In this document: piece by piece, positions 1 to 64,000 of the stretch
How positions within the stretch are numbered: the first letter of the stretch is position 1
Layout: every line of letters begins with the position of its first letter
Source of the DNA: Parvibaculum sp.
Lineage (GTDB): Bacteria > Pseudomonadota > Alphaproteobacteria > Parvibaculales > Parvibaculaceae
Reading direction: 5' to 3'
Length of the DNA: 64,000 nt
Assembly (NCBI GenBank): GCA_019635975.1
Contig: JAHBYM010000002.1
Span: 1 to 64,000 of the forward strand
Notes under the pieces: generated by a model
The model's input: the letters and a program-made list of their open reading frames with translations, nothing else
The model's database searches: none
What the model was told of the DNA's origin: nothing
Translations under genes and position numbers: made by a program

Positions 1-1581
1 AAGCGCAAGTCGATCGCCGCCATCCTCAAGGAGGTGATGACCAACGAGGCCTCGGCGCTGGTCGACACCGATGCGGCGAACAAGGCCGCCGATGCCGATC
101 TCGCGCTGCAGGAGCTGGGCGCCGATTTCGCGGGGCAAGCCTATGTGACGGCAACCGTCACCGTCTGGGACGACGATCCCCGGATCGCGGCGGAGAAGTT
201 GCGGCTCGTCGAGAAGGTCATCCAGGGCCGCGACTTCACTGCGATGCCGGAGACGATCAACGCCGTCGATGCTTGGCTCGGCTCGCTGCCCGGACATGTC
301 TACGCCAATGTCCGGCAGCCGCCGATCTCGACGCTCAACCTCGCCCACATGATCCCGCTGTCGGCGGTATGGGCGGGGCCGGAACGGGACGAGCACTTCG
401 CTGCTCCCCCCTTGCTCTTCGGTAAGACCGAGGGCTCGACCCCGTTCCGGTTTTCCCTTCACGTCGGCGATGTCGGCCATATGCTGATCGTCGGCCCGAC
501 CGGCGCCGGCAAGTCGGTGCTGCTGGCGCTGATGGCGATGCAGTTCCGCCGCTACGAGGACGCGCAGATCTATCTCTTCGACAAGGGCTTCTCGGCCCGC
601 GCCGCCATTCTCGCCATGGGCGGCGCCCATCATGCGCTGGGCTCGGGCGAGGGCGAGACCGCGCTCGCCTTCCAGCCGCTCGCCCGGATCGACGAACCGG
701 CGGAACGCGGCTGGGCGGCCGAATGGATCGGCGCGCTTCTCACGCATGAGAAACTCGAGGTGACGCCGGAGGTGAAGGACGCCGTCTGGTCGGCATTGGG
801 AAGCCTCGCCTCGGCGCCGCGCGAGGAACGCACACTGACCGGCCTCTCCGTGCTCCTGCAATCGAACGCGCTCAAAGCGGCGCTCGCGCCCTACACGCTG
901 GAAGGCCCCTTCGGGCATTTGCTCGATGCGGCGGAAGACGGTCTCGCGCTTTCCGGCATCCAGTGTTTCGAGATGGAGGCGCTGCTGCACGAGAAGGGCG
1001 CGGTGATGCCGGTCCTCACCTATCTCTTCCATCGCCTGGAAGAGCGCTTCACCGGCGCGCCGACGCTCCTCATCCTCGACGAGGCCTGGGTCTATCTCGA
1101 CGACCCGCTGTTTGCTTCCCGCATCCGCGAATGGCTGAAGACACTCCGCAAGAAGAATGTCGCTGTCGTCTTCGCCACGCAGTCGCTCGCCGATATCGCC
1201 GACAGCGCCATCGCGCCCGCTATCATCGAAAGCTGTCCGCAGCGGATATTCCTCCCCAATGACCGCGCGATCGAGCCGCAGGCGCGGGCGGCTTACGAAC
1301 GCTTCGGCCTCAATGCGCGCCAGATCGAACTGATCGCTGAAGCCGTGCCGAAGCGGCATTACTATCTCCAGTCGCGACGCGGCAACCGGCTCTTCGAACT
1401 TGGTCTCGGGTCCGTCGCGCTGGCCTTTTGCGGCGCGTCCTCTCCCGCCGACCGGAAACTCATCGATCGCGTGTTGAGTGAGGCAGGACCGGCGGGCTTT
1501 GTGAGGGGATTTCTCACCGCCAAGGGCCTCGATTGGGCCGCCGATCTCATCGACCTCCAAGTCAGGGAAACATCCTCATGA
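1..1581 (+). CDS. trbE: Conjugal transfer ATPase TrbE (VirB4 family), 5' end outside window
   Basis: The reading frame is open from base 1 (K-R-K-S-I-A-A-I...), so the gene starts upstream and only about 526 C-terminal residues are present. TrbE is the VirB4-type ATPase that powers pilus assembly and substrate transfer at the inner membrane. A Walker A motif GPTGAGKSVLL lies near base 500 and a Walker B motif LLILDEAW near base 1070; FATQSLADIADS is the downstream ATPase motif usual in VirB4 proteins. The stop overlaps trbJ by four bases (ATGA). It heads the visible trbE-J-L-F-G-I order typical of P-type conjugation modules on alphaproteobacterial integrative elements. Confidence 0.93.
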   Translation, partial: KRKSIAAILKEVMTNEASALVDTDAANKAADADLALQELGADFAGQAYVTATVTVWDDDPRIAAEKLRLVEKVIQGRDFTAMPETINAVDAWLGSLPGHVYANVRQPPISTLNLAHMIPLSAVWAGPERDEHFAAPPLLFGKTEGSTPFRFSLHVGDVGHMLIVGPTGAGKSVLLALMAMQFRRYEDAQIYLFDKGFSARAAILAMGGAHHALGSGEGETALAFQPLARIDEPAERGWAAEWIGALLTHEKLEVTPEVKDAVWSALGSLASAPREERTLTGLSVLLQSNALKAALAPYTLEGPFGHLLDAAEDGLALSGIQCFEMEALLHEKGAVMPVLTYLFHRLEERFTGAPTLLILDEAWVYLDDPLFASRIREWLKTLRKKNVAVVFATQSLADIADSAIAPAIIESCPQRIFLPNDRAIEPQARAAYERFGLNARQIELIAEAVPKRHYYLQSRRGNRLFELGLGSVALAFCGASSPADRKLIDRVLSEAGPAGFVRGFLTAKGLDWAADLIDLQVRETSS

Positions 1582-2303
1582 CACGCCAGACGCTGCGGAC
1601 GATGCTGCTCGCTCTTCTCCTCACTGCCGGTCTGGTGACAACCGGCATCCGCCCCGCCGCGGCCATGACCGTCTTCGATCCCACGAACTATGTGCAGAAC
1701 CTGCTGCAGGCGGTGCGCGCACTGGAGCAGATCGACAACCAGATCCGCTCGCTCCAGAACGAGGCGGTGATGCTCGAGAACATGGCACGCCATCTGGAGC
1801 ATCTCGACCTGTCGACGCTGCAGGGCATGGTCTCGGGGCTGACAAGGATCGGCCAGCTGATGGACCAGGCCCGCGGCATCGCCTTCACCATCGAGGCGAC
1901 GCAGGCCGCACTGGAGCAAAGCTATCCCGAACGCTATGGGGCGGAGGTTGATCACGACACGCTTCTCGCCGATGCCGAACAACGCTGGCGGGATGCCATG
2001 TCGGCCTATGGCGACACGATGCGCCTGCAGGCGGGCATCGCGCGCAATGTTGAGAGCGACCAGGCGGCGCTCGTCTCGCTGGTCACCGCCTCGCAAGGCG
2101 CGGCCGGCGCACTTCAGGCGCAGCAGGCGGCGAACCAGTTGCTGGCGCTTTCAACCAAGCAACAGCTTCAGATCCAGAGCCTGATGTCGGCGCAATACCG
2201 CGCCGAAGCGCTTAATGCGGCGCGCAAGGCCCAGGCCGAGGAACAGGCCCGCGCAAGCTTCGACCGCTTCATGGGCGAGGGCAAAGCCTACGGGGCGCAG
2301 TGA
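1578..2303 (+). CDS. trbJ: P-type conjugative transfer protein TrbJ
   Basis: TrbJ (VirB5-like) is an exported minor component of the mating channel. The start at 1578 overlaps the trbE stop as ATGA and gives a clean signal peptide: MTRQ, a hydrophobic LLALLLTAGLV core, and a predicted cleavage after RPAAA. An upstream in-frame start at 1533 would bury this signal. The mature protein is alpha-helical and rich in Gln and Ala (LQNEAVMLENMARHLEHL, then LQAQQAANQLLALSTKQQLQIQSL), as expected for the family; 241 residues is a normal length. No TrbK entry-exclusion lipoprotein gene lies between it and trbL, where one often sits. Confidence 0.9.
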   Translation: MTRQTLRTMLLALLLTAGLVTTGIRPAAAMTVFDPTNYVQNLLQAVRALEQIDNQIRSLQNEAVMLENMARHLEHLDLSTLQGMVSGLTRIGQLMDQARGIAFTIEATQAALEQSYPERYGAEVDHDTLLADAEQRWRDAMSAYGDTMRLQAGIARNVESDQAALVSLVTASQGAAGALQAQQAANQLLALSTKQQLQIQSLMSAQYRAEALNAARKAQAEEQARASFDRFMGEGKAYGAQ

Positions 2304-2335
2304 CAAACGAAGAGTGAGATTGGAGAGACGAGGGC

Positions 2336-3496
2336 ATGGACGATCTCGGCGTCATCGACCGGTTCATGGAAGCCTTCACCCAAGCGATCGACAGCGGCTT
2401 CGGGCTGTTGCAGGGCGATGTCGCCTTCCTGACCGCGATCCTGATCGGCATCGACATCACGCTGGCCGGTCTCTTCTGGGCGATGGAGGAGGGCAATGTG
2501 CTCGGCCGCCTCCTGCGGAAGGTCCTCTATGTCGGCGTCTTCGCACTGATCCTGAATAATTTCGCAGGCCTCGCCGACATCATCTTCCGCTCCTTCGCAG
2601 GGCTCGGTCTTCATGCGGCGGAGAACGAACTCACCGCCGACGATCTGCTCCGGCCGGGCTATCTCGCCGGCATCGGCTTCGAGGCGGCCTGGCCGCTTCT
2701 GCAGCAGGCGGGCTCGCTGATGGGCTTCACGAGTTTCTTCAACCATGCGGTCACCATCATCGTGCTGGTCCTCGCCTGGACCGTCGTCATCGCCGCCTTC
2801 TTCATCCTGGCGGTGCAGCTCTTCATCACCATCATCGAGTTCAAGCTGACGACGCTGGCGGGCTTTGTGCTGGTGCCCTTCGCGCTCTGGACCAAAACGG
2901 CGTTTCTGGCGGAGCGCGTGCTCGGCAATGTCGTCGCCTCGGGCGTCAAGGTGATGCTGCTCGCCGTCATCATCGGCATCGGTTCCGGCTTCTTCACCGA
3001 TTTCGTGACGGCGCTTCAGGGCCGCGAGCCCAATCTCAATGACGCCATGGCACTGGTGCTGGCCTCGCTCGCCTTGGTCGGTCTCGGTATCTTCGGCCCC
3101 GGCATTGCCGCGGGCCTCGTTTCCGGCGCGCCGCAGCTCGGCGCCGGTGCGGCGGTCGGGGCGACAGGTGGCGCCGCGGCCGGTGCGGCGCTGGCGGGTG
3201 GGGCCGCACTTGGCGCCGCGCGAATGGGCTCGGCCGGGCTTTCGGCACTTCGGGCCGGTACCGGCATGGGTACCGCGACGGCCGGTGCATCGGGCATGGC
3301 GTCCGCACCGGGCGCGGTTGCATCGTTTACAGGCGGCGCCTCCACGAGCATGGCAGCGGGGACGCCCGACTGGGCGCGCCGTCTCCGCGCCGAGCAGCGC
3401 CGCCGCACCCATACCCAGACCGCGATGCAGGCGATCCGCGAAGGCGACCGGCCGGGTGCCGGCGCCAATCCTTCCTTCGATGACGGGAGGTCCTGA
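2336..3496 (+). CDS. trbL: P-type conjugative transfer protein TrbL
   Basis: Polytopic inner-membrane protein (VirB6-like) of the mating-pair apparatus, 386 residues. Roughly six hydrophobic segments cover residues 20-240 (for example AVTIIVLVLAWTVVIAAFFI and LALVGLGIFGPGIAAGLV), followed by a long Gly/Ala-rich tail (GAAVGATGGAAAGAALAGG) and a basic C terminus with RRLRAEQRRR. This layout is characteristic of TrbL. A Shine-Dalgarno-like GGAGAG precedes the ATG, and the stop overlaps the trbF start by one base (TGATG). Confidence 0.92.
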   Translation: MDDLGVIDRFMEAFTQAIDSGFGLLQGDVAFLTAILIGIDITLAGLFWAMEEGNVLGRLLRKVLYVGVFALILNNFAGLADIIFRSFAGLGLHAAENELTADDLLRPGYLAGIGFEAAWPLLQQAGSLMGFTSFFNHAVTIIVLVLAWTVVIAAFFILAVQLFITIIEFKLTTLAGFVLVPFALWTKTAFLAERVLGNVVASGVKVMLLAVIIGIGSGFFTDFVTALQGREPNLNDAMALVLASLALVGLGIFGPGIAAGLVSGAPQLGAGAAVGATGGAAAGAALAGGAALGAARMGSAGLSALRAGTGMGTATAGASGMASAPGAVASFTGGASTSMAAGTPDWARRLRAEQRRRTHTQTAMQAIREGDRPGAGANPSFDDGRS

Positions 3497-4194
3497 TGCG
3501 CTTCAAGCGTAGTGCTGAGCGATATGGCCGAACCCCCGAACCGGTCACGCCTTATCAGAAGGCGGCGCAAGCTTGGGACGAGCGCATCGGCACGGCCCGC
3601 GTTCAGGCGCGCAACTGGCGGCTGATGGCGTTTGGATGTCTTGCGCTCAGTGCCGGGCTGTCGGCCGGGCTCTACTGGCAATCGCTGCAGTCTCACGTGA
3701 CCCCCTATGTGGTAGAAATCGAGCGTTCGGGCGAGGTTCGCGCCGTGCGGCCCGCCGTCGAGAGCTATACGCCGGGCGACGCCCAGATCGCCTGGGTGCT
3801 GGCGCGCTTCATCTCGAATGTGCGCTCGCTTTCTTCCGATCCGATCGTCCTGCGGAAGAACTGGCTCGAGGCTTACGATCACGCGACCGGCCGTGCGGCG
3901 AATTTCCTCAACGAATTCGCGCGCGAAAGCGATCCCTTCAAATCGGTCGGCACGCGCAATGTCTCCGTCGAGGTGACCAGCGTGGTCCGCGTCTCGGAGC
4001 GCTCCTTTCAGGTCAAATGGCGTGAGCGGCGTTACGAGCGGGGCAGTCTCGCCGCGACGACGCGCTGGACGGCGATCCTCACCATCGCCGTTCGGCCGCC
4101 GCGCGATGCCGAGACGCTCCGAAAGAACCCGCTCGGTCTTTATGTCGAGGCGCTCGACTGGTCGCGCGAACTCAACCCCGGTGAAACCCCCTGA
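3496..4194 (+). CDS. trbF: Conjugal transfer protein TrbF
   Basis: TrbF is the VirB8-type bitopic inner-membrane assembly factor of the type IV secretion channel. The 232-residue protein has a short cytoplasmic N terminus (TPYQKAAQAWDERIGTARVQ), one membrane span near residues 40-58 (LMAFGCLALSAGLSAGLYW), and a periplasmic NTF2-like domain opening with VTPYVVEIERSGEVRAV and containing QVKWRERRYERG. The ATG overlaps the trbL stop by one base and has GGGAGG five bases upstream. It sits in the usual place between trbL and trbG. Confidence 0.93.
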   Translation: MRFKRSAERYGRTPEPVTPYQKAAQAWDERIGTARVQARNWRLMAFGCLALSAGLSAGLYWQSLQSHVTPYVVEIERSGEVRAVRPAVESYTPGDAQIAWVLARFISNVRSLSSDPIVLRKNWLEAYDHATGRAANFLNEFARESDPFKSVGTRNVSVEVTSVVRVSERSFQVKWRERRYERGSLAATTRWTAILTIAVRPPRDAETLRKNPLGLYVEALDWSRELNPGETP

Positions 4195-4208
4195 CCAAGG
4201 AGAACCAG

Positions 4209-5228
4209 ATGACCCCGATCCGTTCGTTCTTGATGGTAAGCATCTCGGCGCTTGTGTTGACCGCCTGTGCCGACAAGGTGCCGCCACCCCAGATCCGCTA
4301 TGACGCGGCCGAACTGCAACCGGCGCAGCTCGAACCTCAGGCCGCGAAGCCTGTCGAGATTGTCGCCCTGCCCGAACCGCTGCCGCTGCCGGGTCAGTTG
4401 CAACCTCTCGATACGGCGAAACCGAAGCCGGACAAGCGGGTGCCGACGGAACGGGTCGACGCCGCCAACAAGGTGGCGCTGATCGAACCTATGAGGGATG
4501 GCTATATCAATGCGATCCAGGTCTATCCCTTCACAGAAGGCGCGCTCTACCGGCTCTATGCGGCGCCGGAGCGCGTCAGCGACATCGCATTGCAGCCAGG
4601 CGAGGAACTCATCGCCGTCTCGGCCGGCGATACGGTGCGCTGGGTGATTGGTGACACGGTGAGTGGCAGCGGCGCCGGAAAACGTGTCCATGTGCTGGTG
4701 AAGCCTTTCGCCGCCGGACTCGAAACCAATCTCGTCATCACCACCGATCGCCGCGCCTATCGTCTGGCGCTCGAAAGCACCGAGACGACCGCGATGGCCG
4801 TCCTCTCCTGGACCTATCCGCGCGACGAGTTGCTCGCCTTGCAGGCGCGGAATGCGAGGGCTGATACGTCGTCCGCGATTGCGGTCGGGATCGATCTCGC
4901 CGCGCTCCGTTTCCGCTACGAGATTACGGGTGACGACCCGCCCTGGCGCCCGCTCCGCGCCTTCGACGACGGTTCGAAAGTCTATATCGAGTTTCCGATG
5001 CGGCTCGACCAGGGCGAGGCGCCGCCGCTCTTCGTGGTCGGCCCGTCGGGTGGCAGTGAACTCGTCAATTACCGTATGCGGGGTCACTACTACATTGTCG
5101 ATCGGCTTTTCGCGGCGGCGGAATTGCGTCTCGGCGAGGCGCCGCAACAAGTCGTGCGCATCAGCCGCACGGATACGGTGGCGAGCGCGGGCGACGATCG
5201 CCGCACGCGACTGCGGCCGGGACGATAG
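4209..5228 (+). CDS. trbG: Conjugal transfer outer-membrane lipoprotein TrbG
   Basis: TrbG (VirB9/CagX family) forms part of the outer-membrane core complex with TrbI. The 339-residue product begins MTPIRSFLMVSISALVLTACADK; LTAC is a good lipobox, so the mature protein should be lipidated on that cysteine. The C-terminal VirB9-like beta domain is recognisable from residue 205 (ALRFRYEITGDDPPWRPL, then KVYIEFP and YYIVDRLFAAAELRLG). AAGGAGAACC lies just before the ATG. Ten bases separate it from trbI. Confidence 0.92.
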   Translation: MTPIRSFLMVSISALVLTACADKVPPPQIRYDAAELQPAQLEPQAAKPVEIVALPEPLPLPGQLQPLDTAKPKPDKRVPTERVDAANKVALIEPMRDGYINAIQVYPFTEGALYRLYAAPERVSDIALQPGEELIAVSAGDTVRWVIGDTVSGSGAGKRVHVLVKPFAAGLETNLVITTDRRAYRLALESTETTAMAVLSWTYPRDELLALQARNARADTSSAIAVGIDLAALRFRYEITGDDPPWRPLRAFDDGSKVYIEFPMRLDQGEAPPLFVVGPSGGSELVNYRMRGHYYIVDRLFAAAELRLGEAPQQVVRISRTDTVASAGDDRRTRLRPGR

Positions 5229-5237
5229 GAGAGAGGT

Positions 5238-6506
5238 GTGACCGGTCCCGCCTCGCCTCAGGGTCAAACGCCCCCACCCGGAAAAGTCGATCCCGAAACG
5301 CTGATACTGCGCGCGAAGCCGCGCCGCGTGACGCGCTTCCGGCGCAGCGTCGTTATCGGGGTCGCGGCGGCGGGCTCGGCGACGATCTTCGCGCTCGCCT
5401 TTCTGGCGCTGGAGGGCTCAAGTTTTCGTCTCGTGGCACCGGATGGCGCGGAGCTCTACCATCCGGATCGGAAGGAGCGGGCGGAGGGGCTCACCGCGCT
5501 GCCAGAGAGCTATGATGAGATCCCGAAACCGGTGCCCGCACTCGGCGCACCGCTTCCCGGCGAGTTCGGCCGTCCGATCCTAAGACGCGAGGCGGAACTC
5601 GGTATCGACAGCAGCGCCGGTCTCCGCCCGAACTTCGTGCCGAGTGCCGAGGAGAACGACGCCCGCGCCGAACGATTGCGGCTAGCGCAACAGGCGCGGC
5701 AGGCAGCGGAAGCGGATGTGTTCTTTCAATTGAAGGGAAGAAGCAGGGGCGAGGGCAGTGCTTCGCGACCGAGGATGTCAGACGCGGGAGACAGCACAGG
5801 CTTTGAAGCCGTCGCGGCGGTCGACGACCGTCTCAACCTCGATCCGGAGCGCGACCAGAATCATCAGCAGCGCAAGCTCGATTTTATGAGCCGGGGACCG
5901 GACCGCGAGATCTACAATCCGCATGCGCTGCAGGAACCGGTCTCGGCGCATCAGCTGATGGCCGGCAGCGTCATCGCCGCGAGCCTTGTCACGGGGCTGA
6001 ATTCCGATCTGCCGGGTCTGGTTGTCGCCCAGGTGACCGAGAATATCTTCGATACGGTGAGTGGAAGAAACTTGCTGATCCCGCAGGGATCGAGGCTCAT
6101 CGGCAGTTACGACAGTGTCGTGGCTTACGGCCAGTCCCGAGCTTTGCTCGTCTGGCATCGCATCGTCATGCCGGATGGTTCCTCGATCGTGATCGACAAT
6201 CTGCCGGCGACGGATGCCGCCGGTTATGCCGGCGTCGCGGACGAGGTCGACTATCACACATGGGCACTCGTCAAGGGCGTGGCGCTCGCGACACTGCTCG
6301 GCGTCGGCACCGAACTCAGTTTCGGAGCTGAGGAGGGCGATCTCCTGCGCGCGATCAGGCAGTCGACGCAGCAGAATGTGTCGCAGGCCGGACAGCGCCT
6401 CACCGAGAAGAACCTCAACATCCAGCCGACCATCACGGTGAGGCCCGGCTGGCCGATCCGTGTCATCGTGCAAAAGGACCTGATCCTGCGCGCTTACCGA
6501 GGATGA
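5238..6506 (+). CDS. trbI: Conjugal transfer protein TrbI
   Basis: TrbI (VirB10 family) spans the envelope and couples inner-membrane ATPases to the outer-membrane core. The start is GTG at 5238 behind AGGAGAGAGG. The N terminus is Pro-rich, a single span lies near residues 37-57 (VVIGVAAAGSATIFALAFLAL), a long variable linker follows, and a VirB10 domain occupies residues 235-422: AGSVIAASLVTGLNSDLPG, TVSGRNLLIPQGSRLIGSYD, LLVWHRIVMPDGSSI and a final GWPIRVIVQKDLIL. Its stop overlaps the next start as ATGA. Confidence 0.94.
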   Translation: MTGPASPQGQTPPPGKVDPETLILRAKPRRVTRFRRSVVIGVAAAGSATIFALAFLALEGSSFRLVAPDGAELYHPDRKERAEGLTALPESYDEIPKPVPALGAPLPGEFGRPILRREAELGIDSSAGLRPNFVPSAEENDARAERLRLAQQARQAAEADVFFQLKGRSRGEGSASRPRMSDAGDSTGFEAVAAVDDRLNLDPERDQNHQQRKLDFMSRGPDREIYNPHALQEPVSAHQLMAGSVIAASLVTGLNSDLPGLVVAQVTENIFDTVSGRNLLIPQGSRLIGSYDSVVAYGQSRALLVWHRIVMPDGSSIVIDNLPATDAAGYAGVADEVDYHTWALVKGVALATLLGVGTELSFGAEEGDLLRAIRQSTQQNVSQAGQRLTEKNLNIQPTITVRPGWPIRVIVQKDLILRAYRG

Positions 6507-6817
6507 GAACCATGCCCGACCTGAAACTCGGAAAACTGCCCGACCGTATGCCGGTCAAGATCACCTTCACCGCGCCGCCCGATCTCAGCAAGGCGCTGCA
6601 GGCCTATGCCGCGCTTTATCGGGAGACTTATGGCGAAGCGGAGTCCATCTCGGAACTCATTCCCTACATGCTGCAAAGCTTTCTGGAGGCCGACCGCGGC
6701 TTTGCGAGGGCTCGGAAGGATATGCCGGATATGGAGGGCAGGGGCGCGACCACCGCCCTGGATCGCGGAAGACGAATATCGAGAGCGCAACCGCTAACAA
6801 CAGACAAGGAGGATTGA
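6503..6817 (+). CDS. DUF2274 domain-containing protein
   Basis: A small soluble protein (104 residues) with PDLKLGKLPDRMPVKITFTA near the start and a helical ALQAYAALYRETYGEAESISELIPYMLQSFLEADRGF core, which I recognise as the DUF2274 family. These genes sit directly behind trbI on many alphaproteobacterial conjugative elements; their role is unknown to me, although the shape suggests a small CopG-like regulator. The ATG at 6503 overlaps the trbI stop (ATGA); a second ATG at 6512 is possible. Confidence 0.82.
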   Translation: MRTMPDLKLGKLPDRMPVKITFTAPPDLSKALQAYAALYRETYGEAESISELIPYMLQSFLEADRGFARARKDMPDMEGRGATTALDRGRRISRAQPLTTDKED

Positions 6818-6818
6818 G

Positions 6819-7127
6819 ATGTCTGTGATCGGGATGTTCACGCCGACCAGGGAGGGTGGCTGGTCCGGCACGATTCGGACGCTCACTATCGATGCGAAGC
6901 TGCGCTTCGTGCCGAACGACAATCGGGACAGCGAACGGGCACCGGCGTTCAAACTGTTCGTTGGTCGCTCAGAGGTCGGCGCCGCATGGCGGGAGCGGGG
7001 CGGTGAGAAGGAGTATCTGAGTGTCCGGCTCGACGATCCGGTACTGGCAGCGCCCGTTCATGCGGCGCTGTTCCCGGCGGAGGGTGGGGAGGAGGCCCAT
7101 CTCGTCTGGAGGCGGCGGGAAGGTTAG
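6819..7127 (+). CDS. DUF736 domain-containing protein
   Basis: A 102-residue protein opening MSVIGMFTPTREGGWSGTIRTLTID, with AKLRFVPNDNR, APAFKLFVGRSEVGAAW and a final PVHAALFPAEGGEEAHLVWRR; this is the DUF736 pattern. DUF736 proteins are near-constant passengers of alphaproteobacterial integrative elements, and their biochemical function is not established to my knowledge. AAGGAGG lies nine bases before the ATG. It is the last gene before a strong hairpin terminator, so it closes the transfer operon. Confidence 0.85.
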   Translation: MSVIGMFTPTREGGWSGTIRTLTIDAKLRFVPNDNRDSERAPAFKLFVGRSEVGAAWRERGGEKEYLSVRLDDPVLAAPVHAALFPAEGGEEAHLVWRRREG

Positions 7128-7157
7128 ACGCGGGCCGGTGGGGCGTTTGATGATGCA

Positions 7158-7197
7158 ACAAAACCTCGGACGTTAGCCCTATGGTCCGAGGTTTTGT
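7158..7197. terminator. Perfect 14-bp hairpin closing the trb operon
   Basis: ACAAAACCTCGGAC (7158-7171) and its exact reverse complement GTCCGAGGTTTTGT (7184-7197) flank a 12-base loop. The arm ends in TTTTGT on either strand, so this can act as an intrinsic terminator in both directions. It lies 31 bases after the DUF736 stop. Confidence 0.72.
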
Positions 7198-7305
7198 GAC
7201 ACGTCTTTTGAGTGGCTCCGGCTCCAGACGGTCCGAGCCTAGCCTGCCGGCTTGGAGGCCGAATGTCTTAGAACTTTCCCAATTCTTGGGAAGGCTATAT
7301 TTTAA

Positions 7306-7378
7306 ATATGGTTTGAGACGGACTTGACAAAGTATTGTCTATCCGAACATACTTTCTTCATTGGAGGTAAAACCATAT
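7306..7378 (+). promoter_or_regulatory. abiE promoter flanked by a 9-bp inverted repeat
   Basis: TTGACA (7324-7329) and CATACT (7348-7353), 18 bases apart, form a good sigma-70-type promoter in an AT-rich stretch. It is bracketed by ATATGGTTT (7306-7314) and its exact reverse complement AAACCATAT (7370-7378). AbiEi proteins are known to repress their own operon by binding inverted repeats, so this pair is a reasonable operator candidate. A GGAGGT at 7363-7368 has no start codon at a useful distance. The untranslated leader to the abiEi ATG is about 60 bases. Confidence 0.55.
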
Positions 7379-7417
7379 CTGATATATTTCTTTTTCCGAT
7401 TATAAGAAAGTCTGATC

Positions 7418-8227
7418 ATGTCCCGGCTCGTTTCAGCCCCGTTTTTCAGCGCCAGGCCGGTCTTCGACCGGGCCGAGTATGCCGCCGCGGTCGGCCGTCG
7501 CCCCGACGACAAGGTGGTCACGGCGATGCTCTCCCAGCATCTTCGGGCCGGCAATATCAAGCGCATCGCGCGGGGCGTTTTCGCGTCCGTCCCAAAGCAT
7601 GCCGATTCCGCCAAGTGGTCGGTCGATCGTTTCCTGGCGGCATCCCGCCTGCGGCGCGGCGGCGTTATCGCCTATCACTCGGCCCTCGAGCTTCACGGCT
7701 GTGCTTATACGGAAGGCCACGAGGTGCAGGTCATCGCACCCGGCGAGCCGGGCGTCGTCGAGACTGCGGATTTCTCGTGCCGGTTCGTGAAACCGCCGCG
7801 TGGCATCGCCTCGAAAAACGGAAGCCTGATGGACGGCGTTACGGTCGTCGATCGCATGGGGCTCGACGTTCGCGTAACGACAATCGAGCGGACGATCGCC
7901 GACCTTTTTGATCGGTATGATCTTGCCGGCGGCGCAGAGGAGCTTTTCAATTCGCTTGACTTGGTCGCGCGCGTCGACACCGCCGCCTTGGTCCGGCATG
8001 CACGCGCGCTCGGCAACGCGACGGCGGTCGGCGCCTTGGGATATTGGCTGGAGCGCGAACAGGACCGGCTCGATGTAGAAAGCGCCGCGCTCAAAAAGCT
8101 GCACGCGCTCGCCCCGCGACAAGCGCGATACGCCTTAGCCACCAAACCGGGCGAAGGCCGGACGGCCGCGGGGTGGAACGTGATCCTGCCCGTTGAGGTC
8201 ATAGAGCCTCAGTTCGAGGGGGTGTAA
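7418..8227 (+). CDS. abiEi: Type IV toxin-antitoxin system AbiEi-family antitoxin
   Basis: The 269-residue protein has an N-terminal winged-helix domain (RAEYAAAVGRRPDDKVVTAMLSQHLRAGNIKRIARGVFASVP) followed by the AbiEi antitoxin domain (RRGGVIAYHSALELHG, then TTIERTIADLFDRYDLAGG). AbiEi neutralises AbiEii and represses the operon. The stop is immediately followed by the abiEii ATG, so the two are translationally coupled. G+C in the leader is far lower than in the gene. A weak AAGAAAG precedes the ATG. The position at the end of a conjugative element fits a maintenance or anti-phage role. Confidence 0.88.
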   Translation: MSRLVSAPFFSARPVFDRAEYAAAVGRRPDDKVVTAMLSQHLRAGNIKRIARGVFASVPKHADSAKWSVDRFLAASRLRRGGVIAYHSALELHGCAYTEGHEVQVIAPGEPGVVETADFSCRFVKPPRGIASKNGSLMDGVTVVDRMGLDVRVTTIERTIADLFDRYDLAGGAEELFNSLDLVARVDTAALVRHARALGNATAVGALGYWLEREQDRLDVESAALKKLHALAPRQARYALATKPGEGRTAAGWNVILPVEVIEPQFEGV

Positions 8228-9205
8228 ATGGCGGCGCCCTCGACCCAGACCCTGCAGCGCATCGCCAGCGAGACCGGTCATCAGGTCGGCACGCTCGAGA
8301 AGGTGATGCGCCTTCTCGACATCCTGCAGGAGATCGCTCGCGACCGGATTCTGAGCGAGCAATTCGCCCTCAAGGGTGGCACGGCGCTCAACGTCTTTCA
8401 TCTCGGTCTCGACCGTCTGTCGGTCGATATCGACCTCAACTATGTCGGCGCGCTCGATCGTGCGGCGATGGAAACTGAGCGGCCGCAGCTTGAGGCGGCT
8501 CTGGGCCGACTGCTGGCGTCCCAAGGATACGACATCCGTCGCCAGCCTGACGAGCATGCCGGTGGCAAGTGGATCATGCGCTTTGCGTCGGCGCTCGGCG
8601 GAAACGCGACGCTTGAGCTCGACGTGAACTACATGGCGCGTCAGCCTCTGTTCGGCACCGCCCGCGTATCGTCGGTCGCGCTTGGAGAAGTGCGTGCAAG
8701 CGACGTGCTGGTGCTCGATATTCATGAGGTCGTCGCCGGCAAGCTCGTCGCACTCTTCGATCGCCATGCCGCACGCGACCTTTTCGATGCGCGCCGTATC
8801 CTGTCGATTGAGGGACTGGACTGGAAGAACATCAAAGCCGCGTTTCTCGCGTTCGGCGCCTGCGCGCGCCGGGATTGGCGAGCGGTTTCGACCGACGCGA
8901 TCAAGGGCGACCCGCGGGAGCTTCGTCAGAAACTTATGATCTGCCTGCCGCGCGGTTACTTCGGCGGCAAAGACGAGATCGATGCGTGGATCGAGGAGAC
9001 GGTCGCGCTCTGCCGGGAGCGATTTGTACTTCTATTTGATCTGACCGCGACCGAGCGGGATTTTCTCGATGGCGTTCTCGACCGCGGTGAGATCAACCCT
9101 GATCTGCTTGATGTGGCGCCCGAGATACGGACGAGCATTGGTGCCATGCCGATGCTCGCCTGGAAATGTCAGCATGTTCGGAAACATCGGGGATTGGACC
9201 GATAG
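8228..9205 (+). CDS. abiEii: Nucleotidyltransferase AbiEii/AbiGii-family toxin
   Basis: The 325-residue toxin carries the expected nucleotidyltransferase motifs: FALKGGTALNVFHLG (GG-T-L, residues 47-61), SVDIDLNY (catalytic D-x-D, residues 66-73) and the downstream KLVALFDRHAARDLFDARRIL. AbiEii-type enzymes transfer nucleotides onto cellular targets, tRNA in characterised relatives, causing reversible growth arrest. It starts at the base after the abiEi stop. All motif residues appear intact, so the system is probably functional. Confidence 0.88.
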   Translation: MAAPSTQTLQRIASETGHQVGTLEKVMRLLDILQEIARDRILSEQFALKGGTALNVFHLGLDRLSVDIDLNYVGALDRAAMETERPQLEAALGRLLASQGYDIRRQPDEHAGGKWIMRFASALGGNATLELDVNYMARQPLFGTARVSSVALGEVRASDVLVLDIHEVVAGKLVALFDRHAARDLFDARRILSIEGLDWKNIKAAFLAFGACARRDWRAVSTDAIKGDPRELRQKLMICLPRGYFGGKDEIDAWIEETVALCRERFVLLFDLTATERDFLDGVLDRGEINPDLLDVAPEIRTSIGAMPMLAWKCQHVRKHRGLDR

Positions 9206-9307
9206 ATGCCAATGGTCAAACTGCGTCATTTGGTTCCAGTCGGCGACAGTGGACTCATTCAAATCTTGTTCACATTCTCGGAATCTCACATTCCGTCAGC
9301 CGCAAGT

Positions 9308-9339
9308 ATCGTTGGTTGCGGGCCCCCGCAACCAACGAT
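9308..9339. repeat. 15-bp inverted repeat resembling a tRNA 3' end; possible att site
   Basis: ATCGTTGGTTGCGGG (9308-9322) and CCCGCAACCAACGAT (9325-9339) are exact reverse complements separated by two bases. The stretch GCCCCCGCAACCA within it matches, from memory, the 3' end of alphaproteobacterial initiator tRNA-Met, but no other part of a tRNA is present. Conjugative elements often integrate into tRNA 3' ends, leaving such a remnant at the far junction. It falls where transfer and AbiE genes stop and the polysaccharide region begins. Confidence 0.5.
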
Positions 9340-9342
9340 CAG

Positions 9343-9374
9343 CCCGCCGCGCTTTACCGCCCGGCGGGTTTTTT
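9343..9374 (+). terminator. Intrinsic terminator after abiE / att-like repeat
   Basis: CCCGCCG (9343-9349) pairs with CGGCGGG (9362-9368), with a 12-base loop, and is followed by six T (9369-9374). It could end the abiE transcript, or be the original terminator of a tRNA gene into which the element inserted. Confidence 0.75.
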
Positions 9375-9456
9375 GTTGTGGCGGCGGCCGCCGCCGTTTT
9401 GCCCTGGCGCAGGGCGCGAAGAGGCGTATGCTGAGTACTCCCCTTTATCCCTCAAC

Positions 9457-9840
9457 CTATCCCCGGGTTGTCCCTGGGCAGGCAGCTGCGAGATATCCCC
9501 GGCAAGGGTCGCATCGGGCGCCGCGGCTTCCGGCAGGCATGGCATCGGTGTATTCGCCGAGGATGCGATGGGTGCGGCCGGAGAAGCGGTAGACGCGGAT
9601 ATTGAGGGGTGCCCGTTCGGTGAAATTCCGGGAGAGGTCGTAGCCATGGTCGAAGGCAACGATCGAGCCTTGATCGCCGGCCGGGCTGCCGTGAAACTCC
9701 GGCGACTTGAAATCGGCGCGGTCGCCGTTCTCGACCCATTCGAAACCGCCATCGCTCAGCGTACGGTAGATCTCCGTCAGCACCTTATCGAGATGGTAAA
9801 CATACTTCATGACGTCGACCGAGATGACGATTGAGCAAAT
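9457..9840 (-). pseudogene. C-terminal remnant of a class I SAM methyltransferase
   Basis: The reverse strand encodes VMKYVYHLDKVLTEIYRTLSDGG followed by a stretch with FKSPEFHGSPAGDQGS, FDHGYDLSRNF and HRILGEYTD. This resembles the second half of SAM-dependent methyltransferases that accompany glycosyltransferases (post-motif loop, D-G-G turn, late H-G-x-P and G-Y-D motifs). No SAM-binding half is present: all three frames upstream are broken by stops, with short scraps such as GVEYDIRDPW in another frame. I read it as a decayed gene fragment at the edge of the polysaccharide region. Confidence 0.5.
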
Positions 9841-10262
9841 CGCGCCAGTTGGCTCTGATCTCGTTCAGCACCGGCGTCAGCGCGCTTGCGCGGCACCGAG
9901 CCGCCGGGAAACCATATCTGATCGTGATGCCCAAGGGTCCCTGATGTCGTATTCGACGCCCTGTTCGAAAATTCAACAAGTTTACGAATACTGTTGTGTC
10001 TGCCGATTTTATCGGCTTGACGGGCTATTTTTTTGCGGGGAATGTTCGTCAGGGGTGGATGCTTTGATAAAGTTTGGTCGTCACGACGTCCGTCATGCGG
10101 GCCGAGTGAGGCTTGTTTTCGTGAATATGTGCCTTGGGGGATTTCTGACTTCGAGCAGAGGACGCGCTGTCGGATACTGGAGGGGTTGATATCACCTCCA
10201 AAGAGTGAGTTTGGCAAAAGACCAGCGCGATGCGACGGGGAAGAGATGCTACGAAATTGAAT
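9841..10262. other. Intergenic stretch with decayed sequence, no intact gene
   Basis: About 420 bases between the methyltransferase remnant and the large glycosyltransferase. I see only out-of-frame scraps of the remnant up to about 9970 and no convincing RNA gene or terminator. Base composition becomes more AT-rich here than in the transfer region. Confidence 0.4.
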
Positions 10263-13200
10263 ATGAAAACTCCGTTCCATCCTATCATACGAAGTGTAGC
10301 TGGAACGCTCCGTACCTTGCTCAGCAGTAATCGAGAACAGCTGAGGAAGCAGGCGGTTATCGTTGCTGAATCCGACCTGTTCGATGTTGAGTGGTACAAG
10401 GCCGCCTATCCCGATGTTGCCGCATCCGGCGCGGATCCGATAATGCACTATCTTGCGTATGGTGCTCGGGAAGGCAGGGACCCCGGGCCATGGTTCGACA
10501 CCCGCTGGTATTTGTTGCGATACCCGGATGTCGCTCAATCCAACGTCAATCCGCTACTTCACTACATCACGCATGGCGAGCAGGAAGGGCGCTTGCGGTG
10601 TAGCGCCGACCACATGCCGGAACCTTTTTCGGTTCCGCTCGACTTCGGCTTGTATGCGATGGCGCTTTTGGCTTTCTGGACTGCCGTCAATGAAGAAGTT
10701 TGCGGTGTGTCGAGGATTGCGGAGCAGGAAGAAACCGCTGTCCGGGTGTGGAAGCGAGCGCTTTCGCAATTCGAGGAGTTTTGGTCCGGAAGTTGGGAAT
10801 ATAATTCGGCGGGCAGGCTGTGCGGAGGAGCGGAAGAGGACGTCGCCCGTTATGTGCGCTCCAGATGGAAAGCATATGTGGAAGTCGCAACTGGAAACGC
10901 GGACGAAGACCGATTGATACTGCTTGCGGCCGACGCATTGGCACACTGGTCATCTCTGTCCGATGCCTCCACGCGCGCCCTTTCTCCCAGAAAGCTTCGC
11001 GCGCGAGTGCGGCATATTCAAACACAAGCACAAAGCCTCATCCGTGCATTTCTAAACGGGGAATTGACGGAAGTCGAAATCGGAGTCGGTCTCAATGTCT
11101 CGGCGGCGAGCGCTTTTCTTTGCATATCTGCGCTGCGCCTTGTTCTGCGGGACCTCACAGAAGACGGTGTGCGGCAGGTGCTCAAGCGCTTCCTCGACAC
11201 GGGGAGGGCTGCTCGCGACGCAGATGAACTATGTGGCGACGCCGAGAATGATGCGTGTGCGGTGATAGCCCATGCCGACGCGCTTGTGGATGCCGGCAAA
11301 TACGCCGAGGCTCTATGTGTTCTCAACGGCGAGGCTGGGGTTCAGGCAGAAGTTCGTCGGTTGCTTGTCGATCATGCTATCCGCGCTGACTGGACGGATT
11401 ATGACGCAGTTCTTGAAAAGATCGTCGATATCAGGCTTGTGCCGCTAGTGGAGAGATTGCGTATTTCGGCTGTGACGGCAGCCAACGGGTCCGCTGATCC
11501 GCTGTCGCGTATGAGCCCTCTGCGGCACGAGGTTTTGATACGACAACTACCGGCTTCATATGACGCGATGCTCGAGCGAATGAACGACTATTCGCTTGCG
11601 CCGTCTGGATATGAAGCCTTGGCGGCGTGGAAGATGCTCGAAGTTGTCTTGCGCGCCGGGATATCTCGACAGGCGGATGAAAGCACGGGCCATGTGTCTG
11701 TGCTGTTTATTCTTGAGGCACATGCTGTTGAGGCGCCTGCCGGATGGCTAAGGCACTGTGAGAGACTGCGGGGAAGTGGGGTGGAAGTGGCATTGATGCA
11801 TGCTTCCGCTTCGACGACAATCGCCGAACATGCTGGTCTGCGGGAAATATCATGCCTGGAGCAGTTGAAGGGGTTTCTTGCGTTACATCAAGGGCCGGTT
11901 CTTGTCGCTTTTGGTTATCAGTATGTGCCGTTCGATCTGGCGTGGTCGTGGAACAAGATTCTGGGTCCGGACGATGTGGCGCGGGTAGACGTCTTCAGGG
12001 TGCCGGCGCATCTTGAAACGCTGGCCAGCCTGCAGTTCGCCTATCTGAGTGATACGCCTGCGGCAATTCTGTTCGGGTCATCGGGGAACATCCGTTCTGG
12101 AGCGCTCTTCGACGATCCAGCCCTCTATATCGGCGAATCTCTGAAGCAGGCGTCCGGAGCGAGTATTGCGACATCAGCGGTCTCTCCGGTAACGGGCGGC
12201 TCGCATTTCCCCAATACGGTTATTGTCTGCGAGGAGAGCGCACTTGCTTCTCTTGCCGGCGCTGCCGAGCAGGTTGACATTGCGACTCTCGGAGGGAGTG
12301 ATGCTCTAGAAGGTGCCGGCGACAATCACGCATTTGCCGATCGGTCCTTGCGGCAGACGCTGACGGAAGTTCTTGTAAGAAAGCCGGAGGCGGATTGCTT
12401 CTTGTTCTTGTCGCGAGACATGAGTTACCCCCCGCACTATGTCAGAGATGCCTTGCGTACCTTTCGTGATCACGACGGGAAAGCGGACTTCTCGTTTCTT
12501 GCTCTCCAGTACGCAAGTTCCGCGAATGTCTACGAACCAGTTTTCGCCGATGGCGTGGATATCGTGGACATGGCATGTCTCGGAACCTGCTGTCTAAGGC
12601 GGGAGACGGTAGAGAAGTTGCTGAATCAGGAGCGTATGCTGGGGTTGTCTGCTGTCGTTGCGACGACGGCGCCGGCGTTCTTTTTCGTGCCGCTGTTTGG
12701 CCGGACGTTTTTTGAAAACCATGCCGCGCAGATCGGCGGCTTCCTCGACGGTGAACGAAAAAAGATCGGCATTGATACCGGTGCCGAATTCTCTTCATTG
12801 AGCGAGCGCACGCTGTCTTTGTCGGAGCCGTCGCGGAGGCTCGCGACATCGTTCATCAAGCGCGCCATGCGCTTGCAGTTGATGCTGGACAGAGACACGG
12901 CGAACGTGACGTCCATCTGCTCGGCGGCGGAGCTATCGAGAAGTATGGACGATGTGCTCTATCTGGTGCAGCGGGGACGGATCAGTGAGGCGAAGCGGCT
13001 AGTGTCCATCATCGTCGAGGTCGCGCCTGACTTTCTCCCTGACATAAAGAGGTACAATGCCCTCCTTTGCCTTGCAATTGATTTGGGCTTGCAGTCGGAT
13101 TTTGCCGTAGCGCACCGCGGGCTAATCGCCGAAGTCCTGAAGAAGCATCAACGGCACATTCATCTCTTCTTTGATGTTCTGGCGTCGGGTCTCTCGAAGG

Positions 13201-14684
13201 CCGAATTGGAGGCGGCGCTGGATGACGCCGCGGTTGCTGCTGTTGCACTTGACTATGACCAGCTGCTCTTCACGATCATCGGAGTCTACAAGAAATACGC
13301 ATCTCCCGACATGAAGCTCACGTTGCTTCGCCGTCTCGCAGTGGGGTTGACGGAAGCACGCAAGGGCAACCCACGCCTTAGAAATGAGTTGAGTTCGCTT
13401 GTGGAGGAGATCGATATCAAGAAATTGAGCAAGAGGTCGAGTGAGTTCTCCATGCAAATGGGGTTCGTGCCTTCCTTGTCTCTTGACAGTCGGCTTCGAC
13501 AAGCTTTGAGGGATCTGGATCGAAGGCAGTTGATACTTTCTCTTCGCAGCTGGATGGCTGCCGGCCGCCCCCTGATTGATCTGTGCAAACTTCTGAGAAC
13601 ATACAGCCACGAATTGTCGTCGATGAGTATCGGCGAGAAGGTTTCCGAATACAGGATTTGCGACGATGCCTTCTCCCGGCTTGTGTTTGCGACTATTGTC
13701 GGTGACGAGGTGTATCTTCGTAGCGTGGTGGATGCGCACACGCAGCCGGATACAAGTGACGTTGCTGTTGTGGCGCGAGCGAGGACCGGTCAGTTCGATT
13801 GGCTTGAAACGTTGATTGCCGAGCTCGGACGACCACTGCTTCTAGCTACGCCGAGATTTAGCGGGGGGACGCTCCAAACCTTTTTCTCGTCGGTGATGAG
13901 TGCGACGAGCGGGCGGGCCGCTGACGGTCGATTACCCAAAGTCAGCGTCGTCATGTCCGTATACAACCCCGATATTGAACTGATGGAAATGGCAATCGCG
14001 TCCGTGCTGATTCAAGAAGGCGTCGAGGTCGAGCTCATTCTTCTAGATGACGCTTCGGAGCCCGGAGTTGCGAGCCGAATCGAAGAAGTCGCAAGGAGAA
14101 ATTCCGGTATTGTTTATGAGCGGATGCCGAGGAATGCAGGGCCCTATATCGCGCGCAACCGTGCTTTGGAACTTGCGACAGGGGAGTTTATTGCAATACA
14201 GGATGGCGATGACGTGTCCCACCCGGTGCGCCTTGCCACGCAAGTAAAAGCTCTGAACGACGCGGGCCCGGAGGCGGTGCTGGCGACGAGCTATCACTTG
14301 CGTGTCGACGCTGGCGGATACCCGCAACTTGAAGCCGATTTCAATCTGTTTGGCGATGGAACGATGACGTCTTTGTTCCGGCGCAACGTATTCGAAAAGA
14401 TCGGCGGATTTGTAAAAGTGCGCTCCCGAGGAGACGTGGAGATGAGGGAGAGAGTGAGATCCGTATTTGGAGATCGAGCCATTGTGCAGGTCGACTACCC
14501 ACTGGTTTATTGCAACGCGTCTCCGGCGACATTATCCAATCGAGTCGCTGCGTCGTCACTGCACTATCTCAAGCTGTTCCGATCTAATTTTGCGCGTCAG
14601 CATCGGTATCTTTGGCGTGCAGCCAATGTCGGCGAGACTATAGCTGCGCCGGATTCCGCCGTTCCGTGTCAGCTGCGACCTTGA
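10263..14684 (+). CDS. Very large glycosyltransferase with N-terminal YPDV repeats and C-terminal GT2 domain
   Basis: A 1,473-residue protein built as follows. Two tandem copies of a roughly 36-residue module lie near the N terminus (LFDVEWYKAAYPDVAASG, HYLAYGAREGR, then WFDTRWYLLRYPDV, HYITHGEQEGR). A long middle region I cannot assign includes a possible GT-A-like stretch (DCFLFLSRDMSYPPHYVRDAL) and a helical TPR-like part. A GT2 domain occupies about the last 260 residues: KVSVVMSVYNP, LILLDDASE, NAGPYIARNRALELATGEFIAIQDGDDVS. It should transfer sugar in the cytoplasm for a surface polysaccharide. An ATG at 10230 is also in frame; neither start has a strong ribosome site. Confidence 0.82.
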   Translation: MKTPFHPIIRSVAGTLRTLLSSNREQLRKQAVIVAESDLFDVEWYKAAYPDVAASGADPIMHYLAYGAREGRDPGPWFDTRWYLLRYPDVAQSNVNPLLHYITHGEQEGRLRCSADHMPEPFSVPLDFGLYAMALLAFWTAVNEEVCGVSRIAEQEETAVRVWKRALSQFEEFWSGSWEYNSAGRLCGGAEEDVARYVRSRWKAYVEVATGNADEDRLILLAADALAHWSSLSDASTRALSPRKLRARVRHIQTQAQSLIRAFLNGELTEVEIGVGLNVSAASAFLCISALRLVLRDLTEDGVRQVLKRFLDTGRAARDADELCGDAENDACAVIAHADALVDAGKYAEALCVLNGEAGVQAEVRRLLVDHAIRADWTDYDAVLEKIVDIRLVPLVERLRISAVTAANGSADPLSRMSPLRHEVLIRQLPASYDAMLERMNDYSLAPSGYEALAAWKMLEVVLRAGISRQADESTGHVSVLFILEAHAVEAPAGWLRHCERLRGSGVEVALMHASASTTIAEHAGLREISCLEQLKGFLALHQGPVLVAFGYQYVPFDLAWSWNKILGPDDVARVDVFRVPAHLETLASLQFAYLSDTPAAILFGSSGNIRSGALFDDPALYIGESLKQASGASIATSAVSPVTGGSHFPNTVIVCEESALASLAGAAEQVDIATLGGSDALEGAGDNHAFADRSLRQTLTEVLVRKPEADCFLFLSRDMSYPPHYVRDALRTFRDHDGKADFSFLALQYASSANVYEPVFADGVDIVDMACLGTCCLRRETVEKLLNQERMLGLSAVVATTAPAFFFVPLFGRTFFENHAAQIGGFLDGERKKIGIDTGAEFSSLSERTLSLSEPSRRLATSFIKRAMRLQLMLDRDTANVTSICSAAELSRSMDDVLYLVQRGRISEAKRLVSIIVEVAPDFLPDIKRYNALLCLAIDLGLQSDFAVAHRGLIAEVLKKHQRHIHLFFDVLASGLSKAELEAALDDAAVAAVALDYDQLLFTIIGVYKKYASPDMKLTLLRRLAVGLTEARKGNPRLRNELSSLVEEIDIKKLSKRSSEFSMQMGFVPSLSLDSRLRQALRDLDRRQLILSLRSWMAAGRPLIDLCKLLRTYSHELSSMSIGEKVSEYRICDDAFSRLVFATIVGDEVYLRSVVDAHTQPDTSDVAVVARARTGQFDWLETLIAELGRPLLLATPRFSGGTLQTFFSSVMSATSGRAADGRLPKVSVVMSVYNPDIELMEMAIASVLIQEGVEVELILLDDASEPGVASRIEEVARRNSGIVYERMPRNAGPYIARNRALELATGEFIAIQDGDDVSHPVRLATQVKALNDAGPEAVLATSYHLRVDAGGYPQLEADFNLFGDGTMTSLFRRNVFEKIGGFVKVRSRGDVEMRERVRSVFGDRAIVQVDYPLVYCNASPATLSNRVAASSLHYLKLFRSNFARQHRYLWRAANVGETIAAPDSAVPCQLRP

Positions 14685-14698
14685 TCGTGGGCGCCGAC

Positions 14699-15520
14699 AT
14701 GATTGCCAGTGATATGCCCAGAATTTTCATCAGCCTAACGACAGTTAGCGGACGAGTGGAGGGGGTTGCGCAAACCATAGAATCCCTTCTTGCCCAAAAT
14801 TACGAGAATATTTCCGTCCTGCTGCACCTGTCGCACGATCCCTATCTCCTGGACGAAGGAATATGTGGTGTACCGGAGTCGCTTGATCGATTGCGGCGGG
14901 CGGACAGGAGATTTGAAATCAGGTGGGTTCCAAACATGGGACCTTACCGGAAGCTGTTGCCCGTACTGGCATGGCTCGGGGGCAGAAGCGAACTGGTGGC
15001 CACCGCTGACGACGACACAATATACCCCCAGGGCTGGTTAAAGCAGCTGTTCGCTTTGTACCTCAAGCAGAGATGTGTGATCGCCTATCGGGGCCATCGC
15101 ATGACGCACAGGGACGGTGTATTCCTGCCATACAGGAGTTGGATGCAATCTTCTATTGTGCGGAATCCGGACCTGCTTTTGTTGCCGACGGGAAAAGATG
15201 GCGTGTTGTACAACTCGGCATATTTTTCTCCCGGCGTATTGGATTATCAAACAGCGAGGCGGCTGGCCCCGACGGCGGACGATATATGGTTCAAGTGGCA
15301 TACCGCCATGAGCGATGTGTCGGTATACTTGGCAACGACGGATTACCGACGCAGTACACTGGCAAGCATTGATGATGGTGGAGCATCCCTGTATCTGAAG
15401 TTCAATAAAGACGGTGGAAACGACGCGATCATCGGTCGAATTCACCAGTGGGCGAAAACAGAACGGTCGTTTGATATCGTCGCCACCGCTGAGGGGCAGG
15501 AGGGCTACAAGGCTAGCTGA
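14699..15520 (+). CDS. Glycosyltransferase (GT-A fold, DxD motif)
   Basis: The protein starts MIASDMPRIFISLTTVSGRVEGVAQTIESLLAQNY, a GT-A nucleotide-sugar fold, and has GGRSELVATADDDTIYPQGWLKQLF with the metal-binding D-D-D cluster near residue 104. Length is about 273 residues, on the small side, so it is probably a single-domain enzyme. The reading frame extends upstream to 14612 into the previous gene, but the ATG at 14699 (or 14714) gives the natural family start. It follows the large glycosyltransferase by 14 bases. The sugar specificity cannot be read from the sequence. Confidence 0.75.
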   Translation: MIASDMPRIFISLTTVSGRVEGVAQTIESLLAQNYENISVLLHLSHDPYLLDEGICGVPESLDRLRRADRRFEIRWVPNMGPYRKLLPVLAWLGGRSELVATADDDTIYPQGWLKQLFALYLKQRCVIAYRGHRMTHRDGVFLPYRSWMQSSIVRNPDLLLLPTGKDGVLYNSAYFSPGVLDYQTARRLAPTADDIWFKWHTAMSDVSVYLATTDYRRSTLASIDDGGASLYLKFNKDGGNDAIIGRIHQWAKTERSFDIVATAEGQEGYKAS

Positions 15521-15592
15521 GAGCGGGTTTGCCGGGATCGATGCGGGGAGCTGACGCCCGGCGCGGCATGCGGCTGGAAGCGAGGAGCGGCT

Positions 15593-16303
15593 ATGCAGAG
15601 TGTTTTCGACTATTTGGCGCCATCTATTCCTGAAGATCACTGTCGTCAGGTTTCTGCGGCACAAATGATCGCGGATATGGTTCGGGCAGGCTACAGGGCT
15701 GCGGATGTCCTTGATCTTGGCTGTGGCGACGGGAGGTCAGTAGATCTCTTTTCGCGCTGGTTGCCCGATGCCAAATGGACGGGGGTGGACATCGAAATGT
15801 CGCCCGAAGTGGCGGCACGCTCCAGGGCGGATGCAAACTTTGTTACCTATGATGGCATTCATGTTCCATTCCCGGGCCAGAGTTTCGATCTGATTTATTC
15901 ATATCAGGTGTTCGAGCACGTGCGGTTTCCGGAGGACATACTTCGAGAGTGTGCCCGTGTATTGCGCCCAGGCGGAATTTTGCTTGGCCAAACTTCGCAT
16001 CTCGAGCCCTATCACTCCTACAGCATCTGGAACTTCACCCCCTACGGTTTCAAACGGCTGTGCGACGACAACGGACTGCGTCTGGTGCAGTTGAGGCCCG
16101 GAATCGACGGAAAGACGCTGGTTGAGCGGACGATGTTGGGACGTCCGAAGGAATTTTCTCGATGGTTCTCGGAGGAGTCGCCCGTGAACCAGGAGATCGA
16201 GGCAGCCGCGATCGCTCAGGGGAAGAAGAGTAAGATAGTGAACTTCCGTAAGCTGATGGTTTGCGGACAATTCGTTTTTATGTGCGAGGCGTCGACGTTG
16301 TAG
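15593..16303 (+). CDS. Class I SAM-dependent methyltransferase
   Basis: The 236-residue protein has motif I VLDLGCGDGRSVDLF (residues 39-53), an acidic VDIE after strand 2, FDLIYSYQVFEHVRFPEDILRECARVLRPGG, and a tail with GQTSHLEPYHSYSIWNFTPYGF. GAGGAGCGG lies upstream of the ATG. It is a close paralogue of the N-terminal domain encoded at 18548, sharing SIP-DHCRQ at the start and EYSRWF/EFSRWF-EESPVN near the end. A role in O-methylating a sugar of the local polysaccharide is an inference from context. Confidence 0.85.
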   Translation: MQSVFDYLAPSIPEDHCRQVSAAQMIADMVRAGYRAADVLDLGCGDGRSVDLFSRWLPDAKWTGVDIEMSPEVAARSRADANFVTYDGIHVPFPGQSFDLIYSYQVFEHVRFPEDILRECARVLRPGGILLGQTSHLEPYHSYSIWNFTPYGFKRLCDDNGLRLVQLRPGIDGKTLVERTMLGRPKEFSRWFSEESPVNQEIEAAAIAQGKKSKIVNFRKLMVCGQFVFMCEASTL

Positions 16304-16331
16304 CAAGTGTCGGGTCGAACTGGGTGTTTTG

Positions 16332-17528
16332 ATGGGGGAACAAGAAGCGGTGGGTTCATATCTGGTTGTTGGAATGGAGAAAAGCGGCACGTCAGCAATG
16401 TATTCCATGCTGAAGTCCGCTTTGCAAGACCCGGTTTGTTGCTTTGAAGCCAGTAGCGTACGGCAGATCGACTTTCTCTTTGGTGCTGCCGCAGACCGAG
16501 ACAAATTGACGAAGGCGCTTTATCACGGATTTGATGACAACATTGGCGCTCTCAACGGCTTCGATCGCAAGGTTCATATTCTCAGAGACCCGAGAGATGT
16601 CGTCATCAGCTATCTGCTCTATTGGCCGCTTCTGCGCGGGCGCCATCTGCAGGTGGAGTTCATATCGGAGTTCGTGGGTTTGCTCAAAAGGAAGGAAGCT
16701 GATCCTCATTCGGTGAACCTGCGGGATTTCTCCGAGCTGACGACCCGGCATGGTTTTCAATTTCTACAGCCTCAGGATTTCCTCGCCTTGTGCCGGAACG
16801 CATTCAAGTATGACCGGGAGCTCCACGGAGCGCATGTCATGAAATACGATTCCCTGATTTCGGGCGAACTCGGGCCGACTGAGGATTATTTGGGGTTTTC
16901 CTTGCCGCGTTTGGCCAAGGTGAGCGACCACATTTCCTATAATGAGCGTCAGAAGGCGCTCGGAATCTGGCGGGACTGGTTCACCCCGACTGATGTCGAT
17001 GATTACCGGTCGTCTTTATCTGGCTTTATAAAGCATTTCGGTTTTGATTCCGACTGGACCTTGAGCGAGGAGCCGTACATCGCGCCGGAGTACGGGTCGG
17101 GCTACATATCCAAGTCGGTGGCGAAGCTCACTGAATTTCCCGCGTCGAGCAGTGAACTGCGCGAAGCCAGATACTATACAGACGCATACATCGCTCACCT
17201 GCAATCCGCCAGATCGGACGGTATTGAAAGCGCCATCATAGAGTTGGCCCTGGCTCATTTTGTTGGGTATGGCGTCGAAAAAAGTCTTGATCAGTATCGC
17301 GCCTATCTCCATGAGGCATATGAGCGGGGGAACGTCACCGCGATGATCCATCTCTTCGCCGCTTCACATTCGGGGATTATCGATCTCGGCTCCGGTCCAA
17401 GCGAAAGCGATTTGGCAAATGAGGCGGTCTCTTGCACAGGGAGTCGAACGTTCAAGCGTCGGGCTCGTCATATACTGGATTTTTACGAGGTACAGGTGGC
17501 CGGGTCTGCCGCCCTCCGCGTGTGTTGA
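16332..17528 (+). CDS. Sulfotransferase-domain protein with Sel1-like C terminus
   Basis: PAPS-dependent sulfotransferase of 398 residues. The 5'-phosphosulfate loop is GMEKSGTSAMYSML (near residue 14) and the 3'-phosphate motif is HILRDPRDVVISY (near residue 84). After the catalytic domain there is a Sel1-like segment (ELALAHFVGYGVEKSLDQYRAYLHEAYERGNVTAMIHL). The ATG at 16332 is preferred over the adjacent TTG at 16329. Lying among glycosyltransferases and methyltransferases, it probably sulfates the glycan or a lipid-linked intermediate; the acceptor is unknown. Confidence 0.8.
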   Translation: MGEQEAVGSYLVVGMEKSGTSAMYSMLKSALQDPVCCFEASSVRQIDFLFGAAADRDKLTKALYHGFDDNIGALNGFDRKVHILRDPRDVVISYLLYWPLLRGRHLQVEFISEFVGLLKRKEADPHSVNLRDFSELTTRHGFQFLQPQDFLALCRNAFKYDRELHGAHVMKYDSLISGELGPTEDYLGFSLPRLAKVSDHISYNERQKALGIWRDWFTPTDVDDYRSSLSGFIKHFGFDSDWTLSEEPYIAPEYGSGYISKSVAKLTEFPASSSELREARYYTDAYIAHLQSARSDGIESAIIELALAHFVGYGVEKSLDQYRAYLHEAYERGNVTAMIHLFAASHSGIIDLGSGPSESDLANEAVSCTGSRTFKRRARHILDFYEVQVAGSAALRVC

Positions 17529-17708
17529 GGCATTCCATTCCCGTCCGTATTGGGTATGAAAGTGGAGGCGGACTTTGCGCAAGTGGTGTGCGCTGGATTG
17601 ATAAGTTGGCAGTTTTGCTTATTGTGATCGGAGTTCGGTTCGCCTGACAGAGGCAGGTTGTTTTCCCGGTTTGTGCGGGTGGGGGTATCATTGGACACTG
17701 GCTCGACT

Positions 17709-18416
17709 ATGATTGCGGCGCAATGCCCGCTTTGTGGCGGAAGCGAATTCGGGGATTATCGTTCCAGAAAGAAGGTGCGCTGCACAGCCTGCGGGTCGTT
17801 TGAGCGCGGTCGCTTTCTGGGGCTGGTTCTACAACGTGCCGCCCCGGCGGCAACGGGATCGCCGGTCGTCCATTTTGCTCCGGAGGTCGGAACGTCGAAG
17901 GTTTTGAGGTCGCTGTATGGAGAAGCATACCAGCCGGCCGATGTCAGCCCCGATTCCTACCCCTGGATGGATATTCCAGTTCGTCAGATCGATCTCCAAT
18001 ATCCGTCTCGCTACTTGGCCCCCGAAAGTGTACTGGGGCTAGTCCACAGCCACATCCTGGAGCATATACCGGGAGATCTCACCAACAGCCTTTATGAGAT
18101 GAACGCCGCTATCGAGGTGGGTGGGTTTCACATCTTCGTCGTTCCGTTCTTTTCGGACTGGTACAGAGAAGATATGGATTCCGGCATGAGCCGCGAGGAA
18201 AGAGATCGCCTGTTTGGTCAGTGGGACCACGTACGGTCGTTCGGGCGCCGCGATTTTCTGGATCGCATCGGGCCGTGCTTCCGGAATTTTGAGCGTATTC
18301 ATTTGAATGACATTGTCACTGTCGATGACCTCGTCGCCGCTGCTGTGCCCCCCAGCGCCCTGACACAGCTCACGGCACATAGCGTTTTCTATTTCAGAAA
18401 GTTGCGATCGCTTTGA
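17709..18416 (+). CDS. Methyltransferase-like protein with N-terminal zinc ribbon
   Basis: The product begins MIAAQCPLCGGSEFGDYRSRKKVRCTACGSFERGR, a four-cysteine zinc ribbon of C-x2-C...C-x2-C form. A Rossmann-like part follows (GSPVVHFAPEVGTSKVLRSLYGEAYQPADVSPDS) with SHILEHIPGDLTNSLYEMNAAIEVGGFHIFVVPF, the usual post-motif region of SAM methyltransferases. The SAM-binding glycine loop is replaced by APEVG, so activity is not certain. In-frame TTG codons at 17658 and 17691 could extend it. The 180 bases before it hold no gene I recognise. Confidence 0.7.
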   Translation: MIAAQCPLCGGSEFGDYRSRKKVRCTACGSFERGRFLGLVLQRAAPAATGSPVVHFAPEVGTSKVLRSLYGEAYQPADVSPDSYPWMDIPVRQIDLQYPSRYLAPESVLGLVHSHILEHIPGDLTNSLYEMNAAIEVGGFHIFVVPFFSDWYREDMDSGMSREERDRLFGQWDHVRSFGRRDFLDRIGPCFRNFERIHLNDIVTVDDLVAAAVPPSALTQLTAHSVFYFRKLRSL

Positions 18417-18547
18417 GCGGGTAAAAAAGGGGTTTCGCGCAACGCCTCCATCCGGGTGCTGATAATAATGTGCGGGGTGACGGGTTGGTGGTGCCCGCCA
18501 CGTCTTGTGTGACAGATGTGTTGATTTCTGCAGGGGAGCTGGGCGCT

Positions 18548-20146
18548 TTGGAGACCATCTACGAATACTTGAAGTCTTCGATTCCTGCGGATCATTGCAG
18601 GCAGTCAAGGGCGATAGATCTGGTGATCGCGCGTATTCGCGCCGGATTTCGACCTGCCAAAGTTCTTGATTTGGGTTGCGGGGCTGGCAACACCGTCGAT
18701 TTCTTTCGGTCACGCCTTCCGGAAAGTAAATGGGTAGGTGTCGATGTCGAGCAGAGTCCCGAGGTTGCGACGCGTACGCGGAGCGATGCGACGTTTGTCA
18801 CCTTCGACGGAGTAAATCTGCCCTTTGCCGATGGGGAGTTTGACCTGATCTATTCCAATCAGGTGCTGGAGCATGTGCGCCATCCTGAGCGGCTTTTGTC
18901 TGAAGTGCACCGGGTGTTGTCGCCGGACGGGTTTTTTATCGGACAGACGTCGCATCTTGAGCCTTTCCATTCCTTCAGTTACTGGAATTTTACGGCCTAT
19001 GGCTTCAAGGAAATTTGTGAGTCCGCCAATCTCAGGCTGGTGGAGATTCGGCCGGGTATAGACGGCATAACGCTGGTGAAGAGGGCCTACCTGGGGCGTC
19101 CTGCTGAATATTCCCGGTGGTTCGCGGAAGAGTCTCCTGTCAATGTTGAAATCGAGGAGTCTGCGAGGAAGAAGAGTCGAAGCGCGCAGACAATAAATTA
19201 CCGCAAGTTGATGTATTGCGGGCAATTCGCCTTTGCGTGCCAACGGAAGCGCCATAGGGACGAGGAGAAAGAGCCGAGCGACGGATTTGTAAACCGTCTC
19301 GCGCAGCAGGTGACAGGGAAGGCGCGCCGTGCAATGCGCGCGCGAACCGACAATGACGCACATATGCTTGCTCTTCCCGGTGGAATGTTGATCGAATATA
19401 GCTGCCCACGGCGGTTCCATATTCCGCGTGCACTGAGCGGTGTGGGGCTTGCGGGATATGAGCCGGTTACGATGGCGGCCTTCCTGGCATCCGCGGAAAG
19501 TGTCGAAGGGGCAGTCTTCGATGTTGGAGCGAACATCGGAATATATGCTCTGGCGGCGGCGAGTGCATTGGGAAAGACGTGTATCGCTTTCGAACCGTTT
19601 CCTGCTGCGGCGGATGTTTTGGAAGACATCGTGAAGAGATATCAGTTGCCGGTCTCACTGCGGCGGGCCGCCCTGGCGGAGAATAGCGGTGCAACGACTT
19701 TCTATCTGTCAGCGCGCTCAGACATGAGCAACAGTCTTAACCCGGAATTTCGTGAGCATCGCGGAGAGATTGTTGTGGAGACAACGACTCTGGACAAGGA
19801 GTCGCTTTCTTGCCGACTCGGTGTCGTGAAAATCGATACTGAAACGACGGAGATGGATGTGTTGCGTGGTGGCAGGCACGTTTTCGAGCGTGATCGCCCC
19901 AGTGTGATCATCGAGATTCTCGATGACAATCTAGCGATGGAAGCGCGCGGTTTCTTCGCGTCCTACGGATACACCATTACCGAACTTGGAAAGCCAGACG
20001 TTTGGCGGCGGATCAGTGGATCGAGCGGTGAAGTTATTCTGGGAGATCGCCGCAACTGGCTTGCGTCTCCACAGCCGTTGGGAGACAAATTTTTTGAGCG
20101 AGCGGCATTCTGGGCCGCGAACATGCGCGATCTTCCGGCGTTTTGA
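18548..20146 (+). CDS. Fused class I methyltransferase - FkbM-family methyltransferase
   Basis: Two enzymes in one 532-residue chain. Residues 1-235 are a class I SAM methyltransferase (VLDLGCGAGNTVDFF, LEHVRHPERLLSEVHRVLSPDG), closely related to the stand-alone protein at 15593. A basic linker leads to an FkbM domain at about residues 290-500 (VFDVGANIGIYALAAASALG, CIAFEPFP, VVKIDTETTEMDVLRGG). The frame is open back to a GTG at 18470, but TTG at 18548 aligns exactly with the ATG of the paralogue (ETIYEYLKSSIPADHCRQ versus QSVFDYLAPSIPEDHCRQ) and has AGGGGAG upstream. Two distinct methylations of the same glycan are plausible. Confidence 0.83.
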   Translation: METIYEYLKSSIPADHCRQSRAIDLVIARIRAGFRPAKVLDLGCGAGNTVDFFRSRLPESKWVGVDVEQSPEVATRTRSDATFVTFDGVNLPFADGEFDLIYSNQVLEHVRHPERLLSEVHRVLSPDGFFIGQTSHLEPFHSFSYWNFTAYGFKEICESANLRLVEIRPGIDGITLVKRAYLGRPAEYSRWFAEESPVNVEIEESARKKSRSAQTINYRKLMYCGQFAFACQRKRHRDEEKEPSDGFVNRLAQQVTGKARRAMRARTDNDAHMLALPGGMLIEYSCPRRFHIPRALSGVGLAGYEPVTMAAFLASAESVEGAVFDVGANIGIYALAAASALGKTCIAFEPFPAAADVLEDIVKRYQLPVSLRRAALAENSGATTFYLSARSDMSNSLNPEFREHRGEIVVETTTLDKESLSCRLGVVKIDTETTEMDVLRGGRHVFERDRPSVIIEILDDNLAMEARGFFASYGYTITELGKPDVWRRISGSSGEVILGDRRNWLASPQPLGDKFFERAAFWAANMRDLPAF

Positions 20147-20225
20147 TAGACTTCCTGCGATCGGATGGGTGGAAGCTGCTTCACTCCAGGTGGTATGCGG
20201 AAACAAGTAAATTGACAGAGTTCCA

Positions 20226-21440
20226 TCAGTGGTCGACATCGATCTCCGCATAGGACATGACTCGCAATCGCTCGATTTGTTCATGAGATAGAATGCCGCG
20301 CTCAATGTATTCATGAGCGTTTTTCAGTTGTACGATTCGAGCGTTCACATCCAGCGATTGTCTGTTTGTAATGTTATTCAGATCTTTGGAAATGAAGTAC
20401 TGAACGGTAATGATGGGAACGAAGGCGGGCACATCTTCTTTGGTGTAGCGAATTATTAAATCCCAGTCGACCAGACGACTCAGGGTTTCATCGAAATCGC
20501 CGTGGCTCTCATACATCTCCCGCCGATGAACGAAGCAGTTCAGGTCGATGAAATTCGAACGAAGAAGCTGGGCGCGATTGTATTCGCTGTACAGTATGCG
20601 CGACTCGCCAGCATCAACGTCGTTGAATTGGAGTGCCGAATAGGCGCAGCGTTTACCAGGGGTGGTCAGCATCCCGGTCAACATCCAAAGCAAGTGATCA
20701 TTGTGCCAGAAGTTGTCGGAATCAAGATAAGCAAATATATCGCCTGACGCAGCCCTCATCGCGGCGTTTCGGGCTTTTGAAACGCCGCCATGCGCATTTT
20801 GGATTATCTTCACATATCCTGAGTCGACCTCGCGGTGAAACTCATTCGATAACAGTTTGACCGTATCGTCGTCGCTGCCATCATCGGAAATCAGTACTTG
20901 GTACGGCTGAATACTTTGTCTGAGTGCGGATTCCACGGCCCGAGCGACGGTCGACCTCCTGTTCCACGTAGGAATAATTACGCTGACCTTGGCGTCCTTA
21001 TCCTCAAGAATGCGCACTGCCTCGTTTCTTGCGGCAGGCAATATGTCATCAGCGCGGATCGGCGTCGTGCTGGATAGCAGTGTTTGAATGTCGTTTATAT
21101 CAAGCACAGAGTTTAACGGTCGGAACGATGTATAGTTTGGTGGTGGAAATGCTCCAGACAGACCGCGCGTTCGTCCCTCGCGCTTTCCGATCGTCGCGTA
21201 GTGCACAAGCGGGTTGATGCCGGCGATGGCGACGTCGGGGTTGGCGGCAACATAGGCGCGTGTGTCGAAGGTGGGCGAGGGGTTGCGGCCAATTTGCGCA
21301 CCAACCCACAGATAGTGTTCGACGGGGTCGAGACCGAGCGCCTCGACGTCCGGATATTGCGCGAGGTACCATGCGGTATCGAACAGTCCCGAGTCACGGA
21401 CTGTTGCGATGTCGTTCTCGAGCATACCGATCGACTTCAT
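20226..21440 (-). CDS. GT2-family glycosyltransferase with two N-terminal YPDV modules
   Basis: The 404-residue protein starts at 21440, where ATGA overlaps the stop of the upstream sulfotransferase. Two modules lie at residues 20-90 (LFDTAWYLAQYPDVEALG, then FDTRAYVAANPDV... HYATIGKREGR). A GT2 domain follows: AKVSVIIPTWNRRSTVARAVESAL, QVLISDDGSDDDTVKLL, GGVSKARNAAMRAASGDIFAYLDSDNFW with the D-x-D motif. It is convergent with the FkbM fusion and co-transcribed with the sulfotransferase. The acceptor sugar is unknown. Confidence 0.85.
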   Translation of the reverse strand: MKSIGMLENDIATVRDSGLFDTAWYLAQYPDVEALGLDPVEHYLWVGAQIGRNPSPTFDTRAYVAANPDVAIAGINPLVHYATIGKREGRTRGLSGAFPPPNYTSFRPLNSVLDINDIQTLLSSTTPIRADDILPAARNEAVRILEDKDAKVSVIIPTWNRRSTVARAVESALRQSIQPYQVLISDDGSDDDTVKLLSNEFHREVDSGYVKIIQNAHGGVSKARNAAMRAASGDIFAYLDSDNFWHNDHLLWMLTGMLTTPGKRCAYSALQFNDVDAGESRILYSEYNRAQLLRSNFIDLNCFVHRREMYESHGDFDETLSRLVDWDLIIRYTKEDVPAFVPIITVQYFISKDLNNITNRQSLDVNARIVQLKNAHEYIERGILSHEQIERLRVMSYAEIDVDH

Positions 21441-22777
21441 GTCCGGTCCACGGTTGTTCCGTCCGCCCGGTTGCGGATGGCGGGTGCTTGCGCCCCGTTT
21501 GGCGCGCGACCTTCGCGGAAGCCATAGCGCACGTAGTGGCGCAGCGGGTTCATGCCGGATGCGGCGACGTCCTTGTGGACGCGTTTGTACCAATCGGCGT
21601 CGAAGAGGCCGGAGCGCCGGACCCGCACCATCTGTTGCCACACCCGTATGGGGGCAGGCAGGAACGATAGGGCGCGCGGGTCAAGCAGCACTTCGAGCGC
21701 GCCACGGTCCCTTGCCACCAGCTCCTTCTCGCGTATCAGCCGGGTCAACGCGGCGATCTCTTCGAAGCGTGCCGCGAGGTCCGCTTCGGCTTTTGTCATG
21801 ACCTCTCTCAATTGGGCCTCGGCGCGTGTCCGCGCAGCTCTTTCCGCGTCCGCCAGTGCCAGTGCCTCGTCGGCGCTCTGCTGTCGCGTAGAGACAAGAC
21901 GCGCGAACGCGGGTGCAGCGTCGTCGAACGCTAACCTGATTGCATCGAGCGATGCAAAGTCGGCGGGATTTTCTCCTTCGCTCGCCCAGCGGCTGAAAAT
22001 TTCAAACGTATCGCGCAGCCATGCTGGAAGTGCCGGGTTCTCGACGACCCGCGTTTGCGGTTCGCAGTGATGGCGCAGCTTGTCGACAAGGAAGGCGTCG
22101 ATCTCCGGTCCGGCGCTTTCGGGTGAGTGAGGCCATGAAAAGCCGAGTGTCGTTGCGGCACGTGCGACGAGCCCCGGCCAGTCGTTCATCAGCTCGTCGT
22201 AACTGCAATGGAAGCGCGGTACACCGCGCGATGCCGCCTCGGCCTCCAGCACGTGGCGCAACCAGATGAGATGCCCGAGTTCCGGGGGAAAACCATCGCG
22301 CCGTTCGAGAGAGGCCGCGACTTCCAGTGGATTGCGCACCGGCAGAACGACCCGGGGTTGCACATCCGCTTCCTTGAGGATATCGAACCAGAAGGACGTG
22401 ATGCGGCAAATGCGTGGATCCTTCAGGATGAAGAATGACGACGTGCCGAACTCGTCCTTCAACGCGGCGGCGGCGCGAGCCTTGAATTCGCCGGCCTGGG
22501 GCGAGGCATACCAGCGGTCGTTAAAGCGCAACCAGTCGTCCCAGCTCGATCCGGTGGAGTCGAGGATCGCGTGATTCAATTCCGAGATCTGGTTCGATTC
22601 CCAATATCCTGCCTCATTGTATTTGTTCGGCTGCATCAACTTTTTCGGCAGGTCCGCGCCCATAAGCGCCAGTACGCGCGATATCGCGCTGGTGCCGGAG
22701 CGATGCATGCCCAGCACCAGCAAACAGACGCGTACGGAAGAAACACTCTTCTCCCGATTGTTGACTTTATTGGTCAC
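21437..22777 (-). CDS. Sulfotransferase with coiled coil and C-terminal YPDV-type module
   Basis: The protein has 446 residues from a GTG start behind GAGGA. The 5'-PAPS loop is VLGMHRSGTSAISRVLALMG (residue 21 on), followed by the AGYWES and ILKDPR motifs and a 3'-phosphate region VVLPVRNPLEVAASL. A predicted coiled coil with many Ala/Glu/Arg residues covers about 300-350 (ADAERAARTRAEAQLREVMTK). The last 60 residues hold one copy of the module: FDADWYKRVHKDVAASG, NPLRHYVRYGFREGR. A sulfotransferase carrying the same module as neighbouring glycosyltransferases suggests a shared scaffold. Confidence 0.83.
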   Translation of the reverse strand: MTNKVNNREKSVSSVRVCLLVLGMHRSGTSAISRVLALMGADLPKKLMQPNKYNEAGYWESNQISELNHAILDSTGSSWDDWLRFNDRWYASPQAGEFKARAAAALKDEFGTSSFFILKDPRICRITSFWFDILKEADVQPRVVLPVRNPLEVAASLERRDGFPPELGHLIWLRHVLEAEAASRGVPRFHCSYDELMNDWPGLVARAATTLGFSWPHSPESAGPEIDAFLVDKLRHHCEPQTRVVENPALPAWLRDTFEIFSRWASEGENPADFASLDAIRLAFDDAAPAFARLVSTRQQSADEALALADAERAARTRAEAQLREVMTKAEADLAARFEEIAALTRLIREKELVARDRGALEVLLDPRALSFLPAPIRVWQQMVRVRRSGLFDADWYKRVHKDVAASGMNPLRHYVRYGFREGRAPNGAQAPAIRNRADGTTVDRT

Positions 22778-23244
22778 TATGTCCTCATCCGCCCCCCGGC
22801 AAGATCAATGTAAATAGAATTTTATCGGCGGGCAGGCAAGTTTCTTTCCAGCGGTGGCTCGAGCGACTATATCTGAGCGCTCAAGTAGCAATGCGGACGG
22901 TGGAGGAGATCGGCAAAGAGCGCCCGATCGCCATGAACGGACTTTCACGACCCCGACGGGCCGCCGGGAACATTTCGTCTTGTGACGTCTATAGTGTCGC
23001 GAGATGTCGATAATTTGCATCCTGGCGATCGGAAGGCCTCCGGATATGCTTGCGATGGCGCGTCCTGATTGTCTGCATCAAGCAGAGTAGTTCGCTTCAC
23101 TGTTATCACGAGTACCCGTCAATCAGGGCGAGCATCGCGGCCGATACCGATGAAGTCCAATGTTGCGGCTGGTGGCAAAACCCGGATCATGACTATGCGA
23201 CTTGTGAAGGCGCCCGGCGGGTGCTGCTCGCCGATCGGGGCGGG
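22778..23244. other. 467-base intergenic stretch between two reverse-strand genes
   Basis: It holds the promoter side of the sulfotransferase/GT2 pair (an AT-rich patch TGTAAATAGAATTTTATC at 22809-22826) and the downstream side of the DUF2793 gene. I found no intact gene, clear T-run terminator or RNA gene. Confidence 0.4.
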
Positions 23245-24693
23245 CTACATGTATTGCCCGCCTGTGGCTTCCATTCCCGCGCTACTTCCGGGCAGATAGC
23301 TCGCACCGCCGCCATTCGTGTTGATGACGCTGTTGCCGTCGACCCGGTAGCGGGTTCCGGTCGCACCACCCGTAAAGGTGGTGCCGTTGACCATCATCAT
23401 CCCGAGGTAACGCGCATCGGCGAAGAGCGTGATGGCGGGTGTACCGGTGAGGGTGATGGTGATGTTCTGCGCGCGAATAATGCCTTGTCGCGCGGTTGCC
23501 CAATGTCCACCTGCTCCACCGAGTATCGAATAGTCTCCCTGGGCTTCGACGATGGCAAGATCGGCGGCGCGGATGTGCTGGCTCCAGCCGGCACCGAACT
23601 CGACATTGCGGAAGAGGATGGTGGACAATTTTTCTGCAAACAGGCCGAAGGTTGCACCGCTACCGGGTCCGACAAGGCGGACACCCCGAAGATCGTAGAT
23701 CGTGGCGACGCCCGTTGATGTTAGCCCGCTTTCGTTTGCCGATGTCGTTTCCAGAACGACGTTCCCTGGCGTCGTCGTGTCGCCAATGATGGTGATTTTT
23801 CCGGCCCCGACCATGGCTTTGGCAACAAGACCGGGGCCGGCTGAGTAGGTGCCCGCGCCGAGTTCGATCGTCACATCGTAGATCGAGCTGTCGAGCGCGG
23901 CGGCCGTGTCGATGGCGTGCTGGATTGTCAGAAAAGCGCCGCCCGCATCGTTGACAAACCCGGTGTTGTCGTCGTTCCCATCGGTGCGGACGTAATAGGT
24001 GCGGGGTCCGGTCAACGGTTCGCGGTAGTCCGAGCCGGAGGGAAAGCCGACCTTTCCCGTTTCCCGGTCGACGACGATTGATTGCCGCCACGCCGATCCA
24101 TCCGAGCTCACCTTGAAAGTCAGGTCGTCGTTTCCGGTCAATCCGATTTCCCCGTGACCGGAGTATCCGCTCTGAAAGAGAAGCGCAGCCGTATTCTCGG
24201 CGCCGGCCTTGTTTACGATGACATGCAGGTTGCCGGTGCCGGGCGTCATGTCGTCGTGCGATATGAGGACGGCATCAGACTTGACCGCGAAGCGGTTTGT
24301 TTCGTCGGCCGAGGTGTTGATGCCCAGCATGTACGCTGCGCCGGCCGCCGGTGCGAAGTCGATCCAGCCGGGGGCGGAGAAGACCAGCAGCTTTCCCTCG
24401 TCCTTGACCCAGGCGAGCCAGCCGGCGTTCGGCACCATGAAAAGCCATTGGCCGTCGAGCCATGCTGCGATGCTGCCGTCCCGTCCGTTCCACGCGCCGG
24501 TTGCGTCGGCCGCGACGATGTGGCGTTCGCCGGGCACGGGTTCGGAGGGCGGCGCGGCAAAACCGCGGCTTTCTACCGCGAGCTGCACGAGCGCGTCGAG
24601 CTTTCGCATCGCCTCGTTATGCGTCACATGCTTTTGTGCCTGACTTGGCATGATGTAAGGCAGGCTGAGTAGTTCGGTCGTTTCGGAAGACAT
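23245..24693 (-). CDS. DUF2793 protein with right-handed beta-helix; phage or GTA spike-like
   Basis: A 482-residue protein starting MSSETTELLSLPYIMPSQAQKHVTHNEAMRKLDALVQL, the hallmark of DUF2793, with AGGGATCG before the ATG. The first 200 residues are the DUF2793 region (WLDGQWLFMVPNAGWLAWV, GWIDF). From about residue 230 a pectate-lyase-like beta-helix begins (RTYYVRTDGNDDNTGFVNDAGGAFLTIQHAID, then many short beta repeats with NITITLTG). There is no signal peptide. This layout is that of phage tail spikes and, from memory, of the capsule-binding fibres of gene transfer agents. No other phage gene is nearby. Confidence 0.75.
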   Translation of the reverse strand: MSSETTELLSLPYIMPSQAQKHVTHNEAMRKLDALVQLAVESRGFAAPPSEPVPGERHIVAADATGAWNGRDGSIAAWLDGQWLFMVPNAGWLAWVKDEGKLLVFSAPGWIDFAPAAGAAYMLGINTSADETNRFAVKSDAVLISHDDMTPGTGNLHVIVNKAGAENTAALLFQSGYSGHGEIGLTGNDDLTFKVSSDGSAWRQSIVVDRETGKVGFPSGSDYREPLTGPRTYYVRTDGNDDNTGFVNDAGGAFLTIQHAIDTAAALDSSIYDVTIELGAGTYSAGPGLVAKAMVGAGKITIIGDTTTPGNVVLETTSANESGLTSTGVATIYDLRGVRLVGPGSGATFGLFAEKLSTILFRNVEFGAGWSQHIRAADLAIVEAQGDYSILGGAGGHWATARQGIIRAQNITITLTGTPAITLFADARYLGMMMVNGTTFTGGATGTRYRVDGNSVINTNGGGASYLPGSSAGMEATGGQYM

Positions 24694-24849
24694 GGGCGAT
24701 CCCTTTTCGGTTTTTCCGGGCTGCTTTCTCCGGACACGGCCATCGTAGGGCGCGGTGCGGGGGGCGGGGATAAGTTCGCGGTCGGGTTTGTTGCGCCTTT
24801 TCCGGCAATGGCTTATCGAATTCCTGTAACGTTGAGCGGCGGGGGAACG

Positions 24850-26883
24850 ATGGGACTGGAATACGGATTGATGCGCCTTTCCGTGATGCGGGCCGCCGGA
24901 TCGGGGCTGGTGCTGCGCGCGGAGATCCGGCAGTCCGCGGCGGGAGCGCTGGCGCGGCTGCGCCTGACGCCGGCGGATGGCGCACCGCTGCCGGCCGGGC
25001 GCTATCTGCTGCGCGTGTCGATGGCGCCGCCGCGGGTTCCGGAATTTGCCGTTGGCGTCGTCGCGGAAGGTGCGGCCGCGATGCATGCCGCCGTCGATGC
25101 GCCGCATGCGCCGGCGGGTTATGCGCCGGTGGTGCTGACGCGGGACGCGCCCGCGCTCATCGTCACCGCCAATATTCCGGCCGACACGCTTTCACGCCTC
25201 TCGTGGCGGTTACAGCCGAAAGGATATGCCGCATTCTATGGCGGATTGTCGCTGCGGTTCGTCATGCGCCTCCTTGTCCGCAAGGAGAGCTATGCAATGT
25301 TTCGGGAAGCGTTGCGCCGGAATGGCATACGAGGTTTCGGCGCGGCGGCACGACGCGACTGGGCGGCTGCGATGGCGCTGCCGGCGCGCTTGTCGGGCTT
25401 CACCGGGAATGCGCTCGACTATCCGGAGGCGACAGGTGCGCCAATGCGACCACCGTTCACTCTTCCGGCACTGCGATTGATCGCCGATTTCTCGCGCGGT
25501 GCGGAAGTGCCCGGGATCGACGATGCGCGGCTCGCGCGGGCACGCATGGCCGGCTTTTCTGCATTGTGCCTGCCTTGCGGCTGGGACGGCGAAGGATTGC
25601 TCTTGCCGCGCGCGGTGCGGGATTTTCTCGACAACCCGGCGCACGACTTTCCCTTTTTTCTGCGCCGGACCGACGTGCCGGCGGAGGCCGACGCGAAAAG
25701 CGAAAGCGCATTCGTCGCGGCGCTTGCGCCTTTGCTGCGCGACGCGCGCGCCTTGCGCGTCGAGACGCGATCGGTGCTGGCCGCGCCTGCGGCCGGCCGA
25801 TGCGCGGATATCTGGGACGAGGCCGCAAGGGAGACGGGGGCGGATATTTTTTTCGCCGAAGCGGGGCCGGCGAAGGGTGTTGCGCGACCGGCGCCGGCGG
25901 ATGATGGTGCGCGGCTTCCCGACACACCGCCGGCGCTATTCGGCCGCGCCGTTCATGCGACGATCGGCACGGCAGTCGGCGAAGCCGAACGGCGCGGGAT
26001 GCCGGGTTTCGTTTTTGTCGACATGGCGCGGCGTGACGGAACCGGACCGGGACTCGACGAAGATCCACGCTTTGGTCATGCATGGACCGAAGCCTTACGT
26101 GTCGCGCAGGCGCGCCATGCCGCATCGGCGGCGCGGGCGCCCGGTGCACTTCGCGCCGCAGTCGCAGTGCATGCTTTCTACCCGGATGTTTTCGGAGAGA
26201 TACTTGCGACGCTCGTGACGTTGCCACCGGCGCACAAGCTCTTCGTCACGACAGTGGAGATGCGCCGGGGCGAGATCGAACGGCAACTTGCCGCCTCGGG
26301 GCGCGACTATACATTGCGCATCGTCGAAAACCGCGGACGCGACATCCTGCCCTTCCTCGGGGTCTACGAGGAGATCCGCGCCGAGGGGTTCGATCTCGTC
26401 GCGAAAATCCACACAAAGAAATCGGTGCATCGAAAGGACGGAGAAAACTGGCGGCGGGCGCTGATCGATCCGATTGCGGGAGGCGATGGGTTCGCTCGTA
26501 TACTTGCAGCTTTCGCGGAGGATGCCACACTCGGCATGACGGGGCCGGACGCGCATCTCACCGGATTTCGCAACCATATCGTCGCCAATGAGGCACGTGT
26601 CTTCGGGCTGGCACGGCGGCTCGGCCTGACGGCACGCGATGTGACGCATGGGAGCTTTTTCGCGGGCTCGATGTTCGTCTCACGTGTCGCCGCGCTTGCA
26701 CCGCTGATGAGCCTTGCGATCGGCGACGACGATTTCGAACTCGAGGCCGGGCAGCTCGACGGGACGCTTGCTCATGCGATCGAGCGCGGTCTTGCGCTCA
26801 GTGTCGTTGCCAGCGGGATGCGCGTGGCGGGCGTCGAGGATGTGCTGCGCCGAAAGTCGATCCTGTGGAACATGTCGGGATGA
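24850..26883 (+). CDS. Rhamnan synthesis F-family (RgpF) protein
   Basis: A 677-residue protein. The C-terminal third is an RgpF domain: AVAVHAFYPDVFGEILATL, HKLFVTT, RIVENRGRDILPFLGVYEEI, FDLVAKIHTKKSVH, W-R, and HGSFFAGSMFVSR. The middle part (FSALCLPCGWDGEGLLLPRAVRDFL, FPFFLRR) loosely resembles WbsX-type glycosyltransferase domains that are often fused to RgpF. The N-terminal 170 residues are unassigned. The ATG at 24850 follows GGCGGGGGAACG; an earlier ATG at 24808 has no ribosome site. It is transcribed away from the DUF2793 gene. Confidence 0.8.
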   Translation: MGLEYGLMRLSVMRAAGSGLVLRAEIRQSAAGALARLRLTPADGAPLPAGRYLLRVSMAPPRVPEFAVGVVAEGAAAMHAAVDAPHAPAGYAPVVLTRDAPALIVTANIPADTLSRLSWRLQPKGYAAFYGGLSLRFVMRLLVRKESYAMFREALRRNGIRGFGAAARRDWAAAMALPARLSGFTGNALDYPEATGAPMRPPFTLPALRLIADFSRGAEVPGIDDARLARARMAGFSALCLPCGWDGEGLLLPRAVRDFLDNPAHDFPFFLRRTDVPAEADAKSESAFVAALAPLLRDARALRVETRSVLAAPAAGRCADIWDEAARETGADIFFAEAGPAKGVARPAPADDGARLPDTPPALFGRAVHATIGTAVGEAERRGMPGFVFVDMARRDGTGPGLDEDPRFGHAWTEALRVAQARHAASAARAPGALRAAVAVHAFYPDVFGEILATLVTLPPAHKLFVTTVEMRRGEIERQLAASGRDYTLRIVENRGRDILPFLGVYEEIRAEGFDLVAKIHTKKSVHRKDGENWRRALIDPIAGGDGFARILAAFAEDATLGMTGPDAHLTGFRNHIVANEARVFGLARRLGLTARDVTHGSFFAGSMFVSRVAALAPLMSLAIGDDDFELEAGQLDGTLAHAIERGLALSVVASGMRVAGVEDVLRRKSILWNMSG

Positions 26884-26896
26884 GGCCGCGCGCCGC

Positions 26897-27934
26897 TCAC
26901 GCCTTTTTCAGCATCCCCTGACGTTCGTCCGGCAAGGCGCCGCGGATGTTTTCGATATAGGCCATCATGCGCGAAAAGCCGTCCTCCGTCAGTTCGACGA
27001 AAACGCGGCGTCCGTCGTTTTCGTCGCGGATGCGCGTGACCAGACCCTCGTTCACGAGATCGCCGATCCGCCGCAGGGCGGTGGTGGCGGGTACGCGCGC
27101 GGCGATGCAGAGGCTCGACACCGAGATGCGCTTTTGCGAAAGCCGGGCATGGGTCAGATCGAGCAGCATGTCCCAGGCCGGGTCCGAGAAAAGTCCGTCG
27201 GGAAAGAAATGCTGGCGCGCCGAGCAGAGGCCGATGAGACTGCGGGTCCAGTGGCGGCCGCTATCGTCGGGCGAGAGGCCGTGGAGCGGCGCGGCGTGGC
27301 CGGCCGTCGACGGGCTTGCCTCAATGCGGCGGGCTTGCGGTGCGCCGTCGGTGTCGGTCATGCGGTCGGCAAGGCGAACAAGATTGCCGAGCGCTGCCGG
27401 TACTTCGCAGTCGCGCAGTGCGCCGACGATATTGCGGGTTCGGGTCAGGATGTCCTCGGCCTCGGCGCGAATTGCGGCGGAGAGCATCGCAAGGCGGTGC
27501 TGTTCGGCGGATCTGGCGGTGGCTTCCTGCAGCGCTTCGCGGATTTCACCGGCGTCGCAGGGTGTGGTGAGAACCGACCAGGATTTGAACTGACGGAGCT
27601 GACGCAGCAACTGCGGGGTGACGTTTGCGGTCAGCGCGATGAAATGCAGCCAGGGGCGCTCGGCGAACTGCGCCGTGTTGCGGGAAAGGTCGCGCAGCAA
27701 GGGATCCGTCTCGGTGTCGGCATCGACGATGACGACCCGGATCGAGGCGTCGCGCAGCAGGCGGTCGCGCACCGCGCCGCGCGAGCTGGCGACCTGCCAG
27801 GCGATACCGGTGCCGAGCTCCGAGGGCTGGACACCCATGGCGCGCAGGCGCTCGGCGCCCTCCGGGTCGACAAGGGCGGCAACGGGCTGTGCCGCGGAAG
27901 GTTGTTTCTCATTCGGCTGCGAAATCGGGCGCAT
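26897..27934 (-). CDS. Winged-helix (MarR-like) transcriptional regulator with N-terminal receiver-like domain
   Basis: The 345-residue protein starts MRPISQPNEK behind AAAGG. Residues 50-150 look like a receiver-type alpha/beta fold without a clear phosphoacceptor (IRVVIVDADTETDPLLRDL, WLHFIALTANV, WSVLTTPCDAGEIREAL). The last 100 residues are a winged helix with an upstream FFPDGLFSDPAWDMLLDL, helix-turn-helix ISVSSLCIAARVPATTALRRIGDLVNEGLV and wing RIRDENDGRRVFVELTEDG. An 11-bp inverted repeat surrounds its promoter. Its targets are unknown; the neighbouring polysaccharide or methionine-salvage genes are candidates. Confidence 0.72.
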   Translation of the reverse strand: MRPISQPNEKQPSAAQPVAALVDPEGAERLRAMGVQPSELGTGIAWQVASSRGAVRDRLLRDASIRVVIVDADTETDPLLRDLSRNTAQFAERPWLHFIALTANVTPQLLRQLRQFKSWSVLTTPCDAGEIREALQEATARSAEQHRLAMLSAAIRAEAEDILTRTRNIVGALRDCEVPAALGNLVRLADRMTDTDGAPQARRIEASPSTAGHAAPLHGLSPDDSGRHWTRSLIGLCSARQHFFPDGLFSDPAWDMLLDLTHARLSQKRISVSSLCIAARVPATTALRRIGDLVNEGLVTRIRDENDGRRVFVELTEDGFSRMMAYIENIRGALPDERQGMLKKA

Positions 27935-27938
27935 GATG

Positions 27939-28002
27939 TAAACCTTTTTGATTAGTCGAATCGGATTGTACTCAACCACAATGACACACATAAAAAGGTT
28001 TA
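27939..28002. promoter_or_regulatory. 11-bp inverted repeat in the regulator-mtnB intergenic region
   Basis: TAAACCTTTTT (27939-27949) and its exact reverse complement AAAAAGGTTTA (27992-28002) lie 42 bases apart just upstream of the regulator start. The left copy overlaps the regulator's ribosome-binding site. This is a plausible operator for autoregulation. Confidence 0.5.
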
Positions 28003-28179
28003 TGCAACTTTAAATATGGGCGTCCTTGCCGTCCCGTGTACTGGTCCGTTTCGCAAACCAAAATGGATGGAAAGCGGTCCGCGAGGCGGCGGGCGGGCCG
28101 TTGCGCCGATGGGTTCCATCGTCACGCGAATGCACTATGGTGGCGCCGATTTTTCACGTCTCCGGAGCCCGCGCCGCCG

Positions 28180-28794
28180 ATGTCTGCCACGAAACAGAGT
28201 TTTGACGAAGCCGCGCAGGGCGTCGTCGCCATGGCGCGATTTGCCGGAGCGCGCGGCTGGGTGCCGGCGACCAGCGGCAATTTTTCGGTACGGATCGACG
28301 CGGCGCGCGCGGTGCTGACGGCGACGGGCGGCGACAAGGCGGCGCTCGACGCGAGCGGCGTGATCGAGGTCGAGATCGCCGGGCCGCCGCATCCGCGCGC
28401 CTCGGCCGAAGGGCCGCTGCATCTCGTGCGCTACGCGGCGGCACCCGGGATCGGCGCCATCGCGCATGTGCATGGCGTTGCGGCGACGGTGCTGTCGCGG
28501 CGTCACGCGCGCGCAGGCGCACTTCGTCTCGAAGGGTGGGAATTGCTGAAGGCCTTTGCCGGCGTGACGACGCATGATGTCGCGCTCGACATTCCGATCG
28601 TCGCCAACGACCAGGACACGGCGCGGCTGGCGGCGCTGGTCGAGACGAGGCTGCAAGGCAGCGCGGCGCCGGGCTACCTTATCGCCGGGCACGGCCTATA
28701 TGTGTGGGGTGCGACGGTGACGGAAACGATCCGTCACATGGAAGCTTTCGATTTTCTGCTCACCGCCCAGATGCATGAGGAGGGCGCAAGATGA
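28180..28794 (+). CDS. mtnB: Methylthioribulose-1-phosphate dehydratase
   Basis: MtnB dehydrates 5-methylthioribulose-1-phosphate in the methionine salvage pathway. It is a class II aldolase-fold zinc enzyme of 204 residues: GWVPATSGNFSVRID (phosphate-binding N-F-S), SAEGPLHL, zinc ligands in AIAHVHGVAATVLS, and AGHGLYVWGATVTETIRHMEAFDFL. The ATG at 28180 is preferred because upstream in-frame sequence is not family-like. The stop overlaps the next gene as ATGA, so mtnB-mtnD-mtnC form an operon. Confidence 0.9.
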   Translation: MSATKQSFDEAAQGVVAMARFAGARGWVPATSGNFSVRIDAARAVLTATGGDKAALDASGVIEVEIAGPPHPRASAEGPLHLVRYAAAPGIGAIAHVHGVAATVLSRRHARAGALRLEGWELLKAFAGVTTHDVALDIPIVANDQDTARLAALVETRLQGSAAPGYLIAGHGLYVWGATVTETIRHMEAFDFLLTAQMHEEGAR

Positions 28795-29345
28795 CACAGC
28801 TGACCGTTTATCCGGACACGAACCCCGACGAGGTGTTGCTCGACACGCGCGATGCGGCGGAGATCGCGGCGGTGCTTGACGGCATCGGTGTGACGTTCGA
28901 GCGATGGGATGCATCGCACAAGCTGCCGGACGAGGCCGACCAGGCGGCCGTGCTCGACGCCTATGGGCCGCAGGTGAAGCGGCTGATGGATGAGGGCGGA
29001 TACAAAAGCGCCGACGTGGTGCGCGTCAAACCGGACAATCCCGATCGCGAGGCGCTGCGCCAGAAATTTCTCGCCGAGCACACGCATGACGACGACGAAG
29101 TGCGATTTTTTGTCGAAGGCGCGGGCGCGTTCTACCTGCGCAAGGGCGGCCGCGTTTATCGCGTCGTCTGCGAGCGCGACGATCTGATTTCGGTTCCGGC
29201 GGGTACGACGCACTGGTTCGACACCGGACCCGCTCCGCATTTCTGCGCCATTCGCATTTTCACCTCGCCCGAAGGCTGGGTCGGTCACTTCACCGGCGAC
29301 GACATTGCGACGCGCTTTCCGAAGTTCGAAGGCACGGCAGCGTGA
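28791..29345 (+). CDS. mtnD: Acireductone dioxygenase (ARD)
   Basis: MtnD oxidatively cleaves the acireductone to the 2-oxo-acid precursor of methionine plus formate. The 184-residue cupin has the metal ligands in LAEHTHDDDEVRFFVEG (H-x-H...E) and the second histidine in VPAGTTHWFDTG. Length and motifs are normal. It overlaps mtnB by four bases at its start and mtnC by four bases at its end (GTGA). Confidence 0.95.
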   Translation: MTQLTVYPDTNPDEVLLDTRDAAEIAAVLDGIGVTFERWDASHKLPDEADQAAVLDAYGPQVKRLMDEGGYKSADVVRVKPDNPDREALRQKFLAEHTHDDDEVRFFVEGAGAFYLRKGGRVYRVVCERDDLISVPAGTTHWFDTGPAPHFCAIRIFTSPEGWVGHFTGDDIATRFPKFEGTAA

Positions 29346-30052
29346 GCCGCATTCGTGCAATCGTCACCGACATCGAAGGCACGACGACGCCGATCTCCTT
29401 TGTGCATGAGGTGCTGTTTCCTTATGCGCAGGAACGGCTCGCAGCGTTTGTCGCGACGTATGGCGACGACGCGGAGGTCGCGGCGGCGCTGGCCGAAGCG
29501 CGCGCGCTGGGCGGCGTGCCCGATGCGTCGCGCGACGAAACGGTGGGGCTGCTTCTTTCGTGGATCGATGAAGACCGGAAAGCGGGCCCGCTGAAATTTC
29601 TGCAAGGCTTGATCTGGCGGCAGGGTTACGAGGACGGCGTGCTGAACGGGCCCGTCTATGCGGATGCGGCGGCGATGCTGAAGCGATGGCGCGACAGGGG
29701 ATTGCGGTTGTTCGTCTACTCGTCGGGTTCGGAGGAAGCGCAGCGGCTGATTTTCGGCTATTCCGATCAAGGCGATTTGACGCCGCTGTTCGAGAATTAT
29801 TTCGATACACGGATTGGTGGCAAGCTCGAGGCGGCATCCTATGAGGCGATTGCGCGGACGGCAACGCTCGCGGCGGACGAGATGCTATTTCTGTCGGATC
29901 ACGTCGGCGAGATCGAGGCGGCGCTCAAGGCGGGGATGCGGTGTGTACGGATCGACCGCGAACTCAGCCCCGGAACATGGCGCGCAGAAGACGCCGCACC
30001 GGTCGCCGGTTCGTTCGATGCGGTCGAGGAACAACTCACGCCCGGCGCATGA
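29342..30052 (+). CDS. mtnC: Enolase-phosphatase E1
   Basis: MtnC both enolises and dephosphorylates 2,3-diketo-5-methylthiopentyl-1-phosphate, the step before MtnD. The 236-residue HAD enzyme starts at GTG: SRIRAIVTDIEGTTTPISFVHEVLFPYA contains the nucleophile aspartate, followed by LRLFVYSSGSEEAQRLIFG, FDTRIGGKLEAASYEAIA and LFLSDHVGEIEAALKAGM. It closes the mtnB-D-C operon; mtnA and mtnP or mtnK are not in the window. Confidence 0.95.
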   Translation: MSRIRAIVTDIEGTTTPISFVHEVLFPYAQERLAAFVATYGDDAEVAAALAEARALGGVPDASRDETVGLLLSWIDEDRKAGPLKFLQGLIWRQGYEDGVLNGPVYADAAAMLKRWRDRGLRLFVYSSGSEEAQRLIFGYSDQGDLTPLFENYFDTRIGGKLEAASYEAIARTATLAADEMLFLSDHVGEIEAALKAGMRCVRIDRELSPGTWRAEDAAPVAGSFDAVEEQLTPGA

Positions 30053-30055
30053 AAA

Positions 30056-30082
30056 AGCCCGGCGACTGGTTTTCGCCGGGCT
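30056..30082 (-). terminator. Hairpin between mtnC and the convergent lipoprotein gene
   Basis: AGCCCGGCGA (30056-30065) pairs perfectly with TCGCCGGGCT (30073-30082). On the reverse strand the stem runs into five T (30052-30056), giving a good terminator for the lipoprotein gene; in the mtn direction the T-run is poor. Confidence 0.65.
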
Positions 30083-30108
30083 CTTCGATCTCAAATGGAC
30101 AATGTGCA

Positions 30109-30342
30109 TCAGCACTTCTCGTCCTTCTTGCAACCGGAATAAGCACCCGCCGCAGCGCCGACCGCGCCGCCGACGATCATGCCGGCGGCAACGCTTGAGC
30201 CAGCGATTGCGGTTGCGGCGGCGCCGACACCGGCGCCGATAGCGCCGCCCGAAAGCGCGCCCTGTTCGGTTTTGCTCAGGTTGGTGCAGCCCGTCGTCAA
30301 CAGAAAGGCAGTCATGACCAGAATTGCCGGGGTCTTTTTCAT
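30109..30342 (-). CDS. Small glycine-zipper lipoprotein
   Basis: A 77-residue protein starting MKKTPAILVMTAFLLTTGCTNLSK, with lipobox TTGC and a strong GGAGGCGGAG ribosome site. The mature part is a glycine zipper (GALSGGAIGAGVGAAATAIAGSSVAAGMIVGG) ending in GCKKDEKC. Such proteins insert into or span the outer membrane; the specific role is unknown. Because it is short it is easy to miss inside a longer open frame that runs upstream to 31215. Confidence 0.8.
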   Translation of the reverse strand: MKKTPAILVMTAFLLTTGCTNLSKTEQGALSGGAIGAGVGAAATAIAGSSVAAGMIVGGAVGAAAGAYSGCKKDEKC

Positions 30343-30486
30343 CTCCGCCTCCATCATCAATGAATCGACGGCAAGCAGGTTCGGCCCGGACGGAGGCCAA
30401 AGCAGGGCGGTAATGAGGCAATTCATGGCCGATTGCTTGACGGCGGGCCTTGTGTGAACACGCTTACTTGCGGATGATCGCCGCCG

Positions 30487-31236
30487 ATGACACAGGACAT
30501 CAGACCCGAAGGACCAAGCGGCGACAGGCGGCGCGAGGAAGCGGCCGAGCGCCGGAAGGAGACCGCGCGGCGCATTGCCGGGCAGGCGGGGCTTGCCGTT
30601 GCGCGCGCGGTGCTTGTTGTCTTTTTCCTGCCGGCGTTCGTCATTCTTTTCTATGCGGTGGTGCCGCCGCCGGCGACGCCGCTGATGATTATTCGCGCGG
30701 TGGACGGACACGGGATTTCGAAGCAGTGGGTGCCGTTGACGCGGATTTCGCCGCATCTGCAACGCGCGGTCATTGCGGCGGAAGATGCGAAATTCTGTCA
30801 GCATGGCGGCTTCGACTGGGCGGCGGTCGATACCGCGCTGACACGGCGTCGCGAGGGCGGGCGGCTCGTAGGCGCGTCGACGATCAGTATGCAGACGGCC
30901 AAGAATCTCTTTCTGTGGCCGGCACGCACTTACTTTCGCAAAGGCGGCGAGGCGTACATAACCGTCTGGCTGGAAACGATTTTGAGCAAGCGGCGCATCC
31001 TCGAACTCTATCTCAACGTCGTCGAGCTTGGCCCCGGCATTTACGGCGCGGAGGCGGCGGCGCGGCATTATTTCAACGTCAGTGCGGCCGATCTTTCTCC
31101 GTCGCAGGCGGCGCAGCTTGCTTCCGTGCTGCCGAGCCCGCTGCGCTGGACGCCGACGCCGGGCGCGCGGTCGCGGACCATCGAGGCGCGGGCGCGGTCG
31201 GTGACGCTCGGGCAAAACGGGCCCTGCGCGCGCTGA
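30487..31236 (+). CDS. mtgA: Monofunctional peptidoglycan transglycosylase
   Basis: MtgA polymerises lipid II glycan chains in the periplasm (GT51 family). The 249-residue protein has an N-terminal membrane anchor (VARAVLVVFFLPAFVILFYAVV) and the GT51 motifs HLQRAVIAAEDAKFCQHGGFDW (catalytic Glu in the E-D), GASTISMQTAKNLFLW, KRRILELYLNVVELGPGIYGAEAAARHYF and SPSQAAQLASVLPSPLRW. All catalytic residues appear present. Confidence 0.94.
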   Translation: MTQDIRPEGPSGDRRREEAAERRKETARRIAGQAGLAVARAVLVVFFLPAFVILFYAVVPPPATPLMIIRAVDGHGISKQWVPLTRISPHLQRAVIAAEDAKFCQHGGFDWAAVDTALTRRREGGRLVGASTISMQTAKNLFLWPARTYFRKGGEAYITVWLETILSKRRILELYLNVVELGPGIYGAEAAARHYFNVSAADLSPSQAAQLASVLPSPLRWTPTPGARSRTIEARARSVTLGQNGPCAR

Positions 31237-31294
31237 CTGTCATCGAACTGTCAAAAAACTGTCACAAACACATGCGGGCGGGATTTATCCCGCA

Positions 31295-31332
31295 ACTTGT
31301 CCCCGCGTTTATCCCGCATTTGCGGGACAAGT
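31295..31332. repeat. Nested hairpins between convergent genes
   Basis: ACTTGTCCC (31295-31303) pairs with GGGACAAGT (31324-31332), and inside it TCCCGCA (31312-31318) pairs with TGCGGGA (31321-31327). Several further GCGGGAT/ATCCCGC copies lie nearby from 31273. There is no T-run, so a transcript-end or protein-binding role is only a guess. Confidence 0.45.
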
Positions 31333-31778
31333 CAGGCGTGTCCGCCGTCGCGCATGACCAGCGCGGCGAGCGCGCAGAGGTCGGCTTCGGTTTCGGAGAG
31401 ATGCCATTTCTCGATCTCGACCATGCGGTCGCCGAGATAGTCGGCGCGGACGGATGCGGCGAGGGCGCGGCGCGCCAGCTCCGGTGAGGCGGCGGGCGAC
31501 CAGCCGTGGGCGCGAAGGCGGCGGGCGAGGCGCGTTTCGTAGACGGCGCGGGTGAGGCCGGGTTTGCTTTCGGCAAAGCGGATTTCGCCGAGCTTCGCGG
31601 CGGCGGCCGGATCGGCCAGCAGGCGCATGAAGACATCGGTGTCGAGGGCGAGACCCTTCGGCTTGCGGTGGAAGAGGGCGGCCGGCACGGCGGCGGCGAC
31701 AAGCGCGGTGCCGCCGAGAATGACGAGGTTGCGCCTCGAGACCGGCGGATGCTCCGTGTGCTCCATATCCTTTTCCAT
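31332..31778 (-). CDS. Tat-signal small partner of GMC oxidoreductase
   Basis: A 148-residue protein starting MEKDMEHTEHPPVSRRNLVILGGTALVAAAVPAALF, a twin-arginine-type signal (S-R-R-N-L-V). The remainder (GLALDTDVFMRLLADPAAAAKLG... LDRM-like EIEKWHLSETEADLCALAAL) is helical. The start overlaps the GMC gene stop as TGATG. Small Tat-exported subunits accompany membrane-bound GMC dehydrogenases such as gluconate or sugar dehydrogenases (gamma-type subunits), so export of the flavin partner in complex is plausible. Confidence 0.65.
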   Translation of the reverse strand: MEKDMEHTEHPPVSRRNLVILGGTALVAAAVPAALFHRKPKGLALDTDVFMRLLADPAAAAKLGEIRFAESKPGLTRAVYETRLARRLRAHGWSPAASPELARRALAASVRADYLGDRMVEIEKWHLSETEADLCALAALVMRDGGHA

Positions 31779-33334
31779 CAGGCGAAGGCCCCTTCCTCGA
31801 AGCGGGTTTTCAGATGGTCGGTGAGGCGCAGCGCCAGGGCGACCAGTGTCAATGTCGGGTTGACGGTGCCGCCGGTCGGGTAGAGCGAGGAGCCGGCGAT
31901 GTAGAGGTTCGACATGCCGTGGACGCGGCAATCGGCATCGGTGACGCCTTTTTTCGGATCGGATGCCATGCGCGTCGTGCCCATGTGATGATTGCCCCAG
32001 CCTTCGGCGACCGTCCATTCGTCGCGTTCCGGGAAGAGCACGCGGACGCGGCCCTCGCCCCAGGCGCCGAATGCGCGGGCCAGCGCCTCGAGATTGCCGC
32101 GCAGGCTCGCGGCATCGGATTTCCGCAGGCGCCAGGCAAGGCGTGTGCGGGCGAGGCCGAGGGCATCTTTTTCGTTCGACAATGTGATGCGGCTCGCCGG
32201 GTTCGGCTCCTGTTCGCTCGCGCAGCCGACACCGATGCGCCAGCCATATTCCGCGTTCGGCGCGGCAGCCGAGGTTGTGTCGCGGGCGAGCTTCAGCACC
32301 AGCGGCTGGATCCAGGCGGCGGGGTCGCGGTTGTCCGGCTCGGTGCCGGTCGTTTCCGTGACGGCATAGCTCATGCCGAAGGTCAGCACGGTGCCCATGC
32401 GGCGCGTGCGGCGCAGATAGTCGGGCGAGAAGAGGAAGCAGCCGCGCACCACCGAATTGTGGAGCTTGGTGTAGGTGCGGTAGAAGCGCGCCACATGATC
32501 CGGGTCGGTGACGAGGAAGGTCGCGGGCGAGGGGATGTGCGGGTGCTCCATGAAGAAGCGGCCGACAAGCCCGTTGCGGTTGCCGAGGCCGTCGCGCTCG
32601 ACGCTGTTCGACAGGAGCAGGATGCGCGCGTTTTCGATGGCGCCGGCGGCGAGGATGCAGGCTTTCGGCTTCACCTCGAAGCGGACGCCGGACAATGTGC
32701 CGATGCGCAAGGTTTCGACGCGGGCGCCGTTTTCCGTGGGCACGATCTCCATGACATTGCTGTTGAGATAGCAGGTGACGTTTTTCGCAGCTTCGATGTC
32801 GGGCCGGTATTTCTTTCCAAAGCGCGTCGGCGGGCTGTAGATGAAAAAGCGCGTCATCACCTCGTCGCCGGCGAGCGGCAGCGGCTCGCCGGCCTCCGCC
32901 CAGGCCGACGCGTCGTCGAAGGCGGTGGAGCGGAGCTGGCAGACATCGGCGGCGCGCTCGTAATACGGGTCGAGGAGGGCGCGGGTGATCGGCCAGCCGG
33001 AATGGGGCACCCAGTCGCGCTCCTCGAAGTCGATCGGTTCGAGCGGCCGCGTCCAGCCGCCCCAGTGATTGGTGGTGCCGCCGAAATAGCGCAGGCGCGA
33101 ACTTGTGAGCGGATATTCGACGCCCGCCATTTCGCCTTCATAGAGGTCTTGCGTGTCGGCATCGAATTCGAAGCCGCCGCTTTCGATCAGCGCCACGGAA
33201 ATGCCGGAACCGGCAAGCTCGCGGGCAATCGAAATGCCCGCCGCGCCGGCGCCGACGATCGCGAGGTCGGTTTCTATCGTGGCGCCGTCGGGGACGCTCT
33301 GTCCGTCAATGAACATTGGGGGGTGCTTCTCCAT
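31778..33334 (-). CDS. GMC-family FAD oxidoreductase
   Basis: A 518-residue flavoprotein. The FAD-binding dinucleotide fold is DLAIVGAGAAGISIARELAGSGISVALIESGG, followed by RYFGGTTNHWGGWTRPL, KACILAAGAIENARILLLS and a C-terminal GMC-C domain with GNHHMGTTRM and NLYIAGSSLYPTGGTVNPTLTLVALALRLTDHL. It has no signal peptide of its own, but the co-transcribed Tat protein could carry it. The substrate (an alcohol or sugar) is unknown. Confidence 0.87.
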   Translation of the reverse strand: MEKHPPMFIDGQSVPDGATIETDLAIVGAGAAGISIARELAGSGISVALIESGGFEFDADTQDLYEGEMAGVEYPLTSSRLRYFGGTTNHWGGWTRPLEPIDFEERDWVPHSGWPITRALLDPYYERAADVCQLRSTAFDDASAWAEAGEPLPLAGDEVMTRFFIYSPPTRFGKKYRPDIEAAKNVTCYLNSNVMEIVPTENGARVETLRIGTLSGVRFEVKPKACILAAGAIENARILLLSNSVERDGLGNRNGLVGRFFMEHPHIPSPATFLVTDPDHVARFYRTYTKLHNSVVRGCFLFSPDYLRRTRRMGTVLTFGMSYAVTETTGTEPDNRDPAAWIQPLVLKLARDTTSAAAPNAEYGWRIGVGCASEQEPNPASRITLSNEKDALGLARTRLAWRLRKSDAASLRGNLEALARAFGAWGEGRVRVLFPERDEWTVAEGWGNHHMGTTRMASDPKKGVTDADCRVHGMSNLYIAGSSLYPTGGTVNPTLTLVALALRLTDHLKTRFEEGAFA

Positions 33335-33520
33335 GCGCGGGCCAGATCCCGCCCTGCTATTTCTTACCCGATTTCGCCGGAATTGCGGCGGCGCCCGGAC
33401 TTTTGCGGGTTTCGCCCCAACGCCGTCACCGACGGCGCCTGAATCGGTCAGATATTACCCGAGGGAAAGGCCGGAGCCCTCACTTTCAGCAGCAGGCCCC
33501 TCTTCGTTCGGGACTTGAAA

Positions 33521-33542
33521 ATGTAGCCCAATTGGGCTACAT
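33521..33542. promoter_or_regulatory. 22-bp perfect palindrome upstream of RelB-like antitoxin
   Basis: ATGTAGCCCAA and its reverse complement TTGGGCTACAT abut without a spacer at 33521-33542, 30 bases before the antitoxin start. Such operators are normal for RelB-type autorepression. Its outer half-site TGTAGC is shared with the second RelB/YafQ-like locus at 50987. Confidence 0.65.
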
Positions 33543-33571
33543 AGAGAATTCAGTTTGCAGGAGATATGGAA

Positions 33572-33841
33572 ATGTCCACGAGTGTCGTTCGCGCCCGCGT
33601 CGAAGACGATGTGAAGGAAGATGCAGCGGCCGTGCTTGGCGAGCTCGGGCTGACCGTTTCCGATATTATCCGCATGACGCTCACCCGCGTGGCCCGGGAG
33701 CGGGCGGTTCCTTTCGAGCTCACCGCGCCCAACGCAAAAACGCAGGCAGCGATGAAGGAGGGCCGGAAGCTGATCAAGGCGCGGCGGGCACGGTTTTCCG
33801 GTGGAGAAGAGCATCTGAATGCCCTCGGAAAAACCCGCTAA
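33572..33841 (+). CDS. RelB/DinJ-family antitoxin
   Basis: An antitoxin of about 89 residues with the ribbon-helix-helix start STSVVRARVEDDVKEDAAAVLGELGLTVSDIIRMTLTRVARERAVPFEL typical of RelB/DinJ, and a basic tail that would contact the toxin. The ATG at 33572 has AGGAG at a proper distance; the ATG at 33566 is too close to it. The 3' end overlaps the toxin frame by 23 bases. Confidence 0.85.
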   Translation: MSTSVVRARVEDDVKEDAAAVLGELGLTVSDIIRMTLTRVARERAVPFELTAPNAKTQAAMKEGRKLIKARRARFSGGEEHLNALGKTR

Positions 33842-34136
33842 CAACAAGCGGGCTTCGCGGCCACGCACCTCGGACCACACCAAGGCGTTTTAAAAAGACT
33901 GGGTCCGCCTTTCGCGCACCGGCCGCTACGATATGGGCCGCCTGAAGGCGGTCATGCTGCTGCTCATCGCGAATGATGGTCCGTTGCCTGCCGAGTGGAA
34001 AGATCACCCGCTCAAGGGCACATGGGCCGACCATCGCGAATGCCATGTCGGCGGCGACTTTCTGCTGATCTACACCTGCGACAGCGAGTCAGTCGTTTTC
34101 GAGCGCGCCGGGACGCATGCTGAACTCTTCGAATAG
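33819..34136 (+). pseudogene. YafQ/RelE-type toxin with premature stop
   Basis: Reading from ATG 33819: MPSEKPANNKRASRPRTSDHTKAF, then TAA at 33891-33893, then in the same frame KDWVRLSRTGRYDMGRLKAVMLLLIANDGPLPAEWKDHPLKG and a C terminus with DFLLIYTCD and ERAGTHAELFE. The second part matches the YafQ pattern of the intact paralogue at 51284 (DHPLKG, WLLIY, SHADLF). One nonsense change, such as TTA to TAA, would explain it. Restart at ATG 33933 would give a 67-residue product lacking the first helix. Confidence 0.75.
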
Positions 34137-34378
34137 GGCAGGAGCGGCAACATCGCCGGATTTATACCGAGGTTTTGGCCGTTTTCGAGGCCGTTTTACG
34201 CTGGACCGGGCGGGGGGCCTCATGCGAGGTTTCATGCCAACAGGAATCCCCTCTCCGGCACCGGGGCGGCGCCCGCAAAAGGCCCGGCCCGGACCCTGAA
34301 AAAGCCCCGACCGCCCGCAAAAGACGGGCGGGGGCGGACCGGCCGAGGGACGGCATCAAACAAGGAGGATGAGCCCCC

Positions 34379-35806
34379 ATGAAGGACTATCTGAAATTCT
34401 ATATCGACGGCCAGTGGGTCGATCCCGTCGAGAAGAAGACGCTCGACGTCATCAACCCGGCCACCGAGGAGCCTTTCGCCCGCATCAGCATGGGCACGGC
34501 CAAGGACGTCGACAAGGCGGTGGCCGCCGCGAAGGCCGCCTTCCCGAAATTCTCGACGACGACGAAACAGGAGCGCATCGACCTCCTGCAGTCGATCATG
34601 GCGGTCTATCAGAAGCGCTATGCCGAAATCGCCGCCGCGATCACCGAGGAGATGGGCGCGCCGCAGAAGCTGTCGCAGAACGCGCAGGCCGCCATGGGCA
34701 TCGCGCATCTGAACACCAATCTCGAAATCCTGAAGAAATACGAATTCGAGGAAGACAAGGGCCCGACGCGGATCCTGCGCGAGCCTGTGGGCGTCTGCGC
34801 CTTCATCACGCCGTGGAACTGGCCGATCAACCAGATCGCCTGCAAGGTGGCGCCGGCGCTCGCCGTCGGTTGCACCATGGTGCTGAAGCCTTCGGAAGTG
34901 GCGCCGATCAACGCCTATATCTTCGCCGAAGTGCTGCATGAGGCGGGCGTGCCCAAGGGCGTGTTCAACCTCGTCAATGGCGACGGCGTGGGCGTCGGTT
35001 CGCCGCTGTCGGCGCATCCGGATGTCGACATGGTGTCGTTCACCGGCTCGACGCGGGCCGGCATTCTGGTTTCGAAGGCGGCCGCCGACACGGTCAAGCG
35101 CGTCGCGCTCGAACTCGGCGGCAAGTCGGCCAACATCGTGCTCGACGATGCCGACTTCAAGAAGGCGGTGACGGGATCGGTGTTCGGCATGATGTCGAAT
35201 TCGGGCCAGAGCTGCAACGCGCCGTCGCGCATGCTGGTGCCGGCCGCACGCCAGGACGAGGTGATCCAGATCGCCAAGGCCGCCGCCGAGCAGGTGAAGG
35301 CCGGCGACCCGAACGCCGAAGGCACGACGATCGGGCCGGTGGTGTCGGAAGTGCAGTTCAACAAGATCCAGGGCCTGATCCAGAAGGGCATCGAGGAAGG
35401 CGCGACGCTCGTCACCGGCGGTCCGGGGCGTCCCGAAGGCGTCAACAAGGGCTATTACGTGCGCCCGACCGTCTTTGCCAACGTCACCAACGACATGACC
35501 ATCGCGCGCGAGGAAATCTTCGGGCCGGTCATGGCGATCCTTCCGTACAAGGACGAGGAAGACGCCGTGCGCATCGCCAACGACACGGTCTACGGCCTCT
35601 CGGGCTATGTGCAGGGCGAGCCGGAACATGCGCGGAAAGTCGCCGCGCGGCTCCGCACCGGCAATGTGCATCTCAACCTCGCCGGGCCGGACCTCAACGC
35701 GCCCTTCGGCGGCTACAAGCAGTCGGGCAACGGCCGCGAATGGGGCGAGTTCGGCTTCGAGGAGTTCCTCGAGGTGAAGGCGGTGCTCGGGTATAACGCC
35801 GCTTGA
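34379..35806 (+). CDS. NAD(P)-dependent aldehyde dehydrogenase
   Basis: A 475-residue ALDH-superfamily enzyme that oxidises an aldehyde to the acid. Seen motifs: PWNWPINQIACKVAPALAVGCTMVLKPSE (cofactor site), LELGGKSANIVLDDADF with the general-base Glu, NSGQSCNAPSRM with the nucleophile Cys near residue 281, and EEIFGPV. CAAGGAGG lies ten bases before the ATG and an intrinsic terminator follows, so it is a single-gene unit. The substrate cannot be told from the sequence. Confidence 0.93.
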   Translation: MKDYLKFYIDGQWVDPVEKKTLDVINPATEEPFARISMGTAKDVDKAVAAAKAAFPKFSTTTKQERIDLLQSIMAVYQKRYAEIAAAITEEMGAPQKLSQNAQAAMGIAHLNTNLEILKKYEFEEDKGPTRILREPVGVCAFITPWNWPINQIACKVAPALAVGCTMVLKPSEVAPINAYIFAEVLHEAGVPKGVFNLVNGDGVGVGSPLSAHPDVDMVSFTGSTRAGILVSKAAADTVKRVALELGGKSANIVLDDADFKKAVTGSVFGMMSNSGQSCNAPSRMLVPAARQDEVIQIAKAAAEQVKAGDPNAEGTTIGPVVSEVQFNKIQGLIQKGIEEGATLVTGGPGRPEGVNKGYYVRPTVFANVTNDMTIAREEIFGPVMAILPYKDEEDAVRIANDTVYGLSGYVQGEPEHARKVAARLRTGNVHLNLAGPDLNAPFGGYKQSGNGREWGEFGFEEFLEVKAVLGYNAA

Positions 35807-35838
35807 TGCGAATTCCGGATTGATCCGGACAAGGAAGA

Positions 35839-35867
35839 AGCCGGTCCCGCGAGGGGCCGGCTTTTTT
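35839..35867 (+). terminator. Intrinsic terminator of the aldehyde dehydrogenase gene
   Basis: AGCCGGTCCC (35839-35848) pairs with GGGGCCGGCT (35853-35862), with one T-G wobble and a GCGA tetraloop, followed by six T. It lies 33 bases after the stop. Confidence 0.88.
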
Positions 35868-35869
35868 GT

Positions 35870-36360
35870 TGCGAAGGGGGACGGCGCTGGCGCGCCTTCT
35901 GGATTGCCGGATCAAGTCCGGCAATGACGAGGGGGGGTGAGGAATTGCCAAACCCATGGGTGTCATCCCGGGGCTTGTCCCCGGGACCCACTCGCCGTTC
36001 GGCTTGCCGCAGCGGTTGGTAGAGGGTGAGGTGTTTAGGCGCCGGTCGCGGCGCGCAATCGCTTTTGCTGAGGGAACCACCCGCCTTCGCAACGCTGGCG
36101 CGTCGCTACGGCGGGCAGGATGGGTCCCGGCAACAAGTGCCGGGATGACACCTGCGGGTGGAATTGGTGCTTCAACCCAAGTCGTCTTGCCCGGGCTTGA
36201 CCCGGGCATCCAGGAGCCGCTGCAAGCGGCGTCTCTCTTCGCAAGAATCCGATTCTGAAACGGCGGACGATGCTCAAGGTGCATTTTTGTGAAGAGGGAC
36301 GGCGCGCGTTGCGCGCGCCTTCTGGATTGCCGGATCAAGTCCGGCAATGACGAGTGTGGG
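35870..36360. repeat. Cluster of intergenic palindromic repeats
   Basis: TTGCCGGATCAAGTCCGGCAA, a near-perfect palindrome of which the inner bases are shown by ATTGCCGGATC and its mate AGTCCGGCAAT, occurs at about 35904 and 36327 inside a longer shared block beginning CGCGCCTTCTGG. Related palindromes are CCCGGGGCTTGTCCCCGGG (about 35965), a GTCCCGGCA...TGCCGGGAT pair (36125-36148) and GCCCGGGCTTGACCCGGGC (about 36189). About 600 bases between genes hold only these. Similar elements are scattered through alphaproteobacterial genomes. Confidence 0.75.
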
Positions 36361-36409
36361 GTGACATTTGCGGGTGGGTTGATGCCGTGTGTCGGCGTTC
36401 GCCGTCAGT

Positions 36410-37081
36410 TCACGGCGCGGCGGCGGTGCGTGCGGCGCCGCAGGCGGCCTGCAGTTGCTCGGCGTAGAAGCCCTGGGTGTCGCGGGCATCGCGGGCGGCG
36501 CGCGATTTGAGCACTTCGTGCGCGGTGCGGCATTTGGCGGCGGCGTCGGCGGCGAGGCCGGGCGGCAGGGCGCCGGCGGCGGCCGCGGCATTGGCGAAAT
36601 TGATGTAGCGCAGCGCGCTCGCCTTCAGCGATGCCGCGCCCGGCTCGCCGGAAAGGATGCTGGCGGCCAGCGCCTGGCAGAGTTCGCCGTCGCGCTCGCA
36701 GATGCGGTCATAGGCAATGGCGTTCCAGTAGAGTGCTTCGCTGTAGAGCGGGGCGGCCGGCCGTTGGGCGGCTTCGGGTGCGCGGGCGATGAGGCCGAAC
36801 ACCGAGCCGGCGAAGACGGGTTCCTTGTCGAGCCAGCGGCGGCCGAGCGCCATTCCCTCTTCCAGCGCGGCGGCTGTGGCTTCGCCGGCGATCAGGTCTT
36901 TCTGCAGCATGTTGAAGCGATAGAGGTCGCCGGTGCCGATCTTGCGCCAGGCGGCCGTGGTGCGTTCGGCGATCAGTTTGTCGGCCGACGCCGTGCCGAA
37001 GAAGGACGCCGCCTCAGCGGGCGGGTGCGCCGGGAGGATAAACAGCGTGGCGAGAATGGCGGCGGCGAAAGGACGAAACAT
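36410..37081 (-). CDS. Secreted protein of unknown function
   Basis: A 223-residue protein with a signal peptide (MFRPFAAAILATLFILPAHPPAEAA). The mature part is helical and Ala-rich, with ASADKLIAERTTAAWRKIGTGDLYRFNMLQKDLIAGE and four cysteines (RICERDGELCQ, KCRTAHEV, QAACGAA). I do not recognise a family. It stands alone between the repeat cluster and the MFS gene, on the same strand as the latter, about 100 bases downstream of it. Confidence 0.7.
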   Translation of the reverse strand: MFRPFAAAILATLFILPAHPPAEAASFFGTASADKLIAERTTAAWRKIGTGDLYRFNMLQKDLIAGEATAAALEEGMALGRRWLDKEPVFAGSVFGLIARAPEAAQRPAAPLYSEALYWNAIAYDRICERDGELCQALAASILSGEPGAASLKASALRYINFANAAAAAGALPPGLAADAAAKCRTAHEVLKSRAARDARDTQGFYAEQLQAACGAARTAAAP

Positions 37082-37184
37082 GCGAAGAGCCCCGGCGGGT
37101 GCGCGGTTTGCGCGTCAGCCGGAGTATGGCGGGGGAATGCTAATGAAAGCTTGTTGCGGGGGGAGGGGGGGGAAAGAAGGCGCG

Positions 37185-38498
37185 CTACAGCGTCTTGCGC
37201 CGTTTGCGCGGTTCGTCGACGAGGAAAAACATCGTCAATACGGCGGCGGTGAGGACGGCGATCGAGAGGGCGAAGAGGGCGTCGAAGGAAATCGCATAGG
37301 CGACGACGCCGCCGAGCAGGGGGCCGGCCGCATGCATCAGGGAGGTCGCGGTGTTCAGGACCGCGATGCGCATGGGCAGGTCGTCGCGGGCGCCGAACTC
37401 GACGATGATGTTCTGGTTCGAATTCTGGAAGCCGCCCTGGCCCGCGCCGAGGCCGGCAAAGGCAATGGCGAGCGGCCAGAGCGTGTCGACGGCGAGCAGC
37501 AGCACGGTGGCCGCGCCCCAGGTGCCGACCGAGAGGATGAAGACCAGGCGGTTGCCGAAGCGGTCGGCGAGCCAGCCCCAGAAAAGATTGGTCGTGGTCT
37601 GGCTGAGCAGGAAGGCGGTGGAGAGGATGCCGATGGTGGCGCCCGACAGGCCGATGCGCTCGCCCGCATAGAGAATGTAGAAGGGGACCGCCATGGTGCC
37701 GAGCGCGGCGAGGCCGGCGGCGACATAGAAGCGGCCGAGCGCGGGGTCGGCGCGCAGCATCATCGGGATGTCGCGCATGCGGCCGCCCAGCGTCGCGCGG
37801 GCGCGGATGGTCGGCGGTTCGGGTTCGCGCACCAGCATCAAGAGCGACAGGCCGATGGAAGTCAGGATGAAGGCCATCAGGAAGGTCGAGGCGTAGCCGT
37901 TGCCGAAGAGATTGCCCTCGACGAAATAATGGCCGCCCATCCAGGAGACGCCGGCGGCGGTGAGCCCGGCGGCGAAATTGCGGAAGCCGGTGAGGCGGCC
38001 GCGCAGGCGCAGCGGGATCACCTTGGCCATCAGCGTGTTGAAGATCACCGCCTGCATGCCGTTGAAGAGGCCGAAGAGGCAGAGAAAGCCGATGGCGGTG
38101 ACGAGCGCCCAGCGGTCGGGCAGGAAGAAGCCGCCAAGCGCGAGGCCGAGCACGCCGGCGCGCATGCCCCAGCCGATCAGCAGGCCCATCGGCAGCACGC
38201 GCTTGCGGTGTTCGATCAGCGTCGCGCCGAAGATCGAGGAGGCGGAAGCGCCCAGCCATTGCGCGGCGAGCGCGAGGCCGACCAGAAATTCCGAGCCCGA
38301 GAGCAGGTAGATATAGGCGGGCACGAAAGTCGGCGCGTTGACGAGGCGGAAGCCGGTCTGGCCGAGAAGTCCGTGGGCGAGGTTGGCCGCGTAGTTGCGG
38401 CGGAGATTGCCCTCGATCTCGGCCTCATAGGCGGTTTCGGCCGCGCGCAGGCGCGCCGCGCGTTCGTCTTCGTCTGTCGGGGGCTGCTCCCGGTCCAC
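37185..38498 (-). CDS. Major facilitator superfamily transporter
   Basis: A 437-residue membrane protein with about twelve hydrophobic segments. It has a charged cytoplasmic N terminus (MDREQPPTDEDERAARLRAAETAYE), an MFS loop 2-3 region (LGASASSIFGATLIEHRKRVLPMGLLIGWGMRAGVLGLAL) and a long central loop with RATLGGRMRDIPMMLRADPALGRF. It ends in a basic PRKRRKTL. The substrate is unknown. No neighbour clearly shares its function. Confidence 0.85.
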   Translation of the reverse strand: MDREQPPTDEDERAARLRAAETAYEAEIEGNLRRNYAANLAHGLLGQTGFRLVNAPTFVPAYIYLLSGSEFLVGLALAAQWLGASASSIFGATLIEHRKRVLPMGLLIGWGMRAGVLGLALGGFFLPDRWALVTAIGFLCLFGLFNGMQAVIFNTLMAKVIPLRLRGRLTGFRNFAAGLTAAGVSWMGGHYFVEGNLFGNGYASTFLMAFILTSIGLSLLMLVREPEPPTIRARATLGGRMRDIPMMLRADPALGRFYVAAGLAALGTMAVPFYILYAGERIGLSGATIGILSTAFLLSQTTTNLFWGWLADRFGNRLVFILSVGTWGAATVLLLAVDTLWPLAIAFAGLGAGQGGFQNSNQNIIVEFGARDDLPMRIAVLNTATSLMHAAGPLLGGVVAYAISFDALFALSIAVLTAAVLTMFFLVDEPRKRRKTL

Positions 38499-38610
38499 GC
38501 GGCTGGTTCCTGTTGTTTTCTGACTGTTTGTCAGCTGTGGCGCCGGCGCCTTTATAGACTGGAATGGGCAATCGGGTCATTCGATTCGTTGGGGCCGCTT
38601 GGACGGTACG

Positions 38611-39432
38611 TCAGGGCCGCAGCCATTCCTCGCGGGCGCGGGCGCCGGGGGCTTGCGCCAGCGTTTTGGCCAGCCAGTCGAGCAGGTCGCGCGCGGTGCC
38701 GGCCAGTGTCCAGGGCGGGTTGACGACGACGAGGCCGCAGCCGGTCATGCGGGCGGGATCGGCGGCCATGATGTGGAGTTCGAGGCAGAGCGATTTCGGC
38801 GGACCGTCCTCGGCGAGACGTTCGAGAAAGGCGCCGGAGACCGACGGGTCCTTCACCGGATACCAGATGATGTAAGTGCCGGTGGCGAAGCGGGCGACGG
38901 CGTCCATCAACGCGTCGAAGATGCGGGCGAATTCGTCGCGCGATTCATATGGCGGGTCGATCAGCACCACGCCGCGGCGCTCCTTCGGCGGCAGCATGGA
39001 TTTCAGCGCCGCGTAACCGTCCATCGCATGGGTCTTGACGCGGGCGTCGCGGGCGAAGTTGCGCTTCAGTTCGGCGGCGTCTTGCGGATGCAACTCGCAA
39101 AAGGCGAGGCGGTCGGTCTCGCGCATCAGCCGCGCGGCGATCAGCGGCGAGCCCGGATATTGCATCAGCGGTTCGTCCCCCAGCGCGGCGATCCAGGGCG
39201 CGAGCGCGGGGTGCGGATTTTCGCCGGCCAGCACGCGGGCGATGCCATTGCGGAATTCGCCGGTCTTCCGCGCCTCGACGCCCGAGAGATCGGTTTCGCC
39301 GGTGCCGGCATGGGTGTCGAGCAGGAAGAAGGGTTTGTCCTTCAGCTTCATGTGCTCGATGACGAGGGCGAGGATGCCGTGTTTCATCACATCGGCGAAA
39401 TTGCCGGCGTGATAGGCGTGGCGGTAATTCAT
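38611..39432 (-). CDS. rlmJ: 23S rRNA (adenine2030-N6)-methyltransferase
   Basis: RlmJ methylates A2030 (E. coli numbering) of 23S rRNA. The 273-residue protein starts MNYRHAYHAGNFADVMKHGILALVIEHMKLKDKPFFLLDTHAGTGETDLSG, the diagnostic N terminus and SAM loop, and has the catalytic VVLIDPPYESRDEFARIFDAL. The start at 39432 overlaps the ppk2 stop by four bases (ATGA); upstream in-frame sequence is not family-like. Confidence 0.93.
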   Translation of the reverse strand: MNYRHAYHAGNFADVMKHGILALVIEHMKLKDKPFFLLDTHAGTGETDLSGVEARKTGEFRNGIARVLAGENPHPALAPWIAALGDEPLMQYPGSPLIAARLMRETDRLAFCELHPQDAAELKRNFARDARVKTHAMDGYAALKSMLPPKERRGVVLIDPPYESRDEFARIFDALMDAVARFATGTYIIWYPVKDPSVSGAFLERLAEDGPPKSLCLELHIMAADPARMTGCGLVVVNPPWTLAGTARDLLDWLAKTLAQAPGARAREEWLRP

Positions 39433-40223
39433 GGTGCGATGACGCCGGATTTCAGTTGTGCCGGATCGAAGGCGAAAACGATCTTGCGGTCGGGCGCGGC
39501 GATTTTGGCGTTCTTGCCGCGATAGTCGACGCGCGACAGGAGATCGCGGATCACGTTGAGGCGCGCGGCGCGCTTGTCGTCGGCGCGGACGATGTTCCAG
39601 GGCGCGGTGAGCGTGTGGGTGCGGGCCAGCATCTCGTCGCGGGCGCGGCTGTAGTCGCGCCAGTGCTTCAGCGCCACATGGTCGATCGGCGAAATCTTCC
39701 ACTGCTTCAGCGGATCCTTCGCGCGGGCGGCAAGGCGCGTTTTCTGCTCGGGCTTCGTGATGTCGAGATAATACTTAACCAGCACGATGCCCGATCCCGT
39801 CAGCATGTTTTCGTAAAGCGGGACGGATGCCATGAAGCGTTCGTATTCCTCGCCGGTGCAGAAGCCCATCACGCGCTCGACGCCGGCGCGGTTGTACCAG
39901 CTGCGGTTGAAGAGCACGAGCTCCTGGGCGGCCGGCAGATGTTCGGTGAAGCGCTGGAAATACCACTGGCTGCTTTCGCGGTCCGACGGCTTGCCGAGCG
40001 CCACGACGCGGGTTTCGCGCGGGCTCAGATGCTGGACGATGCGTTTGATGACGCCGTCCTTGCCGGCGGCGTCGCGGCCCTCGAAGATCACCAGGAGGCG
40101 GCGATCATGGGCGATGATGTCGCGCTGCAGCTTCACCAGCTCGACCTGAAGGTCGTAGAGCGCCTTGCGGTAGGGCCCGTCGCCGGACGATTTCGCGGGC
40201 TTTGCCTTCGTTGCCTTTGCCAT
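39429..40223 (-). CDS. ppk2: Polyphosphate kinase 2
   Basis: PPK2 transfers phosphate between polyphosphate and nucleotides (ADP/GDP to ATP/GTP for class I). The 264-residue enzyme has Walker A LLVIFEGRDAAGKDGVIKRI near residue 45, RETRVVALGKPSDRESSQWYFQRF, and Walker B-type LVLFNRSWYNRAGVERVMGFC with YLDITKPEQ downstream. The N terminus is basic and Ala/Lys-rich. It is the first gene of a two-gene unit with rlmJ. Confidence 0.92.
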   Translation of the reverse strand: MAKATKAKPAKSSGDGPYRKALYDLQVELVKLQRDIIAHDRRLLVIFEGRDAAGKDGVIKRIVQHLSPRETRVVALGKPSDRESSQWYFQRFTEHLPAAQELVLFNRSWYNRAGVERVMGFCTGEEYERFMASVPLYENMLTGSGIVLVKYYLDITKPEQKTRLAARAKDPLKQWKISPIDHVALKHWRDYSRARDEMLARTHTLTAPWNIVRADDKRAARLNVIRDLLSRVDYRGKNAKIAAPDRKIVFAFDPAQLKSGVIAP

Positions 40224-40380
40224 TGCCGTTCCTTCCGCCCACGCTCTCTGTCGACCGGCGCCAGCCTAGCTCCATGGCGGGCGGGGCGGAATGGCGGCGG
40301 CGGTTTTGGCGCAGGGCTGCTGTTTTGGGGACCCGCCCCTTCGGGGGGTTGACCGCCAGGGCCGCTGGCTTTACAGGGAT

Positions 40381-40400
40381 TGATACATTATAACATCACA
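40381..40400 (+). promoter_or_regulatory. Zur-box-like palindrome upstream of ZnuD-like receptor
   Basis: TGATACATTATAACATCACA is an imperfect palindrome centred on TTATAA. Its right half TATAACATCAC fits the Zur consensus I recall (GAAATGTTATA-n-TATAACATTTC); the left half fits less well. It lies 33 bases before the likely ATG of a zinc-type TonB receptor, where zinc-dependent Zur repression would be expected. Confidence 0.5.
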
Positions 40401-40432
40401 TGTCCGGGTTGTTCAGCTTAAGGGGGCTTTCC

Positions 40433-42484
40433 ATGAAACATCTGTCCTCGCCGCTCCATGCGGCGGTTTCCGTCATCGCGCTCACCGCCGCGCTTCCGGC
40501 TTTGGCCGATGAGGCTGTGGCGCCGCCGCTGTTCATCACCGCCTCGCCGCTCGCCTCATCGCTCGACGAGCTGGCGGCGCCGGTGATCGTCGTCGAGCGG
40601 GACGAGATTCTCGGCTCGTCGGCCGCCAGCATCGGCGCGCTGCTCGGCGACAAGCCCGGCATCGCCGAAAGCTCCTTCGCGGCGGGCTCCAGCCGCCCGA
40701 TCATTCGCGGCCTCGACAACACGCGGGTGCGGGTGCAGGAAAACGGCATCGGCGCCGGCGACGTCTCGACGGTGAGCGAGGATCACGGGGTGCCGATCGA
40801 CCCCCTGTCGGCAAAGCGCGTCGAGGTGGTGCGCGGGCCGGCGGTGCTGCGTTACGGCAGCGAGGCGATCGGCGGCGTCGTCAACATCATCAACAACCGC
40901 ATTCCGACCGCGCGACCGAAGGGCGGCTTTGAGGGCGAAGTCTCGACCGCCTACGACCATGTCAATTACGGCCGGCAGGGATATGCCGATCTCAATGTCG
41001 CGACCGGGAACGTGGTCTGGCATGCCGACACGTTCGCGCGCAAGACCGGCAACTACCAGATTCCCAATCAGCCGACCAAGCGGCAGCACCACACATGGAC
41101 CGAGAGCGCGGGCGTGGCCGGCGGCGCCTCGGTGTTGCTGGAGAACGGTTATATCGGCGGTTCGATCAGTCACTACGACAGCCAGTACGGGATTCCGGCG
41201 CCCGAGGATCCCAACGATCCGCTGCGCATCGAACTCTGGCAGACGCGGCTTCAGGGTGCGGCCGAGTTCGAATTCTCCGGCGGCCCGTTCAGCGGATTCA
41301 AGGCGGATGCGGGCTACAGCGAGTATTCGCATGGCGAACTCGATGCGGGCGACAGCACGGAATCGCGCTTCGACAATCGCGAGGGCGAAATCAGGGCGGA
41401 GCTGCTGCATCGCGCCGTCGGGCCTTTCACCGGCGCCGTGGGCGTTCATTTCCGCAAGCGCGAGGTCAAGGCCGCGGGCGAGGGCGGCGAACTCCTGGCG
41501 CCGGCGCATAGCGAGGCGCTGGCCGGTTTCATCTTCGAGGAAATGCCGGTCACCGACAGTCTCAAGCTGCAGCTTGGTGGCCGCATCGAACGCGTCGAGG
41601 TCAAGGGTACGGCGCTCGACATCACCAATCCGCTCAACCCCTTCGACTTCGCGGTGTCGCGCAGCTTCACGCCGGTCAGCGGCTCGCTGGGCCTTGTCCA
41701 GAGCCTCGGCGGCGGCTGGGTTGTCGGTGCGACGGCGCAGCATGTCGAACGGGCGCCCGACGTCCAGGAACTCTTCTCCAAAGGCCCGCATGAGGCGACC
41801 GAGACGTTCGAAATCGGCGATCCAACCTTCGGCAAGGAGAAGGCGCGGTCGTTCGAGATCAATGCCCGGCGCGAGGGTGAGGACTTCTCGTTCGAGGCCG
41901 CTGTCTTCCACACGTCGTTCGACGGCTTCATCTACAAGCATCTGACCGGCGAAGAATGCGACGATGACGGTTTCGACACCTGTACGCCGCATGGCACCGG
42001 TGACGAACTCGACCAGGTGTTCTTCCGGCAGCAGGATGCGACCTTCCGCGGTTTCGAGACGGCGGCCAGCGCGACGGTGCTGCGCTGGGCGACGGGACGC
42101 GCGGGCGTCACCGGTCAATTCGACATGGTGCGCGCGAAACTAGACGCGGGCGGCAATGTTCCCCGCATTCCGCCGATGCGGGCCGGCGCCGGTGTGTTCT
42201 TCGAGGAGGACCGGATTTCAGGTAGCCTCGGCTTCCTGCATGCCTTCAAGCAGGACCGGATCGAGGCGAACGAAACGGAGACCGGCAGCTACACCAATGT
42301 GCGGGCGGAACTGCGCTACAAGATCGTGCCGCCCAACGATTTCAACCACAATGTCGGTATCGAGCTCGCGGTTGTCGGCGAAAATCTGCTCAATGAGGAA
42401 ATACGCAACCACAGCTCGTTCAAGAAGAACGACGTGCTGCAACCGGGGCGGAATGTGCGCCTCGCGGTGACGGCGCGGTTCTGA
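40433..42484 (+). CDS. TonB-dependent receptor, ZnuD-like (zinc uptake)
   Basis: Outer-membrane barrel of 683 residues with a signal peptide (MKHLSSPLHAAVSVIALTAALPALADE). The ATG at 40433 follows AAGGGGG; an ATG at 40400 would spoil the signal. The plug carries AAPVIVVERDEI, DKPGIAESSFAAGSSRPIIRGLDNTRVRV, and SEDHGVPIDPLSAKRVEVVRGPAVLRYGSEAIGGVVNIINN; the S-x-D-H-x-x-x-I-D-P stretch and DSQYGIP in the barrel are as in ZnuD zinc receptors. It ends in VRLAVTARF, a normal barrel signal. No long His-rich loop is visible. Confidence 0.82.
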   Translation: MKHLSSPLHAAVSVIALTAALPALADEAVAPPLFITASPLASSLDELAAPVIVVERDEILGSSAASIGALLGDKPGIAESSFAAGSSRPIIRGLDNTRVRVQENGIGAGDVSTVSEDHGVPIDPLSAKRVEVVRGPAVLRYGSEAIGGVVNIINNRIPTARPKGGFEGEVSTAYDHVNYGRQGYADLNVATGNVVWHADTFARKTGNYQIPNQPTKRQHHTWTESAGVAGGASVLLENGYIGGSISHYDSQYGIPAPEDPNDPLRIELWQTRLQGAAEFEFSGGPFSGFKADAGYSEYSHGELDAGDSTESRFDNREGEIRAELLHRAVGPFTGAVGVHFRKREVKAAGEGGELLAPAHSEALAGFIFEEMPVTDSLKLQLGGRIERVEVKGTALDITNPLNPFDFAVSRSFTPVSGSLGLVQSLGGGWVVGATAQHVERAPDVQELFSKGPHEATETFEIGDPTFGKEKARSFEINARREGEDFSFEAAVFHTSFDGFIYKHLTGEECDDDGFDTCTPHGTGDELDQVFFRQQDATFRGFETAASATVLRWATGRAGVTGQFDMVRAKLDAGGNVPRIPPMRAGAGVFFEEDRISGSLGFLHAFKQDRIEANETETGSYTNVRAELRYKIVPPNDFNHNVGIELAVVGENLLNEEIRNHSSFKKNDVLQPGRNVRLAVTARF

Positions 42485-42529
42485 ACGCCGATCGATCGCC
42501 GGCTTGTAGGAGGCCTCTCCCCCCGTCTT

Positions 42530-43210
42530 CTACAGGCCGATGAAGGGCTGGATCGCCCTCGCAATCCAGCTTTCGAAGCGGATCGGTCCTTCGGTGAGGG
42601 CGAGGCAGATACATTCCTCGCCCTCATCGATATCGAGGGCATGCATGCGGGCGCCGTCGCTTTCCTCGACATCGCCGGGGCGGAAGCCGCCATGCGGATC
42701 GCTGAAGCTGCCTTTCAGCACCAGCACAAGCTCGGTGCCGCGATGGCCGTGTTTGGGGATCTTGACGCCGGGCTGCGCACGCAGCATCCACAAACGCTGA
42801 TCGTTCGGACCGCCGCGCCAGAGCTTGACCTTCTTCATGCCGGGGCCGAGGAAGCTCCATTTCAATTCATCGACGCCGTGCCCCAGCCAGTCGCGCAAGG
42901 GAGCGGGGAGAGGATCGTCGCTGGCACTGCGCGGTACGGCGACGGGGCGCGACGTCTCGGCCGCGTCGAGCCGCGCCAGCGTTTGCGCGAGCGCGTCGGG
43001 CGCCATGAGTTCAGGCGCGAGATCGTCGATCAACGCGCCGCCGACCGCTTCGGCGGCGGCGAGCCGCGCCGGGGCGTCGTCGAGGAAGCTCAGATGCGAG
43101 GCGACAAGCAGCGACTGGCCTTCCGAGAGGGCGCCCGCCGCATAGGCCATCAGCCATTCGTCGCCGAGACGGTGGGTGACGGGCGCGGAATTGTTCAGGG
43201 CGGCACTCAT
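42530..43210 (-). CDS. chrR: ChrR-family anti-sigma factor with cupin domain
   Basis: ChrR binds and inhibits the ECF sigma factor RpoE and releases it on singlet oxygen. The 226-residue protein has an N-terminal anti-sigma domain (THRLGDEWLMAYAAGALSEGQSLLVASHLSF) and a C-terminal cupin (LWMLRAQPGVKIPKHGHRGTELVLVLKGSF, FRPGDVEE). His13 and His39 are present, but the two cysteines that complete the N-terminal zinc site in characterised ChrR are Leu43 and Ala46 here. The start overlaps the rpoE stop as ATGA. Confidence 0.88.
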   Translation of the reverse strand: MSAALNNSAPVTHRLGDEWLMAYAAGALSEGQSLLVASHLSFLDDAPARLAAAEAVGGALIDDLAPELMAPDALAQTLARLDAAETSRPVAVPRSASDDPLPAPLRDWLGHGVDELKWSFLGPGMKKVKLWRGGPNDQRLWMLRAQPGVKIPKHGHRGTELVLVLKGSFSDPHGGFRPGDVEESDGARMHALDIDEGEECICLALTEGPIRFESWIARAIQPFIGL

Positions 43211-43791
43211 TGCAGGTCCTCCAGCACCGCTCGCAGGCGGCCGAACGCAAGTCTCAGTCTCGATTTGACGGTGCCGAGCGGAATGTCGAGCCGTTCGGCG
43301 ATGGCGGAATGCGGCAATCCTTCAAGGAAGGAAAGCGCGACGACTTCGGCCTGATCGGGCGGCAGGGCCGACATCGCCTGATGGACGCGCACGCCGATCT
43401 GACCGGCGGCCATGCTGTCGTCGGCGGGGCGCGGCGCTTCGGGAAGCAGCATCGGCTCGTCGGGGTCGAGGGCGGGCCGGCGCTCGCGGCGCACCGTGTC
43501 GATGAAGCGGTTGCGCGCGATGGTGAAAATCCAGGTGCCGGCCGAGGCCTTGGCCGGATCGAACTGGCCGGCCTTGCGCCAGACCGTCAGCATTACATCC
43601 TGCGCGATGTCCTCGGCGAGACGTTCCTCGACATGCAGGCGGCGCAGATAGGATTTCACGCGCGGCGCATAGTGACCAAAGAGACGGGCAAAGGCCGTGC
43701 GGTCGCCGTCGCGCGCGATCGCGGCCAGCAGCGCCGCCATTTCTTCCGCCAGTTCCGCCGACGCCGCCGCGGACGTCTTGTCCCGATCCAT
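43207..43791 (-). CDS. rpoE: ECF RNA polymerase sigma factor (RpoE, ChrR partner)
   Basis: This is a sigma factor of about 194 residues. Region 2 is FARLFGHYAPRVKSYLRRLHVEERLAEDIAQDVMLTVWRKAGQFDPAKASAGTWIFTIARNRFIDTVRR and region 4 is MSALPPDQAEVVALSFLEGLPHSAIAERLDIPLGTVKSRLRLAFGRLR. The frame is open to an ATG at 43875, but a TGATCC-type promoter at 43880-43909 would start transcription at about 43873, so the ATG at 43791 is more likely. It directs the photooxidative-stress response in relatives such as Rhodobacter. Overlap with chrR indicates co-transcription. Confidence 0.88.
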   Translation of the reverse strand: MDRDKTSAAASAELAEEMAALLAAIARDGDRTAFARLFGHYAPRVKSYLRRLHVEERLAEDIAQDVMLTVWRKAGQFDPAKASAGTWIFTIARNRFIDTVRRERRPALDPDEPMLLPEAPRPADDSMAAGQIGVRVHQAMSALPPDQAEVVALSFLEGLPHSAIAERLDIPLGTVKSRLRLAFGRLRAVLEDLQ

Positions 43792-43879
43792 CAAGCCCAG
43801 CTTTCTCAGATCCGGCCGCCAATATGTGCGGCCGGCGCGGGCCGGGACGATCTGCGATATGCCGGTTGCGGTCATATGG

Positions 43880-43909
43880 CGGATACGTGCCCGGACGGCC
43901 CGCGGATCA
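43880..43909 (-). promoter_or_regulatory. Predicted RpoE-dependent promoter of rpoE-chrR
   Basis: On the reverse strand, TGATCC (43909-43904) is followed after exactly 18 bases by TATCCG (43885-43880). TGATCC is the -35 element I recall for Rhodobacter RpoE. It would provide autoregulation. Confidence 0.55.
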
Positions 43910-43970
43910 CCCCGCGCGCCGATATGCGTGGTTCGAGTCTAGGGAAAGGTGCGGCGTGGCGAAAGGCGGG

Positions 43971-44000
43971 TGATCCGGCGGCCATGGCGGCGCGTAGGGA
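43971..44000 (+). promoter_or_regulatory. Predicted RpoE-dependent promoter of the FAD oxidoreductase operon
   Basis: TGATCC (43971-43976) is followed after 18 bases by TAGGGA (43995-44000). The spacing equals that of the divergent copy. A leader of about 37 bases would precede the 44043 ATG. Confidence 0.58.
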
Positions 44001-44042
44001 AGATTGTGATTTCTCCCTCAGAGAACCCGGCAAAGGCAACAA

Positions 44043-45434
44043 ATGACACCCTTCGACGACCGCGCGCTTCCGTTTCCCGGCCGGCGCGACCCGGCTTCGC
44101 CGCGGCTGCGCATCGCGGTTGTCGGGACCGGCATATCCGGATTGTCTGCGGCATGGCTGCTGTCGCGCGGCCACGATGTGACGGTTTACGAAAAGGCGAC
44201 GCGCATCGGCGGCCACTCGAACACGGTGACGGTGGCGCTGCCCGAGGGACCTGTGCCGGTCGATACCGGTTTCATCGTCTATAATGAGCGCAATTATCCG
44301 AACCTGACCGCGATGTTCGATGTGCTCGGCGTCAAGACCAGCGCCAGCAACATGTCGTTTGCCGCCTCGCTCGAAACGGGCGGCGGCCGGCGCTTCGAAT
44401 ATTCAGGCTCGGGGCTCAACGGCATTTTCGCCGACCGGCGCAATATCCTCAGCCCGCGGCTCTGGCGGATGCTTGGCGATATCGCGCGGCTCTACCGGAC
44501 GGCGCCGGGGCTTGTCGCGCAGGCGGGGCTCGACGCCAAGCCGCTCGGCGATTTCCTGCGCGAGCAGGGCTATTCGGCGTCGCTGCGCGAGGATCATCTG
44601 CTGCCGATGTGCGCGGCGATCTGGTCGCTGCCGATCGAGCGCGTCGAGCAGTTTCCGGCGCTGGCTTTCCTGCGTTTTTTCGACAATCACGGATTGATGC
44701 GGCTCAGCGGACGTCCGGCATGGCGCACGGTCGAGGGCGGCTCGCGCGAATATGTGGCGACGCTTGCGCGGCCGCTCGGGCCGTGCATCCGGACCGGGAC
44801 CGGCGTTGCGGAAATCCAGCGCGATGCGGCGGGTGTCACGCTTCGCGACATGCGCGGCGGCGTCGCGCGCTACGATCATGTCGTCGTGGCGGCGCATAGC
44901 GACGAGGCGCTGGCGATGCTCGGCGATGCGGACGGGCGCGAACGGGCGCTGCTCGGCGCGATTTCCTATCAGCGGAACGTCGCCTGGCTGCATGCCGATC
45001 CGGCTTTCATGCCGCGCAACCGGCGCGTCTGGTCGAGCTGGAACTATATGGGCGGCGGCGCGGGCTCGCCGGTCTGTGTCAGCTACTGGATGAACAAGCT
45101 GCAGCCGCTGCCGACCGCGCGCGATCTCTTCGTGACGCTCAACCCGTCGCACGATCCGGCGCCCGAAAGCGTGTTCGCGCGCATCGAATACGATCATCCG
45201 GTGTTCGATGCCGGCGCTTTTGCCGCGCAACGCCGACTCTGGGATTTACAGGGCGTCCGGCGGACATGGTTTTGCGGCGCCTATTTCGGCTCGGGGTTCC
45301 ACGAGGATGGATTGCAGGCCGGGCTTGCGGTCGCGGAGCAACTGGGCGGGATCGCCCGGCCCTGGACGGTCGACAATCCGTCGGGACGCATATCGCTGAC
45401 CGCAGATCGCGCCGCAATGGAGGAGGTTGCGTGA
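44043..45434 (+). CDS. NAD(P)/FAD-dependent oxidoreductase (RpoE-ChrR regulon type)
   Basis: A 463-residue amine-oxidase-like flavoprotein. FAD-binding motif: RIAVVGTGISGLSAAWLLSRGHDVTVYEKATRIGGHSNTV; later GPVPVDTGFIVYNERNYPNL and a C-terminal GAYFGSGFHEDGLQAGLAVAEQLGG. This protein type is repeatedly found next to DUF1365 and cyclopropane-fatty-acid synthase genes under RpoE/ChrR control, and is thought to act in membrane-lipid or fatty-acid modification. The stop overlaps the next start as GTGA. Confidence 0.87.
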   Translation: MTPFDDRALPFPGRRDPASPRLRIAVVGTGISGLSAAWLLSRGHDVTVYEKATRIGGHSNTVTVALPEGPVPVDTGFIVYNERNYPNLTAMFDVLGVKTSASNMSFAASLETGGGRRFEYSGSGLNGIFADRRNILSPRLWRMLGDIARLYRTAPGLVAQAGLDAKPLGDFLREQGYSASLREDHLLPMCAAIWSLPIERVEQFPALAFLRFFDNHGLMRLSGRPAWRTVEGGSREYVATLARPLGPCIRTGTGVAEIQRDAAGVTLRDMRGGVARYDHVVVAAHSDEALAMLGDADGRERALLGAISYQRNVAWLHADPAFMPRNRRVWSSWNYMGGGAGSPVCVSYWMNKLQPLPTARDLFVTLNPSHDPAPESVFARIEYDHPVFDAGAFAAQRRLWDLQGVRRTWFCGAYFGSGFHEDGLQAGLAVAEQLGGIARPWTVDNPSGRISLTADRAAMEEVA

Positions 45435-46243
45435 GCGAGGCCCTGCATTCGCGCCTCTACACCGGCACGGTGTTTCACCGGCGCTTGCGGCCGCGCGTGC
45501 ATGCGCTTTCCTACCGCGTCTTCTACATGCTTCTCGATCTCGACGAGGTGCCGGCGCTGGCGCGGGCGTCGCGGCTTTTCGCGCATAACCGCTTTTCGCT
45601 TTTCAGCTTCCATGACGCCGATCATGGCGACGGATCGGGGCGGCCACTTCGGGGCTGGGTCGAGGCGCAGCTGGCGCGCGCCGGCATCGAAACGGGGGGC
45701 GGGCGCATCGAGGCGCTGTGCTTTCCGCGCGTGCTCGGCCATGTGTTCAATCCGCTGACCGTTTATTTTTGCCACCGCGCCGATGGCGGGCTCGCGGCGG
45801 TGCTTTACGAGGTCAACAACACGTTCGGCGAGCGGCACAGCTATCTCGTGCCGGTCGCCTCGCCCCATGCGGCCACGGTGTCGCAGACCTGCGACAAGGC
45901 CTTCTATGTGTCGCCGTTTCTGCCGGTTGCCGGGTGCTATCACTTCAAGGTGTTGCGGCCCGGCGCGCGCCTGACGCTGACCATCCGCGAAAGCGACGGT
46001 GCGGGTGCGCTGCTGACGGCCTCGTTCGCGGGCGCGGCGCGCGCCTTCACCGACGGTCAGCTCGCGGCCGCCTTTCTGCGCCACCCGCTGCTGACGCTGA
46101 AAGTCGTCGGCGGCATTCACTGGGAGGCGCTCCGGCTGTGGCTCAAGGGCATCCGGCCGGCCGCGCGTCCGTCCGCGCCGTCGAGCCCGGTGACGATTGT
46201 TCCATTTCAGGACAAAGGCGTTGCCGCGACGCCCGGCGCGTAA
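45431..46243 (+). CDS. DUF1365 domain-containing protein
   Basis: The 270-residue protein starts at GTG 45431 (SEALHSRLYTGTVFHRRLRPRVHALSYRVFYMLLDLDEV) with AGGAGG four bases upstream. DUF1365 motifs: RIEALCFPRVLGHVFNPLTVYFCH, VLYEVNNTFGERHSYLVPV, KAFYVSPFLPVAGCYHF. The function is unknown, but the family accompanies the upstream flavoprotein in RpoE-ChrR stress operons. The C terminus after IRPAARP is probably disordered. Confidence 0.88.
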   Translation: MSEALHSRLYTGTVFHRRLRPRVHALSYRVFYMLLDLDEVPALARASRLFAHNRFSLFSFHDADHGDGSGRPLRGWVEAQLARAGIETGGGRIEALCFPRVLGHVFNPLTVYFCHRADGGLAAVLYEVNNTFGERHSYLVPVASPHAATVSQTCDKAFYVSPFLPVAGCYHFKVLRPGARLTLTIRESDGAGALLTASFAGAARAFTDGQLAAAFLRHPLLTLKVVGGIHWEALRLWLKGIRPAARPSAPSSPVTIVPFQDKGVAATPGA

Positions 46244-46252
46244 CGCAATCTT

Positions 46253-46290
46253 AGTTTCCCGACACCTATAAATACTTGAGTTTCCCGACA
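46253..46290. repeat. 12-bp direct repeat in the GGDEF-EAL gene promoter region
   Basis: AGTTTCCCGACA occurs at 46253-46264 and again at 46279-46290, 26 bases apart start to start, with TATAAATACTTG between. The copies precede the likely GTG start by 38 bases. Confidence 0.5.
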
Positions 46291-46327
46291 AATCCGGCGC
46301 GTGCCGGGTTTCGAAGCGAGGACCCAG

Positions 46328-48511
46328 GTGTCGGTCGAGTGTGAAGGCGAAGCGCCGGAGACCCGAAACGAGCCGTCCGGCAAGGACGGTGCGCCGGCGC
46401 GTGCGCGTGCCTTCGTGGCGGGCCTGCGCCGCAGCGTCGCGACGCATTTCACCTCGTTGCGATCCAAGGTGGTCGGCCTGCTGACGTCGATCGGCGCCGT
46501 TCTGGTGGCGATGAGCGGCATTTATGTTTTCACGACGTTCAACCAGAACCTCGCACATGAAGCGGACCTGCGCGCCGGCGCGGCAAGGGATGTGCTGATC
46601 CATGCCGCGGCGCGCGTGCAGGCGTCCGGTGAACTGGAACCGATCCTGTCGGCGATCGGCAATGCGCCTTACATCGCCGAAGCCGCGATTGCCGGACGCG
46701 ATGGAACGATCGTTGCTTCGTCGCACGCGGCATGGAATGGGCGGAGCATTGCGCCGGTCGCGACGACGCTTGCGGACGTGGCTGCCGATCGGCGCCGTCC
46801 GCTCGCCATCGAAACGCAACGGCAGCTGACGGGCGCTGGCGCTTACGACGGCGACTATGCGATATGGCTTGACTTGCCACAGTCCGGCGAGCAGGCCGTC
46901 GCCATCGTTCGCGTCGACATGGAACGGTTGGCAGCGCGGCTGACCACCAAGGCGTGGAACACCATGACCTGGCTGACGATCACCGCGATCCTCGCCATTC
47001 TGACGATTTCAATGCTGGTGCACCGTATCGTCGTGGCGCCGATCGAGGCGCTGCGGGATTTTGCGCGGAACTACCGGCGCGGCGCGGCGGAGGCGTCGCA
47101 GCATGGCGACGAAATCGGTATTGTTGCGCAGGCGCTGGCCGCATCGTTCCAGGCGGCGGCGGACAGCGAGGCGCGGCTTACCAATATCGCCTCGACCGAC
47201 GGACTGACGGGGCTCGGCAATCGCGGTTCCTTCAAGGTGCAGTTTGCCGGCGCCATCGCCGATGCCGAACGGCGCGGCGGGCTTGTCGGCATGATGATAC
47301 TCAATCTCGGCGGGTTCAAGGATGTCAACGATACGCTCGGCCACGATGCGGGCGATCTCGTGTTGCAGCGGACGGCCGATATTCTGAAGGGCTGCCGGCG
47401 CGAAGGCGACATCGTGGCGCGCATCGGCGGCGACGAATTCGGAGTCGTGTTCAACGGTATCAAGAGCGCCGACGAGGCGCTCGAAATGGCGAGCCGTCTT
47501 GTGCGCGCGGTGGGTGTACCGTTCCGCCTCGGCGCTCAGGAACTGCAACAGGCGTCCTGCGTCGGCATGACGCTGTTTCCGCAGGATGGCCGCGATGCCG
47601 AAGTGCTGATGAAGAATGCCGACCTGGCGCTGTCGCGCGCCAAGCAGGAAGGCGCCGGCGCCTGCGTGCTCTATCGCCATGAGCTGCATCTGCGCGCCAT
47701 CGAACGCAACCAGATCGAACGCGACCTGCGCGCCGCCGTGGCGCGGCAGGAGCTGAAGCTCTATTACCAGCCGAAAGTAGATGTCGCGACCGGGCAGATC
47801 ACCGGCGCGGAAGCCTTGATCCGCTGGCCGCATGAGGAGCGCGGTTTCATTCCGCCTTCGGTTTTTATTCCGGTGGCCGAGCGCAGCGGTCTCGTCGTCG
47901 ATCTGACCCGATGGGTACTCGACGAAGCCTGCCGGCAGAACCGCCAGTGGCAGGACGACGGATTGCCGCGCATCACGGTTGCCGTCAACGTGTCGGCGAT
48001 CGACCTCCGGCGCGCGGACCTCACCGACACGATCGCCAATACGCTGATCGCGCGCGGGCTTTCGCCGCAATATCTCGAACTCGAAGTCACCGAAAGCATG
48101 GTGATGGAGGACGTTGACACCGTGATCGGGACGCTGCGGCGGCTGCGGAGCCTCGGCATCGGCATCGGCATCGACGATTTCGGCACCGGCTATTCGTCGC
48201 TGGCCTATCTGAAACGTTTCCCGGTCAAGCGGCTGAAGATCGATCGCAGCTTCGTCAACGACATCGCCGATGGGCGCGAGGGACACATCATTCCGAAGGT
48301 CATCATCGACCTGGCGCATGCGCTTGGCGTGTCGGTGGTGGCGGAGGGCGTCGAAAGTGCCGACCAGTTCGACAAGCTGCGCGAGCTCGGCTGCGATGAG
48401 GTGCAGGGCTATTTCATGGGCCGGCCGATGCCGCCCGCCGAGTTCGAGGTCTTTCTGCGCAACTCGCCGGCCGGCGCGCGGCGCGTCGCCGCTTCCGGCA
48501 ACGCCGCCTGA
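46328..48511 (+). CDS. Membrane GGDEF-EAL cyclic-di-GMP protein
   Basis: A protein of about 727 residues with two membrane spans (VVGLLTSIGAVLVAMSGIYVF near 50 and TWLTITAILAILTISML near 220) flanking a periplasmic sensor loop, then a HAMP-like stretch. The GGDEF domain has RIGGDEFGVV intact and an inhibitory site REGD exactly five residues before it. The EAL domain has GAEALIRWPHEERG, VTESMVMED and DDFGTGYSSLAYLKRF. Both cyclase and phosphodiesterase motifs look complete. The GTG at 46328 has GCGAGGA upstream; the GTG at 46301 has none. Confidence 0.92.
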   Translation: MSVECEGEAPETRNEPSGKDGAPARARAFVAGLRRSVATHFTSLRSKVVGLLTSIGAVLVAMSGIYVFTTFNQNLAHEADLRAGAARDVLIHAAARVQASGELEPILSAIGNAPYIAEAAIAGRDGTIVASSHAAWNGRSIAPVATTLADVAADRRRPLAIETQRQLTGAGAYDGDYAIWLDLPQSGEQAVAIVRVDMERLAARLTTKAWNTMTWLTITAILAILTISMLVHRIVVAPIEALRDFARNYRRGAAEASQHGDEIGIVAQALAASFQAAADSEARLTNIASTDGLTGLGNRGSFKVQFAGAIADAERRGGLVGMMILNLGGFKDVNDTLGHDAGDLVLQRTADILKGCRREGDIVARIGGDEFGVVFNGIKSADEALEMASRLVRAVGVPFRLGAQELQQASCVGMTLFPQDGRDAEVLMKNADLALSRAKQEGAGACVLYRHELHLRAIERNQIERDLRAAVARQELKLYYQPKVDVATGQITGAEALIRWPHEERGFIPPSVFIPVAERSGLVVDLTRWVLDEACRQNRQWQDDGLPRITVAVNVSAIDLRRADLTDTIANTLIARGLSPQYLELEVTESMVMEDVDTVIGTLRRLRSLGIGIGIDDFGTGYSSLAYLKRFPVKRLKIDRSFVNDIADGREGHIIPKVIIDLAHALGVSVVAEGVESADQFDKLRELGCDEVQGYFMGRPMPPAEFEVFLRNSPAGARRVAASGNAA

Positions 48512-48666
48512 ATCACACCTCCCGTTCCCGTTGACGCAGCGGGCGCCTTGCGCAAGGCGGCGGCGCTTTACGCGCGCGCGGTGCGCGCTACACTCCCGCG
48601 TCGCACCACCAACAATGAGCGCCGGCGCCCGACGGGCCGCAGGCGCCGCGCCGGGAGACGTCTTTC

Positions 48667-49860
48667 ATGGATCTCGCCTATGGGCCCGAATACGAAGCCT
48701 TTCGCGCGGAGGTTCGCGCCTTCATCGCCAAGCATGGCGCAAAGGCGCCGCGCCGTTTCGGCGTGTCGCGTCCTTCCGAGGAAACGCAGAACTGGCAGCG
48801 CCTGCTGATCGAGCATGGCCTGACCGCGCGGACGATCCCGAAGGAATATGGCGGCTATGGCGCGGAACCCGACATTCTGAAGTCGCGGATCATCGCCGAA
48901 GAGTTCACGGCGGCCGGCCTGCCGATGGGGATTGCCAATCAGGGTATCTCGATGCTGGTGCCGACGCTGCTGGAACTCGGGACCGAAGAGCAGAAGAAAA
49001 AATGGATTGCGCCGACACTCCGCGGCGAAGTCGTCTGGTGCCAGGGCTATTCGGAACCGGGCTCGGGCTCCGATCTCGCATCGCTGCAAACGAAGGCGGT
49101 CGAGGACGGCGACGATTTCATCATCAATGGACAGAAGATATGGACCTCGACCGCGCATGCGGCCGACATGATTTTCTGTCTCGTGCGGACGGAGCCCGAG
49201 GCGAAGAAGCATGAAGGCATTTCCTACCTGATCTTTTCGATGCAGACGCCGGGCATCGAAGTGCGTCCGCTGAAGACGATGACGGGACATGCCGAATTCA
49301 ACGAGGTGTTCTTTACCGATGTGCGGGTGCCGAAAAAGGACATCGTGGCGGGACGCGGCCAGGGCTGGTTCGTCGCCAATGCGACGCTCAAGCATGAGCG
49401 CGGCATGCTCGGCGATCCGAACCAGGCCGGAACGCGGCTGAAGGAAATCACCGACCTGATGCACAAGGAGACGATGGACGGGACGCGGCTGATCGACCAT
49501 CCGGTCTATCGCGACCGTCTCGTCGCGTTGCAGGCCCGGGTCTTCGCGATGCAGTTTCACGGGCTTCGGCTGCTGACGGCGGCGGCAAAGAGCGAGGACC
49601 CCGGCATCGCGCGGTTGATTGTCAAGCTGCAGGGTTGCGAACTCAACCACCAGCTTGCGGCGCTCGCCATCGACGCGCTAGGCGAGATCGGCGTGCTTTA
49701 CGAGGACAGTCCGCATTTGCGCGCGCAAGGTGCGTGGCAGCACCGCTACATGTTCGATCTCGGGTTGATCATCGGCGGCGGCACGGCGCAGATCCAGAAG
49801 AACATCATTTCGGAACGCGGGCTCGGGATGCCGCGCGAACCGAAACCGGCGAAAGCGTGA
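48667..49860 (+). CDS. Acyl-CoA dehydrogenase (large-substrate type)
   Basis: A 397-residue FAD enzyme for alpha,beta-oxidation of an acyl-CoA. Motifs: WCQGYSEPGSGSDLASLQTKAVEDGDDFIINGQKIWTSTAHAADMIFCLVRT, GHAEFNEVFFTDVRVPKKDIVAGRGQGW, and C-terminal GGGTAQIQKNIISERGLGMPR. The start follows GGGAGACG. Ten bases separate it from a second dehydrogenase gene; such pairs may form heteromeric enzymes, as known for steroid side-chain degradation, or act on one substrate. The physiological substrate is not evident. Confidence 0.92.
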   Translation: MDLAYGPEYEAFRAEVRAFIAKHGAKAPRRFGVSRPSEETQNWQRLLIEHGLTARTIPKEYGGYGAEPDILKSRIIAEEFTAAGLPMGIANQGISMLVPTLLELGTEEQKKKWIAPTLRGEVVWCQGYSEPGSGSDLASLQTKAVEDGDDFIINGQKIWTSTAHAADMIFCLVRTEPEAKKHEGISYLIFSMQTPGIEVRPLKTMTGHAEFNEVFFTDVRVPKKDIVAGRGQGWFVANATLKHERGMLGDPNQAGTRLKEITDLMHKETMDGTRLIDHPVYRDRLVALQARVFAMQFHGLRLLTAAAKSEDPGIARLIVKLQGCELNHQLAALAIDALGEIGVLYEDSPHLRAQGAWQHRYMFDLGLIIGGGTAQIQKNIISERGLGMPREPKPAKA

Positions 49861-49870
49861 GGAGCGGAAC

Positions 49871-50965
49871 ATGGAATTCGGATTGTCGGAAGACCAGAAG
49901 CTGCTCCAGGAAAGCATCGGACGGACGCTCGAAAAAGTGTCGCCGCTGGAACGCGTGCGCAAGGTGGCGGAGGAACACGCCGCTTATGCCGGCGATGTGT
50001 GGCAGGCGCTTGCCGGGCTTGGCGTCGCGGGCATGCTGATCGCCGAGGAACATGGCGGCATGGGGATGGGCCTGCTCGATGCGGCGCTGGCGTCGGAAAT
50101 GCTCGGCCGACATGTCGCGCCGGCGCCTTTCGTCGCCACCGCCGTCATGGCGCCGATCGCGCTTGCCGGCGCGGGCTCGACGGCGCAGCAGGCGGCATGG
50201 CTGCCGAAGCTCGCAAGCGGCGAGGCGATTGCCGGTGTCGCGGTGTCGGAGCGCGCGGCGGGGGCACGCGAGGGCGCGGGCGTTGCCGTGTCTGGCGGCA
50301 AGCTCACCGGCACGGCGCTGTTTGCGCTCGATGCGGCGGGCGCCGATATTTTCATCGTTGCCGACAAGACGGGCGGGCTCCATCTCGTGAAGGGCGATGC
50401 GAAGGGGTTGACGCGGATTGCACTCACCAGCATCGATCTCACGCGGCCGCTCGGCGAATTGCGCTTCGACAATGTCGAGGCGGAGCCGCTGAATGCCGGC
50501 GATGCGGGCGCGGCGTTGAAGCGGATGGTCGATGCCGGCCGCGTGATGCTCGCCGCCGACACGCTGGGTGCGGGCTGGGCGATGATCGAGAAGGCCGTGG
50601 CTTACGCGGGCGAGCGCAAGCAGTTCGGCCGCGTCATCGGCTCGTTCCAGGCGGTGAAGCATATGTGCGCCGAGATGGCGGCCGAGCTCGAACCCTGCCG
50701 GTCGCTGGTCTGGTATGCGGCACATGCCTTCGACACGATGCCGGACGAAGCGAGCCTGATGGCGGCGCATGCCAAGGCGCTGACCTCGGAAACCGGGCGC
50801 TTCGTCGCGCGAACCGCGACGGAGGTTCATGGCGGCATGGGCTTTACCGATCTCGTGGGCTTGCACTACTGGTTCAAGCGCATCGGCCTCAACCGGCAAA
50901 TGCTGGGCTCGCCGGAACGGGTGCGCCACGAGGCGGCGGTCCTGCAGGGCTGGGCAGCGGATTGA
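49871..50965 (+). CDS. Acyl-CoA dehydrogenase, second subunit-like
   Basis: The 364-residue protein starts MEFGLSEDQKLLQESIGRTLEKVSPLERVR behind GGAGCG. Domains as in the family: N-terminal helices, EEHGGMGMGLLDAALASEMLG, a beta domain with LRFDNVEAEPL, and a C-terminal helix bundle with AYAGERKQFGRVIGSFQAVKHMCAEMAAELE and TEVHGGMGFTDLVGLHYWFKRIGLNRQMLG. It is probably co-expressed with the preceding enzyme. Confidence 0.9.
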   Translation: MEFGLSEDQKLLQESIGRTLEKVSPLERVRKVAEEHAAYAGDVWQALAGLGVAGMLIAEEHGGMGMGLLDAALASEMLGRHVAPAPFVATAVMAPIALAGAGSTAQQAAWLPKLASGEAIAGVAVSERAAGAREGAGVAVSGGKLTGTALFALDAAGADIFIVADKTGGLHLVKGDAKGLTRIALTSIDLTRPLGELRFDNVEAEPLNAGDAGAALKRMVDAGRVMLAADTLGAGWAMIEKAVAYAGERKQFGRVIGSFQAVKHMCAEMAAELEPCRSLVWYAAHAFDTMPDEASLMAAHAKALTSETGRFVARTATEVHGGMGFTDLVGLHYWFKRIGLNRQMLGSPERVRHEAAVLQGWAAD

Positions 50966-50984
50966 GGGGTTGCAATCTTTGAAG

Positions 50985-51009
50985 TTTGTAGCTACATTGA
51001 GTCTACAAA
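50985..51009. promoter_or_regulatory. Inverted repeats upstream of the second RelB-like antitoxin
   Basis: TGTAGCTACA (50987-50996) is a perfect 10-bp palindrome, and TTTGTAG (50985-50991) also pairs with CTACAAA (51003-51009). The TGTAGC half-site is shared with the operator of the first RelB-like locus at 33521. Confidence 0.55.
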
Positions 51010-51023
51010 AATCAGGAGATGTC

Positions 51024-51281
51024 ATGGCCGCCGATGCCGTCGTTCGCGCCCGGATCGATTCCGGGACCAAAAAGAAAGCCGCCGCCGCGCTCGACGCGAT
51101 GGGGCTGTCGATCTCGGATGCCATCCGTTTGCTGCTGCTGCGTGTCGCGGACGAAAAGCGGCTGCCTTTTGCCGTGAAGGTTCCAAACGAAGCAACGGCC
51201 AAAGCCATCAAGGAACTTGAAGCAGGCAAGGGCAAGAAGTTCGCCACGGCCGATGAATTGTTCGACGATCTGGGCCTCTGA
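51024..51281 (+). CDS. RelB/DinJ-family antitoxin
   Basis: An 85-residue protein: MAADAVVRARIDSGTKKKAAAALDAMGLSISDAIRLLLLRVADEKRLPFAVKVPNE is the ribbon-helix-helix domain, followed by a charged toxin-binding tail ending DELFDDLGL. AGGAG lies five bases before the ATG. It is paired with the toxin two bases downstream and is a paralogue of the antitoxin at 33572. Confidence 0.9.
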   Translation: MAADAVVRARIDSGTKKKAAAALDAMGLSISDAIRLLLLRVADEKRLPFAVKVPNEATAKAIKELEAGKGKKFATADELFDDLGL

Positions 51282-51283
51282 TC

Positions 51284-51556
51284 GTGCTGACGCCGGTCCG
51301 TTCGGGCCAATTCAAGCGTGACGTGAAACGTGCCGAAAAGCGCGGTAAGGATTTGGGCAAGCTGCGGCGCCTTCTGACCTTGCTGATCGGACGACAAACT
51401 TTGCCATCGACCTATCGCGATCATCCGCTGAAGGGCAACTGGAACGGATACAGGGACGCGCATATCGAGCCGGACTGGTTGTTGATCTATCGGGTCGCCG
51501 GCGACGAATTGCTGCTGGCGCGAACGGGGTCTCACGCCGACCTCTTCGATGAGTAA
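51284..51556 (+). CDS. YafQ-family mRNA interferase toxin
   Basis: A 90-residue protein from GTG 51284: LTPVRSGQFKRDVKRAEKRGKDLGKLRRLLTLLIGRQTLPSTYRDHPLKGNWNGYRDAHIEPDWLLIYRV ending ARTGSHADLFDE. The pattern K-R-D...DHPLKG...R-x-x-H-I-x-P-D-W-L-L-I-Y is that of YafQ/RelE ribosome-dependent RNases. No stop interrupts it, unlike the related gene at 33819. Confidence 0.9.
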   Translation: MLTPVRSGQFKRDVKRAEKRGKDLGKLRRLLTLLIGRQTLPSTYRDHPLKGNWNGYRDAHIEPDWLLIYRVAGDELLLARTGSHADLFDE

Positions 51557-51633
51557 CCAGGGGAGCGCACTTGCCTTCCCGCACGCGCGGGCGTCATATG
51601 CGGCGCGTCCACAACCTTTTTGTCCGGTGCCAC

Positions 51634-51909
51634 ATGGGTGAACTCGGCTATATCGCGGCCTTCCTGACCACGCTCGCCTTCGTGCCGCAGGCGGTGAAGA
51701 CGATCCGCTCGCGCGATACGTCGGGCCTTTCGCTCGGCATGTACGGGCTGCTGACCGTTGGCATCTTTCTGTGGCTGCTGCATGGCATCAACCGGCAGGA
51801 CTATGCGCTGATCGGCGCCAATGGCGTGACGCTGATGCTGGCGCTGCCGATTTTCCTGATCATTCTCGGCAATGAGCGAGCGGCGCGGCGGGCCGCCTCA
51901 GGGAAATAG
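51634..51909 (+). CDS. SemiSWEET-type PQ-loop transporter
   Basis: A 91-residue, three-helix membrane protein: MGELGYIAAFLTTLAFVPQAVKTIRSRDTSGLSLGMYGLLTVGIFLWLLHGI, with the P-Q motif in helix 1 and a third helix VTLMLALPIFLIIL. SemiSWEETs dimerise to form a small sugar pore. The ATG at 51634 gives the family start; in-frame upstream codons to 51571 add a basic stretch not seen in the family. Confidence 0.85.
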   Translation: MGELGYIAAFLTTLAFVPQAVKTIRSRDTSGLSLGMYGLLTVGIFLWLLHGINRQDYALIGANGVTLMLALPIFLIILGNERAARRAASGK

Positions 51910-51923
51910 ACCAAGGTCTATTT
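51904..51923. promoter_or_regulatory. 20-bp inverted repeat upstream of the alcohol dehydrogenase gene
   Basis: AAATAGACC (51904-51912) and GGTCTATTT (51915-51923) are exact reverse complements separated by AA. They overlap the SemiSWEET stop codon and lie 70 bases before the dehydrogenase ATG. TAGACC/GGTCTA half-sites are, from memory, recognised by TetR-family regulators such as NemR, though with different spacing. Confidence 0.55.
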
Positions 51924-51993
51924 TAGTGCTTGCCTCGGCCGTTGCCGCCTGCTTGCATGTCGCCAACAAGAAACCAGACCGGGAGGAACACCC

Positions 51994-53088
51994 ATGCGCG
52001 CGGCCGTTTTCCGCAATGGCGATCTCGTCGCCGACACGATCCCCGAACCGACACCGCAAGCGGGCCAGGTGCTGGTCAAGACGCTGGCCTGCGGCATTTG
52101 CGGCTCGGACCTGCATGCGTTTCATCACGCCGACAAGATGGTCGAGACGGCGCAGCGTTCGGGGTCGAGCTTCACGATGGACCTCAAGCGCGACATCGTG
52201 TTCGGACACGAGTTCTGCGCCGAGATTCTCGATCACGGACCGGGCACCGAGAAGAAGCTGAAGCCGGGCACGCGCGTCTGCTCGATGCCGATTGCGATCA
52301 CGACGAACGGCGAGAAAGCCAAGATCGATCCGGTCGGCTATTCCAACAACATGCCCGGCGGCTTTGCCGAGCAGATGGTGCTGAACGAGTTGATGCTGCT
52401 CGAAGTGCCGAACGGGCTGCCCACCGAACAGGCGGCGCTGACCGAACCGATGGCGGTTGGCTGGCATGCGGTCGAGAAGGCGAACCTGACCGATGACGAC
52501 ATTCCGCTCGTCATCGGCTGCGGGCCTGTCGGCCTTGCGGTGATCGCCGGCCTCAAGATCAGGGGCGTGCATCCGATCATCGCGGCCGATTTCTCACCCG
52601 CGCGGCGCAAGCTTGCCGAGAAGATGGGCGCCGACATCGTGCTCGATCCGAAGGTCGAGGCGCCTTATGCGCGCTGGACGAAGGAGGCGACGCCGGAGGG
52701 CTACGACCCCGAGAACATCATGACGCTGCTCGGCATGGGGCCGAAGCTCAGGCCGGGCGTCATCTTCGAATGCGTCGGCGTGCCGGGCGTCATCCAGCAG
52801 ATATTCGAAGGCGCGCCGCGCTTTGCCCGCGTGGTCGTGGTCGGCGTCTGCATGGAGCAGGACCGCTTCGAGCCGTTCTTTGGCATCAACAAGGAACTCA
52901 ACGTGCAATTCGTGCTCGGCTACACGCCGGAGGAATTCGCGCTGACGCTCAATCATCTCGCCGAAGGCAAGATCGACGGTTCGCCGCTGGTGACGGCCAA
53001 GGTCGGTGTCGAAGGGGTGAAAGAGGCGTTTGCCGAACTCGGCAATCCCGAGAAGCACGCGAAGATTCTGGTCGAGCCCTGGCGGTAG
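51994..53088 (+). CDS. Zinc-binding alcohol dehydrogenase family protein
   Basis: A 364-residue medium-chain dehydrogenase. The GroES-like part has ACGICGSDLHAFHHADKMV and IVFGHEFCAEI (catalytic zinc ligands Cys, His-Glu); the Rossmann fold has IPLVIGCGPVGLAVIAGLKIRG. The four-cysteine structural-zinc lobe is absent. GGGAGGAAC lies eight bases before the ATG. The upstream palindrome suggests inducible control, perhaps by an alcohol or electrophile; the substrate is unknown. Confidence 0.9.
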   Translation: MRAAVFRNGDLVADTIPEPTPQAGQVLVKTLACGICGSDLHAFHHADKMVETAQRSGSSFTMDLKRDIVFGHEFCAEILDHGPGTEKKLKPGTRVCSMPIAITTNGEKAKIDPVGYSNNMPGGFAEQMVLNELMLLEVPNGLPTEQAALTEPMAVGWHAVEKANLTDDDIPLVIGCGPVGLAVIAGLKIRGVHPIIAADFSPARRKLAEKMGADIVLDPKVEAPYARWTKEATPEGYDPENIMTLLGMGPKLRPGVIFECVGVPGVIQQIFEGAPRFARVVVVGVCMEQDRFEPFFGINKELNVQFVLGYTPEEFALTLNHLAEGKIDGSPLVTAKVGVEGVKEAFAELGNPEKHAKILVEPWR

Positions 53089-53092
53089 GCGT

Positions 53093-53695
53093 TCAGGCGG
53101 GCGGGGCGGTCTCGGCGAAAGAAGGCCGCTTCGCCATGTCGCGCCACCAGCCGGCGAGTTCGGGCGCCTGCGTCTGCCAGTTCATGGCGGCGTGGCGGAA
53201 GTCGAGATAGCCAAGCGCCGCGCCCGTCGCGATGCCGCCAATGTCGAGCGGTGCATCGAGAAGGCTCACTTCCTGTTCCAGAAGATCGAGGCTGCGCGCA
53301 ACGGCGCGGCGCCAGCGGGCCGTCCACATTTCCGAACGCTCGGCTTCCGGCCGGTTGGTCTCGAAGACCAGCGACACGGCGGCGTCCATGATGCCGTCGG
53401 CCAGTGCCTGAAAGCGCAAGGCGCGCCAGCGCTCTGCGCCCGCTGCCGGAAAGAGCGCGGGGCCGTCGAGCGTCGCGTCCAGATATTCGCAGATCAACGG
53501 GCTGTCGAAGAAAGACGTGCCGTCCTTCAGGGCGAGCGCCGGCACCTTGCCGAGCGGATTGGCCGCGATCAGCGATTGCGGGTCGCTCATTGCTGCGGCG
53601 GTTTCCTCCGTCACCTGCGCCAGCGCGCCCTTCTCGCGGATCAGCACGCGGACCTTGCGCGCGAAAGGCGAGGTCGGGGAATGATAGAGCTTCAT
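53093..53695 (-). CDS. Glutathione S-transferase family protein
   Basis: A 200-residue protein with an N-terminal thioredoxin fold (MKLYHSPTSPFARKVRVLIREKG; Ser/Pro at the active site), NPLGKVPALALKDGTSFFDSPLICEYLD with the cis-Pro and the glutathione-binding D-S, and a helical C-terminal domain. It is convergent with the alcohol dehydrogenase gene, separated by four bases. The substrate is unknown. Confidence 0.9.
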   Translation of the reverse strand: MKLYHSPTSPFARKVRVLIREKGALAQVTEETAAAMSDPQSLIAANPLGKVPALALKDGTSFFDSPLICEYLDATLDGPALFPAAGAERWRALRFQALADGIMDAAVSLVFETNRPEAERSEMWTARWRRAVARSLDLLEQEVSLLDAPLDIGGIATGAALGYLDFRHAAMNWQTQAPELAGWWRDMAKRPSFAETAPPA

Positions 53696-53717
53696 CGAAA
53701 TTCCTTGCCGGGAGATG

Positions 53718-54224
53718 TCAGAGACAGGCGGTGCCGCTGGTGTGACCGTTCATGGCGCGGATGGTGCGCCATTCGACGAATTCGCGGCAGGTGCGGCCGC
53801 GCTCGTCGGTGAATTCGCGGATCGGCGTGATCTTGCCGCTCGCCTTGTCCTGCGCGGTGAACCATGTGACGGGTTCGCGCAGCGGCACGGTCATCATTTT
53901 TGCGATCGCTTCGTTCCGCGCGCTGGCGGGCATGCCCGTCAGCGTCGGCCCTTCGGAACCGCCGACCATATAGCCCGCCGCGACGCCGGCGGCGACCGCC
54001 CATTCGGTGCCGCCGCCCGAACCGATCGCCATGCCGAGCAGCGCGCCGCCCGCCGGGCCGACAAGACCCGTGCCACGATCATCGACGGGAACGCCGCCGA
54101 CCGGCGCTTCGGGCTTTCTCATCGTCACTTCGGGCTGCGGCAACTGCGTCTGCGCACAGGCGGAGACGGCGAGCGCCGCGAGCACGGCAAATGCGACGCT
54201 CCATCTGGTGCGGGAATGCATCAT
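53718..54224 (-). CDS. Glycine-zipper outer-membrane lipoprotein
   Basis: A protein of about 168 residues: MMHSRTRWSVAFAVLAALAVSACAQTQL has lipobox VSAC. A glycine-rich stretch (GTGLVGPAGGALLGMAIGSGGGTEWAVAAGVAAGYMVGG) precedes a C-terminal domain with PVTWFTAQDKASGKITPIREFTDERGRTCREFVEW, reminiscent of the 17-kDa surface-antigen family. AAAGGA fits ATG 54224 better than 54230. It lies just after the holin-like gene. Confidence 0.75.
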   Translation of the reverse strand: MMHSRTRWSVAFAVLAALAVSACAQTQLPQPEVTMRKPEAPVGGVPVDDRGTGLVGPAGGALLGMAIGSGGGTEWAVAAGVAAGYMVGGSEGPTLTGMPASARNEAIAKMMTVPLREPVTWFTAQDKASGKITPIREFTDERGRTCREFVEWRTIRAMNGHTSGTACL

Positions 54225-54226
54225 GT

Positions 54227-54727
54227 TCATTCCTTTCGCAGATAGGGCATCAGGAAACGGCGCAGCACCGGGCTCATCGCGGCGAGCGCACCGACAATAA
54301 TGGTGATGAGCGGCAGGCTGCCGGTCGTTCCCTTGACGATGCCGAGAAGGCCGAGGCTCAGCTCGTTGAGCGTGCGTTCGATCGTGTCGAAGTCGCGCTT
54401 CACTTCGGCGCGCGCCTGAAGAATGGTGGCGTTGGCGAGCTCCATTTCGAGGCGGTCGGCGCGGCCGGGCTTTTTGGCGGCGAAAACGAGCGCGATGAAT
54501 GCCAGCACCGCCAGCACGCCGCCGGTGATGAGCGCGCCGAGCGGATAGCCGTAGATTTCGGAGAGCGCCAGGAAGCCGGCGATCACCAGCATGGTCAGCG
54601 CGAAAAGCGCGATGAAAACCGCGATGCCGACCAGCGACAGCTTGCGCGCGAGACGGCGCGCTTCGAGCTCGGCACGGAAAAGTTCGGCTTCGGCAAGTTT
54701 GCGGATTTGCGACGTCGGATCGATCAT
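54227..54727 (-). CDS. Phage holin 3_6/YqjE-like membrane protein
   Basis: A 166-residue protein with a charged N-terminal amphipathic part (KLAEAELFRAELEARRLARK), two adjacent membrane helices (LSLVGIAVFIALFALTMLVIAGFLAL and LGALITGGVLAVLAFIALVFA), a helical linker and a third hydrophobic segment near the C terminus. This is the YqjE/holin 3_6 shape, usually found beside DUF883-like genes as here. A role in stress at the membrane is inferred. Confidence 0.65.
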   Translation of the reverse strand: MIDPTSQIRKLAEAELFRAELEARRLARKLSLVGIAVFIALFALTMLVIAGFLALSEIYGYPLGALITGGVLAVLAFIALVFAAKKPGRADRLEMELANATILQARAEVKRDFDTIERTLNELSLGLLGIVKGTTGSLPLITIIVGALAAMSPVLRRFLMPYLRKE

Positions 54728-54736
54728 GTCCGTTTC

Positions 54737-54985
54737 CTATCTCGCCAGCAGGCGGCCGATGAGGAAACCGAGGCCGAATGCCAGCAGGGCGCTCGGCACC
54801 GGATGTGCGTCGATCTGTTTCTGGATGTCGCCGAGCCCTTCCTGCAAACGCTCGCCGATCGCTTCGGCATCGTCGATGCCGAAGGGCGTCTCGCCGCGCG
54901 CTTCCTCCAGGGCTTTCTTCAGCGCCTCGACTTCGGCCTGAAGCTCCTCGACGGTCGGTTTCGCGTCCGGTTTCTTGTCGGTCAT
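54737..54985 (-). CDS. Small DUF883/ElaB-like membrane-anchored protein
   Basis: An 82-residue protein: MTDKKPDAKPTVEELQAEVEALKKALEEARGETPFG is a coiled coil, and the C terminus (DIQKQIDAHPVPSALLAFGLGFLIGRLLAR) is a single membrane anchor like that of ElaB/YqjD ribosome-associated proteins. The ATG at 54985 is chosen because upstream sequence is not protein-like. It forms a unit with the holin-like gene. Confidence 0.65.
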   Translation of the reverse strand: MTDKKPDAKPTVEELQAEVEALKKALEEARGETPFGIDDAEAIGERLQEGLGDIQKQIDAHPVPSALLAFGLGFLIGRLLAR

Positions 54986-55091
54986 TGGCGTCGCCTTCCG
55001 GTTCTGGCCGGTTGTCCCCCGCCCGATCAGCATAGTCCCCTTGCGGGCACATTCAAGGCGGCGCCGCCTGCTGCCCGATGCCGCAGCACGC

Positions 55092-56543
55092 TCAGAGATA
55101 GGGCGAGGCGAGGCGGAAAAATGCGTCGCGGATGCGCCCCGGGTAGGAACGGGCGGCAAGTTCCTCGAGCGAGACCGGGTGGGCGTCCGAGATTTTCCGC
55201 TCGACGATGTCATCAAGCGTGCGGGCGAAGTTCGCGCCGTAGCATTCGAGGTTGAACTCGAAATTGAGGCGCAGACTGCGGTCGTCCCAGTTGGCCGAAC
55301 CGATCATCGACCACATGCCGTCCACCGTCATGATCTTGGTGTGGTCGAAGGGGCCGGCGGTTTTCCAGATGCGGCAACCGGCGCGGGCCAGCCATTCGAG
55401 TTGCGGCGTCGTCGCCCAGTCGACAAAGGGCAGGTTGCTGGCGCGCGGGAGGACGATGTCGACGACGACGCCGCGCATGGCGGCAACCGAGATCGCGGTC
55501 CGGAGCGTTGCGTCGGGCAGGAAGTAAGGCGTGACGATGCGAATGCTGTGGCGCGCTTCGGCAAGCGCGCCAAGCAGCGTCCAGCGGATCGGATTGAGGC
55601 CCATGTCGGGACCGGCCGGCAGGCCGCGCGCGACGACGTCTCCTGTTTCCTCGATCTCGGGAAACCAGTCCGGCCCATCCAGGAGTTCGCCGGTGGTGAA
55701 ATTCCATTCATAGGCGAAGGTGTGCATCAGATGCGCGACCACCGGACCCCCGAGGCGAAAATGATGGTCGAGGATCGGCTTGCGCGGCCGGGCCGCGAGC
55801 ATGTTGCCTTCGGCGATGTTCATGCCGCCGGTGAAACCGTGGCGGCCGTCGACGACCATGATTTTCTGGTGGTTGCGCATGTTGAGATAGGGCATACGCC
55901 ACGGCATGAACGAATGCAGGAAGCGGGCATAGTCGAGGCCGTGCTCTTCCAGCAGCGGCACGAGGGAAGGGCGCGAATACCACGAGCCGACGCCGTCGAT
56001 CAGCAGGCGGACGCGGACGCCGCGCCGGCTTGCCGCGGACAGGGCTTCGACGAAGCGGCGGCCGGCCGGGTCGTTGTTGAAGATGTAGGTCGACAGTGCG
56101 ATCGAGCGTTCGGCGCTTTCGATAGCGGCGATCATCGCAGGATAGGCTTCGTCGCCATTTCGCAGCACGCCCAGCGAATTGCCGGGCTCGAAACTCTCGG
56201 GCAGCACTTTCTGGCCGAAGCGGGCAAGGCTTTCCAGCGCCTGCAGCCGCGGCCCCTCGTCGGCCGTCACGCGACCGCCGCTGCGGGTGGGCAAGGGCGC
56301 CAGCAGCAGCGTCTCGTTCTTCTGGCCGCGCAGTTCGCGGGCGCGGCGCTGGATGCGGTTGACCCCGAAAAGCAGGTAGACGATCCAGCCGACAAAGGGC
56401 ACCAGTACGATGAACCCGACCCAGCCGGCGGCCGCGCGCTCGTCGCTCTTGATCAGCATGGCGTGGATCGCGGCGCCGATCGCGCCGCCAAACTGGATGA
56501 CGGCCAGAAGGATCGGCCAGAGATCTGAGAATCCGGTCTGCAT
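55092..56543 (-). CDS. Cardiolipin synthase-like phospholipase D protein
   Basis: A 483-residue membrane enzyme that would join two phosphatidylglycerols into cardiolipin. Two N-terminal helices (ILLAVIQFGGAIGAAIHAML, GFIVLVPFVGWIVYLLFGV) precede two PLD motifs: H-x-K in MRNHQKIMVVDGRHGFTGGMNIAEG and FDHTKIMTVDGMWSMIGSANWDDRSLRLNFEFNL. Both are complete. The C terminus RDAFFRLASPYL is normal for the family. Confidence 0.9.
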   Translation of the reverse strand: MQTGFSDLWPILLAVIQFGGAIGAAIHAMLIKSDERAAAGWVGFIVLVPFVGWIVYLLFGVNRIQRRARELRGQKNETLLLAPLPTRSGGRVTADEGPRLQALESLARFGQKVLPESFEPGNSLGVLRNGDEAYPAMIAAIESAERSIALSTYIFNNDPAGRRFVEALSAASRRGVRVRLLIDGVGSWYSRPSLVPLLEEHGLDYARFLHSFMPWRMPYLNMRNHQKIMVVDGRHGFTGGMNIAEGNMLAARPRKPILDHHFRLGGPVVAHLMHTFAYEWNFTTGELLDGPDWFPEIEETGDVVARGLPAGPDMGLNPIRWTLLGALAEARHSIRIVTPYFLPDATLRTAISVAAMRGVVVDIVLPRASNLPFVDWATTPQLEWLARAGCRIWKTAGPFDHTKIMTVDGMWSMIGSANWDDRSLRLNFEFNLECYGANFARTLDDIVERKISDAHPVSLEELAARSYPGRIRDAFFRLASPYL

Positions 56544-56603
56544 AGCCGTCCAGACTAGAGCAAGCGGCCTGTCCGGTCGCGCCTCATCTCGCGGCCGGCG
56601 GCA

Positions 56604-58679
56604 TCAGAAACGCACCGTGCCGCCGAGGGTCAGGCCGCGATCCTCGCCGGGAAAATAGCGTTCGCTGCCAAAGGCGAAATCCGCGCGGTCGGCGTAGCGC
56701 CGGTCCAGAATGTTGGTGAGCTTTCCGAATAGCGCAAGATTCTCGGTCGCCTGATAGTCAAGACGCAGGTTGAATATGTCGTGGCCGTCATATTTGACTG
56801 TATTGGCCGCGTCCATCCAGTACGACCCCATATGGACCCATTCAAGCTCGGCGCGGGCCGCGCCTTCGTGAAAATTGTAACCGAGGCGCAGCCCGGCGAT
56901 GGTGCGCGGCGCGGTGTCGATATCGTCGCCGTCGCGGATGGTTTCGGTGGCGTTGATCCCGGGGCCGATGATGTTGTCGAAGGCATAGGTGTGGCGCGCC
57001 CATGTCGCGGCGCCGGCGATGTCGAAGCCGGCACCGAGCGGCGCGGCGAATTCGCCTTCGATACCGAAATGATTTGTCTTGCCGTTCGAGACGTTGAAGC
57101 CGTTGGCGTCGCGGAAGTAGAAATTCTTCTTCTTCATGTAATAGACGTTCGTCTCGTAGCGCAGAAGGCCGATCTGTCCGCGCGCGCCGACTTCGACGCT
57201 GTCGAGTACTTCGGACTTCGCTTCGCCGGGTACTTGCAGCGATTGCAGGCGGTAGAGATCCGTCGTCTGCGGTGCGCGGCTGCCACGCGCGACATTGACG
57301 TAACCGGTCAGGCTGTCGTTGAAGATGTGCAACAGGCCGAATTTCGGCGTTGCGTCGGTGAATTCGTCGACCGTGTCGGGGATGCGCAGGAAGCGGCCGG
57401 TGATGCCGTTGGCGGTGCGGTTCGTGTAATCGTAGCGCGTGTATTCGAAGCGCAGGCCGGCGCTCAGCAGCGTCGCGGGCGAAAGTTTCCATTCGCTGTG
57501 AATGTAGGGCGCCAGCACCAGTGCCTTCACCGTGTAATCGTAATGGGTGCCCTGAGGCATGGTACCCATGGTCGGCAGGTCCTGTATCTCCTTCAGGTAG
57601 CCGTCGCTGTATTCGGTGTCGAAACCGAGGATCAGGCGATGTCCGCCATCGAGATCGGCGACAAGGCTGGCGAGAAGGCCGCCGCTCCAGTGGCCGTTTT
57701 CCTCGCGCGGTTTTCCCGGTGGCAGGAAATGCATCAGGAAATCCATCTCGTTCTTGCGCGCATAGGGCGTCAGCACCAGCATGCGTCCGTCGGCAATGTC
57801 ATGTTCGAGGCGCAGTGCGGCGCGCACCGCCCAGGCGTCGCGATAGGCTTCCGGGTTCGGATTGGTGCGGTAGAGCGCGGGGTCCTTGTAGGCCTTCGGG
57901 CCGACGACGAAACCAGCGGTTTCCTGATTGACGTTGACGGCGGTCAGCGTGGCGACGGCGCGTGTACCGGGCGTCGCGAAATCGTAGCGCAGGCGCGCCT
58001 TCTGCTGGTCGAGACCGGAGGCGGCGCGGAAGCCGCCATCGCTATAGGCCGAGAAGCTGCCGCGCAATCCGTGCGTCGTCAGGCCGTCGCCGCGCAGCGT
58101 GCGGCTTGCGGTGCCGATCGTCTTCCAGCGGTCATGGGGTCCGGCCCATGCCGTTAGTTCGGCGTCGGCGTCGGGCGCGGGCGGGCGGCTCAGGAAGTTG
58201 ATCAGGCCGTGTTCGGCGTTGGAGCCGTAGCGCGCGCTGCCGGGACCGCGCACCACCTCGATGCCGCCCGAGACCTCGTCCATTGCCTCCATCAGCGCGT
58301 TGACATTGGCAAAGCCCGCCGCGCGCATCGGCACGCCGTCTTCGAGATAGAGGAAGGAGCCCGCGCCGGCACCGGCCGTCAGCACCGGCGAGCGGATGGC
58401 CGTCAGGTGTTCGGCGCCGCTGCCCTGCTGGATGGCGAGCCCGGGCAGGCGGTTCAGTGCCTCGGCCGGCTGGAGCGGCAGAACGAAATCGGCTTCGTCG
58501 CCGCCGATCCGCGAAATGTTGCCGATATGGGTTGCGCGCGGCGTGCCGAAGCCCGTGGTCGTGACGATCAGATCCTCAAGCACCGGGGGCTCATCCTGGG
58601 CGGCCGCGCCGGCCGCCAGCGCCATCGACAATGCAAGCGCCGCGGCGCCCCCCTTCAACGCAACCCGAAATTCCGACAC
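56604..58679 (-). CDS. TonB-dependent receptor, substrate unknown
   Basis: A barrel protein of about 691 residues. The GTG start at 58679 gives a signal peptide (SEFRVALKGGAAALALSMALAAGAAAQDE); an open frame continues to 58742 without family features. The plug has VLEDLIVTTTGFG, EALNRLPGLAIQQGSG, FLYLEDGVPMRAAGFANVNALMEAMDEVSGGIEVVRGPGSARYGSNAEHGLINFLSR. The C terminus LTLGGTVRF is a barrel signal. No metal, vitamin or sugar operon lies beside it, and I saw no cobalamin-type leader. Confidence 0.87.
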   Translation of the reverse strand: MSEFRVALKGGAAALALSMALAAGAAAQDEPPVLEDLIVTTTGFGTPRATHIGNISRIGGDEADFVLPLQPAEALNRLPGLAIQQGSGAEHLTAIRSPVLTAGAGAGSFLYLEDGVPMRAAGFANVNALMEAMDEVSGGIEVVRGPGSARYGSNAEHGLINFLSRPPAPDADAELTAWAGPHDRWKTIGTASRTLRGDGLTTHGLRGSFSAYSDGGFRAASGLDQQKARLRYDFATPGTRAVATLTAVNVNQETAGFVVGPKAYKDPALYRTNPNPEAYRDAWAVRAALRLEHDIADGRMLVLTPYARKNEMDFLMHFLPPGKPREENGHWSGGLLASLVADLDGGHRLILGFDTEYSDGYLKEIQDLPTMGTMPQGTHYDYTVKALVLAPYIHSEWKLSPATLLSAGLRFEYTRYDYTNRTANGITGRFLRIPDTVDEFTDATPKFGLLHIFNDSLTGYVNVARGSRAPQTTDLYRLQSLQVPGEAKSEVLDSVEVGARGQIGLLRYETNVYYMKKKNFYFRDANGFNVSNGKTNHFGIEGEFAAPLGAGFDIAGAATWARHTYAFDNIIGPGINATETIRDGDDIDTAPRTIAGLRLGYNFHEGAARAELEWVHMGSYWMDAANTVKYDGHDIFNLRLDYQATENLALFGKLTNILDRRYADRADFAFGSERYFPGEDRGLTLGGTVRF

Positions 58680-58843
58680 CGGCACCCCCGTTTTCGCTCC
58701 CCTTCCGGCTCTGGCGGCCGGTTTCACGCCCATTGTTACCATGCCGGGCCCGCAGGTCCATTCCCCGGCGCGGCCATCTGCCGCGTCGCCCGCGCGGCCG
58801 CTATTTCTTGCCCGGGCGGGGTGCCGGAATTAGGGTGTGTCCC

Positions 58844-59494
58844 ATGAAAATATTCGGACAAAACCTGCCGCCGCTGGCGCTTTCGGGGGCCATCCTCGCC
58901 GTAATGACGACGGCGGTCGTCTATTCGCCGACGCTTTACGAAATGTTCTGTGCGGCAACGGGCTATGGCGGGACCGTCAACACCAGCCGTCCGCTCAGCG
59001 CCGATCTCAACGAGGCGGGGCCACCCATAACCGTGCGCTTCGACGCCAATGTTTCGCCGGGGCTCCCCTGGGATTTCCGGCCTGCCCAGCGCGAGGTCCA
59101 GACGCGGATCGGGCTGCCGACGACGGTCTATTATCACGCGACCAACATGGGCGACGAGACGGTGGTGGGCCGCGCGACCTTCAACGTAACGCCCGAGGCG
59201 ACCGGCTATTTCTTCAGCAAGACCGAATGTTTCTGCTTCGTCGAGCAGAAGCTTGCGCCCGGCGAAAGCGCCGAAATGCCGATCGTCTTCTTTGTCGATC
59301 CGGAGATGCTCGACGATATCGAGACGCGCAACGTGCGGACGATCACGCTGTCCTACACTTTCTTCCGTCAGGCCTCCGACGAGGCGGCCATTGCCTCGGC
59401 GCGGTCGCTGCGCGAGGGGTCGGAGCGGCAAAAGCAGGATCTCGCGACCGCCGAAAGCGCCGATTTTTCGGTCCGTGCCCCGCATGTTCGCTAG
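58844..59494 (+). CDS. ctaG: Cytochrome c oxidase assembly protein Cox11/CtaG
   Basis: Cox11 inserts copper into the CuB site of cytochrome c oxidase. The 216-residue protein has an N-terminal membrane anchor (LPPLALSGAILAVMTTAVVYSPTLYEMFCAATGYGG) and the periplasmic copper-binding C-F-C-F motif in FFSKTECFCFVEQKLAPGE; IVFFVDPE and TITLSYTFF follow. The ATG at 58844 is the family start. It is usually beside ctaC, ctaD and ctaE genes, but stands alone here. Confidence 0.92.
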   Translation: MKIFGQNLPPLALSGAILAVMTTAVVYSPTLYEMFCAATGYGGTVNTSRPLSADLNEAGPPITVRFDANVSPGLPWDFRPAQREVQTRIGLPTTVYYHATNMGDETVVGRATFNVTPEATGYFFSKTECFCFVEQKLAPGESAEMPIVFFVDPEMLDDIETRNVRTITLSYTFFRQASDEAAIASARSLREGSERQKQDLATAESADFSVRAPHVR

Positions 59495-59495
59495 A

Positions 59496-59593
59496 GCGCT
59501 TCTCGGAAAAGTGGAATCCGGTTTTCCGAAAAGAAGCGCGAGCAGGCAATAACCCGGAGTCTTTCAGCGTTTCCAAGAAACACTGAAAGTCTC
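59496..59593. repeat. Two adjacent imperfect palindromes between ctaG and the rhomboid gene
   Basis: GCGCTTCT-CGGAAAA (59496-59510) pairs with TTTTCCG-AGAAGCGC (59522-59539) around GTGGAATCCGG, with a three-base bulge. A second pair, GAGTCTTTCAGCGTTTC (59557-59573) and GAAACACTGAAAGTCTC (59577-59593), has two mismatches in 17. The first closely resembles a palindrome common between Rhizobiales genes. Confidence 0.65.
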
Positions 59594-59654
59594 TAGGCGG
59601 CGCGGTGAAACTCTGTAGGCTTGGGCGACTGATCGCCACCAGCCGGACAGAACC

Positions 59655-60392
59655 ATGTTCCCCATTTCCGACGATAATCCCGAGCCCGGTACGCCGATCG
59701 TCACCTGGGCGCTGATCGCGGGCTGCGTGGCGGTGTTCTTCTGGCAGGCGTCGCTGCCGCCGGGCGCCGACGAGCTTGCCTTCTATCAATTCGGCCTGAT
59801 ACCGGGGGTGTTGTTCGGGTCGGTCACGGTCGCCGATGCGCCACTGCCGGCCTGGGGCACGATCATCAGTTCGATGTTCATGCATGGCGGCTTCGCGCAT
59901 CTCGCCGGCAACATGCTCTATCTCTGGATATTCGGCGACAATGTCGAGCTTGCGATGGGGCGTGTGCGCTTCCTTGTCTTCTACATTGTCTGTGGCATTG
60001 CGGCGACGCTGACGCATGCGTTCCTCGTTCCGGGCTCGACCATTCCGCTGGTCGGCGCCAGCGGCGCGATTTCAGGCGTGCTCGGCGCTTATCTGCTGCT
60101 GTACCCCCGGGCGCGGGTGCGCGTTCTCTTCATTCCGTTTCCACTGATTCTGCTTCGCACCTTCTACATCCCGGCGCTGATCGTGCTCGGGCTGTGGTTC
60201 GTCATCCAGGTGCTGAGCGGGCTCGGCAGCGATATCGAGGAGGCGGGCGTCGCCTTCTGGGCGCATGTCGGCGGGTTTGTCGCCGGCGCTTTGCTGATCG
60301 GCTTTTTCAAGCGTCCCGAGGTGCCGTTTTTCCACAAGCCGGCGCCGCGCGTTTTCGACGGGCGCGGCGAGGGGCGCGGGCCCTGGGGCTGA
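59655..60392 (+). CDS. Rhomboid-family intramembrane serine protease
   Basis: The 245-residue protein has six to seven membrane segments. The catalytic serine is in LVGASGAISGVLGAYLLLYPRARV (G-x-S-G) and the histidine in GVAFWAHVGGFVAGALLIGFF; the oxyanion region is SMFMHGGFAHLAGNMLYLWIFGDNVE with H-x-x-x-N. It cleaves membrane-protein substrates within the bilayer. The stop lies three bases from the convergent epimerase stop. Confidence 0.93.
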   Translation: MFPISDDNPEPGTPIVTWALIAGCVAVFFWQASLPPGADELAFYQFGLIPGVLFGSVTVADAPLPAWGTIISSMFMHGGFAHLAGNMLYLWIFGDNVELAMGRVRFLVFYIVCGIAATLTHAFLVPGSTIPLVGASGAISGVLGAYLLLYPRARVRVLFIPFPLILLRTFYIPALIVLGLWFVIQVLSGLGSDIEEAGVAFWAHVGGFVAGALLIGFFKRPEVPFFHKPAPRVFDGRGEGRGPWG

Positions 60393-60395
60393 TCC

Positions 60396-61286
60396 TCAGC
60401 GCGGTTCGACACCGAAGCGGCAGGTCAGTTCCATCGTTTCGCCAGGTGACAGCGCAACGAGGCCGGTGACGCCTTCCGGTTCCGGCCGGTTGACGGCATC
60501 GGGCGCATGGCTCACCGGCTCGGCGCAGAAGAAATCCTCGCCCGGCGGCGCGAAGACGATGGCATGGGGCGCGCCCGCCGCCTCGATCCGCAGCGCGAAG
60601 GGCCGGTCTTCCCAGCCGATGCGGAAATTCCCGTCGCCGCCCGAAAAACAGTGATCGACCTCGATATCGCGCATCGCGCGCGGTTCGTCGAAACGCCATT
60701 TTTCGGGTGTCGCGGCGATGCCGGTCGGAATTTCGTCGGGCCCGCTTTCCCACACGCGCGGCAGGTGCGCCTTGAGGCGGGCGGTTGCGCGGCCTTCGAA
60801 AAACGGGTGCAATCCCAACCCGGCCGGCATCGCTTCGGTGGCGCAGTTGGTCAGGCGCATCGTCACCGTGAGGCCTGCCTTGTCGAGCGCGAAATGCTGT
60901 TCGGCGTCGAAGCTCCAGGGCCATGTCCAGCGCCGGTCGCCGCCATCATGGCGGTAGCGCAGCCGCGCCGCGCCGCTATCGGCGTCGATCACATCCCATG
61001 ACGATTGCCAGCCGCGGCCGTGGATCGCATGCGGCGGGCAGATGTCGTCGGGCGGCAATTGCACGGTGCGGCCGGCAAAGGCGAAGCGGCCGTTGGTGAT
61101 GCGGCCCGAAAAGGGCACCAGCGGATAGCAGGCCATGTCGAGCGGGCCCGGCGCGGCGATGCCGGCGGGCAGGGGCCGCAGCATCTGCTGAACGCCGCCA
61201 TCATGCGCGGCGGCGAAGCGGGCGATGCAGCCGCCCGCCTCGGGCATCAACGCCACTTCGAGATTTCCCCGCGCCAGTACCGGCAT
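60396..61286 (-). CDS. Aldose 1-epimerase family protein
   Basis: A 296-residue protein with the galactose-mutarotase beta-sandwich: YPLVPFSGRITNGRFAFAGRTVQLPPD, PPHAIHGRGWQSSWDV (catalytic His), MPAGLGLHPFF and a final FFCAEPVSHAPDAVN. It would interconvert alpha- and beta-anomers, though family members of this subgroup may act on other sugars. It stands alone, divergent from the riboswitch-controlled operon. Confidence 0.87.
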   Translation of the reverse strand: MPVLARGNLEVALMPEAGGCIARFAAAHDGGVQQMLRPLPAGIAAPGPLDMACYPLVPFSGRITNGRFAFAGRTVQLPPDDICPPHAIHGRGWQSSWDVIDADSGAARLRYRHDGGDRRWTWPWSFDAEQHFALDKAGLTVTMRLTNCATEAMPAGLGLHPFFEGRATARLKAHLPRVWESGPDEIPTGIAATPEKWRFDEPRAMRDIEVDHCFSGGDGNFRIGWEDRPFALRIEAAGAPHAIVFAPPGEDFFCAEPVSHAPDAVNRPEPEGVTGLVALSPGETMELTCRFGVEPR

Positions 61287-61451
61287 CGTCGTCTCCTCCC
61301 GCCATTTGGCGCGTCGTGCTCAAACTTGAGGCAGGCCGCATCGCGGTCTGCATGATTTCTGAGCCTGCACCGGCGCTCGGGCGCCGCCAAGTCCCTTGAA
61401 GCGCCATTTCGCGGCGCATTCGCGTCTGGCACGGCGCTTGCGATACCGGTA

Positions 61452-61570
61452 GCGGCAGCGGCTAGGGTTCCGGCTTCGTGCGTGGCGTTTCGCGAAGTGC
61501 TGGTCCGAGAGCCGCAACCTGCCCGGTGAACAGCGGGCAGGTACACGGCGGGACAAAAGCCCGGGAGACG
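61452..61570 (+). promoter_or_regulatory. Guanidine-I (ykkC subtype 1) riboswitch
   Basis: The highly conserved blocks of the ykkC aptamer are present in order: CTAGGGTTCCG (61462-61472), GGTCCGAGAG (61502-61511) and ACACGGCGGGACAAAA followed by GCCCGGGAGA (61543-61568). ykkC subtype 1 RNAs bind free guanidine and turn on export, carboxylase or uptake genes. A terminator hairpin follows directly, and the first gene downstream is an ABC importer. Confidence 0.93.
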
Positions 61571-61580
61571 GATGTAATGC

Positions 61581-61627
61581 GAGGATTGGCATTGCAAGAC
61601 CGCCGTGACGCCGATCCTCCGCTTTTG
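61581..61627 (+). terminator. Riboswitch expression-platform terminator
   Basis: GAGGATTGGC (61581-61590) pairs with GCCGATCCTC (61610-61619), with one T-G wobble, and CGCTTTTG follows. It lies between the aptamer and the first gene's ribosome site, as expected for a transcription-attenuating ON switch. Confidence 0.7.
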
Positions 61628-61659
61628 AAACGCGATCACTCGATCCGGAGGACTGGCTT

Positions 61660-62742
61660 ATGACTTCATTCAAACTCTCTTCGATACGTGCCATGGCGGC
61701 TGCGCTTGCCGTGCTGGCGCTGGTGTTCGCACCGCTCTCGCAAGCCGAGGCGCAGGCGAAAAAGGAATTCAAAGTGGCCTGGTCGATCTATGTCGGCTGG
61801 ATGCCCTGGGGCTATGCGGCCGATAACGGCATCGTCAAGAAATGGGCCGACAAATACGGCATCGAGATCGAGATGGTGCAGTTCAACGACTACATCGAAT
61901 CGATCAACCAATACACGGCGGGCGCCTTCGACGGCGTGATGTCGACCAACATGGATGCGCTGGCCATTCCGTCGGCCGGTGGCGTCGATTCGACCATTGT
62001 GGTGATCTGCGATTATTCCAACGGCAACGACGTCATCATCCTGAAGGACAAGACCGAACTTGCGGACATCAAGGGCCAGAAGGTCAATCTGGTCGAGCTG
62101 TCGGTGTCGCACTACACGCTGGCCCGGGCGCTTGAGACTGTCGGCATGACCGAGAAGGACGTGACGGTGGTCAACACGTCGGATGCCGACATGATTGCCG
62201 CCTACAAGACGCGCGACATCACGGCGGTTGTCACCTGGAATCCGATGGCGGCCGAAATTCTCGGCGGCCCCAACGCCAACAACGTGTTCGATTCGTCGAG
62301 CATTCCCGGCGAGATCCAGGACTCGCTGGTCGTCAACACGGCAACGCTGAACGCCAATCCGGCACTCGGCAAGGCGCTCACCGGCGCCTGGTACGAGACC
62401 ATGGCCATCATGTCGGCCGATACGCCCGAAGGCGCCGCGGCGCGCGAGGCGATGGGCATTGCGTCGGGCACCGACCTTGCGGGCTATGAGGCGCAGCTCG
62501 CGGCGACGGCGATGTTCTACACGCCCGCCGACTATATCGGTTTCGGCGAGGCAGAGCTTGCGGCGGCAACCGAGAAGGTCACGGCCTTCCTGTTCGAACA
62601 CGGGCTTCTCGGTGAAGCGGCGACGTCGCCCGGCTATATCGGTATCGAGATGCCGGACGGCTCGGTTGTCGGTGATGCGGACAATGTGCTGCTTCGCTTC
62701 ACGACCGAATATGCGCAGATGCTCGAAGCCGGCATGCTCTGA
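61660..62742 (+). CDS. ABC transporter substrate-binding protein, urea carboxylase/guanidine type
   Basis: The 360-residue exported protein has a signal peptide (MTSFKLSSIRAMAAALAVLALVFAPLSQAEAQA). The mature protein resembles the NrtA/SsuA family: KVAWSIYVGWMPWGYAADNGIVKKWADKYGIEIEMVQFNDYIESINQYTAGAFDGVMSTNMDAL. This subgroup is recognised beside urea (guanidine) carboxylase genes. The upstream guanidine riboswitch makes guanidine or a carboxylated derivative the likely ligand. GGAGG precedes the ATG. Confidence 0.88.
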   Translation: MTSFKLSSIRAMAAALAVLALVFAPLSQAEAQAKKEFKVAWSIYVGWMPWGYAADNGIVKKWADKYGIEIEMVQFNDYIESINQYTAGAFDGVMSTNMDALAIPSAGGVDSTIVVICDYSNGNDVIILKDKTELADIKGQKVNLVELSVSHYTLARALETVGMTEKDVTVVNTSDADMIAAYKTRDITAVVTWNPMAAEILGGPNANNVFDSSSIPGEIQDSLVVNTATLNANPALGKALTGAWYETMAIMSADTPEGAAAREAMGIASGTDLAGYEAQLAATAMFYTPADYIGFGEAELAAATEKVTAFLFEHGLLGEAATSPGYIGIEMPDGSVVGDADNVLLRFTTEYAQMLEAGML

Positions 62743-62762
62743 CTGCCGGTCCGGAACCCGCC

Positions 62763-63584
62763 ATGCGCAGACTGATCAACCGGAAGCCCGATGGAGTGGC
62801 GCGGCTCGCGCTGATGCTCCTGCCGTTCCTCCTCGTGCTTCTTGCCTATATGGCCGCCTCCGAGGCGCGGCTTGCCGTCAATCCCAACGACAAGCTGCTT
62901 CCCGGATGGGCGTCCATATCGGCGGCGGTCGAGCGCATGGCGTTTCTGCCGGACAGCCGGACCGGCAACTACCTGATGCTCAACGACACGCTGGCGAGCC
63001 TGACACGGCTCGGCATGGGCGTCGTCATCGCTACCGCGATCGGCGGCGTCTTCGGTATCCTGCAGGGGCTGATCCCCTATTTTCGCGCGATCTTCAATTC
63101 CTTCACCAATGTGCTGTCGATGATCCCGCCCTTGTCGGTGCTGCCGATCCTCTTCATCATGTTCGGGCTCGGCGAACCGGCCAAGGTGCTGCTGATCGTC
63201 GTCGGCATCACGCCTTTCATCATTCGCGATCTGGCGCTGCGGACATCCGAGATCCCGCATGAGGAGATCATCAAGGCGCAGACGCTGGGCGCTTCGACCT
63301 GGCAGATCATCCTGCGCGTCGTCGTGCCGCAAATGCTGCCGCGCCTGATCGACGCGGTGCGCCTGTCGCTCGGCGCGGCATGGCTCTTTCTCATCGCGGC
63401 GGAGGCCATCGCCTCCAATGCAGGCCTCGGCTACCGCATCTTCCTGATGCGCCGCTATCTCGCGATGGATGTGATCCTGCCCTATGTCGCGTGGATCACG
63501 CTGCTCGCCTTCGCGCTCGATCTGGCGCTGCGTCTCTTCCAGCGCGCGGCGTTCCGCTGGATGTATCGGGGGACCGGCAATTGA
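62763..63584 (+). CDS. ABC transporter permease, guanidine/urea-carboxylase type
   Basis: A 273-residue permease with about six membrane segments and the EAA loop IIKAQTLGASTWQIILRVVVPQMLPRLIDAVRLSLGAAWLFLIAAEAIA. This subgroup has an N-terminal segment (VARLALMLLPFLLVLLAYMAASEARLAVNPNDKLLPGW) usual in urea-carboxylase-linked transporters. The gene starts 20 bases after the binding protein and overlaps the ATPase start by four bases (TTGA). Confidence 0.9.
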   Translation: MRRLINRKPDGVARLALMLLPFLLVLLAYMAASEARLAVNPNDKLLPGWASISAAVERMAFLPDSRTGNYLMLNDTLASLTRLGMGVVIATAIGGVFGILQGLIPYFRAIFNSFTNVLSMIPPLSVLPILFIMFGLGEPAKVLLIVVGITPFIIRDLALRTSEIPHEEIIKAQTLGASTWQIILRVVVPQMLPRLIDAVRLSLGAAWLFLIAAEAIASNAGLGYRIFLMRRYLAMDVILPYVAWITLLAFALDLALRLFQRAAFRWMYRGTGN

Positions 63585-64000
63585 CGCAGGTGACCGTCGA
63601 GAAATTGTGGAAGGTCTATGGCGACCAGACGGTGCTGGAAAACATTTCCTTCGATGTCGCGCCGCGCTCCTTCGTTGCGCTGGTGGGGCCGTCGGGCTGC
63701 GGCAAGTCGACCTTTCTGCGCATGATGCTGGGTGACGAGGCGCCGAGCCGCGGCCGCATCCTGGTCGACGGCGTTCCGCTCGAAGCCGAGCCGTCGCCGG
63801 ACCGCGGCGTCGTCTTTCAGAAATATTCGGTTTTTCCGCACCTGACGGCGCTGCAAAATGTGATGCTCGGGCTCGAATTTGCCGGCAGCCCCTTTGCGGC
63901 GCGGCTCTTTGGGCGGGCGCGGCGCGAGGCGCGAAACTGTGCGCTCGACATGCTGAAATGCGTCGGCCTCGAACAGGCGGTGCGCAAATATCCGTCCGAA
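63581..64000 (+). CDS. ABC transporter ATP-binding protein, 3' end outside window
   Basis: It starts at TTG 63581 (TQVTVEKLWKVYGDQTVLENISFDV), overlapping the permease stop. Walker A GPSGCGKST is at about residue 38 and the Q-loop GVVFQKYSVFPHLTALQNVMLG at about 84. The window ends before the signature motif. It would energise uptake through the preceding permease. Confidence 0.9.
   Translation, partial: MTQVTVEKLWKVYGDQTVLENISFDVAPRSFVALVGPSGCGKSTFLRMMLGDEAPSRGRILVDGVPLEAEPSPDRGVVFQKYSVFPHLTALQNVMLGLEFAGSPFAARLFGRARREARNCALDMLKCVGLEQAVRKYPSE

What the first reader, a model, noticed from the sequence alone, without database searches (positions are those of the whole stretch)
10380..22777. 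An uncharacterised YPDV/HY/EGR module shared by glycosyltransferases and a sulfotransferase
The same module of about 36 residues (F-D-x-x-W-Y-x-x-x-Y-P-D-V, then N/D-P-L-x-H-Y-x-x-x-G-x-x-E-G-R) occurs twice at the N terminus of the 1,473-residue glycosyltransferase (10380-10592), twice in the GT2 enzyme at 20226 (21171-21383) and once at the C terminus of the sulfotransferase at 21437 (21506-21604). Enzymes with different chemistries sharing one non-catalytic module suggests a docking or glycan-binding part that gathers the pathway into one complex. I know no function for this repeat.
Basis: partly seen in the sequence, partly recalled or inferred. Interest (0 to 1): 0.75.

Follow-up and report, generated by a model that had tools for sequence, protein, structure and literature searches.

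The report
Portable repeat joining sugar-polymer enzymes
A 37-residue, three-helix repeat, absent from the domain and structure libraries searched here, sits at the joint between sugar-polymer-building enzymes and the enzymes that cap those polymers, and probably acts as an exchangeable coupling that holds them together.

Summary
Five copies of a ~37-residue module lie in three window proteins, and there are none elsewhere in this genome. No model in Pfam, NCBIfam or PHROGs covers it, and no PDB chain matches it by sequence or fold. It is not local: one scan gave 324 confirmed stretches across many bacterial phyla. In the 91 loci analysed for architecture it is N-terminal on glycosyltransferases, C-terminal on transferase-plus-coiled-coil proteins, or between the two in one fused chain. 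It also ends secreted proteases, adhesins and phage endolysins, and occurs on giant-virus glycan enzymes.

AlphaFold2 gives a confident three-helix repeat (pLDDT 95). The window shows the recurring pair: sulfotransferase–coiled coil–module, then, overlapping by ATGA, module–module–GT2. Sulfotransferase and glycosyltransferase modules are fused around the array in other genomes. In two same-genus genomes the sulfotransferase gene and the partner's module pair are conserved, and homology stops at the array's last base: three unrelated glycosyltransferases sit on the same coupling.

Best reading: a docking adaptor of a WbdD/WbdA-like capping–polymerising complex (0.5). Main rival: a glycan-binding module (0.35), favoured by the endolysin and adhesin contexts. 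Neither binding mode could be tested here.

The parts
10230..14684 (+). Large glycosyltransferase (1473 aa if read from 10263): two N-terminal modules, a long middle region without a Pfam match, GT2 domain near the C terminus
   Evidence: ORF; Glycos_transf_2 E 8.5e-21 at residues 1228-1358
10377..10484 (+). Module copy 1 (LFDVEWYKAAYPDVAASGADPIMHYLAYGAREGRDP)
   Evidence: HMM 71.9 bits, E 2.1e-19
10488..10592 (+). Module copy 2 (PWFDTRWYLLRYPDVAQSNVNPLLHYITHGEQEGR)
   Evidence: HMM 70.9 bits, E 4.0e-19
21437..22777 (-). Sulfotransferase-like protein (446 aa): catalytic domain, coiled-coil stretch, one C-terminal module
   Evidence: Sulfotransfer_3 25.8 bits against a cut-off of 27; natural fused relatives pass the cut-off at 32.5 and 51.3 bits
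21623..21886 (-). Predicted coiled-coil stretch before the module (about residues 298-385)
21500..21610 (-). Module copy 3 (GLFDADWYKRVHKDVAASGMNPLRHYVRYGFREGRAP)
   Evidence: HMM 66.9 bits, E 7.4e-18
21437..21440 (-). ATGA overlap: stop of the sulfotransferase and likely start of GT2
   Evidence: sequence read
20226..21440 (-). GT2 glycosyltransferase: two N-terminal modules then a GT2 domain
   Evidence: Glycos_transf_2 E 4.2e-25; start codon
21279..21389 (-). Module copy 4 (GLFDTAWYLAQYPDVEALGLDPVEHYLWVGAQIGRNP)
   Evidence: HMM 65.9 bits, E 1.5e-17
21168..21275 (-). Module copy 5 (PTFDTRAYVAANPDVAIAGINPLVHYATIGKREGRT)
   Evidence: HMM 61.6 bits, E 3.4e-16

Best explanation
The module is a portable coupling (docking) repeat of glycan-assembly enzymes. 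In the window, a sulfotransferase that modifies or caps the growing chain carries one copy at the end of a coiled coil. The translationally coupled GT2 next door carries a pair at its N terminus. The copies hold the two enzymes together, so that the capping site lies a coiled coil's length from the polymerising site, as in WbdD/WbdA. The large glycosyltransferase joins the same assembly through its own pair. Shown: the copies, their fold as a confident prediction, the recurrent C-terminal/N-terminal pairing, natural fusions, and swapping of catalytic domains at the array border. Inferred: that the contact is protein to protein through the modules, that the coiled coil measures chain length, and that the sulfotransferase caps.
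For: (1) Position rule over 91 loci: of 23 genes with C-terminal modules and a coiled coil, 12 are followed directly on the same strand by a gene with N-terminal modules, against 3.1% of all genes in these loci; for C-terminal-module genes without a coiled coil it is 0 of 9, Fisher p = 0.012. (2) Fusions: parts before the modules in split proteins match parts before the modules in single-chain proteins (16 of 34), and parts after them match parts after (40 of 50); the window's sulfotransferase matches the start of a Sulfotransfer_3-coiled coil-modules-WbsX-GT4-GT2 chain. (3) Same genus: one relative has this sulfotransferase (57.6% identical) fused through two modules to another domain. Two others keep the sulfotransferase gene and a 92%-identical module pair in the next gene, which then continues into unrelated proteins; DNA identity of 96.7% ends at the last base of the array, and the weaker identity to the window ends one base earlier. 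(4) ATGA coupling in the window. (5) WbdD recruits WbdA through its C-terminal non-catalytic region (PMC3482155), and in Klebsiella the same functions occur split or fused (PMC11231755). (6) In giant viruses a relative sits on a predicted nucleotide-sugar reductase, which has no polymer to bind.
Against: No binding is shown, and no complex could be modelled. Many loci have N-terminal-module glycosyltransferases with no C-terminal-module partner within 10 kb; in L012 the sulfotransferase directly upstream lacks the module. The superfamily also sits where cell-wall-binding domains sit in endolysins and at the end of secreted proteases and adhesins, which docking alone does not explain. No ABC exporter lies in the window; a KpsM/T/E-like set is on another contig.
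Confidence: 0.5

Rival explanations
1. The module is a small carbohydrate-binding repeat. On glycosyltransferases, methyltransferases and sulfotransferases it holds the growing chain; on secreted proteases, adhesins and endolysins it anchors the protein on the cell-surface or cell-wall glycan.
For: Two copies fill the C-terminal binding-domain position of a phage endolysin/amidase, and AlphaFold2 predicts the same three-helix pattern there from an independent alignment. Arrays stand beside choline-binding repeats and a glucosaminidase-like region in L018, end M10 RTX proteases and end a 3,400-residue FG-GAP/Ig-like adhesin. The same core residues stay conserved in every context. Nearly all fused domains act on glycans.
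Against: It does not by itself explain the C-terminal/N-terminal pairing of neighbouring genes, or the inheritance of sulfotransferase plus module pair as a unit while the glycosyltransferase changes. A giant-virus nucleotide-sugar reductase carrying it would have no polymer to hold (annotation only).
Confidence: 0.35
2. The module is a passive spacer or folding cap that separates catalytic domains and binds nothing.
For: It is often internal between domains (26 proteins) and copy number varies from 1 to 11, as expected of a spacer.
Against: A spacer has no reason to lie at the free C terminus of one protein and the free N terminus of the next, nor to form an array at the tail of secreted proteins. 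H, Y, D, G, E and R are near-invariant across contexts, although that may be structural.
Confidence: 0.1
3. The copies are recent internal duplications inside one gene cluster, with no common role across proteins.
For: Copies within a protein are similar and clusters recombine.
Against: The repeat occurs across many phyla with the same fusion partners and positions.
Confidence: 0.03

Closest known systems
WbdD/WbdA chain terminator and polymerase of ABC-transporter-dependent O antigen (E. coli O9a, K. pneumoniae O3; split and fused forms in Klebsiella O4, O7, O12)
   Same: End-modifying transferase, coiled coil, then a C-terminal region next to a glycosyltransferase partner; both split and single-chain layouts exist
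   Different: The enzyme here is a sulfotransferase rather than a kinase/methyltransferase, and a defined repeat, also present on the partner, sits at the recruitment position; binding and length control are untested here; no exporter in the window
C-terminal cell-wall-binding repeats of endolysins (choline-binding and CW_7-type repeats)
   Same: Short repeats in arrays at the tail of wall-cleaving enzymes; one module relative stands beside choline-binding repeats
   Different: No sequence match to any Pfam repeat; most copies found here sit on biosynthetic enzymes; ligand unknown. The comparison with CW_7 is from memory and was not tested
Carbohydrate-binding module on the Wzt nucleotide-binding subunit of the O-antigen exporter
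   Same: A non-catalytic part of the same kind of pathway that could recognise the glycan end
   Different: Not attached to a transporter here. The Wzt module is a beta-sandwich (from memory), whereas this one is all-helical

Membership tests
WbdD/WbdA-type terminator-polymerase system | N-terminal enzyme that modifies the chain end | tested here: inconclusive
   Sulfotransferase-like: 25.8 bits against a cut-off of 27 in the window, above the cut-off in fused relatives; acting on a chain end not testable
WbdD/WbdA-type terminator-polymerase system | Coiled coil between the catalytic domain and the C-terminal recruitment region | tested here: met
   Crude heptad scan: 88 residues in the window protein, and at least 42 residues in 23 C-terminal-module genes; no dedicated coiled-coil predictor was available
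WbdD/WbdA-type terminator-polymerase system | C-terminal region recruits the polymerising glycosyltransferase | not testable with these tools
   Only indirect: gene pairing, fusions, swapping at the module border
WbdD/WbdA-type terminator-polymerase system | Dedicated ABC exporter in the locus | tested here: not met
   No KpsM-like protein in the 64-kb window; KpsM/T/E-like genes on contig C32 of the genome; in L128, which has a 58% identical sulfotransferase, KpsM/T/E adjoin a module glycosyltransferase
WbdD/WbdA-type terminator-polymerase system | Membrane-associated amphipathic helix near the C terminus | not tested
   -
Known domain of Pfam or NCBIfam | Match over the curated cut-off | tested here: not met
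   No match over cut-off for the modules in Pfam or NCBIfam; among 102 tandem copies the best Pfam value was E 0.0024 in 3 members
Known PHROGs family | Significant match to the family profile | tested here: not met
   Module sequences: best E 0.34
Known fold with a solved structure | Foldseek or profile match in the PDB | tested here: not met
   Best Foldseek E 8.5; best profile E 7.1
Carbohydrate-binding module | Demonstrated glycan binding | not testable with these tools
   Only its position in an endolysin and in secreted proteins

The most novel reading that the evidence does not exclude
A single three-helix repeat of a new fold is a general snap-on coupling of glycan machinery in bacteria, phages and giant viruses. 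Arrays on separate proteins join end to end into one solenoid, so glycan assembly lines can be rewired by swapping whichever catalytic domain follows the coupling.
Probability: 0.25. Interest if true: 0.85.

Novelty: new variant of a known kind. Interest (0 to 1): 0.63.

Why it matters
How polymerising, modifying and capping enzymes of bacterial polysaccharides find each other is known for only a few O antigens. A recognisable module that marks the partners would allow complexes to be predicted from sequence across many capsule and exopolysaccharide loci, including plasmid-borne E. coli clusters. It also deserves a library entry: Pfam and NCBIfam do not name the repeat in the proteins tested, and no solved structure matches it.

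Tried and rejected
Pfam and PHROGs scans of module-only sequences, and Pfam and NCBIfam scans of the whole proteins: nothing for the module above chance. PDB by sequence and by fold: nothing. Motif strings in the open-access paper library: no paper; this misses subscription journals, and InterPro and CDD were not available. A giant-virus check in IMG/VR by DNA pattern gave mostly phage-like contigs; the pattern itself demands H..G..EGR, so scores of those loci are partly forced by selection. A strict reading of the 51% match between the window GT2 frame and L253 was dropped, because its first 67 residues are out-of-frame sulfotransferase DNA; only the module region counts. Surface conservation could not be computed because model coordinates are not released.

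Full report
Observation. The five copies are real and are the only ones in this genome. The core is F-D-x-x-x-Y-L-x-x-x-P-D-V-x-x-x-G-x-x-P-x-x-H-Y-x-x-x-G-x-x-E-G-R-x-P. In the window they sit at the N terminus of two glycosyltransferases and at the C terminus of a sulfotransferase-like protein, as reported.

Is it known? Module-only sequences find no family above chance in Pfam or PHROGs, and the module regions of the full proteins find none in Pfam or NCBIfam. Among 102 tandem copies only three gave any Pfam match, the best at E 0.0024. Profiles find no PDB chain, and Foldseek finds none either. Motif strings occur in no open-access paper held. That is a statement about these collections only.

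Distribution. tblastn of plasmids gives 137 records and 416 places, including capsule-type clusters on E. coli plasmids. A scan of one genome per species gives 324 confirmed stretches, of which 80 loci were kept, from Alpha-, Beta- and Gammaproteobacteria, Acidobacteria, Verrucomicrobia, Chloroflexi, Melainabacteria and Actinobacteria. Across all loci then held, 169 proteins carried 517 copies. Within the window's genus presence is patchy, as usual for glycan loci.

Architectures. Over the 91 loci used for architecture there are 51 proteins with modules at the N terminus, 42 at the C terminus, 26 internal, 6 module-only and 8 cut by contig ends. The N-terminal class is glycosyltransferases wherever scanned. 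The C-terminal class with a coiled coil often begins with Methyltransf_24, and in the window with a sulfotransferase. The internal class joins both halves in one chain, for example Methyltransf_24-coiled coil-modules-GT2-GT2 (L057, L059) and Sulfotransfer_3-coiled coil-modules-WbsX-GT4-GT2 (L117). A further class is secreted: M10 RTX proteases with six copies, a giant FG-GAP/Ig-like adhesin with six copies at its last residues, and a phage endolysin with two copies where its binding domain should be.

Fold. The window tandem is predicted with pLDDT 95.1 and pTM 0.83 as three short helices per repeat. The endolysin tandem, from an independent ten-sequence alignment, gives pLDDT 93.7, pTM 0.81 and the same pattern. 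Both models retrieve the same giant-virus proteins (Klosneuvirinae and relatives) annotated as glycosyltransferases, an FkbM methyltransferase and a nucleotide-sugar reductase. A profile trained only on glycosyltransferase copies finds the protease, adhesin, L018 and endolysin copies, with no match in shuffled or reversed controls. The invariant residues are the same in all contexts.

The joint. Of 23 genes with C-terminal modules and a coiled coil, 12 are followed at once on the same strand by a gene with N-terminal modules; the background is 3.1% of genes. By eye L088 is a thirteenth that the gene caller missed. In 16 of 23 such a partner lies somewhere in the locus. The window pair overlaps by ATGA. 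Sequence comparison of the halves confirms that single-chain proteins are fusions of the same kinds of part: 16 of 34 upstream parts and 40 of 50 downstream parts of split proteins match the corresponding part of a fused one.

Swapping at the border. In two same-genus genomes (L253, L262) the 3' end of the sulfotransferase gene and the module pair of the next gene are 96.7% identical in DNA, and identity ends at base 10345 of the reversed L253, which is the computed last base of the module array. The alignment of the window to L253 ends one base earlier. Beyond that point L253, L262 and the window continue into different proteins: no match at all or one weak 28% stretch. In a fourth genome the sulfotransferase is fused through two modules to another domain.

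Mechanism. WbdD recruits WbdA through its C-terminal non-catalytic region (PMC3482155). In Klebsiella, terminator and polymerase parts occur separate or fused, with a coiled-coil ruler between (PMC11231755). The layout here matches that logic with a defined module at the recruitment position, so docking is the best-supported function for the window (0.5). The endolysin and secreted contexts pull towards glycan binding (0.35), and the two may both be true in different branches. Neither was measured.

Limits. The coiled-coil call is a crude heptad rule. The KpsM/KpsT pair was found in only 12 of 80 loci within the flanks held, and in this genome on another contig. Viral loci were partly selected by motif. 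Many N-terminal-module glycosyltransferases have no visible C-terminal-module partner.

Noticed in passing
BFVD hits: Relatives of the module in Klosneuvirinae and other giant viruses, on predicted glycosyltransferases, an FkbM methyltransferase and a nucleotide-sugar reductase.
   Followed up: partly
L155:7604-8998 (-), L018:1451-3817 (+): A long-gap form of the module at the C terminus of a phage endolysin/amidase, and next to choline-binding repeats with a glucosaminidase-like region.
   Followed up: partly
L133, L205, L206, L151, L165: Single or paired long-gap copies in uncharacterised phage proteins; the one L133 and one L151 protein scanned match no PHROGs family.
   Followed up: partly
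L006 (NZ_CP145673.1) 4785-19385: Plasmid-borne capsule-type cluster in E. coli (exporter genes, methyltransferase with coiled coil and modules, GT2, N-acetylneuraminate-synthase family gene) between insertion sequences.
   Followed up: partly
L022 / G013:C343: Relative of the fused sulfotransferase-module protein of G001 in which the sulfotransferase domain appears deleted in frame while modules and the following domain stay 78% identical.
   Followed up: no
15593-16303 and 18470-19300 (+): Two methyltransferase domains that look like close paralogues, the second fused to an FkbM methyltransferase.
   Followed up: no
7418-9202 (+): AbiEi/AbiEii-type toxin-antitoxin pair directly before the glycan genes.
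   Followed up: no
23245-25107 (-) and 24808-26883 (+): DUF2793 protein and RgpF-type protein on opposite strands whose longest frames overlap by about 300 bases; the true DUF2793 start is probably internal.
   Followed up: no
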